Made by a program: the position numbers and the translations under genes
Notes under the pieces: model-generated
What the model saw: the letters and a program-made list of their open reading frames with translations, nothing else
Databases searched by the model: none
Told to the model about the DNA's origin: nothing
Part shown: in pieces, positions 1-36,133 of the stretch
How positions within the stretch are numbered: position 1 is the stretch's first letter
How the letters are laid out: each line of letters starts with the position of its first letter
Origin: a virus
Strand: one strand, 5' to 3'
IMG/VR virus record: IMGVR_UViG_3300022689_000074
Coordinates: 1 to 36,133 of that record
DNA length: 36,133 nt

Positions 1-315
1 GAGGGCTCAAAGCTAGGCCAAGTCTACACAGTCGAGATCACAAAAAGGCCTGAGGGCATAGTTGAAAACATACAAGATTTTTTCGATCTAAACTCTAGAC
101 CTTGGACGCCTGAAGAAACACTAGCAGAGGGTGAGTTTATCCGTTGCACTTTAGATCAGACAAAGGTTGAGCAAGTGAAGGCTGACAAGGCTTTAAAGGA
201 AAAGCAAGAAAAAGACAAGCGAGACGCAAAAAGGGCCACATGGCAAGACGCTTGCAGTAAGGCAAAAGAAGGCATTGAGACTCTCATTTGTCAGGAGAGA
301 GGGTATATAGAGTGA
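1..315 (+). CDS. C-terminal part of an unknown phage protein (5' end outside window)
   Basis: Open frame from the first base to the TGA at 313-315, giving 104 residues of a protein whose start lies outside the window. The visible part has a mixed N-terminal section followed by a strongly charged Lys/Glu/Asp-rich stretch (about residues 57-85) that is probably helical, ending in a short section with two cysteines. I do not recognise the family. Its stop overlaps the GTG start of the next gene by four bases (GTGA), so the two are probably translationally coupled in the same late operon. Lying upstream of tail genes, it may be a virion or lysis-related protein, but nothing in the sequence proves that. 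Confidence 0.7.
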   Translation, partial: EGSKLGQVYTVEITKRPEGIVENIQDFFDLNSRPWTPEETLAEGEFIRCTLDQTKVEQVKADKALKEKQEKDKRDAKRATWQDACSKAKEGIETLICQERGYIE

Positions 316-686
316 GTGAAGAAAAGCCAAAAGGAATTACAGTTAGCCAAGGGCAAATAGTCGGTGTCGGCGGCCTGGGCGTTGTGATGGCAATTTTACT
401 TCAAGCACAAGATTTAGTTTGGACAAGAAACGAAGGGCTGGAGAACAAAGCTCGCGTTGAAAGGCTCGAAGCTCATGTCATGAAGGTTGAGGAAAAAATG
501 GATTCCTTTGAGTTTAGTGTAAAGTCAGAGATTAAAGAATCTGAAACAACTATAACTGACAGGCTGGACAGATTGGCAGATAAAATGAGTCTGACGATGA
601 TTAGGCAAAAAGAAGAATTACTAGGAAGAGTTGAAAAACTAGAGGATCAAGTCTTTGAGATGAGACAAAAAAAGGGAGAAAAGTAA
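312..686 (+). CDS. Small membrane protein with coiled coil; possible holin or virion membrane protein
   Basis: About 124 residues from GTG 312, which overlaps the upstream stop. An in-frame TTG at 288 would add eight residues, but the AGGAG at 293-297 precedes and better serves the GTG. Residues about 12-34 form one hydrophobic, glycine-containing segment (VGVGGLGVVMAILL core), probably membrane-spanning. The rest is a charged heptad-like helix with E/K-rich coiled-coil pattern to the C terminus. One membrane segment plus a coiled coil recalls small phage holins or holin accessory proteins, but the lysis enzyme is 12 kb away in this window, so this is only a possibility. Its stop shares one base with the next ATG (TAATG). 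Confidence 0.65.
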   Translation: MSEEKPKGITVSQGQIVGVGGLGVVMAILLQAQDLVWTRNEGLENKARVERLEAHVMKVEEKMDSFEFSVKSEIKESETTITDRLDRLADKMSLTMIRQKEELLGRVEKLEDQVFEMRQKKGEK

Positions 687-1039
687 TGGCCAGCACAGGA
701 GCCTTAAATCTATTGAGGGATGACGTTGAAACAGCCAGCACCGTAGGTGATACAAAGGCTGTCGAGCTTCACATGAAAGAGCTTTGCGCTGTTTTAAAAG
801 TGACATCGAGAGACAACGCCACAAGTATTGATGTGACCATCCAGCACAGCCTTGATGGAGTCAACTGGTTCACACTAGCATCTTTTACTCAGCTGACAGG
901 AACTGCGTCAGCAACAGAGACGGAATTCATCAATATAACAAGCAAATGTCTACCAAGAGTGAGGGCTGTCACAACACTGGCAGGATCAACTCAAGCCGCA
1001 ACAGTCACAGTAGATCTTTGCTATGAGCACAGGAGGTAG
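686..1039 (+). CDS. Small beta-rich probable virion protein
   Basis: 117 residues. After a short helical start the sequence alternates hydrophobic and Thr/Ser residues (for example VTIQHSLDGVNWFTLASF), the pattern of a beta-sandwich. The phrase SLDGVNWFTL is common in small phage head or tail proteins with an Ig-like or galactose-binding-like fold, so a structural role is inferred. The start ATG overlaps the upstream stop by one base. The gene sits in a run of tightly packed late genes leading to the connector and nozzle. No catalytic motif is seen. The exact role is unknown. Confidence 0.7.
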   Translation: MASTGALNLLRDDVETASTVGDTKAVELHMKELCAVLKVTSRDNATSIDVTIQHSLDGVNWFTLASFTQLTGTASATETEFINITSKCLPRVRAVTTLAGSTQAATVTVDLCYEHRR

Positions 1040-1042
1040 AGA

Positions 1043-1297
1043 ATGGGAGCAGTAGCACCACCAGTATCATCAGGAGCAGCGTCAGGTGGAGGATCTGGAT
1101 TGGCTGGCATGGGAATGTTGGCTGGAGCCAATTTCCTCAGTAATTATTTGATGGCAAAAAGACAAGAGCAGGAAAATAGGAGAGATAGGGTGATGCAAGC
1201 TCTAGCTCAACAACAGTCACTGCTAGGTCAGCAAGGTCAGATGCAGAACAACGTCATGCAGTCCATGACTAATTCTTACAGGTCAGCATTAAGCTAG
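1043..1297 (+). CDS. Small Gly/Ala-rich protein with Gln-rich tail, probable virion component
   Basis: 84 residues with a good GGAGG Shine-Dalgarno at 1032-1036. The N-terminal half is Gly/Ser/Ala-rich and weakly hydrophobic (GLAGMGMLAGANFLSNYLMA). The C-terminal half is a charged then Gln/Met-rich helix (QALAQQQSLLGQQGQMQNN). That composition (hydrophobic glycine-rich patch plus Gln-rich amphipathic helix) resembles small internal or ejection-type virion proteins of podoviruses and also the larger proteins encoded at 6175-8222. That is an analogy, not a family match. Confidence 0.65.
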   Translation: MGAVAPPVSSGAASGGGSGLAGMGMLAGANFLSNYLMAKRQEQENRRDRVMQALAQQQSLLGQQGQMQNNVMQSMTNSYRSALS

Positions 1298-1308
1298 GAG
1301 CTTTTAAA

Positions 1309-1839
1309 ATGTACGAGAAGGAAAAATCAAACCTAGATCAAGATATTCTCTCAAAGATACTACTAGAGGCTATGAAAGAGCCAGAGGGTGCTCCTAAAGG
1401 TGCTGCCGAAGTAACTCCAGAGGGTATGCAAGGCCTTGAGACTGTAGTTGCTGAGGATGAGTCTGGAATGGTCAGGACTGTTCCAAAAGAGCTTGGAGAT
1501 GGCTCTATGGAGTCTGCGATCATGGCAGTAAAGGCCAAGGGCTGGAAAGATCCTAGATCTGGGAAAGATTTAGATAGATTTGCCTCAATTGTTGATGCTG
1601 CTCAAAAGCCAATCCTTTCTTCTCCAGTGCCAGAGTCGAGCGAGCAGGACAGAATAGAATCTGCAGCTGGCGAGTCAAAAGATGTTACCACCATTGACAC
1701 TGATGAGAGTGATCCAAGAGATCTAGTTGGCCCTGATGAAAAGGTCATCACAGGTTCAAAATCTGGAGAGATAACAGTTGAGGGAGTTCTTGGCGACAAA
1801 AGAGCACTGATGCTCAAGAAGCTACTATTGGGGATTTGA
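1309..1839 (+). CDS. Acidic hypothetical protein of the tail/ejection cluster
   Basis: 176 residues from ATG 1309, with AGGAG eleven bases upstream. Strongly acidic and rich in Pro, Gly, Ser and Glu, with long stretches that look disordered (about residues 25-60 and 95-150), a short conserved-looking segment MAVKAKGWKDPRSGKDLDRF near residue 75, and a compact C terminus ending LMLKKLLLGI. I do not recognise the family. Acidic disordered phage proteins in this position can be assembly chaperones or internal virion proteins. It lies one base upstream of the adaptor gene and is surely co-transcribed with it. Confidence 0.65.
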   Translation: MYEKEKSNLDQDILSKILLEAMKEPEGAPKGAAEVTPEGMQGLETVVAEDESGMVRTVPKELGDGSMESAIMAVKAKGWKDPRSGKDLDRFASIVDAAQKPILSSPVPESSEQDRIESAAGESKDVTTIDTDESDPRDLVGPDEKVITGSKSGEITVEGVLGDKRALMLKKLLLGI

Positions 1840-1840
1840 A

Positions 1841-2776
1841 ATGGATAGAGCAGAGCTACTCATTGAAGAGATCAGATCACAGACTCAGAACACAAGTTAT
1901 GATTCCAACTTTGGTGTTCCTCAAAGTGACATTGTTCGCTATTTAAGGAACGCTCAGGATTTTCTGTTCTCTCAAGCTGTTCAGCAAAAGCCTAAGTTCT
2001 TTCTAGAAGAATACATTGTGGATTGTGTAAACGATCAGGAAGTCTACTCTTTGCCAGAAAGAATCTACCTAGGCAACTTGGAGATGGTTGAATATTCACA
2101 CTCAGGGAATGTCAGGGAATACTATCCCCTAAATGTTTACCAATATATTGAAAGAGATGTGACTCACACTGGCTCACCTTCTGGCTACATAAGACGCAAC
2201 CAGGAGATTCTTCTAGTTCCACCAGCTGCGAGTGGAAAGCTGAGAATCAGCTATATAAAGGAAGCAGACAAAATAGACATCAGGAGAGGTCAGATCTCTG
2301 CAGTTACAGATTCAGGAACACAAGTCACTGCGCTGACTCTAGATACTACAGAGGCCAGCTTTGATTCCACCACATTGAACAAGCATTACAATCTTTGCGT
2401 TGTGGATAGATACGGCAACCAGAAGATGAAAAACATTGAATTTGATTCGATTGATTCAGGAACTGGAGTTGTGACTCTGACTGCCAGCCATACCTATGAG
2501 GATGGAGAAACCATTGCAGTTGGTGATTATGTTGTCTCTGGCAAGAATTCTGCGAATGTCTCTACTCTCCCAGATACTTGTGAAAGATTCCTAATCAAGC
2601 ATTCAGTTTATGAGGTTAAGTTTGGAGACGCTTCTAAGTGGTCAGATAAAGTGAAGAATGATGTATTGGATTTAGCGAATGACATCATAGGTGGTTTTCA
2701 ATCAATAGAAAATGACATTGCCAACATTCCAATCACAGCAACAGACTACCTTGATTGGGGCTATCAGGACGGATAA
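1841..2776 (+). CDS. Head-to-tail adaptor (P22 gp4-like connector)
   Basis: 311 residues. The N-terminal 60 residues are a helical segment of the type seen in podovirus adaptor proteins (IVRYLRNAQDFLFSQAVQQKP), followed by a beta-rich domain with LPERIYLGNLEMVEY and RISYIKEAD, an inserted Thr/Ser/Asp-rich beta domain at about residues 145-235, and a helical C-terminal part. Such proteins form the ring under the portal that joins head to tail. The adaptor assignment rests on this N-terminal pattern and on its place directly before the nozzle gene, whose ATG overlaps its stop by one base. The middle insertion looks like an extra Ig-like domain. P22 gp4 itself is about half this length. Confidence 0.6.
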   Translation: MDRAELLIEEIRSQTQNTSYDSNFGVPQSDIVRYLRNAQDFLFSQAVQQKPKFFLEEYIVDCVNDQEVYSLPERIYLGNLEMVEYSHSGNVREYYPLNVYQYIERDVTHTGSPSGYIRRNQEILLVPPAASGKLRISYIKEADKIDIRRGQISAVTDSGTQVTALTLDTTEASFDSTTLNKHYNLCVVDRYGNQKMKNIEFDSIDSGTGVVTLTASHTYEDGETIAVGDYVVSGKNSANVSTLPDTCERFLIKHSVYEVKFGDASKWSDKVKNDVLDLANDIIGGFQSIENDIANIPITATDYLDWGYQDG

Positions 2777-5700
2777 TGGGCTATAAAAATCTGAAGTATT
2801 ATGACAATCGGGCTGGTGTTGACTCTCGCACAAATGAAGTGAGAAAGCCAGAGGCCTACGCTAGAGACAATGAAAACTCTGTCTATTCAAACAGAGACGA
2901 CATTGAAAAGCGCAGAGGTGGAAAGATCATCTCTGATGATGGCCCTGCATTTGGCAACTTTGTTTTGAGACAGGTTGATCCTGATACTTTGACGAAAATA
3001 GATAAGCCCATTGGAATGAATGAAAATGGCTATTTAATGGAGAGGCAAGATGCGACTCTTAATGTTTCTTACAGTGGTGGAGCTACAGCTTGCCTGGTGC
3101 GCTTTTTTTATGACACTGCAACTGATGAGTTCAGGTTTAGAACATTTGAGGATGGAGTTCAGGATCTTGATATTGCAGTGGGCATTGGAAAAGATGAGGG
3201 CTCTCCAACAGATCTTTCAAGCCTTGCCTCGACTATTGACGGAGATGCAAGCTACACGGCTACGATCACTGGCACTGGTACTATTCCAGCTGCGTATCTG
3301 GAGCTTATAAAAGACCATGACTTGCAATCCTCTGACTTGGCTTTAAAGGCCTATGAGTGGATTAAATGTCACACCTCAATGACAAATGCTGAGGCTACGA
3401 TCACAGAAAGTTCAGCTTCTGGGCTAGTGACAGAGGCTTCTGATAAGATCAACTCAACAGCTCATCCATTTTCTGATCTAGATGTGGTTTTCTACGAGAC
3501 AACAGGCACACCAATTGGAGGGCTTGAGAATCGGCAGATGTATTACGTTAGGAATTCAGGGGCAAATGACTTTGAGCTTTCCTTGATCTTCGATGGAGCT
3601 ATAGTTGATTTAACAGATGATGGAACTGGTGACCACACTTTCACAAAGTGGGATTTTGCAGGGATCAACACCAGGAGGAACAGGGATCAGTCTAGTCTGG
3701 AGCTTGCAAGCTTCACTCAGCTGAATAATGTTTCTTATTTTACTGATGGAGGCTTTCTCTGGAAGTATGATGGCTTGGCGGCTTACAGGGCAGGATTGCC
3801 AGAGCTTGCTGAGAATGGATTGCCTCCAGTAAAGACAGGATCTGGAGGGAGTCTTTCCTCTGGCACCTACCAGTACAGATTTAGATATAAGTACAAAGAC
3901 GCATCTGGGAATATACTTTATTCAGACTATATTGACAGGACAGTTTCTTCAGTGACAGCTGGGGATTCTTTGACATGGAATGGAATGATTCCACTAAGAA
4001 GGGAGCTGATGTTCCCATGCTTTAATGCGAATGCTTCGAGCACTCAGACATCATCTGCAGGATCACAGTGGACCATTAATGTAAGCTCTGGCCATAATCT
4101 TAAGGCTGGCATGATGGCAGTCTTTTGGGATGACATAGGCTTATTCTATGCCGCATTGAAAATTGAGTCAGTGACAGACACTTCAATCACTACAGAAGAT
4201 CCTGGGACTGGCTTGAGGATAAGCACCACAGCATTCACTGGATCTGATAGAATTTTTGGGGGCTTGTTTAGAACTGAGTCTGGAGTTGTAGGGGATGCTA
4301 GAGGAAACGTAGATCCTGGCCCGATGGAAGTTGAAATCTATAGAACAACTGCAGGTGGATCTGTTTTTTATTATGAGGCTTCTGAGTATGTGGCAGATGA
4401 CTCAAATTCAATAAGTCATGAATCAACAATTTCAGATTCTACGCTGCAAGATAATGAGATTTTCTCTGAGAGTGGGATTTTTCCAAAAGAGCCCAAAATT
4501 GCAAAGTACATATCAAACTGGCAGAACCAGTTAGTCCAGGCAGGAAGGCCACCTGAGGATATTGCAAACATCTTTAAAAGATTGATCAAGGCCAACTCAG
4601 CTCCAACTGCAGAGATTGTAGAGGCTGACATTGCTGCGACAGATTTTTTCTACTGGGATGACACTCTCTTTCTAGAAGGCTTCCCCAAGGATGGGCTGCA
4701 TGAGGAATCAGTCTACACCAATAGAGGAGATGACATCACTGGTCTTGCTCCTAACAAGGATGCTTTCTTTGTGTTTAAAGATCAGTCAATGGCTTTAGTG
4801 ACAGGAACACTAGGTCTGAACAATATCCAAAGAGAGATATTGGAGTCTGATAGAGGCTGCATTTCTCACAGTTCAATCAGAGATGTTCAGGGCTCCCTGG
4901 TGTGGCTAGATGCCAACTATGGATTCCAGACAATTGTGGCAGGTCAGCTACCTAAAACAGTTGGAGTTGCGATCAACAACATAGTTAAAGAGAACGCAAG
5001 GTCTGGAGCCACCAGGCTTGTTTTGAACAAAGCTGTAGCAGTGAACTATGAACTAGATGATAAATATATCTGCGCCATACCAGCGGAGTCTGAGAGCAGC
5101 TCAGGAGATCTTTACACAAATGGTAACGCAAAAATTTGTGTTCTCGACTATGCGGAATATGATTTAGATAAGTTTAGAATGGCTTGGCACTACTGGAGCG
5201 GAGTAGATATGTCAGGTGGTCTTTATGTGATAGATAATGAGCTTTTCTGGTCAAGCAGGAGATACAGCTCAGACCTTTCATCTATGAAGTATGAGCACTG
5301 GAAGCAGAGCAATCTAGGAGATGCCTGGGATTACCAGGATCATGACCAGGCAATAGCTTGGAGCTGGTGGACAGCATTTTTTAGAGGTAGCGAGCCAAGC
5401 ATTGATAAGACCTTCAACAATCTGGTTCTGAAGTGTGCCACAGACACATCAAATGAGTCATTTGCAGTTGAGGTTGAGCAGTATGGAAATTATGAGCCAG
5501 ATAGGTTGCTTGGAGAGTATTCCAAGACATTCACCAAGGTTGCACAGTCTATCAAGAAAAACCTCAACTTTCCTCTAGTAAGTCAAAAGCTGGAAAGTAC
5601 CTCATTTAAATTTAAGAACTCACAAGAGCAGACCAATGTGTCAATCAGTGGTTTTGAAGTCTTTATTGAGGGAGAATTTGACACGGAGTACAGATACTAA
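2776..5700 (+). CDS. Tail nozzle / packaged-DNA stabilisation protein (P22 gp10-like, enlarged)
   Basis: 974 residues from ATG 2776, which overlaps the adaptor stop; an upstream in-frame start at 2755 is unnecessary. The opening (KNLKYYDNRAGVDSRTNEVR) and the second half (ISNWQNQLVQAGRP; VFKDQSMALVTGTLG; GCISHSSIRDVQGSLVWLDANYG) are the pattern of the beta-propeller nozzle proteins that close the tail tube in P22-like and T7-like phages. Length is about twice that of P22 gp10. The extra length is largely at about residues 85-300 and 395-510, where Thr/Ser/Gly/Asp-rich beta segments resemble small repeated phage tail domains (for example ENRQMYYVRNSGANDFELS). It acts in the virion tail, holding DNA in until infection. 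The assignment by pattern is fairly firm at fold level. Confidence 0.65.
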   Translation: MGYKNLKYYDNRAGVDSRTNEVRKPEAYARDNENSVYSNRDDIEKRRGGKIISDDGPAFGNFVLRQVDPDTLTKIDKPIGMNENGYLMERQDATLNVSYSGGATACLVRFFYDTATDEFRFRTFEDGVQDLDIAVGIGKDEGSPTDLSSLASTIDGDASYTATITGTGTIPAAYLELIKDHDLQSSDLALKAYEWIKCHTSMTNAEATITESSASGLVTEASDKINSTAHPFSDLDVVFYETTGTPIGGLENRQMYYVRNSGANDFELSLIFDGAIVDLTDDGTGDHTFTKWDFAGINTRRNRDQSSLELASFTQLNNVSYFTDGGFLWKYDGLAAYRAGLPELAENGLPPVKTGSGGSLSSGTYQYRFRYKYKDASGNILYSDYIDRTVSSVTAGDSLTWNGMIPLRRELMFPCFNANASSTQTSSAGSQWTINVSSGHNLKAGMMAVFWDDIGLFYAALKIESVTDTSITTEDPGTGLRISTTAFTGSDRIFGGLFRTESGVVGDARGNVDPGPMEVEIYRTTAGGSVFYYEASEYVADDSNSISHESTISDSTLQDNEIFSESGIFPKEPKIAKYISNWQNQLVQAGRPPEDIANIFKRLIKANSAPTAEIVEADIAATDFFYWDDTLFLEGFPKDGLHEESVYTNRGDDITGLAPNKDAFFVFKDQSMALVTGTLGLNNIQREILESDRGCISHSSIRDVQGSLVWLDANYGFQTIVAGQLPKTVGVAINNIVKENARSGATRLVLNKAVAVNYELDDKYICAIPAESESSSGDLYTNGNAKICVLDYAEYDLDKFRMAWHYWSGVDMSGGLYVIDNELFWSSRRYSSDLSSMKYEHWKQSNLGDAWDYQDHDQAIAWSWWTAFFRGSEPSIDKTFNNLVLKCATDTSNESFAVEVEQYGNYEPDRLLGEYSKTFTKVAQSIKKNLNFPLVSQKLESTSFKFKNSQEQTNVSISGFEVFIEGEFDTEYRY

Positions 5701-6065
5701 TGGCAAAGATCAATAAATTGAGAGACTTTATGAATAAGGGTGTTGGAGCTGGAGCAAGCTTTCTAGACATCTCCAATTATCTATCTAAAGACTTGAAGCT
5801 TAACCTCAGAGAGATCCAGAACGCTTTCAAAAGAATTACTTTTGATGACAACTTTCAGGGATGGGTTGAAGAATACACTATCCCAGCGAGTGGAGAGCTT
5901 GAGATCTTAAACAAGCTTGGGCCATTGGTTCCTAACTATAGGATTTTTCTCAGAGGAGACACTGAGCACCTTTCTGATGGCACTTCTGAGTGGACAAGTG
6001 ACTATGTTTATATTCGCAACTCTAGTGGTTCTGACGTAACTGCTACTATTGCATTTTTGATTTGA
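5700..6065 (+). CDS. Small tail-tip or structural protein
   Basis: 121 residues, start ATG sharing a base with the nozzle stop (TAATG). Residues 1-45 are basic and helical. Residues 50-121 are beta-rich with EEYTIPASGELEILNKLG and a C-terminal YVYIRNSSGSDVTATIAFLI, typical of a compact phage beta-sandwich. It probably binds the nozzle or forms part of the tail tip, judged from position and composition only. It is the last gene of this packed cluster; 109 non-coding bases follow, with two hairpins. Confidence 0.6.
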   Translation: MAKINKLRDFMNKGVGAGASFLDISNYLSKDLKLNLREIQNAFKRITFDDNFQGWVEEYTIPASGELEILNKLGPLVPNYRIFLRGDTEHLSDGTSEWTSDYVYIRNSSGSDVTATIAFLI

Positions 6066-6102
6066 TTGAGTAGAATAGAAGAGATCAAAGGCTCCCAAAT
6101 GC

Positions 6103-6135
6103 CCACCGTTCCTAGGTGGCTTGGCAACCAGCCAA
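6103..6135 (+). other. Two adjacent hairpins in a late intergenic gap
   Basis: The 109-base gap between the genes at 5700 and 6175 contains two consecutive inverted repeats: CCACC (6103-6107) with GGTGG (6115-6119), then TTGGC (6121-6125) with GCCAA (6131-6135). Only one base separates them. No T-run follows directly, so this is not a standard intrinsic terminator. It could be an mRNA processing or stabilising element, or a weak terminator. The next gene has GAGGAG at 6162-6167 before its ATG. Confidence 0.4.
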
Positions 6136-6174
6136 CATCTCATAAATAAAACAAAAATTTTTTGAGGAGTTTAT

Positions 6175-6903
6175 ATGGGCTGGCTTGAGGACTTTACCAA
6201 AAAACCTTTAGAACCTAAGAACTGGGTGCGCGCTGGAGTGGGTGCTCCTTTGGATATAGTTACCTTGGGTGGCTTTTCTAGGAATGAAAATGAGCAAGCA
6301 AGAATTGCTGCGGAGGAGGACAGGGCTCTCCAAAGCCAGCTAGACTCGCAGCCAACACCAGTGCAAATGAGGCAGATGAGAGAAAATGATATTGCTTCTG
6401 GTATGGAAAGAGGAAGAGAGATCTTCTTTGAAGATCCAATAATGAAAGAACTTTCTGGCAGAAGGAAGGATCTATCTCAAGGCCTGAATGCTGAGGAGCT
6501 TGATGCTCAAAGACGAATGATGACCAGGCAGAGAGACAATAATGAACAGGCTGCACTGAGGCAATTGATGGCTGGTCAGGGCAGGGCTGGAGTTGGTGGT
6601 TCAAGAGCTGCAGCTCAAAGGGCAGATCTTCAAAGAAAAATGAATATAGATAGAGGCGATCAAGAAAGACAAATGGTTCTCAATAACTATGAGGCCAGAA
6701 GACAAGGTCTTGACGACTATCAGAAGTTAGAACTCAACAAAAGATTTGGACAGCTTTCTCAAGGAATGGGAGAGGCCCAGCTTGGAGTCTCTGACAGAAC
6801 TGGATATATGCAAAACCAGATAGCTCAACAAATGGCTGCAGCTGCAAATCAGCAGCCTAAAAAGGGCGTATTTGGTCAAATCTTTGAAGGATTGGGGCTG
6901 TAA
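6175..6903 (+). CDS. Internal virion / DNA ejection-type protein, Gln/Arg-rich
   Basis: 242 residues with GAGGAG eight bases upstream of ATG. The first 40 residues include a hydrophobic glycine-rich patch (AGVGAPLDIVTLGG). The remainder is long charged helix rich in Arg, Gln, Glu and Met (for example RQRDNNEQAALRQLMAGQG), with a Gly/Ala break near residue 138 and a C-terminal PKKGVFGQIFEGLGL. Podovirus ejection proteins (P22 gp7/gp16/gp20 class) have this look and are encoded, as here, in sets of three next to tail genes. Its stop overlaps the ATG of the next gene. I see no enzymatic motif. The role is inferred from composition and context. Confidence 0.55.
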   Translation: MGWLEDFTKKPLEPKNWVRAGVGAPLDIVTLGGFSRNENEQARIAAEEDRALQSQLDSQPTPVQMRQMRENDIASGMERGREIFFEDPIMKELSGRRKDLSQGLNAEELDAQRRMMTRQRDNNEQAALRQLMAGQGRAGVGGSRAAAQRADLQRKMNIDRGDQERQMVLNNYEARRQGLDDYQKLELNKRFGQLSQGMGEAQLGVSDRTGYMQNQIAQQMAAAANQQPKKGVFGQIFEGLGL

Positions 6904-8222
6904 TGCAATTACTAGACTTTTTAAATCAAAACTCTCTAGAACCTATTCCTTTAAGACAAAGGAAATATTTGGATCGTAATATCACACCAATCCCTGGGAA
7001 AATAGGTGGCGTTGGCCAGCCTATTCAAGACAAGGGAATCCAATCCAAAGCCAACTCAGAAGGCACAAAAAAGCTTGTGATTGATGAGACTGCAGCTCAG
7101 GCTGAGGATCTTCAGAAAACAATCGAGGAAGTTCAGGCTGGTGCAGAGGATAACTTTGGATCTATTGAAAGAACTAGCCCAATGTCGATCCAGGAAAGAT
7201 TGGCGATGGCGAACCCAGCTCCTACAAATAAAGAGCTTATAGGCCAGGCACTTATTACCTTTCTTCCAACTCTTCTAGGTCAAGCCTTTGGTGGCGAGCT
7301 TGGAGGCATTGCAGGTGCAAAGGCTGGAGAAGGTGCTCTGAAATACAAGCTCAAATCAGACGCAGAATCTGCAAAGGCAAAAAAGGCAGGGATTCTTTCT
7401 GAGTACAAGATCAGAGGACAGCTGGAAGATAAGGCTGCAGAGGATAGATATAGAGAGACAGATACTCAGCTGAAGATCGCTGACCTAAAGCTTAAACTGG
7501 GCGGCAAGCTTTCTAAAGATATGCTAGACAGAATTGAAAAGGCTGAGGCCAGAGGTGACAGTAATGAGTTGAAAGCATTGATTGCTGCCTTAGCCGCAAA
7601 TGTCTCTCAACAGAATGCTGACACGGGCGCAAAAAAGGCAGCCAAAGATGACGAAGAAAACCAGGGAAGATGGATTCCTGGCTGGAAGCATGACAAAAGC
7701 GTGAGAATCATCAAGTCTGAGATGGATAACATGAGAGATGCGGCAGGGGATGCAGAGAAGCTTGAGGAGCTTTTAAGTTCAATCGGTGGCATGGTTAAAG
7801 GTGCAGGAAGATTTGAGCTTGCCAATCCTTTGAGTGATGTTCGCAAGAGGCTTGATCCTATCGTAAGACAAGCACAGCTCCTCTACAAAGGTGATGCTTT
7901 CGCAAAACTCGGAGTCCTTACTGGTCCAGATCTAGAGCTGGTTGAAAATGTGATTGATAATCCTCAGTCTGCTAGAAACCTTATAAGAGGTGGCGAGAGT
8001 GCTGCAGACGTTTACGCAAGAGCTGCCCAGTCAGTTAGAAGATCAATTGAATCTACCTTAGGCAAGAGAGGCTTTGCAAGAGAAGATGGATCTATGACTG
8101 AAAGGCTTGATGCTCCTGAGAAATCAAGTGTGCAAGCTCCACCAAATGGATTGCCTCTTGAGGTCAATCGAGGTGGTGCAAGGTTTAGGTGGAATGGCTC
8201 CAGCTATGTAGAGGTGCAATAA
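6903..8222 (+). CDS. Internal virion / DNA ejection-type protein
   Basis: 439 residues. Disordered N-terminal third, then a hydrophobic Gly/Ala-rich segment at about residues 112-145 (LITFLPTLLGQAFGGELGGIAGAKAG) that could insert in a membrane. A long charged helical stretch with Lys/Glu/Asp repeats runs to about residue 330, followed by a C-terminal section containing GVLTGPDLELVENVIDNPQS. This architecture, with a possible membrane-inserting patch flanked by long helices, fits proteins ejected with the DNA to form a channel through the envelope. It is the middle gene of three tightly joined genes (TAATG overlaps at both ends). Specific homology cannot be claimed. Confidence 0.55.
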   Translation: MQLLDFLNQNSLEPIPLRQRKYLDRNITPIPGKIGGVGQPIQDKGIQSKANSEGTKKLVIDETAAQAEDLQKTIEEVQAGAEDNFGSIERTSPMSIQERLAMANPAPTNKELIGQALITFLPTLLGQAFGGELGGIAGAKAGEGALKYKLKSDAESAKAKKAGILSEYKIRGQLEDKAAEDRYRETDTQLKIADLKLKLGGKLSKDMLDRIEKAEARGDSNELKALIAALAANVSQQNADTGAKKAAKDDEENQGRWIPGWKHDKSVRIIKSEMDNMRDAAGDAEKLEELLSSIGGMVKGAGRFELANPLSDVRKRLDPIVRQAQLLYKGDAFAKLGVLTGPDLELVENVIDNPQSARNLIRGGESAADVYARAAQSVRRSIESTLGKRGFAREDGSMTERLDAPEKSSVQAPPNGLPLEVNRGGARFRWNGSSYVEVQ

Positions 8223-10459
8223 TGGGAATCAGTGCAGAGCAAATGGCGAAGGAATTAGAAGCAGGAAAAGCAAAGGCTGTTGAGCTATCTCCAGAAGAGG
8301 TGGCTCAAATGCTTAAAAGCGGAGAAGCATCTCCTGTTGAGGAAGAGGGATTCTGGTCAGGGCTTTTAGGTGGTGCTGCAGAGCTTGCTGGTGAAGTGGG
8401 AGAGGCTGTTGATTCTTTCACTGGTGTTCCTACCAGGGAGGCAATGGCTGAATACTACAAAGGCGGTGATGTTGGTGACATTGCTGGAGAGTTTTTTTCT
8501 AGTATGGGCCAAGATCCAAAGAGTGCCACAACTCCAGATCAGCTTGCAGAATTGCAAGGCTTTGAGGATAAGCCTCCAGAAATCCTAGAAAAGATAAATC
8601 AAGGATCTGGTGGAAGATATACAAATCCAAAGACAGGAGCCACAGTAAGCCTTTTGCAAAAGGATCAGACAACTGCCAAAGATGTTGCCTCTGGTGTGAA
8701 TGCATTCGCTGCAGATTGGACAAATGTCGTTCCTATGACTGCAGCTTTGAAGCTTCTGGGTAAAGGTGCTGGAGCAACTGCAAAGGGAGTTGCTAAGGTC
8801 ATGACAAAAGCTCCAGCCAAGGCAATAGATGCTGGGACTGGGACATCAATCACAGGAGATGTGGTTGATTATGGTTGGGACATGGCTCAGAGAACAGCTG
8901 ACGATCTATCAAAGATAGTAAACCCATTGCCAGCTGATGACTACGAGAGTTTCATGAGGATAGCCATAGAAAACAACATAGACACAAAGCTGCTTCCAGA
9001 GTCTGTGAAATATGGCCCAAATAGCTTCCTAAGTCGTGCTGCTAGATCTCAAGCTGAGGGTCCTGGTGGTGAAATAGCTATGAAAAATTTTGAGGCTGGT
9101 CTAGATCAAGTTAGAGAAGCCACGATAAAAAAAATGCAAGACTTTAATCAGGGATTTATTCCAGACGATGTTCAAGCTGGTGAAGTCATCAAGTCTGGCT
9201 TCGATAATGCTGTAGAGAGGCTGTTTCAGCAAAATGATATCACTTACAGCACTATTCATGAGATAGCTCCTGGGATTCAGTTGACTGAGAAAGCCTATGA
9301 CAAGCTAGACAGTGCGTTGAATGGTCTAGAAAAGAAAGCAATGGGATTGCTCTCAAGAGGAGTGACTCAAACAGAAAAGAGCCAGGGCCAGCAACTACTG
9401 AAAGCCATTGATGCTATTAGAGCAGCTGACAGCTCTATAAAGCAGAATGTAGAGGCTTTGCAGATGATTGGCCGCCATGCCTTTAAGACATCAAAGCAAG
9501 CCCTCTCAGATGTTCCTGTGGACCAGAAGGCCTTTAGGAAAATGTATGATGATCTAAGAGAAGCTGTTGTTGATTCAACTAGAGCGCAGCTTGGCGATGA
9601 TATAGCAGACTCACTGGTTGAGAATAACGCTAGAATGAGCAAGTTCTTTGATGACTCTAAAATGATTCAGAAGATCATTCAGAATGAGGCCAAAGCTCCT
9701 GAGCAGATTTTCCAGAGCCTGATATTGCGCGGAAATACAAACACTGTTAAAGCTCTCAGGGAGTTGCTAACACCAGAAGAGATTGGATCTCTAAAGTCAG
9801 CTTTCATGGGATCTCTAGTCAAGGTTAATCCACAGGATGACTTTCCATTTAGATCTCTTTGGAACGCTTTAAGGAATAAGAAGAATGTCGCAAAGGAACT
9901 ATTTGAACCACAGGAACTCAAGCAAATCAGTGAGCTTCTGCAGCTTGGTGATCGCTTCGGCAATCCGGTTCTTTCGTCATCGGGGACTGGTGGTTCTAAC
10001 AAGTTTATGGATCTCATTAAAGGTGTTGGCGATTATTTCACGAATGACATTGTAATCAATGTACTAAAACGGCAAGGCATGAAGGCTGAGGAAGCCCAGG
10101 CATTTGTGAAGGCAAATCCAGAATGGTACCAAAGAGCCTATTCTGAACTATCGAAAACAGTAAACCCTATACAATCTCAAACACCAGCGCAGCTTGGCTT
10201 AAAAGGTCTGCAGACAGGATCAGCCATGAGTATTCCTCAGACCATGTCTCCAGATGAAGCTGTCCAATTGATGCTAAATCCTGAATCAGCTCCAAGAGAA
10301 ACAATTGGTGGCTATCCTAAGCAGAGCACTCAAGAGGTTCCAGTGGAGCTGTTCGATCAGATAGAAGAGGACATAGACAAGCTAGATATTTCAAACACTG
10401 AAAAGGCAAAAAGACTGAACCTTCTCAATAAGCATGGAAGAGTGTATCTAGGAAACTAA
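8222..10459 (+). CDS. Large internal virion / ejection-type protein
   Basis: 745 residues from ATG 8222, which overlaps the upstream stop; an in-frame start at 8189 would run back into the preceding gene. Features: an N-terminal Glu-rich helix repeat (residues 1-40), a Gly/Ala hydrophobic patch (GLLGGAAELAGEVGEAV, about 48-64), a second Ala/Gly/Lys-rich amphipathic patch (about 170-205), then several hundred residues of predominantly helical sequence. It is the third and largest of the ejection-type set. No clear lytic transglycosylase or protease motif is visible. Its last codons already lie within the first 11-bp repeat of the following promoter (10454-10464). Confidence 0.6.
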   Translation: MGISAEQMAKELEAGKAKAVELSPEEVAQMLKSGEASPVEEEGFWSGLLGGAAELAGEVGEAVDSFTGVPTREAMAEYYKGGDVGDIAGEFFSSMGQDPKSATTPDQLAELQGFEDKPPEILEKINQGSGGRYTNPKTGATVSLLQKDQTTAKDVASGVNAFAADWTNVVPMTAALKLLGKGAGATAKGVAKVMTKAPAKAIDAGTGTSITGDVVDYGWDMAQRTADDLSKIVNPLPADDYESFMRIAIENNIDTKLLPESVKYGPNSFLSRAARSQAEGPGGEIAMKNFEAGLDQVREATIKKMQDFNQGFIPDDVQAGEVIKSGFDNAVERLFQQNDITYSTIHEIAPGIQLTEKAYDKLDSALNGLEKKAMGLLSRGVTQTEKSQGQQLLKAIDAIRAADSSIKQNVEALQMIGRHAFKTSKQALSDVPVDQKAFRKMYDDLREAVVDSTRAQLGDDIADSLVENNARMSKFFDDSKMIQKIIQNEAKAPEQIFQSLILRGNTNTVKALRELLTPEEIGSLKSAFMGSLVKVNPQDDFPFRSLWNALRNKKNVAKELFEPQELKQISELLQLGDRFGNPVLSSSGTGGSNKFMDLIKGVGDYFTNDIVINVLKRQGMKAEEAQAFVKANPEWYQRAYSELSKTVNPIQSQTPAQLGLKGLQTGSAMSIPQTMSPDEAVQLMLNPESAPRETIGGYPKQSTQEVPVELFDQIEEDIDKLDISNTEKAKRLNLLNKHGRVYLGN

Positions 10460-10486
10460 AGTTCAACTAAAGCTCACCTATAATCG
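10454..10486 (+). promoter_or_regulatory. Promoter made of three 11-bp tandem units (site A)
   Basis: Three contiguous 11-bp units: AACTAAAGTTC (10454-10464), AACTAAAGCTC (10465-10475), ACCTATAATCG (10476-10486). The third contains a perfect TATAAT (10479-10484). The -35 position, 17 bases upstream, is CTAAAG, not TTGACA. The predicted start of transcription is near 10491. The same unit recurs at 25375-25407 and on the minus strand at 27091-27134. I infer a regulator-dependent promoter driving the operon with the lipoprotein and endolysin. An alternative reading is a flagellar-sigma-type promoter (TAAAGTTC, 11 bases, ACCTATAA). Confidence 0.6.
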
Positions 10487-10500
10487 GACTATAGGAAAAT

Positions 10501-10553
10501 GAGGAATTATTCTGCCCTCTAAGGTTTAAACCAATAAAAAAGAGGGGAATTCT
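10501..10553 (+). promoter_or_regulatory. Leader hairpin that could mask the ribosome binding site
   Basis: The presumed 60-base leader contains CCCTCT (10515-10520) that can pair with AGAGGG (10541-10546), the Shine-Dalgarno of the gene starting at 10555. Outside that, AATT (10505-10508) can pair with AATT (10548-10551), and GAG (10501-10503) with CTC (10551-10553), leaving a small internal loop. In this fold the ribosome binding site is closed. That suggests translational control of the first gene of the operon, but no known riboswitch is recognised. Confidence 0.45.
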
Positions 10554-10554
10554 C

Positions 10555-10854
10555 ATGGAAAAAATTTCTATCCAGGTAGAAGTCGCAAAAGAAACTCACG
10601 AACTAGGCAAGGGTCTTGTGGCCATGCTTGCTGCAGTTCTAGAGGCTAACAAGGACGGTTGGCAAATGGGCCAAGATCTTCCACAGGTTGCAATGGTTGC
10701 TTTTCAGCAAATGGCAGCTGTAGAGGGGATTGATAAGATCAAGGGTGAAATGGAAGAAGATCCTGCAGCTTTTGGTAAGGCTCTAGCACTTAGCATTTCT
10801 GATGCTTATGGTGCTGTGAAAGCAGCTGAAGTAGAGCAAGAGGGGGCTGAATAA
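10555..10854 (+). CDS. Hypothetical helical protein, first gene of lysis-associated operon
   Basis: 99 residues with Shine-Dalgarno AGAGGGG at 10541-10547. Predominantly helical, acidic at the C terminus, with MLAAVLEANKDGWQMGQDLPQVAMVAFQQMAAV at about residues 24-56. The hydrophobic residues are spaced as in an amphipathic helix, not as a membrane span. No recognised family. It is the first gene behind promoter A and a leader hairpin and overlaps the next gene by one base, so it belongs with the lipoprotein and amidase operon. It could be a virion or lysis-timing protein; there is no direct evidence. Confidence 0.65.
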   Translation: MEKISIQVEVAKETHELGKGLVAMLAAVLEANKDGWQMGQDLPQVAMVAFQQMAAVEGIDKIKGEMEEDPAAFGKALALSISDAYGAVKAAEVEQEGAE

Positions 10855-11345
10855 TGTTGGTTCAAAACATGGATATAGCTGGTCTGATCAGACGAGTAAG
10901 AAGAATGAGAGAAGAAATCAGAAAATGTGTTTCAGCAAGTTTGATGCACACAACTGACAGAGATCAAGAAAGAATTGGAACTTATCTTGATTCACTTGAT
11001 GCTTATTTTGACTGGATGGTTGCACAGCCTCAACAGGACTTTGTTGAGTGGCACCCTACAGACATTGATCTTGGTGAGGCTCCAATGGACAACCTGCCAG
11101 AGAACGAGGCATTGGCTGACATGACTCAACAGTTCTTTGCATTGGAAGAGGAGCTTGCTTATTCAGCTTCATCGCGTATGCACACAAGCATCATGGAGCA
11201 TGATGAAAGACGTTTCAGAGAAATCACACAAAAGATTCGTGATTTTCTTGAGCAATACATTTCAAGCATTCAGCCTTTGGATATGCCTGAGAGTAGTCCA
11301 AGACGAGAAATGACAGGCAAGGGAAGAAGAACTGTAAAGGCATAA
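10854..11345 (+). CDS. Hypothetical protein, second gene of lysis-associated operon
   Basis: 163 residues. Basic N-terminal helix (LIRRVRRMREEIRK), a middle section DFVEWHPTDIDLGEAPMDNLPENEALADM, and a long charged C-terminal helix, ending in a basic tail RREMTGKGRRTVKA. No membrane segment, signal peptide or catalytic motif is visible, and the family is not recognised. ATG 10854 overlaps the preceding stop by one base, and the lipoprotein gene starts one base after its own stop. Soluble and probably cytoplasmic. Confidence 0.65.
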   Translation: MLVQNMDIAGLIRRVRRMREEIRKCVSASLMHTTDRDQERIGTYLDSLDAYFDWMVAQPQQDFVEWHPTDIDLGEAPMDNLPENEALADMTQQFFALEEELAYSASSRMHTSIMEHDERRFREITQKIRDFLEQYISSIQPLDMPESSPRREMTGKGRRTVKA

Positions 11346-11346
11346 A

Positions 11347-12093
11347 TTGATACGAATTTTACTATTCATTTTAATGTTTTCAGTCTTGGGGTGTTCAACA
11401 CTCCAAGGCTTCTTTTTTCCTCAAGTAGCTGACAAAGATGCTTCAGTTGCCTGGGAGAAAGATCTCAAAATGAAGGTCAATGGGAAGCTCTACTATGGGA
11501 CTGCGGTAGTTCCCAAGGCAGATGTCTATACCATTTCAATCTATCCAGCCTACAAAGAGATCGACAGACTACAGTGGAGAACTTGCCACCGTGGAGGCCA
11601 TGCAGACCAGGCTGTTGAGCATGGATTCTGGCCCTGGTCCAAGCGTCAGAAATATTTCACTTTCAAAATCAGGCCTAAAGACATTGAAAGAGAGAGGGCT
11701 TGTGCTCTCAAGATTGAGGCCTTGGCAAAAAGACATAAATCAATGGCTTTCGGAATGATTGCCTTCCCAGATATCAGGCCCTGGTACAACATCAGCTCAA
11801 CAGTTGAGTGCAATGGAAAGCTTGGAATCTATACTCAAGGCACATCACTCTGTCAGGCACCTTTTAAATCAATCCAGAGGATCTCATTTTCAGGAGAGGT
11901 TTACATGGATGACAAGGCAAATTCTTTTTGCCCACCGTTTAAGGAAATCGAGCAGGGAGTCTTTGAGTTCTTCATGCCTAAGAATGAGTGCATTTATAAC
12001 TTTGTGAAAGCAGAGGAACATTCTTCTGGAAGGCTTAGGAGTCATAAGTTCATTACTTTCGGCTATGAGAAAACACCACCACCAGAGGACTAA
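11347..12093 (+). CDS. Phage-encoded lipoprotein, cysteine-rich
   Basis: 248 residues starting at TTG 11347 (AAAGG at 11336-11340). Residues 1-15 form a lipoprotein signal peptide followed by the lipobox V-L-G-C, with the lipidated cysteine at 16. The mature part contains six or more further cysteines (in WRTCH, ERACA, VECNG, SLCQA, SFCPP and NECIY), which could form disulphides in the periplasm. It also has two Trp/Arg-rich segments. It is much larger than Rz1-type spanin lipoproteins, and its family is not recognised. Position directly before the amidase suggests a role at the outer membrane during lysis, or superinfection exclusion or surface alteration of the host. Choosing between these needs experiment. 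Confidence 0.75.
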   Translation: MIRILLFILMFSVLGCSTLQGFFFPQVADKDASVAWEKDLKMKVNGKLYYGTAVVPKADVYTISIYPAYKEIDRLQWRTCHRGGHADQAVEHGFWPWSKRQKYFTFKIRPKDIERERACALKIEALAKRHKSMAFGMIAFPDIRPWYNISSTVECNGKLGIYTQGTSLCQAPFKSIQRISFSGEVYMDDKANSFCPPFKEIEQGVFEFFMPKNECIYNFVKAEEHSSGRLRSHKFITFGYEKTPPPED

Positions 12094-12107
12094 CAGGAGA
12101 ACGCATC

Positions 12108-12980
12108 ATGCTTTATCTAGATATATTCATGTGGCTTGGAAAGGCCCTTTTCAGCTTTTTTGGAGCGAAGAAAGAGCAAATGATATGGCTTCAAAACACT
12201 GCAGATGAGTTGCACAGAAGGGGATGGCTAAGGGAAGAAATGATCCTAACCTTAGATGCTGCTCAACAAAAGAGACTGAATGCCAGAGTGAGAGCGATCA
12301 TGAAGGAAAAGGATAAGAATAGAGAGCCTGAAAGACCTTCTGATGGGGATGGAAAAAGATTTGATTACAAGATCCCTGAAATAGTTGAAGTTGATTGTTC
12401 AATGGAAACCAAGGGCGAGTATAGAACGCCCTCAGGGGAAGCCAGGGGGCTTGTGGTTCACTTTACAGCTGGGCGCAATGAGAATGGTGCAGCTGATGGG
12501 ATCAATGGAGTAAAGGGTCTGGCTGCGCGTGGACTGGGCTGTATGTTTATGGATTATGATGGAGTCATCTATAAATCCAAAGATCAGAAGCTCAATCAAG
12601 TTGCCTATCATGCTGGGTCTTCTCAGTGGAAGGGTAAAAAGGGAGTTTCTCTTTACTGTATGGGGATGGAGATTTGCTGCCCTGGTAAGGTCAATGAAAA
12701 TGGTCAGTCCTGGTTTGGAAAGGCCTATCCTCTTCAAGACACAAGGTTGATCGAAGAGAAGACAGACAACATTAAAAAAGGCCGTTATGTGAAGTTCTCG
12801 GAGGCCCAGGAGCATAGCCTTGTAAACTTCATATTGTGGCAAATGGATGTAAACCCAGAGTTTTCCCTTGATTGGGTAGTTGGCCATGACGAGATTGCAC
12901 CTTCCAGGAAGTCAGATCCAGGAGGTTCTTTGAGCGTCTCAATGCCAAGGTTCCGATCATATTTGAAATCATTACTCTAA
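12108..12980 (+). CDS. N-acetylmuramoyl-L-alanine amidase endolysin with N-terminal hydrophobic anchor
   Basis: 290 residues with AGGAG eight bases before ATG. Residues about 1-20 are hydrophobic (MLYLDIFMWLGKALFSFFGA), like a signal-anchor-release segment. Residues 21-110 are a charged linker, and the catalytic amidase_2 domain follows. Visible catalytic features are H118 in VVHFTAG, AYHAG (H168), GMEICCPG (E188), and VGHDEIAPSRKSDPGG with H260, K268 and D270. In this family the two histidines and the third residue bind zinc and the lysine assists catalysis. It cuts the bond between muramic acid and the peptide stem of peptidoglycan. An N-terminal anchor would allow export without a classic holin. 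Terminator follows. Confidence 0.88.
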   Translation: MLYLDIFMWLGKALFSFFGAKKEQMIWLQNTADELHRRGWLREEMILTLDAAQQKRLNARVRAIMKEKDKNREPERPSDGDGKRFDYKIPEIVEVDCSMETKGEYRTPSGEARGLVVHFTAGRNENGAADGINGVKGLAARGLGCMFMDYDGVIYKSKDQKLNQVAYHAGSSQWKGKKGVSLYCMGMEICCPGKVNENGQSWFGKAYPLQDTRLIEEKTDNIKKGRYVKFSEAQEHSLVNFILWQMDVNPEFSLDWVVGHDEIAPSRKSDPGGSLSVSMPRFRSYLKSLL

Positions 12981-13015
12981 AAAGTCCAAGGATGGGCCTT
13001 TTTTGGCCCACGGAC
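12981..13015 (+). terminator. Intrinsic terminator after the endolysin
   Basis: Directly after the amidase stop, GTCC (12984-12987), a loop AAGGAT, GGGC and then CTTTTTT (12998-13004) form a short stem with a U-tract, extended by five A residues upstream that can pair with the T-run. An overlapping alternative stem is TGGGCC (12993-12998) with GGCCCA (13005-13010), around the T6 loop. On the minus strand a hairpin here is followed by TTTTT, so it may end leftward transcripts too. Confidence 0.6.
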
Positions 13016-13020
13016 GGGCC

Positions 13021-13051
13021 ATTATTGCAATAATATGCAGTTAAATGTAAA
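13021..13051. promoter_or_regulatory. 14-bp perfect palindrome and short 10-bp-phased repeat
   Basis: ATTATTGCAATAAT (13021-13034) is perfectly self-complementary. From it GCAAT (13027), GCAGT (13037) and GTAAA (13047) follow at exact 10-base steps, echoing the larger GCAAT array at 13780. It lies upstream of the small plus-strand gene at 13085 and downstream of the repressor gene, so it may be an additional operator of the immunity region. Confidence 0.4.
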
Positions 13052-13084
13052 TAAGACGCTAGTTAAATAACTGTTGAGGGGTTG

Positions 13085-13294
13085 ATGGTGCCAAATTCAA
13101 ACCGAGATATTTATAGTAGGGTGGAGGCAGAAGCCAAAATATTCACTAATTACTTGAGAGGTGTTTCTTTTTATCTTGGGGCAAAACCTGAAAAGCTTCC
13201 AGAATCCTATCGCGGAGCTTTGATTCAGCAATTGACAGAAAACTCTCATCGGCAGTTAAAACAAAAAGGGCGACAGCTTGCCTTAGTGGAGTAG
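13085..13294 (+). CDS. Small hypothetical protein overlapping the repressor gene on the other strand
   Basis: 69 residues if started at ATG 13085, with GAGGGG at 13076-13081; GTG 13088 has the better spacing from it. The protein is basic, mostly helical (RVEAEAKIFTNYLRGVSFYLG, then PESYRGALIQQLTENSHRQLKQKGRQL). No family is recognised. It runs head-on into the minus-strand repressor gene, sharing 149 bp. Overlap on this scale is unusual, so one of the two reading frames may be shorter in reality. The clear Shine-Dalgarno and upstream palindrome favour it being expressed. Confidence 0.5.
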   Translation: MVPNSNRDIYSRVEAEAKIFTNYLRGVSFYLGAKPEKLPESYRGALIQQLTENSHRQLKQKGRQLALVE

Positions 13295-13679
13295 ATCCCT
13301 CATAAGCAGCCACCAGTGGCCTATTCTTTAACACCTCGGACTGAAGCTGATTGATTTGAGCCTGGAAGGGCTTGGACAAGTCAAGGCCCAAGTCTTCCTG
13401 CACTCCGTTCAAGATATCCATTAAACGTCTATAATCATTCTGAATTTGCTTTAAATCAGGCCCATTTTCTTCAGACTGTTGCTTGGATCCGATTGTAAAA
13501 TATTCCAGCTCCCTATGTAGAATTTTTGCTATTTCTTTAAGCTTTGATGGCCTGGGCTGGACTTTCTCGCTTTCCCACCTAGACACGGTTCCTGGCTCAA
13601 TGCCAAGCTTTTCTGCAAACTGAGCTTGCGTCAATCCGTTCTCAATTCTTGCCTTCTTTATTTGTCTTCCAATATTCAT
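13146..13679 (-). CDS. Phage repressor-like regulator, XRE-type HTH
   Basis: 177 residues from ATG at 13679 (minus strand), with GAGGAAG just upstream; a TTG four codons earlier is less likely. Residues about 3-57 are a classic XRE/Cro-CI helix-turn-helix (IGRQIKKARIENGLTQAQFAEKLGIEP then GTVSRWESEKVQPRP). The rest is a helical C-terminal domain with no visible Ser-Lys autoprotease motif of LexA/CI type, so induction by RecA cleavage is not evident. It is divergent from the early operon across a 220-base region packed with GCAAT repeats, the expected place for its operators. I infer it is the lysogeny repressor. Its 3' end overlaps the small plus-strand gene. Confidence 0.75.
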   Translation of the reverse strand: MNIGRQIKKARIENGLTQAQFAEKLGIEPGTVSRWESEKVQPRPSKLKEIAKILHRELEYFTIGSKQQSEENGPDLKQIQNDYRRLMDILNGVQEDLGLDLSKPFQAQINQLQSEVLKNRPLVAAYEGSTPLRQAVALFVLTADESFLSIAESKLRDRILEAFQVLPQDKKKHLSSN

Positions 13680-13761
13680 CTGCTTCCTCAAGCCTACTTA
13701 TGCCTTATTGAAAGTTACCTGAAAATGGCTAAATAATGCACTATATTGCTTGCAATTTGAT

Positions 13762-13789
13762 TTGACTCAGCACCAGAGTGCAATAGTAT
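13762..13789 (+). promoter_or_regulatory. Candidate rightward early promoter
   Basis: TTGACT (13762-13767), a 16-base spacer and TAGTAT (13784-13789) form a reasonable sigma70-type promoter pointing to the exonuclease operon. The -10 lies inside the first repeat of the phased GCAAT array (13780 onward), so binding of a regulator there would block it. Start of transcription expected near 13796. A possible opposite -10, TATAGT, lies on the minus strand at 13738-13743 for the repressor, without a convincing -35. Confidence 0.5.
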
Positions 13790-13850
13790 GCAACAAGACA
13801 CAATAAGATGCATTGCTTACGCAATAAAAGGCAATATTAAGCAATTTTGT
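13780..13850. repeat. Seven GCAAT-like pentamers at 10-bp spacing (operator or iteron array)
   Basis: GCAAT 13780, GCAAC 13790, ACAAT 13800, GCATT 13810, GCAAT 13821, GCAAT 13831, GCAAT 13841: one per helical turn over about 65 bp. On the minus strand this contains TTGC-N6-TTGC twice or more, the spacing of lambda CII sites. Superimposed are inverted repeats ATTGC-TTAC-GCAAT (13812-13825) and ATTGC-TT-GCAAT (13745-13756). The location between divergent repressor and early operon indicates an operator region, inferred. Confidence 0.65.
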
Positions 13851-13901
13851 CTTTAGAGCACCACCGTGTTTTTAAAAAACCTAAACAGAAAGGCTTTCGT
13901 G

Positions 13902-14753
13902 ATGGGCGAAAAAAAGCTTTTAAACAAATCCGAGATGCGGAACTATGCGTCTCAAACAACGAATAATGAGTACCATGCAGACAAGACAAAGATCTCCAAG
14001 TCTGGTCTGGATAAGATAGACAAGTCTCCAGAGCATTTCCTTTATGCTCAGAACAATCCAAAAGATCCTACACCAGCCATGATCTTTGGAACTGCAGTTC
14101 ACACTGCTATTCTGGAGCCAGACAAGTTTGATTCTGAGATCCTGACTCTTCCTCCAGATTGCAAGGGAAGGTCAAAGGCCGCTATTGAGGCTAAAGAGAT
14201 TTTCATGATTGAGAACGCTGGCAAGACCATTCTTGATCTTGAGAAGAGAAACCAAGTTAAAGAGATCAGAGACAAGGTCTACTCAGTTCCAGCTGCTAAA
14301 AAGTACCTAAGTGAAGGCCATGCAGAGCTTTCTTATTACTGGCAAGATCCAGACTATAAGGTTGATTGTAAGTGTAGACCAGACATGATCCGTGAAGGCC
14401 ATGTTCTAGTGGACATCAAGACCACAGAAGATGCTTCTCTGAGGTCATTTCAAAAGTCTATTGCCAACTTTCGCTATCATGTTCAGGCAGCTTTCTATAC
14501 TGACGGAGTCTCTCAAGTAACAGGGCAGAAGTTTGACAAGTTTGTCTTTATTGCTGTTGAGAAAACTCCACCCTATGGCGTGGCGATCTATGCAATTGAT
14601 GATGCCTCAATGGATGCTGGCCGCTTTGAGTACAAGAGAAATCTAGAAACCTATTTGAAATGCAAAACAAAAAACAGCTGGCCTGGATATTCAGACAAGC
14701 TTCAACCAATAAATTTACCTAGCTGGGCATGGCCAGTTGAGGGAGGTGAGTAA
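13902..14753 (+). CDS. RecE-like exonuclease (PD-(D/E)XK, DUF3799-type)
   Basis: 283 residues from ATG 13902 (AAGG eight bases upstream); an in-frame GTG at 13866 would add 12 residues without a Shine-Dalgarno. Pattern of the phage exodeoxyribonuclease VIII-like nuclease family: GTAVHTAILEP with H67, AELSYYW with E142, KCRPDMI with D161, and VDIKTTEDAS with D171 and K173, followed by the YHVQAAFYTDGV helix with the conserved Gln/Tyr. It degrades one strand of linear duplex DNA to expose single strands for annealing. Its partner is probably the protein encoded at 15049. It is the first gene of the rightward early operon and overlaps the next ATG by one base. Confidence 0.82.
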   Translation: MGEKKLLNKSEMRNYASQTTNNEYHADKTKISKSGLDKIDKSPEHFLYAQNNPKDPTPAMIFGTAVHTAILEPDKFDSEILTLPPDCKGRSKAAIEAKEIFMIENAGKTILDLEKRNQVKEIRDKVYSVPAAKKYLSEGHAELSYYWQDPDYKVDCKCRPDMIREGHVLVDIKTTEDASLRSFQKSIANFRYHVQAAFYTDGVSQVTGQKFDKFVFIAVEKTPPYGVAIYAIDDASMDAGRFEYKRNLETYLKCKTKNSWPGYSDKLQPINLPSWAWPVEGGE

Positions 14754-15052
14754 TGGGAGCACTGAAGACAAAGACAGTTTGGATATCTGGATATGCCTCT
14801 GGGAATATTTGGTACGTCTGTGGAAGAGGAGATACCAAAGAAGAGGCAATTGCTGACATGAACAGACTAATAAACCTGATGGCGATAAGAGATCAGATGA
14901 GCGTCTATGCCTCAACCATTACAAAGACTGGGCAGCCAGACTGGATGCCTAACCTTGAGGAAATTGAGAAAAGCCATGAGTTTCATAAAAAATTCTATTC
15001 AGAGTTCAACAGATACATTTGCAGACAGGAAGAAATTGAGGAGGAAGTATGA
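14753..15052 (+). CDS. Hypothetical protein between exonuclease and annealing protein
   Basis: 99 residues. N-terminal beta pattern KTKTVWISGYASGNIWYVCGRGDTKEEAIADMNRLINLM suggests a small alpha/beta fold with one helix. The C-terminal half is helical and acidic. No known motif. It sits between the two recombination genes with overlaps at both ends (TAATG and ATGA), so it is expressed with them. It might assist the recombination pair, but this is context only. Confidence 0.65.
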   Translation: MGALKTKTVWISGYASGNIWYVCGRGDTKEEAIADMNRLINLMAIRDQMSVYASTITKTGQPDWMPNLEEIEKSHEFHKKFYSEFNRYICRQEEIEEEV

Positions 15053-15861
15053 GCAACTTAACAACACAAGAAAATAAGCAAATGGAGAAGATCGAAAAGC
15101 TGCTAGTCAGTGGTGATCTGTCAGGCCTTTCCCAAGAGGAGAGGCTTGTACACTACAAAAAGGTTTGTGAGAGTCTTGATCTTAACTATCTGACTCAGCC
15201 TTTTGATTACATCAAGCTTAATGGAAAGCTTCAGCTCTACCCAAAAAAGGGAGCCACCGATCAGCTGAGAAAGATCAATAAAATATCTGTCGAGATTCTT
15301 AAGCAGGAGAAGGTTGGAGATTTGTTCATGGTAACTGCCAGAGCTACAACTCCTGATGGAAGAGCTGATGAAGATACTGGAGCTGTCTCAGTTCAGAATC
15401 TTAGAGGGGATGCTCTAGTCAATGCGACTCTCAAGGCAATCACTAAAGCAAAGCGCAGAGTGACTCTTTCAATCTGTGGCCTAGGTCTTACTGATGAGTC
15501 AGAGGTTGAGACTATTCCAAGCTGGCAGGGCCAGAGGAAGGTTGATGAGATTACTCAGGCAGTTGAGGGAGCTGTTGAGGAGGTTGAGTTGGAGCCTGAG
15601 GTTGATTCTGAGCCTGACTTTGAAGAGGAGCACCACCACCAGGAGGAGGAGCCAAAGCAAGAAAGCCTTGGTGATTATATCATCCCAGTGGGCAAGAAAT
15701 ATAAGGGCATGAGGTTGGCTGATGTTGAGGTTGGAACCCTTCAGAGCTTTGTTGACTGGATGATCGACAAGATCCCAGAGGAGCGTCAAAACGACTCAAC
15801 AAAAGAATTCATCATGATGGCCAACACTTACATCACTGAAAAACAGGAGTTTGCGTCATGA
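15049..15861 (+). CDS. Probable single-strand annealing recombination protein
   Basis: 270 residues. The N-terminal domain has a pattern that recurs in phages next to RecE-like nucleases: LSQEERLVHYKKVCESLDLN, LTQPFDYIKLNGKLQLYPKK, ATDQLRKINKISVEI, and AKRRVTLSICGLGLTDESEV. This is followed by an acidic linker (about residues 165-205) and a C-terminal small domain IPVGKKYKGMRLADVEVGT like the C-terminal zinc-free domain of exonuclease X-type proteins. The predicted role is annealing complementary strands after resection by the exonuclease two genes upstream. I recognise the pattern from phage genomes, but the biochemical assignment is inferred mainly from neighbourhood. ATGA overlaps tie it to both neighbours. 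Confidence 0.6.
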   Translation: MSNLTTQENKQMEKIEKLLVSGDLSGLSQEERLVHYKKVCESLDLNYLTQPFDYIKLNGKLQLYPKKGATDQLRKINKISVEILKQEKVGDLFMVTARATTPDGRADEDTGAVSVQNLRGDALVNATLKAITKAKRRVTLSICGLGLTDESEVETIPSWQGQRKVDEITQAVEGAVEEVELEPEVDSEPDFEEEHHHQEEEPKQESLGDYIIPVGKKYKGMRLADVEVGTLQSFVDWMIDKIPEERQNDSTKEFIMMANTYITEKQEFAS

Positions 15862-16040
15862 TTGAAGGGTTTAAGAAATGCTCCAACTGCTTTGAATACA
15901 AAGAGCTGAAATGGTTCTACAAAAAGCTGAATGGATATCAGTCAAGATGCAAGAGCTGCAATGCAGAGGTGTGCCGAGGCTACAATCAGAGAGCCAGGCA
16001 AAGAATGAAAGAAAAGCTCAACTTGGAGGTGATGCTATGA
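15858..16040 (+). CDS. Small zinc-knuckle protein
   Basis: 60 residues with two Cys-x2-Cys pairs, CSNC at residues 8-11 and CKSC at 32-35, separated by an aromatic/basic loop (FEYKELKWFYKKLNGYQSR), then a basic helix RQRMKEKLN. The same arrangement precedes the HNH nuclease domain in many phage proteins, but here the nuclease part is absent, so the gene encodes only the zinc-binding module. It probably binds nucleic acid. Overlaps: ATGA at both ends. Confidence 0.7.
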   Translation: MIEGFKKCSNCFEYKELKWFYKKLNGYQSRCKSCNAEVCRGYNQRARQRMKEKLNLEVML

Positions 16041-16291
16041 GTGAGTGCAGGACATATTGGTATGATGACGACACTAGGATTGATGTGACTTTTGAGATTG
16101 AAAAAGACGAGTGCTCGACTCCCAGAGGGGTTGAGCATTTGGAGATGCTACGAATCAAGGAATTCACAGTCACAAGCTTTCACTATGACATGGATGTAGA
16201 CATCACAGAAGCTTTAAAGAAAGCAAGGATGCTGAGATATTTTAGAGTCTGGGCAGAGGAGAAGTTCCAAAGGGAAGGCGAAGCAGCATGA
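16037..16291 (+). CDS. Hypothetical small protein of the early operon
   Basis: 84 residues from ATG 16037, which overlaps the preceding TGA. A longer frame open from 15911 overlaps the zinc-knuckle gene and lacks a proper start signal. The sequence alternates beta strands (DTRIDVTFEIEKDE; IKEFTVTSFHYDMDVD) and ends in a helix ARMLRYFRVWAEEKFQRE. No family recognised. ATGA overlap with the following membrane miniprotein. Confidence 0.6.
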   Translation: MSECRTYWYDDDTRIDVTFEIEKDECSTPRGVEHLEMLRIKEFTVTSFHYDMDVDITEALKKARMLRYFRVWAEEKFQREGEAA

Positions 16292-16386
16292 TCGACTTAC
16301 TGGCTGAGTTTTATTTTGGGCTGATCGCACCAGCATTGTTTATCTTTTTTATTTGTAGAGAAATATACATTGGAAAGGAGTTCTAG
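16288..16386 (+). CDS. 32-residue membrane miniprotein
   Basis: ATG 16288 overlaps the upstream TGA, and the frame closes at TAG 16384-16386. Residues about 4-24 (LLAEFYFGLIAPALFIFFICR) form one membrane-spanning segment, followed by a short basic/acidic tail. The tight ATGA coupling on one side and the next gene starting one base beyond its stop make this a real gene more likely than chance. Its role is unknown. Candidates are a superinfection, holin-like or membrane-modulating peptide. Confidence 0.55.
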   Translation: MIDLLAEFYFGLIAPALFIFFICREIYIGKEF

Positions 16387-16387
16387 A

Positions 16388-16576
16388 ATGGGAGCTGCAG
16401 AAAGCACTGAGGACATCATGACAGTAAGGGAGGCCAGCGATTATCTCAGAATCTCCATTAGGAAGATGAGAAGCTTAATCTCTGAAGATGAGATCCCTTA
16501 TGCCAGAATAGGAAGGCTCATCAGGCTCAAGAAGTCAGAGCTGGATAAGTGGTTCAAAAGGCACACGGTGAAATAA
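16388..16576 (+). CDS. Excisionase-type HTH DNA-binding protein
   Basis: 62 residues from ATG 16388, served by AAAGGAG at 16374-16380. Residues about 11-57 are the MerR-like winged helix of the excisionase family (MTVREASDYLRISIRKMRSL, then IPYARIGRLIRLKKSELDKWF). Such proteins bend DNA at att sites and direct the integrase toward excision. It lies directly before the integrase, sharing one base with its ATG, the usual xis-int order. It could alternatively be a transcription regulator. Confidence 0.75.
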   Translation: MGAAESTEDIMTVREASDYLRISIRKMRSLISEDEIPYARIGRLIRLKKSELDKWFKRHTVK

Positions 16577-17646
16577 TGTCCACACTTAAGAGCGTAGAGA
16601 ATCAGCCAGATCTGTTTTATGATCCAAGCAATGGGATAATCCATTGCAGAACTTTTGTGAACGGCAGGAAGATTACCAGGAGCACAAAGGTCAGAATGTT
16701 CACTGATGAGGGAGTTGACCAGGGAGCTATTAGGAAGGCCAGAGCAGAGGCCAGGAAGATTCAAAAGAAGTTGATTCTAGGAGATCCAAAACAAAGAGGC
16801 AGGAAGCTTTTTGAGGACTTGTGGCATGAGTGGGTAGACCAAAAGAAATCCCAGTGGTCTGATCGTTACTACAGAGATATTGAAGACGTAGGCAGACTCT
16901 ACTTTCTTCCAGCCTTTGGGCATAAGCTCCCAGGTGAAGTCACTGAGGAGGTCTTTGATCGCTGGGTGAAAAGAATCAGGGAAGAAAAGAACAATCCAAA
17001 AATGAGGCTAAAAAAGCACAAAGCCTATTTGACCTTGTTTCTCAATTACCTTCACAGGCTGAAGCTAATTCCCAACGCTCCAAAGTTTGATAATCCAGAC
17101 AGAGTTCCTGGTCATAGAAAGACTTACACTAAGGATGAGATCCAGGCCTTGTTAAAAAATGCCTCTATGGATTTAAGGCTGCAGATCAAGATTGGCTACA
17201 GGATGGGCATGAGAAAAGGTGAGATCCTGAATCTTCGCTGGAATCGGATTGACTGGGAGGAGTCAGTCATAAGACTTCAAGCCCAGGATACCAAGACCAA
17301 AAAGCCCAGAATCATTCCAATCCCAAAGGACATCTTGAAAGAGCTTGAGAGCCGCGTGGAGGCGTCTTCCCCTTTGTGGGTATTTCCAAGCATAAAAGAC
17401 AAGAGAAAGCCTCAGACGACAAATGAGACAGCCTGGGCAGCTTGTAAGAGGAGAGCTGGAGTGCAGGGCAGGTTCCATGAGCTGAGGCACACTTGTGCAA
17501 CTCAAATGGCGCACTCAAACATCTCACCAGGGATTGCTTGCAGAATTTTAGGGATGAGCCTGGAAGTTTATGACAAGGTCTACTGCCAGCCATCAGAAAC
17601 CCAAATCAAGAAAGCCTATGAGAAAATGAATTGGGGTGCATGGTGA
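16576..17646 (+). CDS. int: Tyrosine-recombinase integrase
   Basis: 356 residues from ATG 16576 (overlapping the excisionase stop). Residues about 15-70 are an arm-binding type N-terminal domain, 75-170 the SAM-like core-binding domain, and 180-350 the catalytic domain. Catalytic residues visible: R213 in GMRKGEI, a lysine near 240-242, H301 and R304 in HELRHTC, and the nucleophile Y336 in DKVYCQP. The usual second histidine or tryptophan after the LG turn is a methionine here (LGMSLE, M327), which is unusual but spacing to the tyrosine is normal. It integrates the phage at the tRNA-derived site found 84 bases downstream, between repeats that are probably its arm sites. Confidence 0.9.
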   Translation: MSTLKSVENQPDLFYDPSNGIIHCRTFVNGRKITRSTKVRMFTDEGVDQGAIRKARAEARKIQKKLILGDPKQRGRKLFEDLWHEWVDQKKSQWSDRYYRDIEDVGRLYFLPAFGHKLPGEVTEEVFDRWVKRIREEKNNPKMRLKKHKAYLTLFLNYLHRLKLIPNAPKFDNPDRVPGHRKTYTKDEIQALLKNASMDLRLQIKIGYRMGMRKGEILNLRWNRIDWEESVIRLQAQDTKTKKPRIIPIPKDILKELESRVEASSPLWVFPSIKDKRKPQTTNETAWAACKRRAGVQGRFHELRHTCATQMAHSNISPGIACRILGMSLEVYDKVYCQPSETQIKKAYEKMNWGAW

Positions 17647-17658
17647 TGCATTTAGTAA

Positions 17659-17678
17659 GTGGTCGGATTTTGGTCGGA
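17659..17678 (+). repeat. Left copy of a 20-bp repeat: probable integrase arm sites
   Basis: The 20-base sequence here recurs without mismatch at 17881-17900. Each copy contains the heptamer GGTCGGA twice, 11 bases apart (17661 and 17672 here), so both lie on one face of the helix. They flank the tRNA-like core on both sides, the arrangement of arm-type binding sites for the N-terminal domain of tyrosine integrases. Confidence 0.65.
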
Positions 17679-17729
17679 TTTGGTATTTCAGTGGGTCTTC
17701 AAGAGGGGAAGATCTTTGGTTTTACCTTA

Positions 17730-17774
17730 CTTCGGATCAGAGGGTTGGGGGTTCGAGTCCTCCCCGGCGCGCCA
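17730..17774 (+). other. attP: attP core: 3' part of a tRNA-Arg-like gene
   Basis: From 17730 the sequence matches a tRNA from the anticodon loop onward: loop CTTCGGA (anticodon TCG, arginine) at 17730-17736, T-stem GGGGG (17747-17751), T-loop TTCGAGT, T-stem CCTCC, acceptor strand CCGGCGC (17764-17770), discriminator G and CCA (17772-17774). The 5' half of a tRNA is absent. This is the standard outcome when a phage uses a tRNA 3' end as its integration site, so that insertion restores the gene. The exact left border of identity cannot be seen without the host. Confidence 0.8.
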
Positions 17775-17823
17775 TCTAAATACCTTGAAATCACTAAAGA
17801 AATAGAACCAAAAACAAAATCAT

Positions 17824-17875
17824 GCAATCTTCACAATTGTGCATCATCATGCAATATCGTGCTATCAAATGCGCC
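17824..17875. repeat. Second, weaker GCAAT-type phased array
   Basis: GCAAT 17824, ACAAT 17833, GCATC 17841, GCAAT 17851, GCTAT 17861, GCGCC 17871, mostly at 10-base steps. It resembles the array at 13780 and lies between attP and the replication operon. A poor promoter (TTGTGC 17837-17842, spacer 17, TGCTAT) overlaps it. I infer a second operator for the same regulator, at lower certainty because several units are degenerate. The rest of the 309-base gene-free stretch (17647-17955) holds the attP elements and AT-rich sequence. Confidence 0.4.
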
Positions 17876-17880
17876 TAGTG

Positions 17881-17900
17881 GTGGTCGGATTTTGGTCGGA
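17881..17900 (+). repeat. Right copy of the 20-bp integrase arm repeat
   Basis: Identical over 20 bases to 17659-17678, again with two GGTCGGA heptamers (17883 and 17894) 11 bases apart and in the same orientation. It lies 107 bases to the right of the attP core; the left copy lies 52 bases to its left. Confidence 0.65.
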
Positions 17901-17955
17901 AATCATCTAAGAGAACAATCTAAAAATTCAAAGAGTAAGCATCAGGGGGATATGT

Positions 17956-18666
17956 ATGGCGAAGCGGAGACGCGGCTACTTCAAGCACTTTAATGATGCC
18001 TATTCAGGTGCATCAATATCAGAAGCAATGGCCGATAGAGAGTATTTTTGTGTGCATCTTTTTTGGGCAATCGTAGGTAGAGCTAATCAAAAAGGTAGCG
18101 GAGAATTCACGGAAAAGCTGTCCTATTTTACCAGGCTTTTGCGCATAACTCGGCCAAAACTTGAGCGAGAGTTGAGCAAGGTTTGCTCATACTTTGATGA
18201 TCTTGTGGTCACAATATGCGGAAAAGATGCCTCAATATTTTTAGCTAACTATGCGGAATATCAGGATTTGAGGTCCACCAATAATCCACGAAAGTGCCAC
18301 GATCCGAACCCCATTAAAGATAAAAGATTAAAGATTAAAGATCCAGATGGAAAAAGTGCGCTGGCTGATGGGGCTTCTCGGATTGAGCTTGAGGAATTAA
18401 GATTCTCTGCGTCAGAAGATTTGAAATGGCTTGCCAATGAGCTTCGGACCTTGTTCGATGGCAAGCCTCTGCCCATGCAGGTGAAATCACGAGTCGGAGA
18501 GATTTACCTCAGCGCAGACAAGTCCAGAGACACCATCACGAAGGTTCTGGATGATCTTTTCCAAAATCCCAAGGTGAGCGGAGAGGAAGAGGTTGAGGGT
18601 GTCAGAGATGCCTACGTCACCAGTGCGATACTGGCCAGCTTTGGTCTTCAAAGGCGGTCATCATGA
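17956..18666 (+). CDS. Probable replication initiator (O-like) with internal heptad repeats
   Basis: 236 residues, ATG 17956 preceded by AGGGGG at 17944-17949. Residues about 1-100 look like the winged-helix N-terminal domain of phage replisome organisers (VHLFWAIVGRANQKGSGEF, LRITRPKLERELSKV, IFLANYAEYQDLR). A lysine-rich linker (KDKRLKIKD) encoded by tandem 7-bp repeats follows, then a helical C-terminal domain likely to load helicase. As in lambda O, the repeats may be the replication origin inside the gene. The helicase gene follows with an ATGA overlap, supporting this role. Family membership was judged from pattern, not a search. Confidence 0.6.
   Translation: MAKRRRGYFKHFNDAYSGASISEAMADREYFCVHLFWAIVGRANQKGSGEFTEKLSYFTRLLRITRPKLERELSKVCSYFDDLVVTICGKDASIFLANYAEYQDLRSTNNPRKCHDPNPIKDKRLKIKDPDGKSALADGASRIELEELRFSASEDLKWLANELRTLFDGKPLPMQVKSRVGEIYLSADKSRDTITKVLDDLFQNPKVSGEEEVEGVRDAYVTSAILASFGLQRRSS
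18317..18344 (+). repeat. Tandem 7-bp repeat inside the initiator gene, candidate origin
   Basis: Four contiguous heptamers: AAGATAA (18317), AAGATTA (18324), AAGATTA (18331), AAGATCC (18338). The period of seven is not a multiple of three, so the repetition is kept at DNA level and not as a protein repeat. AT-rich iterons inside an initiator gene are the arrangement of the lambda-type origin. Function is inferred. Confidence 0.5.
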
Positions 18667-19970
18667 GCAAGGTGCAGGATCTCGAAAAGTTTGAAAGCAG
18701 CTTAGAGTGCTTTCTTGATTTGGCTTCTCACTTGTTCCTTGAGGATGAGATTTTCAGGGAAGTGCTAATCAGCTCAGGCATTGGGCTTGAGAGAATGAAT
18801 CCTCCGAGTGGTGGAAAATTCTCAGGTCTTAGGGTGCTCAAGAAATACCTTGGCCTGAAAGAGACTTACAGCCAGCAAGAGGCCCAGAGGAAGATTGAGG
18901 CTGATGCTGCCAAGCTCAGAGTCAAAGTCTCAGACTACGGATTCTTCCCAAGTAACCCGAAAAAAGTCGCAAAGATTTACAACAGGTTAAAGTCTCGTCA
19001 TGTCTATGAAGACCTTGGAAAAAACCTATATGAATTCCCAGAACAGGGAGAGCACTTCCTCAATGAGTTCCAATTTGAAAATGCCAGAAGTGTAAATGAT
19101 GAAGACCTAGCAAGCTTTGTTGATCGAGAACTGGCAGAGCATTTTGTCTCTAGCATAGAGGGAGACGTTAGGCTCATCATCCCAGGGTTTAAAAACACCA
19201 GTGAAATGATCGGTGGATTCAATGAGCAAAGAATTGGAATCATCACAGGGCAGACAGGTTATGGAAAAACAAACCTAAGCCTTAACCTTGCCTGGGCAGC
19301 TCTCGATGCTTTCCCTGTTGGGTATATCAACATGGAGATGAGCTTTAGAGACATCACCAGGAGATTTGCTGGGATTATTAGAGGAGTTTCTCCAAGGAAG
19401 TATTTTGATTACAAGTCATTCCAGGATTCCAGATTCCCTTTCATGCCAGAAGATGTGGTCAACAAGATCAAAGCAAAACCAAATAAGCTTTTTGTAACTG
19501 ATGGCCACAGCTTGTCAGTTCAGGAGGTCTGCAGTTGGATAAAGCTCAAGAGTATCAAGGAAGGCTGCAAGCTGTTCTTTGTGGACTATGACCAAAAGCT
19601 TAATCTCAATGTGAGTGGAAATAGTCCTGAATGGAAAGAGCTGCAGACTGCAATGGAAGTCTTTGAAGATGTAGCCAAAGAACGCAATGTTCATATCGTC
19701 ATCATGGCCCAGAAGAATGATGAGGGGAAAATCTCTGGCTCGAAGCGTTCAGCTTACCCAGCACACTATCACCTAGATTTTAGAGATGATGAGGAGCATG
19801 GAGCAATCTTGGCTGTTGCTACTAAGAACAGGCATGGAGCCCAGTCAGTAGCAGTCACTATGGATTACAACAAAGAGCTTTCTCAAATCACTGAGAATGA
19901 ATTCATTAATCAACAGCAATTTAAACCAAAACGAAAACAAAGACCTAGAGCACCAGGAGCTTTAGGCTAG
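18663..19970 (+). CDS. DnaB-like replicative helicase
   Basis: 435 residues. Residues about 1-150 form a divergent helical N-terminal region. The RecA-type motor follows with Walker A GQTGYGKT (196-203), the H1a-like segment GYINMEMSFRD (220-230), Walker B FFVDYDQ (305-311), and a VIMAQKND segment that matches the sensor region of DnaB proteins. It unwinds DNA ahead of the replication fork as a hexamer using ATP. The gene overlaps the initiator by four bases, which fits loading of this helicase by that protein. The C-terminal 30 residues are a basic, proline-containing tail. It is shorter than cellular DnaB mainly because the N-terminal domain differs. Confidence 0.82.
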   Translation: MSKVQDLEKFESSLECFLDLASHLFLEDEIFREVLISSGIGLERMNPPSGGKFSGLRVLKKYLGLKETYSQQEAQRKIEADAAKLRVKVSDYGFFPSNPKKVAKIYNRLKSRHVYEDLGKNLYEFPEQGEHFLNEFQFENARSVNDEDLASFVDRELAEHFVSSIEGDVRLIIPGFKNTSEMIGGFNEQRIGIITGQTGYGKTNLSLNLAWAALDAFPVGYINMEMSFRDITRRFAGIIRGVSPRKYFDYKSFQDSRFPFMPEDVVNKIKAKPNKLFVTDGHSLSVQEVCSWIKLKSIKEGCKLFFVDYDQKLNLNVSGNSPEWKELQTAMEVFEDVAKERNVHIVIMAQKNDEGKISGSKRSAYPAHYHLDFRDDEEHGAILAVATKNRHGAQSVAVTMDYNKELSQITENEFINQQQFKPKRKQRPRAPGALG

Positions 19971-19980
19971 GGGGCAGCAA

Positions 19981-20313
19981 ATGAGGCCAAAGAAATACGG
20001 CAAAGGCAAAGTCAACCAGCTAGGCATGAACAAAACTGAAGAGAAGTATGCTCTAGTGCTCGAAAACCTAAAGCATCAAGGGTATCTAGTCTGGTACTCG
20101 TTCGAGCCAGTCAACCTCAGGCTAGCTCCCAAAACTTACTACAGGCCTGACTTCATGGTGATGAAAGCTGATGGGGAAATAGAAATCCATGAGGTCAAAG
20201 GCTTTTGGCAAGATGATGCCAAAGTCAAAATCAAAGTAGCTTCAGAAAAGTTCCCTTTCAGGTTCTTTGCTGTTCAATACAAAAACAATGGTTGGAAATA
20301 TACGGAATATTAA
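19981..20313 (+). CDS. DUF1064-type phage nuclease
   Basis: 110 residues with AGGGGG before ATG 19981. It matches the DUF1064 pattern: NKTEEKYA with E20, YYRPDFMV with D57, and EIHEVKGFW with E71-x-K73. Together these form a PD-(D/E)XK active site; the C-terminal FRFFAVQYKNNGWK is also typical. Small nucleases of this type in phage replication clusters are thought to process branched or damaged DNA, but the substrate is not established here. It follows the helicase by ten bases. Confidence 0.8.
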   Translation: MRPKKYGKGKVNQLGMNKTEEKYALVLENLKHQGYLVWYSFEPVNLRLAPKTYYRPDFMVMKADGEIEIHEVKGFWQDDAKVKIKVASEKFPFRFFAVQYKNNGWKYTEY

Positions 20314-20326
20314 CAAAGGGGAAAAA

Positions 20327-20683
20327 ATGAGATCCAAAATAGAAATGCAACAAGTCCTTATCAACTTTGACAAGCAGATCACAGACATGGTGGGGGCCAA
20401 GTTAGACTTGCGAGAATGGCTTCTCCAGCGCGTTGAGGATAAAATACAGCAAAAGATACTCCAAGCCTTTGACGGAGTCTTCACGGGGCTCTCAGTGCGT
20501 GAGCTGGAAATGGCCAAAGAACTACTCAAAGACAAGAAAGCCTGGACAATCGCTGTAAAACCAGAACCTGCCAAAAAGAAAACTAAGTCTAACAAGCGGC
20601 CTGTGCAGTCAAAGAGGAAGTCAAATAAAACTACAAAGCCAACTAAAGGTAATCTAACAGGAGGGAAGGAAGCTGATGCCTGA
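20327..20683 (+). CDS. Small protein with strongly basic tail
   Basis: 118 residues from ATG 20327 with AAAGGGG at 20315-20321; a frame open from 20267 overlaps the nuclease gene. The N-terminal 75 residues are helical and mixed charge (LREWLLQRVEDKIQQKILQAF). The last 40 are Lys/Thr/Ser-rich and highly basic (KKKTKSNKRPVQSKRKSNK), suited to binding DNA or RNA. No family is recognised. It overlaps the next gene by eight bases. Confidence 0.65.
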   Translation: MRSKIEMQQVLINFDKQITDMVGAKLDLREWLLQRVEDKIQQKILQAFDGVFTGLSVRELEMAKELLKDKKAWTIAVKPEPAKKKTKSNKRPVQSKRKSNKTTKPTKGNLTGGKEADA

Positions 20684-21110
20684 TAGAAATGGAAATAGCC
20701 CAGGAAAAAAGAAGTGGACTCTCAATGAGAGAACCCAACTAGCCTTAAGAAGATTCGAGGCAGCTGGATTCTGCCCAGTGCAAGAGGCAATGGAAGTCTA
20801 CAAAACAGCAAAGAAATCATTTGAGAATGGTGATGGGATTCACCACAACGCTGATGGAACTGTTGATAACAACCACCAGTATCTCAAGCTCATGGCAGAC
20901 ATCTGCAAAAGCATGATGCCTTATGCCTTTCCAAAGCTGAAGCAAATTGAACTCACAGGGGATGATGACAAGCCAATCAGAGTTGCTGTCACAAGAGATG
21001 AGGTTTTGAACGCATTGAAGAAAGATCCATTCATGAAAGTAGTAGGAGGGGAATCTGATGGGGATGAAAGTAGAGTGCTCGATATGCCAAAAGATAATGA
21101 CACTGAGTAG
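20676..21110 (+). CDS. Possible terminase small subunit
   Basis: 144 residues with GGAGGGAAGG upstream. An N-terminal helical segment with basic start (KKKWTLNERTQLALRRFEAAG) is followed by a middle helix YLKLMADICKSMMPYAFPKLKQIELTG, a phrase that recurs in phage small packaging proteins, and then an acidic tail. I infer DNA recognition for packaging. The large terminase lies 4.3 kb downstream, farther than usual, which lowers certainty. The end overlaps the next gene by 53 bases. Confidence 0.45.
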   Translation: MPDRNGNSPGKKKWTLNERTQLALRRFEAAGFCPVQEAMEVYKTAKKSFENGDGIHHNADGTVDNNHQYLKLMADICKSMMPYAFPKLKQIELTGDDDKPIRVAVTRDEVLNALKKDPFMKVVGGESDGDESRVLDMPKDNDTE

Positions 21111-21312
21111 CCATTCTGCCTGTAGAGCTTGCAGAACAAACCAGTGCAGAACTTGTGGGAAAAATTTCTCTGTTACCAGACGCACGAAGAATCACCTTGA
21201 GTGCTCTCTTTGCACGAAGCTGCATGATAAGGATGCGTCAACTAGAAAAAACAGGTTTACCTTTTCTGCTCCCAGTAGAACAAAAGAAGCAGCTGCAATA
21301 ATTCGCTCTTAA
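21058..21312 (+). CDS. Protein with four Cys-x2-Cys knuckles (two zinc ribbons)
   Basis: 84 residues from ATG 21058, inside the end of the preceding gene but with a strong AGGAGGGG (21044-21051) six bases upstream. Four CxxC pairs: C7/C10, C22/C25, C30/C33 and C49/C52, consistent with two zinc ribbons. The segment between has basic residues (TRRTKNH). The C-terminal 30 residues are basic and Ser/Ala-rich. Likely nucleic-acid or protein binding. It is one of four cysteine-knuckle miniproteins in this genome. Confidence 0.65.
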   Translation: MGMKVECSICQKIMTLSSHSACRACRTNQCRTCGKNFSVTRRTKNHLECSLCTKLHDKDASTRKNRFTFSAPSRTKEAAAIIRS

Positions 21313-21396
21313 TGTGGTTGTCTCTCTGGGCTGCCTCCAAAGAAGATCCCATCAATCTTCAAGGTAGTTCAGAGAGTTTTTCGATGGGGGAAAACA

Positions 21397-21600
21397 ATGT
21401 CCGGATGGGTTCACAAACCAAGGCAAAAGCCAGATAGATACATCACAACTCCAGACAAATGCCTGGGCCATGATAATTATTATGATAGAAAGCGTGAAGT
21501 GCTGCATGGGACGCTTCACCTCTACAGATGCAGATTCTGTGGCTATCCTTATGAACTTTTTGAGAAGGAGACTGGCCTGTTGGTGGAGGTGAGTAATTGA
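21397..21600 (+). CDS. Small protein with one zinc-knuckle pair
   Basis: 67 residues; GGGGG lies at 21385-21389, ahead of ATG 21397. Features are C22, H25 and a YRCRFCGYPYELF segment with C45-x2-C48, enough for a single zinc site with His or Cys partners upstream. The rest is polar. No family is known to me. Its stop overlaps the TTG start of the next gene. The 84-base gap before it holds an inverted repeat GAAGAT (21342) / ATCTTC (21355) of unknown meaning. Confidence 0.6.
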   Translation: MSGWVHKPRQKPDRYITTPDKCLGHDNYYDRKREVLHGTLHLYRCRFCGYPYELFEKETGLLVEVSN

Positions 21601-21806
21601 AAAGGTCTAACATCTTTGAAGAGACAATTGCAGACGCTGTGGAAGAGATACTGAAAAGCAAGGCTGTGATGAGAGTTCATGTCACAACTTCATATAGTAT
21701 GCCAGATGACTGCGCCATTATGTGGGTGGCTCCAAGGAATTATGCAAAGATCATGAACATATTGAATGAGGTTGAAGATGCCAGAGAAAAAAGAAACAAG
21801 CCCTAA
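21597..21806 (+). CDS. Hypothetical small protein
   Basis: 69 residues, TTG start overlapping the previous TGA (TTGA), with GGAGG at 21586-21590. It has a helical N-terminus (FEETIADAVEEILKSKAV) followed by strand-helix (RVHVTTSYSMPDDCAIMWVAPRNYAKIMNILNEVEDAREK), a small alpha/beta protein. No recognised family. Overlaps the next gene by 29 bases. Confidence 0.55.
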   Translation: MKRSNIFEETIADAVEEILKSKAVMRVHVTTSYSMPDDCAIMWVAPRNYAKIMNILNEVEDAREKRNKP

Positions 21807-21978
21807 TGTGACTGATGTTGCCAAGCAAATAGCCAGAGATGAGGACATGGATCACATAGAAGTCAAAAAGGTTCTGCGCTGTTTGGTTCATCTGTATTGG
21901 CAAGATGATGACTTCAGGATCGCTTTTTTTAATTACCAGGAATATGTCAGGCAAAAGCTAGGAGTGAGCATAGGATGA
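21778..21978 (+). CDS. Hypothetical small acidic protein
   Basis: 66 residues from ATG 21778, served by GAGG at 21768-21771; an ATG four codons earlier is possible. Helical, acidic (VAKQIARDEDMDHIEVKKVLRCLVHLYWQDDDFRIAFFNYQEYV) with a compact hydrophobic core. It may be a small regulator or adaptor, but no motif is identifiable. ATGA overlap with the next gene. Confidence 0.55.
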   Translation: MPEKKETSPNVTDVAKQIARDEDMDHIEVKKVLRCLVHLYWQDDDFRIAFFNYQEYVRQKLGVSIG

Positions 21979-22187
21979 CAAATCAAAGACTAGAAAAACT
22001 TTATGAGGGTAAGGCCTTAGAGGAAGCCAAGAGAGTGCGCAACAGGATTAAGGCTGGAAAGATGCCAAGCTCTACCAGGGAGAAGCGCAAAGTAGGAGTC
22101 AAGCGCAAGTCTGATGGCAAGCTTGTGGGCGTAAATGTTGAAATCTGGTATGATACCGTCAGGATATTTGCAGATGCTGCAAGTTAA
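21975..22187 (+). CDS. Hypothetical small basic protein
   Basis: 70 residues from ATG 21975. A basic N-terminal helix (RLEKLYEGKALEEAKRVRNRIKAG) and a lysine/arginine-rich centre (REKRKVGVKRKSDGK) precede a beta C-terminus (GVNVEIWYDTVRIFADAAS). It may bind nucleic acid. Its end overlaps the start of the metallopeptidase-like gene by 14 bases. Confidence 0.55.
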   Translation: MTNQRLEKLYEGKALEEAKRVRNRIKAGKMPSSTREKRKVGVKRKSDGKLVGVNVEIWYDTVRIFADAAS

Positions 22188-22479
22188 AGAGAAGTATCAA
22201 CACTGGCTTCCTCAAACCCTTGGTGTGGCTGCAATAACAATCTATCCCTATATTCTTTACTCATGGGGATCAGCTCCAACATGGCTGCAAGTTCATGAGT
22301 GGACTCATATCAATCAAGTCAGAAGGGTAGGCTTTGTCAGGTTCTATCTCTCCTATGTGCTTTACTACTTAGCTGGGAGAGTTGAGGGCAAGCCAGGCTG
22401 GATGGCCTATGAAGATATACCCTATGAGATTGAAGCCAGAATCTCTGAAGGTGTTTGGAGATCGAATGGGGATAGATAG
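22174..22479 (+). CDS. Membrane-associated protein with HExxH metallopeptidase-like motif
   Basis: 101 residues from ATG 22174 (AGGAT at 22163-22167); earlier in-frame ATGs at 22135 and 22150 lack a Shine-Dalgarno. Residues about 14-33 form a hydrophobic segment (TLGVAAITIYPYILYSW). H41-E-W-T-H45 is an HExxH zinc motif, followed by INQVRRVGF, a second hydrophobic helix (YLSYVLYYLAG) and IPYEIEAR, with E85 or E87 as a possible third zinc ligand. Phages encode short proteins of this pattern, usually of unknown function. Proteolysis has not been shown, and it could be a zinc-binding non-enzyme. The next gene starts inside it. Confidence 0.6.
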   Translation: MLQVKEKYQHWLPQTLGVAAITIYPYILYSWGSAPTWLQVHEWTHINQVRRVGFVRFYLSYVLYYLAGRVEGKPGWMAYEDIPYEIEARISEGVWRSNGDR

Positions 22480-23212
22480 AAGTCCAAAGGGTGGGCTCTG
22501 CCAGCCTAGAGATTATGGAATAGAATGCGGAGATGAGCTTTGCTGGACTGGCCATGAGATTTACCTAAAGGGCAAAAATACAATGTCAGTTGATTATGCC
22601 AAGCACTTCTCAAGAGGCTTCGGGCTTGTGAGATCACCAGATCCTCATTTTACCGATAACGGTTTTGGTGCTTACTACAAAAATCCCTGGGATGGAGTCA
22701 TCTCAAGAGATCAATCATGTGGCTTTCTTGCTGGCATTACTGCTCTAGGGGATTGGAGGGCAGCTCTCAAATATGTTATTCATCATGCAGCTTGGCTGTG
22801 GCTTTTTACATACAACACCAGAGACAACGGTAAAGATCCTGGCAGCACTCCCTGGAAGCGTCCAGACTTCACAGGACCTAATATCTGGGCTTTAGAGATC
22901 AGAGCCTTGGGGTGGGTAGGCTTGCCGCTCTATCCTCTTCTGTGGCTGTTTGATGCTCATGATTTTTTCAATGCAATTCTTTATAGGTTCAAAAGAAAAA
23001 TAGATCCCATCAACTTTACAATCAGGATGATAGTGGCAAAAGAGGTCAAGCCAACTCTATTCTCTCTTCTGACATTCCATTGGGTAGCAAACAAGGCAAA
23101 GCTGGTTGAGGAGCTAAAGTATTACTGGTGTGGCTGGAGAGGTCACTGCAGCATGGTAGAGCTTTATGAAAAGAAGTTGTTCAGTTCAAAGCGAAGGAAT
23201 GGTGCGAAGTGA
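22466..23212 (+). CDS. Hypothetical protein paired with the HExxH protein
   Basis: 248 residues from ATG 22466 (GGAG 22457-22460), overlapping the HExxH gene by 14 bases. Aromatic-rich: a polar N-terminal half with HFTDNGFGAYYKNPWDGVISRDQSCGF, several Trp/Tyr/Phe clusters (AAWLWLFTYNTRDNG), a hydrophobic stretch VGLPLYPLLWLFDAHDFFNAILY at about residues 152-174 that may enter the membrane, and a C terminus rich in Cys, Trp and Lys. No catalytic signature recognised. The SRDQ motif and aromatic residues hint at an enzyme with a carbohydrate-like pocket, but this is speculative. Tight coupling suggests it works with the preceding protein. Confidence 0.6.
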   Translation: MGIDRSPKGGLCQPRDYGIECGDELCWTGHEIYLKGKNTMSVDYAKHFSRGFGLVRSPDPHFTDNGFGAYYKNPWDGVISRDQSCGFLAGITALGDWRAALKYVIHHAAWLWLFTYNTRDNGKDPGSTPWKRPDFTGPNIWALEIRALGWVGLPLYPLLWLFDAHDFFNAILYRFKRKIDPINFTIRMIVAKEVKPTLFSLLTFHWVANKAKLVEELKYYWCGWRGHCSMVELYEKKLFSSKRRNGAK

Positions 23213-23256
23213 TTGTAAACCAGATTGTAAACCTGAGTCGGTTTTAATTGTAAAAC
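23212..23256 (+). repeat. Three direct ATTGTAAA repeats upstream of a gene
   Basis: ATTGTAAAC at 23212-23220 and 23224-23232, and ATTGTAAAAC at 23247-23256: spacings of 12 and 23 bases, near one and two helical turns. They fill the gap before the gene at 23284. They may bind a regulator, but no -10 or -35 is clear. Confidence 0.4.
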
Positions 23257-23283
23257 AGATCATGAAGCGTATTGGAGTGTGTA

Positions 23284-23649
23284 ATGAATAGTATCGGTCA
23301 AGTGATGATAATAATAGGTATAGGTTTTGTGGTGTTTCCATACTTTAGAAGCCATTTAGAAAAAGAAATCCGCAATGAATTTAAAAACAACTTTAAAGCT
23401 GGCTCAAAGGTTATTGATGTGCGCAAGGCAAGCAGCATTGAGGTTGTAAACATGGGTCACAGAGTTGAGATAAGATGGGTTAATGATTTGGAGACTAAAG
23501 AAGAAAGAGAAAAGAAGCTCAAGAAATTATATAAAGATACACCGAAAGGTGTTCTTGCTCCAGAGATTCCAGAACATATGTGGCTACCTTGGGAGCATTA
23601 TTCTGAAACGATAACGGTCTGGTCAGACAAGGGAAAGCGTGATGAATAA
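23284..23649 (+). CDS. Small membrane-anchored protein
   Basis: 121 residues from ATG 23284, with GGAG at 23274-23277; an in-frame ATG at 23272 is possible. Residues about 5-24 are a single membrane segment (GQVMIIIGIGFVVFPYF) followed by a charged cytoplasmic or periplasmic part with beta character (SSIEVVNMGHRVEIRWVND) and a helix rich in Glu/Lys. No known family. The proximal position of three direct repeats suggests that it has its own control. Confidence 0.6.
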   Translation: MNSIGQVMIIIGIGFVVFPYFRSHLEKEIRNEFKNNFKAGSKVIDVRKASSIEVVNMGHRVEIRWVNDLETKEEREKKLKKLYKDTPKGVLAPEIPEHMWLPWEHYSETITVWSDKGKRDE

Positions 23650-23698
23650 AACCATGCAAGCGAAGTGTGAAACCCTAACCGAGATGCTGGGGGATTGA

Positions 23699-23815
23699 GT
23701 GAGCAAATGCGATAAATGTGGCCAAGGTGTAGATATGTGGACTGCCTACTATTGGTTTTCAAAATACAAAAAATGGCTTTGCTTTAAATGTATTTATGAG
23801 AGGAGCGAGCGGTGA
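23699..23815 (+). CDS. 38-residue zinc-knuckle miniprotein
   Basis: GTG 23699 with GGGGG at 23689-23693, closing at TGA 23813-23815, overlapping the next GTG by four bases (GTGA). Two Cys-x2-Cys pairs, CDKC at residues 4-7 and CFKC at 28-31, are separated by an aromatic run (MWTAYYWFSKYKKWL), giving a single small zinc ribbon. Coupled overlap and the intact cysteine pattern support a real gene despite its size. Function unknown. Confidence 0.6.
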   Translation: MSKCDKCGQGVDMWTAYYWFSKYKKWLCFKCIYERSER

Positions 23816-24102
23816 GTGAGTATAAAGAGTTTTGGATAGCCAAAGGCACAAGTAACTTTGCAGATGAGCTAGGCTACGACTGTGAAACTGGAGAGGATCG
23901 TAAGCATACCTGCGAGTTTTATGATCTGATATCTGAATCCGACACTATTAAAAACGGCACCCACGTTATCGAACACCAGGCAGTGCTAGACAAAGACAAA
24001 CAGATTGCAAAACTAAAATCCCTGCTTTCTTCTCACGTAACCCTATCAAGGCTTAACGATAAAGACAGGGCAGAAGTTCTTTCTATTTTGCAGAATGATT
24101 AA
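23812..24102 (+). CDS. Hypothetical protein, end of the rightward accessory block
   Basis: 96 residues from GTG 23812, with AGGAG at 23801-23805. N-terminal half is polar with CETGEDRKHTCEFYD; the C-terminal half is helical (HQAVLDKDKQIAKLKSLLSSHVTLSRLNDKDRAEVLSILQ). No family is recognised. It ends fifteen bases from the converging leftward operon, with a hairpin between. Confidence 0.6.
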   Translation: MSEYKEFWIAKGTSNFADELGYDCETGEDRKHTCEFYDLISESDTIKNGTHVIEHQAVLDKDKQIAKLKSLLSSHVTLSRLNDKDRAEVLSILQND

Positions 24103-24121
24103 GCTACTAAGTAGAATCATT
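24094..24121. terminator. Hairpin between converging operons
   Basis: AATGATT (24094-24100) pairs with AATCATT (24115-24121), with an inner CTAC/GTAG stem, near the 3' ends of two converging genes. It may act as a bidirectional terminator. The T-tracts are weak. Confidence 0.5.
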
Positions 24122-24347
24122 GCTCAGTCTTATGCTCTGGTAAATCCACCAGCGAGCTTTCATCAACCAAGTTCTCATAAAAAAAATTCTGCATGATCTG
24201 AATTATATCAGTTGCATTCAAAGCATCATCAGAGTGGATCTCTATTTCAAACCCTTTACAGCCAGGCTTTATGGTCATCTCTACAGTGTAGCCAGGCTCA
24301 TCTGAAAACCTTAGAGACGCTTCTTTGGGCTGCCTTTGGGCTTCCAT
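24117..24347 (-). CDS. Hypothetical protein, third gene of leftward operon
   Basis: 76 residues, ATG at 24347 preceded on its strand by AAAGGT. Beta-strand rich (GYTVEMTIKPGCKGFEIEIHSDD), then a helix ATDIIQIMQNFFYENL. It overlaps the upstream gene of the same strand by 37 bases. No family recognised; possibly a small regulator or accessory to the phosphoesterase operon. Confidence 0.55.
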   Translation of the reverse strand: MEAQRQPKEASLRFSDEPGYTVEMTIKPGCKGFEIEIHSDDALNATDIIQIMQNFFYENLVDESSLVDLPEHKTEQ

Positions 24348-24571
24348 TGGATTACCTTTCTGGATTTTATTGCAACCTTAGGAATCTGGATTCTTCCATT
24401 GGCTGAGTCATTGGCCTGATCTATTGAGTGGGCAATCATTATAAAGTCTTCCGATTCTTTGACGAGAAAGCCAAGAGTGATGCAGCTCTCATGCTCTATT
24501 TCAGAATCCTTTATCTTCTCCCAGCCATGATCTGAGGCTGAGTCTATCCATTCAACCAGTAAAGCCTTCAT
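24311..24571 (-). CDS. Small conserved-looking phage protein, second gene of leftward operon
   Basis: 86 residues, ATG at 24571 overlapping the phosphoesterase stop (ATGA). The pattern LVEWIDSASDHGWEKIKDSE, CITLGFLVKESEDFIMIAHSIDQ, GRIQIPKVAIKSRKVI recurs in small phage proteins of unknown function, with a beta-barrel-like alternation. Its role is not known. Transcription is leftward, opposite to all neighbours except the RHH gene and the repressor. Confidence 0.6.
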   Translation of the reverse strand: MKALLVEWIDSASDHGWEKIKDSEIEHESCITLGFLVKESEDFIMIAHSIDQANDSANGRIQIPKVAIKSRKVIQWKPKGSPKKRL

Positions 24572-25329
24572 GCCTTAAACCTCTTGCCACCAAAGACGCA
24601 AGTATAGTCATCAAGGATCTGAGTTGGGTTTGTGTAGAAGTATTTTGTCTTTGGATCGACATAGACAATATCAAAACCAAGCTGCCATTGATGATGTGAC
24701 TTTACATAGCCATAGATTTTAGGAAAAATCCGATGCCCACCAAGATAGCCTGGTGAATAAACAATATGATCAGAACCATCCATTCCGACAATGTGTGAGA
24801 ACTCTCTTGTGTGTTTGTGGCCATAGACGAGGCTACAGAGTGCCTTTCTTGCTGTTGCCTGAGGAGATGCCATAGAAAACGGTTCGTGTCTCGCATAGAG
24901 CTTGCTCCCTAGTATCTGATACTTTTGTGAAGGGCCATAAGGAACCCAGGTCCACCGAGGCCTTTGATGTAGGTTGAACAATGTTAGACAGTCCACCAGG
25001 CCATAGAGTGCTGGAGCCTGGTCTTGCAAGTATCTTTCTAGACGGAACTCATGGTTCCCTTGAATGTAGACCTTCCTTGCATCAGGGAAAACCTCATCAA
25101 TCTCAGTCAGTGCCTCATTCACAGAAACCAACTCTTTATCAAGCATTGATGGGAGGGTGGGATCTTTCTTGTGACTAGAGACAGAAAAGAAGTCTGCGTA
25201 GTCGCCTAGGATGCACACCTCAGAAATTTTCTGGGTGGACGCAACCTCAAGCATCAAGTTGTAGGCCTTTCGATCTACCCAAGGGAAATGACAATCAGGA
25301 ATGATGAGGCTTGCCTTAAGGTTGCTCAT
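24568..25329 (-). CDS. Calcineurin-like metallophosphoesterase
   Basis: 253 residues, ATG at 25329. Metal-binding motifs of the superfamily are all present: D12-x-H14 (PDCHFP), GDYADF with D43, GNHEF with N92-H93, a histidine at 148, and GHKHT with H171 and H173. Two metal ions are expected, acting on phosphomonoesters, diesters or nucleotides; the substrate is unknown. It is the first gene of a leftward operon with promoter B upstream, and has no clear Shine-Dalgarno. Phage enzymes of this superfamily may degrade signalling nucleotides or process nucleic acid ends. A moron-like location between the packaging genes suggests an accessory or host-directed function. Confidence 0.85.
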   Translation of the reverse strand: MSNLKASLIIPDCHFPWVDRKAYNLMLEVASTQKISEVCILGDYADFFSVSSHKKDPTLPSMLDKELVSVNEALTEIDEVFPDARKVYIQGNHEFRLERYLQDQAPALYGLVDCLTLFNLHQRPRWTWVPYGPSQKYQILGSKLYARHEPFSMASPQATARKALCSLVYGHKHTREFSHIVGMDGSDHIVYSPGYLGGHRIFPKIYGYVKSHHQWQLGFDIVYVDPKTKYFYTNPTQILDDYTCVFGGKRFKA

Positions 25330-25374
25330 GAATTGATTAAAGCGAGCAATGAAAGACTTTGACAGGATGCCCAG

Positions 25375-25407
25375 ACCTAAAGTTCAACTATAGGTCAACT
25401 TTAAGCG
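25375..25407. promoter_or_regulatory. 11-bp-repeat promoter region between phosphoesterase and terminase (site B)
   Basis: Plus strand units: ACCTAAAGTTC (25375-25385), AACTATAGGTC (25386-25396), AACTTTAAGCG (25397-25407). Read rightward, CTAAAG, 17 bases and TTTAAG lie in the same register as at site A. Read leftward, TATAGT (25392 to 25387) follows AAAGTTGACC. The site is nearly palindromic, so both the terminase and the phosphoesterase operon can be driven or repressed from it. A perfect TTGACA at 25359-25364 lacks a matching -10. Confidence 0.5.
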
Positions 25408-25433
25408 GAAGATGCAGCATAGTCATAGACCAG

Positions 25434-26834
25434 ATGTTAGCTACAGAAGATGAAATCCTGACATATTACACTGAAGTCATCGAGAGGCTTCATGAGAGTT
25501 GGACTCCACATGAGGGCCAGCTCCCTATAGGGCAAGCTCTCTTTGGTGATGAGATCCGTGAGATCTTTCTAGAGTGCGGCAGAAACTTTGGAAAAACTGA
25601 GTTCATTGATTATGCTGTATGGAGAAATGCTCAGACAAGGCCTGGCTCTACCAACTACATTTTCTACCCATTACTGAAGCAAGCCAAAGAGGTGATCTGG
25701 AAGTCAAAGAGAGTGCTGGAGTTTGGGCCATCAGATTGGATTGCTGGCACCAATGACACTGAGCTTAGGATCACATTAAAGAATGGCTCTTTCATCAAGC
25801 TAGACGGATCTGACAACACTGAGAGCTATAGAGGAGTGAAGATCAAGAATGGCTCCCTGGTGGTCATGGATGAGTTCAAGGATTTTAAGCCAGAGTTCTA
25901 TGAAGCCATTGAGCCCAACTTTATTGATGCCTATGTGCTGATAGCAGGAACACCTCCAGAAAGGGATGACTGCCAGTTTATAGAGGTGGCTGATGAATTC
26001 CAAAAGAACCCAAAGAAAAGACATTTCAACAGGAGCTGCTTCGATAATCCCCACATCTCAAGAGACTTTCTCTACTCAAAAAGAGATGAGCTTTACTTAA
26101 AAGGTGATGGGGAAATATGGGAGCGTGAATATTTAGCCAAAAGAGTCCAAGGTGGAAAGAGGAGTATATTCCCAATGATATCGAGCTTTGAAACTACAAA
26201 CCACAGAAACCTTATCAGGGAAATTGCTAGAGATAAATCAAGCCTGGAATGGTACATCATAGCAGATCCAGGGAGTGCAACTTGCTTTGCACAGATGTTT
26301 GTGGCCATAAATCCCTACACAAAAATGATCTACATTCTTGATGAGATTTATGAGACTGATGCAAATGAAACCTCTGTAGGCAAGATAGGAAGACGCATGA
26401 TTGAAAAGAGGAATGAATTCTATGAGCACAAAGAGGCTTGGGATCTTGGCCATGATGAGGCAGCGAAGTGGTATGAGAATGAGTTGTTCGATCAGTTCAA
26501 GATAGATTCCCAGGGCGTTAAAAAGAAAGAGGCAGACAAAGAGACTGGCCTTTCACTCATCAAAGACATATTTATCGAGGGAAAAATCAAGATATCAGAC
26601 AGATGCACAAACCTGCTTAGTGAGATGAGAAACTATGTGAAGGATCGCAATGGCAGGATTCCAAAAGAAAATGATCATTTAATAGACTGCTTCAGATATT
26701 TGTTGATCTTCTCTGGCTACAACTTAAACAAAACGGAGCAGCCAGTCCCAGAAAAGGACAGAGAGGACTTTAGAGCAGAGCCTCTAGAGTTTAATGGTGA
26801 CGATCCTTACAGAGAGCTTACAGACGACTATTAG
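25434..26834 (+). CDS. terL: Terminase large subunit
   Basis: 466 residues from ATG 25434, the first sensible start after promoter B; a frame open from TTG 25359 runs through the promoter. No Shine-Dalgarno is evident. The ATPase domain has Walker A CGRNFGKT (48-55) and Walker B VVMDE (143-147). The RNase H-like nuclease domain has D278 in IIADPGS, ILDE near residue 302, and NDHLIDCF with D418. It pumps DNA into the procapsid and cuts it. Convergent with the RHH gene, sharing three bases with its stop. Confidence 0.88.
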   Translation: MLATEDEILTYYTEVIERLHESWTPHEGQLPIGQALFGDEIREIFLECGRNFGKTEFIDYAVWRNAQTRPGSTNYIFYPLLKQAKEVIWKSKRVLEFGPSDWIAGTNDTELRITLKNGSFIKLDGSDNTESYRGVKIKNGSLVVMDEFKDFKPEFYEAIEPNFIDAYVLIAGTPPERDDCQFIEVADEFQKNPKKRHFNRSCFDNPHISRDFLYSKRDELYLKGDGEIWEREYLAKRVQGGKRSIFPMISSFETTNHRNLIREIARDKSSLEWYIIADPGSATCFAQMFVAINPYTKMIYILDEIYETDANETSVGKIGRRMIEKRNEFYEHKEAWDLGHDEAAKWYENELFDQFKIDSQGVKKKEADKETGLSLIKDIFIEGKIKISDRCTNLLSEMRNYVKDRNGRIPKENDHLIDCFRYLLIFSGYNLNKTEQPVPEKDREDFRAEPLEFNGDDPYRELTDDY

Positions 26835-27046
26835 CCCTCAAAAGGCTCATCATGCAGCTCCATAAGTCTTGCAATCTCTTTTCTCATTACAATCCTCATG
26901 CACTCTGCAGAGCTAACCTTGTGACGCTCTTTCAGAAGAGAATAGGCTCTCTTCACTTCGGGCTCTACCCATAAAGTTAAAGGCTCAGTCAGGTTCTTTT
27001 GACGCACTCTCGGAATCTCTTTGGTGTCTTCTATTACTTGACTCAT
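26831..27046 (-). CDS. Ribbon-helix-helix DNA-binding regulator
   Basis: 71 residues, ATG at 27046. After a charged N-terminal arm, PLTLWV (about residues 22-27) forms the DNA-contacting strand, EPEVKRAYSLLKERH the first helix, KVS the turn, and SAECMRIVMRKEIARLMEL the second helix: the RHH (Arc/CopG/MetJ) fold. These dimers bind tandem operators near 10-11 bp spacing. Promoter C with 11-bp repeats lies directly upstream, so autoregulation and control of sites A and B are proposed. It is transcribed against the flanking late genes and has no clear Shine-Dalgarno. Confidence 0.7.
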   Translation of the reverse strand: MSQVIEDTKEIPRVRQKNLTEPLTLWVEPEVKRAYSLLKERHKVSSAECMRIVMRKEIARLMELHDEPFEG

Positions 27047-27090
27047 AGACTAACTAAAGAAGCTGCCAAAGCAAAGGTCAACTCCAAAGT

Positions 27091-27134
27091 GAAATATAGT
27101 TCAGCTTTAGTTTACCTTTAGTTGGTTTTAGCCG
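27091..27134 (-). promoter_or_regulatory. Divergent promoter with four 11-bp units (site C)
   Basis: On the minus strand, reading toward the RHH gene: CGGCTAAAACC (27134-27124), AACTAAAGGTA (27123-27113), AACTAAAGCTG (27112-27102), AACTATATTTC (27101-27091). The last unit holds TATATT (27098 to 27093), 17 bases from CTAAAG. On the plus strand a TATAGT (27095-27100) overlaps it, facing the portal operon. Start of the RHH transcript is expected near 27086. Confidence 0.6.
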
Positions 27135-27146
27135 TAGCGTCTGCTC

Positions 27147-27365
27147 ATGGGAATAATCGACATCATAACAATATCTATGGCAGCGACTTGTCTTTTTGTT
27201 TCACTCTTGACAGCTGGCTTATGCGCTTTCTGTTTGATCGAATACAAGTCATTCAAAAAATCAACTCATTCCATTCAATATGTGCCTGTGGAGCCTGGTG
27301 ATTCAGGACTCTCTGAAAAACAGATGAATGATTTTGACTCCAATCCTTATGAGGAAGAATTATGA
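27147..27365 (+). CDS. Small membrane protein before the portal gene
   Basis: 72 residues. Residues about 5-33 are hydrophobic (IITISMAATCLFVSLLTAGLCAFCLIE), one probable membrane span. The rest is polar with a proline- and acid-rich tail. No Shine-Dalgarno is clear. A possible holin-like protein given the missing holin, but its size and place are also consistent with an unknown head-operon protein. The ATGA overlap with the portal gene ties it to the head operon. Confidence 0.6.
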   Translation: MGIIDIITISMAATCLFVSLLTAGLCAFCLIEYKSFKKSTHSIQYVPVEPGDSGLSEKQMNDFDSNPYEEEL

Positions 27366-29521
27366 ACACATTCGATGATCTAGAAGGCCAGGAAGTTCAC
27401 AAAAACAGGAAGCCATTTTTTGCAATCAATCACGGCAATGACGTTGAACTTCTGACATGGCTAAAGGCAGAGGTTGAGCACATTCAGCAAGAAAATGAAG
27501 CAAGACATCGGAAAATGAAGGCCAATTTTGCCAGATATAAAGGGATTCAGTATCAATTCCAAGATGCCAGAAGCACGAATAGAGACAGGCAAGACGACAA
27601 CTCAAAATTTGCTCCTAAAATTGTAATCAACAATTTATTTGATGTTACTGAGCAAAGAGTCTCAAGACTTGTTAAATACAAGCCAGCTGTGGCCATTGTT
27701 CCTACTAATGACGAGTATCAGGACAAGATCAGCTCAAAGATTGCAAAAAGATTCTTAGACCATGTGCAGACTGAGCAAAAATTTGACCACAAGACGCACC
27801 AGACTGTCAGATATTCTGTTGTGGGTGGAGAAGCCTTTCTTGTTATCGAATGGGATAAAGAGGCTGGGCCTGTTCATCCAGACTTTGACAAAGAAGCTCA
27901 GATCCCTTTGACGAATGCTGAGGGAGAAGTCCAGAGGCATGATGACGGCTCAGTCATTATGATTGACCAGACTATTCATGTTGGGGATGTCCGATATAGA
28001 ACCTATCTGCCAATTGATGTGCTTCTAGAGGAGAGACGAAAATATGAAGATGTGAATTATGGGTTCCTTATTGACCAGGAGTACACTGAGGAGCTGAAAA
28101 GACGCTATCCAAAAGCAGCCAATGAGATCCAAGATGATTCAACAGGAACATATTATGATTACTCTAAATTTGAGGAGAGAGATCTAGAAAACTCATCAAT
28201 TGTCTACAGATTCTTCCACAAAAAGACAAAATTTGTTCCAGAGGGCTTTTGCATATACTTTACCAAAGACACGATCCTCAAGAAAACCAAGCTGCCATAC
28301 GATCATGGAGAGCTGCCTTGGGAAAGACTGGTAGACATTGAGAATCCTGATGAGCTACATGGAGAGAGCTTCTATAACAACATCAAGGGCATTGCGAATC
28401 AGTACAATCATTTGACCAATATGATTATCAGAAACCAGGCTCTAGTTTCTCATCCAAAATGGTTTGTGCCTAGAGGCTCTGTTGATGTGAAGCAGCTGAA
28501 TAACGATGTAGGCATTGTCACATACAAAGGAACAGCACCTCCAAAGCTTGCCCAGGCAAACCCAACTCCAAATGAGGTCTTTGCCTTCAGAAAAGAATTA
28601 AAGGATGAAATCTACCAGGGCTCAGGCCTGAGTGGTGTCTCTAGAGGAGAACCACCAGCTGGGATCAAGGCAGGTGTTGCGCTTCAATTTCTTCATGAGC
28701 AAGAGAATGAAAGACAGAATGCGAACATAGCGAGATTCAATGATTATGTGGTGAGAGTTGCTAGAAAGACTCTCAAAGTGCTGGGCCAATACTACAGAAA
28801 AGAAGATCAAAGAACTTTAATGGTGTTAGGTCAGAATCAGCACTGGACTGCAAAGAATTACGATCCAAGTCACTTGGCCAAGGAATTCTCTATCAAGATC
28901 CTGAACTCATCTGCCCTCCCACAAAGTAGAGCTGCAAGATCGCAAGTCCTTATGGATTACTATGAGATCTTCCCAGATATATTCCCAAAGGAACAGATAA
29001 CAGAGATGCTTGATCTAGGTCAGAGTGACAAGTTCTTAACCGAGGCAGCAAGTGCAATAAGAGCAGCTGAGATGGAAAATGAGATGATTCTCAATGGGGA
29101 ATCAGTGCCAGAGCCTGAGGCTTATGAGTTTCTGATCCTTCACTGGAAAACTCACGTTAAGGCCATTCAAGATCCTTCATTTAAGTCTGGTGCTCCAAAA
29201 GAGGTTCAGGATGCTTTAAAGAATCACATTCTAGCAACTGAAATGCTCATGATGAAAAAAGCTGCAATCAATCCGGTATTTGAGGAAGAGGTTGGAATGC
29301 TTATCCAGTTCCCTTTGTTCTATGAGCTTAGGCCTAGGACTCCACAGGGAGGCCCAGGAGCTGCGCCGCCACCGATGCCACCAGAGGCAGGGCCTTTGCC
29401 TCCAATGGCTCCAGAGGGGATTCAGGACGCTGATTCAATGCCACCAGGAGCAATTGAGCCTTCTGGTGTTCCTCAAGCAAGACCACCACAACAATCACTT
29501 GAGCCAACAGGTGCAGAATAA
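27362..29521 (+). CDS. Portal protein, P22 gp1-like
   Basis: 719 residues, close in length to the P22 portal. It opens with an acidic/helical section, and contains TNRDRQDDNSKFAPKIVINNLFDVTEQRVSRL at about residues 80-110, DVRYRTYLPIDVLLEE near 208, the middle SFYNNIKGIANQYNHLTNMIIRNQALVSHPKWFVP at about 338-372, YQGSGLSGVSRGEPPAGIKAG at 418-438, and a Pro-rich C-terminal tail. These are patterns of P22-type portals. A dodecamer forms the channel for DNA at one vertex and docks the terminase. Overlaps the upstream membrane gene by four bases. Confidence 0.75.
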   Translation: MNTFDDLEGQEVHKNRKPFFAINHGNDVELLTWLKAEVEHIQQENEARHRKMKANFARYKGIQYQFQDARSTNRDRQDDNSKFAPKIVINNLFDVTEQRVSRLVKYKPAVAIVPTNDEYQDKISSKIAKRFLDHVQTEQKFDHKTHQTVRYSVVGGEAFLVIEWDKEAGPVHPDFDKEAQIPLTNAEGEVQRHDDGSVIMIDQTIHVGDVRYRTYLPIDVLLEERRKYEDVNYGFLIDQEYTEELKRRYPKAANEIQDDSTGTYYDYSKFEERDLENSSIVYRFFHKKTKFVPEGFCIYFTKDTILKKTKLPYDHGELPWERLVDIENPDELHGESFYNNIKGIANQYNHLTNMIIRNQALVSHPKWFVPRGSVDVKQLNNDVGIVTYKGTAPPKLAQANPTPNEVFAFRKELKDEIYQGSGLSGVSRGEPPAGIKAGVALQFLHEQENERQNANIARFNDYVVRVARKTLKVLGQYYRKEDQRTLMVLGQNQHWTAKNYDPSHLAKEFSIKILNSSALPQSRAARSQVLMDYYEIFPDIFPKEQITEMLDLGQSDKFLTEAASAIRAAEMENEMILNGESVPEPEAYEFLILHWKTHVKAIQDPSFKSGAPKEVQDALKNHILATEMLMMKKAAINPVFEEEVGMLIQFPLFYELRPRTPQGGPGAAPPPMPPEAGPLPPMAPEGIQDADSMPPGAIEPSGVPQARPPQQSLEPTGAE

Positions 29522-29532
29522 AAGGAGATAGA

Positions 29533-30822
29533 ATGTCAGAGGGAGCTACTACGCAAACAACTACAGAAACCAATGTTAATTCAGCACCAGCACCAGAGGT
29601 CACTTCAGAGGCAGAGGTTTCTGCACCAGGAGAGCTGAAGGTTGCGCCAGGGGATGATGCTGTCACCTTCGATGACCTTTATGAGATGGAAGGTGGAAAG
29701 ATTGAAGGCCCAAAGGAATTTGCAAAGCAAGCCAAGGCTAAAAAGGCCCAGGAAAAGAAAGAGGAGAAAACCTCAGTTCCTGTAGAGGCTGGCAAAGATG
29801 ACACTGGAGAAAAAGAAGACTCAAAAGAAGCTGAAGAGTCAGAAGAGAGCCAAGAGGATAAAGTTGCAGCCAAAGAAGAAAAGAAAGTAGACACAAAGCC
29901 AAAGGAAAAGGCTATCAAAGCCAAGGCTGGTGATGCTGAGATTGAACTTGATCCAGAAACTCTTGTCCCAGTGAAAATCAATGGAGAAGAATCAGAAGTC
30001 TCATTGAGTGAGCTTAGGAACAACTACTCAGGAAAAGTTGTTTATGAAAAGAAATTCAGTGAGCTAGAGGGGAGCAGACGCACTTTTGAAAAAGAAAGAG
30101 AATCTCTCACGACATCTGTAAGATCAATTTTTGATAAAGCTCAGAGTGATCCAGAGCAAGCATTTTTTGAAATGGCAGAGCAGTTTGGATATGATCCGGT
30201 CCAGTTAAGAAAAGATTTTTACGACTCAATGCGGCCTTCAATTGAAAAGTGGTCATCAATGTCAGAGGATGAAAAGCAAGCGGCAGATCTGAAAGCTCGG
30301 AATGAGTATTTAGAAAAGCAGCTTGAGTCTGTTCAGACAAAGACCGAGACAGAGAACTCCCAAAGGGAACTCGACAATAGGGTTAAAAGTCTGCAGGAAG
30401 CTCATCAAATTACTGACGACGAATTTAAAGGAACATTTTCTAAGCTTGAGGAGCTGCAAAGCGCAGGAACTCTGAAAGTAGAAAACATCACTCCTGAGTT
30501 TGTTGCAGAAGTCATTGTAAAAGAGAAACTTGTAAACGGCATGACTAGCCTATTTGATGAGCTTGCTCCAAAGGTAGATACTACCACCAGGGAACAACAA
30601 GCCATTGAATTCATAGACAAAGCCTCAAGACTCGGCATGACTCCTGAGCAGACAAGCAAGGCTTTTGAAGACTATGTCAGAGAAGCCTACCAGGTGAAGC
30701 GTTCCAAAGTTCTAAGCCAGAAAGTTCAAGACATGGAAGATAAAGAGGAGTTGGACAAGTCTCCAAGTTCTCGCACTGCTCGAAGCCCGATAAATGAGCC
30801 AGTGTTTTTTGATGATATTTGA
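29533..30822 (+). CDS. Scaffold protein
   Basis: 429 residues with AAAGGAG before ATG 29533. The N-terminal 150 residues are acid/Lys/Ala/Thr-rich and disordered (KKAQEKKEEKTSVPVE; EAEESEESQEDK). The remainder is long helix with coiled-coil character (about 185-370), then a basic-tipped C terminus (KSPSSRTARSPINEP), as needed to bind the coat. Position between portal and coat is that of the head scaffold. It directs procapsid assembly and then leaves. No protease motif is visible. Confidence 0.7.
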   Translation: MSEGATTQTTTETNVNSAPAPEVTSEAEVSAPGELKVAPGDDAVTFDDLYEMEGGKIEGPKEFAKQAKAKKAQEKKEEKTSVPVEAGKDDTGEKEDSKEAEESEESQEDKVAAKEEKKVDTKPKEKAIKAKAGDAEIELDPETLVPVKINGEESEVSLSELRNNYSGKVVYEKKFSELEGSRRTFEKERESLTTSVRSIFDKAQSDPEQAFFEMAEQFGYDPVQLRKDFYDSMRPSIEKWSSMSEDEKQAADLKARNEYLEKQLESVQTKTETENSQRELDNRVKSLQEAHQITDDEFKGTFSKLEELQSAGTLKVENITPEFVAEVIVKEKLVNGMTSLFDELAPKVDTTTREQQAIEFIDKASRLGMTPEQTSKAFEDYVREAYQVKRSKVLSQKVQDMEDKEELDKSPSSRTARSPINEPVFFDDI

Positions 30823-30880
30823 ACTGAGTCTAGAGGTCTGCGGGGATCTGGACTGGTTTGGCTAAACTAGGAGATAGCTC

Positions 30881-32074
30881 ATGGCTACTTTTAATTTAAC
30901 AGATCAGTCGAATCTGTTTAAAACCAAATTTGGCAAGCTTTCAGAGAACACTTACAACAGTGCGAATGTGATGCTTGCTCGCGTAAAGAAGCAATATGAC
31001 TTTGTCGGTGAAGACATGAAAGTCGCGGTTCCTACATCATTTGCTGGTGGTGTTGGTTCTGGATCACTTCCAACAGCAAACCCAGCCAGCTATGGCAAGG
31101 CAACCTTAACAGCGAAGAAAGTTTATGCTGTTACTGAGATTGATCGAGAGACAATCAAAGCGTCTGCAAATGACGAAGGTGCTTTCGTTAGAGGTCTGAA
31201 GCACACTGTTTCAAAGACTGTTGAGTCTTACAACAGAAACGCTTCTAGAATCCTTTTTGGTTCTGGAGACGGATCTCTAGGAACTAGCACTGGTGCTAAT
31301 GCAACAGGCACAGCTACTGCTCCTGTCATTATCATTACAGCTGCAAGCTGGAAGGAAGCAAATTGGGAAGAGAATGACTATGTGAACTTCAACGCAGACA
31401 GCTCTGTCTTTGAGATCACAGATGTTGCTCCAGCTACTAGAACAGTTACTCTTGCAAGAATCTCTGGTTCTCTTGATTTAACTGGAACTGGTGGCGGCGA
31501 TGTTGCTTATATGCAGAACTCTAGAGACAACGATCCACAGGGCCTCAAAGGTGTTTGTGATGCTACTTCTGGTTCTCTTTATGGGATCTCAGTTGGTAGA
31601 CGTTGGCAGTCTGTTCAGCAAGCAGCTGGTGGCGCAGGGATCACTCCTGATCGCATGAATCAGCTTATGCTAGATGTTCAACGCAAGTCTGGCAAAGTGC
31701 CTAACTTGATTGTCACATCTTTCAAGCAGTATGAGAAAATTTTGAACTTCATTGAAGATCAAAAAGAGTATCAGATCATGCCTAGAGCTGAAGATCTTAA
31801 AGGAAAGATCTCTTTCTCTGCTCTTAAGTTCATGAGTGCTTCTGGACCAGTTCCAATTGTTCCAGAAAGATTCTGCGAAGACGATAGATTGTATGCATTG
31901 AATGACAACTACATCTATTGCCATCACCGTCCTGATTTTGGTTGGTTTGATGATGATGGAACTGTCTTCCTTCGATTGAATGACAGTGATGCTTATGGTG
32001 CTCGCTACGGTGGCTACTATGAGAACTACATCATTCCACCATTCCAAGGTGTTATGACGGGCCTTGCAATCTAA
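30881..32074 (+). CDS. Major coat protein
   Basis: 397 residues with AGGAG eight bases before ATG 30881. Features of a HK97-fold coat: helical N-terminal arm, DFVGEDMKVAVPTSFAGGVGSG, TAKKVYAVTEIDRETIKASANDEGAFVRGLKHTV (spine helix region), an inserted beta domain (about residues 140-215), and C-terminal segments CDATSGSLYGISVGRRWQ and GVTPDRMNQLMLDVQRKSGKVPNLIVTS-like motif. Followed by a hairpin and a minor virion gene. Length and order match P22-like heads. The assignment is firm on context and fold pattern. Confidence 0.8.
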   Translation: MATFNLTDQSNLFKTKFGKLSENTYNSANVMLARVKKQYDFVGEDMKVAVPTSFAGGVGSGSLPTANPASYGKATLTAKKVYAVTEIDRETIKASANDEGAFVRGLKHTVSKTVESYNRNASRILFGSGDGSLGTSTGANATGTATAPVIIITAASWKEANWEENDYVNFNADSSVFEITDVAPATRTVTLARISGSLDLTGTGGGDVAYMQNSRDNDPQGLKGVCDATSGSLYGISVGRRWQSVQQAAGGAGITPDRMNQLMLDVQRKSGKVPNLIVTSFKQYEKILNFIEDQKEYQIMPRAEDLKGKISFSALKFMSASGPVPIVPERFCEDDRLYALNDNYIYCHHRPDFGWFDDDGTVFLRLNDSDAYGARYGGYYENYIIPPFQGVMTGLAI

Positions 32075-32120
32075 TCGGAAATATTACCCAGGGCCTGAGC
32101 AATCGGGCCTTGGAGTAGTC

Positions 32121-32138
32121 TTTCTGACCAGTCAGAAA
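32121..32138. other. Perfect hairpin after the coat gene
   Basis: TTTCTGAC (32121-32128) and GTCAGAAA (32131-32138) form an 8-bp stem with a two-base centre in the 95-base gap after the coat gene. It is followed by A residues, not T, so it is not a typical terminator for the plus strand. A weak upstream fold pairs the GGCCT-rich stretch at 32091-32113. It may protect the 3' end of coat mRNA or lower downstream expression. Confidence 0.45.
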
Positions 32139-32169
32139 AAAACATAACTGAGAAACAGGAGAAGAAACC

Positions 32170-32505
32170 ATGAAAAGATCAATCAAAAGCCCACAGAGGC
32201 TAGTTCGTATGCTTTCAGCACAACTCACAGGAACTGGAACAGCTGCCCTTGGTGGTACTTGTGCCAATCAATTGAGTCTAGTTGATAACGGAACTGGAGA
32301 TTACTCGATCACTTTTGACAGTGCTTTTGAGCAGATCCCAGAAGTGGTTGTAACACCTCAAACAGCTGACACTATTGTTCAAATAGACAACAAGGCCAAG
32401 ACTGGTGTTGACATTCTTTGTTTTGATGCAACTGACGGAACTACAGCTAAGGACGCAGTAGTAGATGTCATGATCCTAGGGAGTGATGCTTTAGATCTAG
32501 TCTAA
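32170..32505 (+). CDS. Small beta-rich virion protein after coat
   Basis: 111 residues, with AGGAG eleven bases before ATG 32170. Basic start (MKRSIKSPQRLVRML), then beta-rich DNGTGDYSITFDSAFEQIPEVVVTPQTA and AKTGVDILCFDATDGTTAKDAVVDVMILG. The pattern resembles compact decoration or tail-adhesin domains with an H-type-lectin-like alternation. It is probably a head decoration or minor virion protein. The exact role is unknown. Confidence 0.6.
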   Translation: MKRSIKSPQRLVRMLSAQLTGTGTAALGGTCANQLSLVDNGTGDYSITFDSAFEQIPEVVVTPQTADTIVQIDNKAKTGVDILCFDATDGTTAKDAVVDVMILGSDALDLV

Positions 32506-32551
32506 TCTCTAGCAAAGATGCGCCACAAAGGACGCGGAGAGGGGAATAAGT

Positions 32552-33271
32552 ATGGCAGCACCTAAGGGATGGCCAACTCAAGAAAAGGATTCTGGCTTTG
32601 TGGGAGAGTTTTCCACAGTTGAGCCTGTAAGACAGAAGCAGTATGGCTTATCTGTTTTAGCCCATCAATATGTCAACAATGTTGGCTCTGATATTGTCGA
32701 GGCTGGATCAACCACCACAGTAATAAATGCCACAGGTCATGCAGTGAAAAAGGGAGATGTGATCTCTTTTTCTTCTGGCAACCTGAATGGCCAGGAAGTC
32801 AAAGTCTACAGTGTTGAAGCTAACAGAATTACGGTTGCTGAGGTTTTACCAGAGGCCCCTGCTACTTCAGACACTTTTGACATTCTAAGGCACAAATATC
32901 CTAGAGTGAACTCTGTAGGTGTTCCGTCGATCTCAATTGCTCCATTGGCTATTGTGGACTTCATCGACACTTCAGTTGGACCAGTCATTGAGACAAGCAC
33001 AGATGCCATTCCTGCAAGTGGAGGAACTCCTCTGACAATTGTTTCATCATTAGCGGCAGACGTTTCAAAAATACGAGTAGCAGACACGACAGGGCTTTTT
33101 ATTGGACTGTATTCAGATCCTTCTGGAACACCAGTCCTGGAAGCCATCATCAATCCAGGGCTTGACGACTATATAGAAATCTCACTTTCGAGCGGTGAAG
33201 AGTTGGGCCTTAGAGCAATAGAAAATACAGCAATATCCGTGGGGCAAGTATGTTTGCAATTTTTAGGGTAA
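32552..33271 (+). CDS. Virion structural protein, beta-rich
   Basis: 239 residues with GAGGGG before ATG 32552. The sequence is rich in Ser, Thr, Val and Gly with repeated strands (TTTVINATGHAVKKGDVISFSSGNLNGQEVKVYSV, ISIAPLAIVDFIDTSVGP). It ends within the tail-fibre gene, overlapping it by 22 bases. It is likely a head-completion, decoration or fibre-attachment protein. The family is not identified. Confidence 0.6.
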   Translation: MAAPKGWPTQEKDSGFVGEFSTVEPVRQKQYGLSVLAHQYVNNVGSDIVEAGSTTTVINATGHAVKKGDVISFSSGNLNGQEVKVYSVEANRITVAEVLPEAPATSDTFDILRHKYPRVNSVGVPSISIAPLAIVDFIDTSVGPVIETSTDAIPASGGTPLTIVSSLAADVSKIRVADTTGLFIGLYSDPSGTPVLEAIINPGLDDYIEISLSSGEELGLRAIENTAISVGQVCLQFLG

Positions 33272-36133
33272 TTATAATTTCAATCATGTTAGCAGCTGGA
33301 TCTTATGCCAATGCTGCAGCTGTGATCTTCTCAGGAACTGACGTTAAGGCTCTCAAATCGAATCTAAATTTGTTCGATGAGGCCAAGATCATTACTGGAG
33401 ACGCAGATCCAACTGTAAGCGCAGTAGACGCTCCACAGGGCTCTTTATATTTAGAGACAGACACTGGGTTCATCTATAACAAGATAGATGATGGCTCCAC
33501 CACTAACTGGCTGCAGATCGGTAATATGTTAGGGCCAGCAACTTCCACAGACAATGCCCTGGTCAGGTGGGATGGCACAACAGGAAGGGCTATCAATGAT
33601 TCTGGAGCTGTTCTTTCAGATCTTGATGAGCTTACAGGCTTGGCCAGCATTTCAATTGATAATATCGACATAGATGGAAATACCATCTCAAGCACTGATG
33701 CCAATGGTGACATAGTTTTAAATCCTAACGGCACAGGAGGAGTACAGCTGCCCGATTTAACGGCCAGCACTGTTCCTTATCTAGATGCAAACCAGGAGCT
33801 TACATCAAGTTCTGTGACTCCTACAGAGCTGGGATATGTCTCTGGTGTTACTTCCGCAATTCAGACTCAGATTGACTCTAAATTGGCTGACAGCCTAACT
33901 GATGGGCAGATCTTTGTTGGTGATGGCACCAACTCACCAGTTGGCAGAACAATGTCTGGTGATGTGTCGATTGACAACACTGGAGTTGCGTCAATTGGCA
34001 GTGGTGTGATTGTTGACGCTGACATCAATGCAAGTGCTGCATTAGATGCCTCAAAGATAGCTGATGGATCAGTCTCAAGCACAGAATTTCAATACATTGG
34101 AACTTTGACCAGTGACATACAGGTTCAACTAGACGCGCATTTAGCTGATACAACAGATGCCCATGACGCTTCAGCGATCAGCTTTGATCCTTCTACAAAT
34201 GACCTTATTTCTACTAATGCCCAGGCTGCTATTGTCGAAAATAGAGTCTTTGCAAATGCAGTAGATGCTGACCTTACTAGCCATACGAGTGCCACAAATG
34301 TTCATGGTGTTGAACAGGTTGCTGCAGTTGGTTCAGTGAATTACTGGAGAGACTATGAGGCAATAGATGAAACTTATGTTGATGAGGACTCTGATGGCAC
34401 CACCTACGCTGGCACACCAGACGATGCGGCTACAAACATAAGCGCATCTTTAGAGACTACTAATCCTTTAAGCGGTGATAATTCATACAACCTTGTCAAA
34501 GCTGCGGCAGATGCATCTGGTGAAGCTTGGGTCTTACAAGCAGATCCACCAGACAGACTAGAAACCACAGGTGGCCAAACTGTTATCGTCACTTTTAACT
34601 ACGAGACAGACGCTAACTACGACAACGATGCAAGTGGTGAGCAATTTTCTGTCTATACATATGCGAATGATTCTGGTTTAGCGGCCTGTAGTACAAGAGA
34701 CATTCTTGGCGGCACGTTTACTAATGCGATGCCAGTAGCTCCAAATGGTGGGCAATATCAGTGCGCTGTCAGTCTTACGAGTGCTGATACTGAACTAGAT
34801 GTTTTGATTCAAGTGACTGGTGATGGCTCAGGCTCAAGCCCTGCGGCCACAACCATGACCATAGATCGCATAACCATAGGGCCAGATAAGACTGTTCAGG
34901 CTCCAGTGTTGAGGCGAACTACATTAGATGTTACAAGCTCAGGTGACTTTACTGGCGGTGAAGTTATTGTTACTCGCGTCGGTGACACTGTTACAGTGTT
35001 TACTAACGCAGACTTAAGTTGGTCGTCAGCGGCTAGTGCGACCTCTGCAAGTTCTTTTTTGCCATCCTGGGCTGTTCCTAGTCAGTCTGCTTGCAATTTG
35101 CATAATTTTGGTGGGACAAGAATTGATAGATTTTGTGCATTGAGCACTGGTGCTATTTCAATACAACTTAGAGACTTTACTGGTTCAGGGATAGTGGGGA
35201 CGGCTGCTAGTTTTTACTCAGTTTCATATGCAGTAGACGACAACAATGGTTCAGCCGTCCTAAGCACGACTCAGGCAGACTATCTTTCCCCAAAAACCTA
35301 TGCAAATGGCGTTACGCCCACTGGTACTTTGTCGGGTGCCTGGAATACAGTTGTTTTTGGTTCGACAGACCGAAACGATTTAGATGCATACAATACTTCC
35401 ACAGGTGACTACACTTGTCCGAGTAAAGGGTTTGCAATCGTCAACGCTGTTGTTGAAGTGAGCTATGCAGCGGCAGCAACAAAAACGACAGGCATACGGT
35501 TTAGAAATACTGATTCAGGGGAGTTTATTGTAAATGCAGAACTAGAGGAGAATTCATCTACAAGGGCTTATGCGAATGTTTCAGGGGCTTTAGAGTGCGA
35601 AGCAAGTGGAGAGACAATTAGAATTGAGTCGTTTACCAACGGTTCGAGCCCAGTTTTTAGCAATTCGTTCACAGACTCTAGCTTTTCTATAGCATTTCAG
35701 CCATCATTCTCGACCTTTGGTGTTGCGGGAAAGTACGAGTATATAGAGGCTGAAATCACAAGTCCCACAGATACATCGGGCGCAGATACCCTCACAACTG
35801 TTGTTGGTTCTGCTTTGACCTTAACTCCAGGTACTTGGGATCTTTGTTATTATCTTTTAATCAAACAGCAAAACGTGTCCGCAGGTACGAATGGTGTTTT
35901 TGGGTCTGTGGCTTTTTATGATGCCTCGGACACAGTACTTGAAAGTTCACAAACTGGATATGGTGGAAGCATATCAGGAACTTTTTTGCATAGAATACCG
36001 ACTTCTGATTGTACAGAAATCACTTTAACAGAAACTACAACTTATGATTTAGGGCTTTTGTGTTCTGATGCAAGTGCGACAGGGGTTTGTGGTGTAGTTG
36101 CCGATGATTTTACAGCAGCTTTAACGGGTTCTG
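33250..36133 (+). CDS. Very long tail fibre/spike-like protein with signal peptide (3' end outside window)
   Basis: ATG 33250 opens a frame without stop to the window end (961 complete codons). Residues 1-22 look like a secretion signal (basic residue, hydrophobic FRVIIISIMLAAG core, then Y-A-N-A). Then follows a fibre N-terminal pattern (GSLYLETDTGFIYNK, TTNWLQIGN), a long Ser/Thr/Asp/Gly-rich repetitive section (to about residue 360) with SALTDGQIFVGDG-like repeats, and several beta-sandwich domains resembling C1q/TNF-like jelly rolls (about 540-830; examples AIVNAVVEVSYAAA and WDLCYYLLIKQQNVS). This looks like the host-binding fibre. A signal peptide on such a protein is unusual. The gene starts inside the upstream gene. 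Confidence 0.7.
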   Translation, partial: MFAIFRVIIISIMLAAGSYANAAAVIFSGTDVKALKSNLNLFDEAKIITGDADPTVSAVDAPQGSLYLETDTGFIYNKIDDGSTTNWLQIGNMLGPATSTDNALVRWDGTTGRAINDSGAVLSDLDELTGLASISIDNIDIDGNTISSTDANGDIVLNPNGTGGVQLPDLTASTVPYLDANQELTSSSVTPTELGYVSGVTSAIQTQIDSKLADSLTDGQIFVGDGTNSPVGRTMSGDVSIDNTGVASIGSGVIVDADINASAALDASKIADGSVSSTEFQYIGTLTSDIQVQLDAHLADTTDAHDASAISFDPSTNDLISTNAQAAIVENRVFANAVDADLTSHTSATNVHGVEQVAAVGSVNYWRDYEAIDETYVDEDSDGTTYAGTPDDAATNISASLETTNPLSGDNSYNLVKAAADASGEAWVLQADPPDRLETTGGQTVIVTFNYETDANYDNDASGEQFSVYTYANDSGLAACSTRDILGGTFTNAMPVAPNGGQYQCAVSLTSADTELDVLIQVTGDGSGSSPAATTMTIDRITIGPDKTVQAPVLRRTTLDVTSSGDFTGGEVIVTRVGDTVTVFTNADLSWSSAASATSASSFLPSWAVPSQSACNLHNFGGTRIDRFCALSTGAISIQLRDFTGSGIVGTAASFYSVSYAVDDNNGSAVLSTTQADYLSPKTYANGVTPTGTLSGAWNTVVFGSTDRNDLDAYNTSTGDYTCPSKGFAIVNAVVEVSYAAAATKTTGIRFRNTDSGEFIVNAELEENSSTRAYANVSGALECEASGETIRIESFTNGSSPVFSNSFTDSSFSIAFQPSFSTFGVAGKYEYIEAEITSPTDTSGADTLTTVVGSALTLTPGTWDLCYYLLIKQQNVSAGTNGVFGSVAFYDASDTVLESSQTGYGGSISGTFLHRIPTSDCTEITLTETTTYDLGLLCSDASATGVCGVVADDFTAALTGS

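Follow-up and report, generated by a model that had tools for sequence, protein, structure and literature searches.

Among the described systems closest to the one reported here, the Arc repressor of phage P22 contacts DNA through two dimers placed in neighbouring major grooves (PMC12645479), and its operator, Oarc, occupies the 17-bp spacer between a TTGACA and a TATATT element. F55, a ribbon-helix-helix (RHH) protein of the virus SSV1, recognises two tandem repeats with the 11-bp consensus ATAGATAGAGT at several promoters of the virus, its own among them; the RHH protein SvtR of SIRV1 represses a structural gene as well as the gene that encodes it, which is thought to avert premature expression (PMC5569661). 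RelB RHH dimers bind abutting (pseudo)palindromic 12-bp half-sites on one face of the DNA (PMC2812701). Here, we describe three arrays of tandem 11-bp units in a temperate phage genome that appear to combine operator and core promoter in a comparable manner.

The stretch of DNA analysed (hereafter the window) is an entire IMG/VR record of 36,133 bases, representing a tailed, temperate phage. Its genes include those for a P22-type portal, a terminase and an integrase, and it also encodes an exonuclease VIII-like nuclease, a DnaB-like helicase, a CI-like repressor, and an amidase endolysin. Searches of the window for RNA families and tRNAs found neither. Open reading frames at 1-315 and 33250-36132 run off the two record ends, and might together form a single gene if the genome is circular or permuted.

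Tandem units in exact 11-bp register were found on the plus strand at 10454-10486 and 25375-25407, and on the minus strand, at the places given in an earlier note on this DNA. Array 1 comprises AACTAAAGTTC, AACTAAAGCTC and ACCTATAATCG, followed by a fourth in-register unit overlooked in that note, GACTATAGGAA (10487-10497), such that the array extends over 10454-10497. Array 2 (25375-25407, plus strand) comprises ACCTAAAGTTC, AACTATAGGTC and AACTTTAAGCG, and array 3 (27091-27123, minus strand) comprises AACTAAAGGTA, AACTAAAGCTG and AACTATATTTC. Four units had been claimed for the latter, of which three are in register; the supposed additional unit, CGGCTAAAACC (27134-27124), matches the consensus at 2/9 positions, with a CTAAAA that is one base off. 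As previously described, each array also holds elements resembling those of a core promoter, comprising a -35-like CTAAAG (10456-10461, 25377-25382 and 27121-27116 in arrays 1 to 3, respectively), a 17-bp spacer, and a -10-like hexamer reading TATAAT in array 1 (10479-10484), TTTAAG in array 2 (25400-25405), and TATATT in array 3 (27098-27093).

Across the ten units a consensus of A(A/C)CTAWAGKT was derived, in which C3, T4 and A7 are invariant and units 1 and 2 of the arrays are the best conserved. Since A1-T10, C3-G8 and T4-A7 are complementary, each unit forms a partial dyad of approximately 10 bp repeated every 11 bp, a symmetry likewise missed in the earlier note; these pairs, present in most units, amount to only 3/5 of a full dyad. 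The arrays contain at least two (pseudo)dyad sites spaced about one helical turn apart, as expected of operators in RHH (MetJ/Arc/CopG) systems, the dyad being partial. These units span the region from -35 to -10, and in array 1 reach to about +6. G8 is kept in 7/7 of the other units and lost in 3/3 of those that supply the -10 element (replaced by A, A and T), a pattern with a permutation probability of 1/120 in a post hoc test picked with the data in view. On this post hoc comparison, the third unit may have given up G8 to reconcile its roles as operator and -10 element.

The arrays are real and lie well past chance expectation. Scoring of adjacent unit pairs identified four positions in the window scoring at least 16/18, where 500 dinucleotide shuffles averaged 0.002 such positions and never reached 17; for three units, scores of at least 22 occurred twice in the window and never in shuffles. 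Enrichment over shuffled sequence, which the earlier note had proposed as a check, is therefore borne out for tandem units, and is confined to them, as single units were found 15 times versus 11.4 expected. Lest the motif be fitted to the answer, a 22-mer from the start of array 1 served as the only probe, and after array 1 itself it best matched arrays 2 and 3 (19/22 each); among 300 shuffles the best match reached at most 18 and the second-best at most 16. Unit pairs were also concentrated at a spacing of 11 (five pairs), with one or two pairs at each other spacing. A further, weaker series within coding sequence at about 20626-20660 did not hold up, scoring 14/18, a level expected by chance about 0.6 times per genome.

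The position of each array before a gene on its own strand further distinguishes these loci. The stop codon of the preceding gene (8189-10459) overlaps array 1, which, fourth unit included, stops some 57 bases short of the first gene of a lysis-associated operon (10555-12980, plus strand), whose genes encode proteins of 99, 163 and 248 aa without assigned function, and which includes the 290-aa amidase endolysin (12108-12980, plus strand). Array 2 lies between a divergently oriented metallophosphoesterase gene (24568-25329, minus strand) and the terminase large subunit gene (25434-26834, plus strand), ending about 26 bases before its ATG at 25434. Array 3 ends about 44-45 bp before P0001 (26831-27046, minus strand), which encodes a 71-aa candidate regulator with an RHH-like pattern, and is divergent from P0002, encoding a small membrane-type protein, and the portal gene (together 27147-29521, plus strand). 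These settings agree with those first described: before the lysis operon, between phosphoesterase and terminase, and beside the portal operon. All three arrays are intergenic, with a gene start on their own strand 15-110 bp downstream, a placement shared by only 1.8% of position and strand combinations.

From this placement, together with the sequence features above, it is likely that the arrays are combined promoters and operators. Spacing is 17 bp throughout, where a sigma-70 promoter would have 16-18 bp, and CTAAAG matches TTGACA at only 2/6 positions; a simple sigma-70 consensus scan of the window found promoters no commoner than in shuffles, and none at the arrays. Given such a poor -35 element and the weak -10 TTTAAG, it is uncertain whether the arrays would act as promoters unaided, which leaves room for an activator or for weak promoters. 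Array 2 would be the putative promoter of the terminase gene, and as terminase and portal genes are co-directional in relatives, it may also drive the structural operon.

Relatives were gathered through terminase and capsid searches, yielding about 155 contigs. The array motif was found in none of these, of which few hold all three equivalent loci; many are partial, which seldom allowed a check of the lysis locus. This argues against a family-wide signal, which the earlier note had expected to recur at equivalent loci, and leaves a signal private to one lineage unaffected. In most relatives, the terminase gene is co-directional with a small membrane gene, followed by the portal gene. The window differs in that two reversed blocks interrupt this run, the phosphoesterase pair upstream of terminase and P0001 downstream; L158 and L092 have the phosphoesterase homologue on the same strand as terminase, and in the window phosphoesterase and an 86-aa neighbour are both reversed (24311-25329). 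The closest relative, L092 (52% identity for terminase, 51% for portal, and 69% for capsid), is the only relative with an RHH-like gene in the slot equivalent to P0001, encoding a 68-aa protein on the reverse strand; no array was found beside it. A candidate array upstream of the portal gene in L004 and L005 (13/18) was rejected, being part of the coding sequence for the P0002 homologue, with no RHH-like gene at that locus. Searches for tandem 10-12 bp arrays in the intergenic regions of relatives revealed a few, unrelated to those of the window, and among intergenic sequences L045 carries near-perfect tandem repeats of TTGTCCGTTT and TTTATGTCCGT (2905-2955). The terminase reading frame of L095 (795 aa; 2767-5154) has homology in two blocks about 950 bases apart, and looks like an intein insertion. 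A search of genome contigs returned no matches for terminase, and two metagenome-assembled genome (MAG) contigs for capsid.

With array 3 in the position of its promoter, P0001 is the obvious candidate for the regulator. Its sequence pattern (EPLTLWVEP, a helix, a short turn VSSAE, and a second helix) resembles RHH proteins, and two AlphaFold models place an extended segment (strand-like at residues 20-28) before helices at 29-42 and 46-64, the helices having pLDDT values of 82-86. Against an RHH profile built here P0001 scored -1.1 bits, on par with shuffled sequence; it had no match in Pfam, PHROG, NCBIfam or PDB, no homologue among viral contigs, phages or plasmids, and no significant pairwise similarity to Arc or Mnt, and Foldseek with a single-sequence model gave no usable match. 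The 68-aa protein of L092 ranked fifth against the same type of profile among several thousand background reading frames, at just 6.5 bits, and shares 24% identity with P0001 over the expected core, which is not significant by shuffling. RHH membership of P0001, which neither profile, PDB nor Foldseek searches bore out, is plausible from its sequence pattern and modelled helices. We consider it moderately likely that P0001 is the protein that reads the arrays.

Our best explanation overall, which we would call an even bet, is that the arrays are three operators through which P0001 represses late genes and its own gene. A small dimeric regulator would bind each 11-bp unit of these operators merged with core promoters, with cooperative binding between neighbouring dimers that occupy the same side of the DNA at a distance of roughly one helical turn. 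Like Arc, bound dimers may then keep RNA polymerase off the promoter or prevent the promoter from opening. With P0001 as regulator, array 3 would be its own promoter, resulting in negative autoregulation, and the late regulon would comprise packaging and structural genes expressed from array 2 and lysis genes expressed from array 1. Late genes would thus be held off until P0001 levels fall, or until replicated DNA titrates P0001 through its sites.

The same operators could instead be read by another phage- or host-encoded regulator, a reading we regard as unlikely, if still worth weighing. No profile or PDB match marks P0001 as a DNA-binding protein, and the phage encodes many small early proteins without assigned function; yet the location of array 3 is just that expected for autoregulation of P0001, and a host protein is not expected to yield a motif restricted to one phage. 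Furthermore, the only recognisable repressor in the window, the CI-like HTH_3 protein (13146-13691, minus strand), has different repeats at its own promoter region. Dense repeats of the GCAATAnnAnGCAA type (about 13732-13848, in 10-bp steps at 13816-13845) lie between its gene and the exonuclease gene, and are likely CI operators. No AACTAAAG arrays were found in this region, where sites of the same type would be expected for CI-type operators, and arrays 1-3 were consequently rejected as CI sites.

Compared with repression by P0001, it is also rather improbable that P0001 or another phage regulator acts as an activator, recruiting RNA polymerase from units 1 and 2, over the missing -35, to a promoter with a -10 element only and turning late genes on. 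Although the occurrence of CTAAAG, so far from TTGACA, at the -35 position of all three arrays suggests activator dependence, and it is units 1 and 2 that are best conserved, a protein on unit 3 (and also unit 4 in array 1) would cover the -10 element and beyond the start, obstructing transcription. Moreover, P22 Oarc and the SSV1 F55 sites, which are found at similar positions, are repressor sites. Repression is more likely than activation.

Database searches bear on a third alternative, that the arrays are packaging or DNA-end signals, as in repeat arrays beside the terminase genes of T7-like phages. A degenerate 29-mer covering all three arrays gave exactly three matches in the window and none in 100 shuffles, with a single match in the rest of IMG/VR (L008); a reversed control matched neither the window nor IMG/VR. 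Because this search may omit records very near the window, close kin sharing the arrays may exist. Within IMG/VR, three-unit AACTAWAG loci in 11-bp register were T7-like in 7/7 cases, 46-750 bp 3' of the terminase gene (one of the seven, L012, being counted by an array identical to that of L006). These phages, L006-L012, carry AACTATAGnTn arrays downstream of terminase (e.g. L008:9678-9706, L007:2439-2467 and L006:5036-5064). Their units (CTAAAG/CTATAG) are very similar to those described here, some members share the 11-bp register, and the terminase gene of the window is flanked by two of its arrays. Unlike the arrays of the window, those of T7-like phages are found downstream of terminase near genome ends, with no link to lysis or repressor genes, and in T7 the CTAAAG repeats of the left end are spaced by 13 bp. 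The window phage, with its P22-type portal and integrase, is not T7-like, and its remaining array, array 1, is located 15 kb away before lysis genes; we therefore take T7-like arrays to be a separate kind. A packaging role would also leave the -10 drift and the placement before gene starts unexplained, and we consider it very improbable. Finally, chance or low-complexity repeats, with which the lack of single-unit enrichment would agree, have a negligible claim, since placement is specific and the best tandem pair and triplet scores were never reached in 500 shuffles.

Taken together, the proposal of the earlier note that operator repeats and core promoter are fused in a phage-specific signal gains support from IMG/VR specificity, same-strand placement, and loss of G8 in -10 units, but not from conservation. 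A more specific version, to which we would give little credence at present, is that an orphan helix-helix protein unrelated to known regulators reads the promoter-merged 11-bp sites as a one-protein late switch, the signal being private to its lineage through fast turnover while the nearest relative retains the gene slot. Equally tentatively, one sequence would then set the control of packaging, lysis and P0001 itself, whether by repression or activation. To our knowledge, the timing of late-gene expression is not known for most uncultivated phages. If correct, the reading presented here would provide a testable regulon of three promoters and one small protein from sequence alone, place an architecture of the Arc/F55 type in the service of the late genes of a bacterial temperate phage, beside an unrelated CI, and suggest that such signals are lineage-private and escape conservation-based searches.

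Among the systems introduced above, the SvtR site differs from the arrays in lying about 80 nt from promoter elements as an imperfect inverted repeat. The relO operator of RelB has 12-bp half-sites, in contrast to the 11-bp units of the window, and controls a toxin-antitoxin operon with a co-repressor. F55, as the lysogeny regulator of an archaeal virus, acts on BRE/TATA promoters and immediate-early targets through a motif unlike that of the window. The 21-bp Arc operator in Pant/Pmnt fills a 17-bp spacer between -35 and -10 elements, a geometry it shares with the arrays, and as proposed for P0001, Arc is a small phage repressor whose gene adjoins its operator. Arc differs in reading TAGA-box half-sites at one operator beside an antirepressor gene, as opposed to direct repeats of 11 bp at putative late promoters in three separate places. 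By this analogy, the arrays look like a private late-gene regulon built along the lines of the P22 Arc operator, an additional instance of an established architecture, for which P0001 is the candidate regulator.
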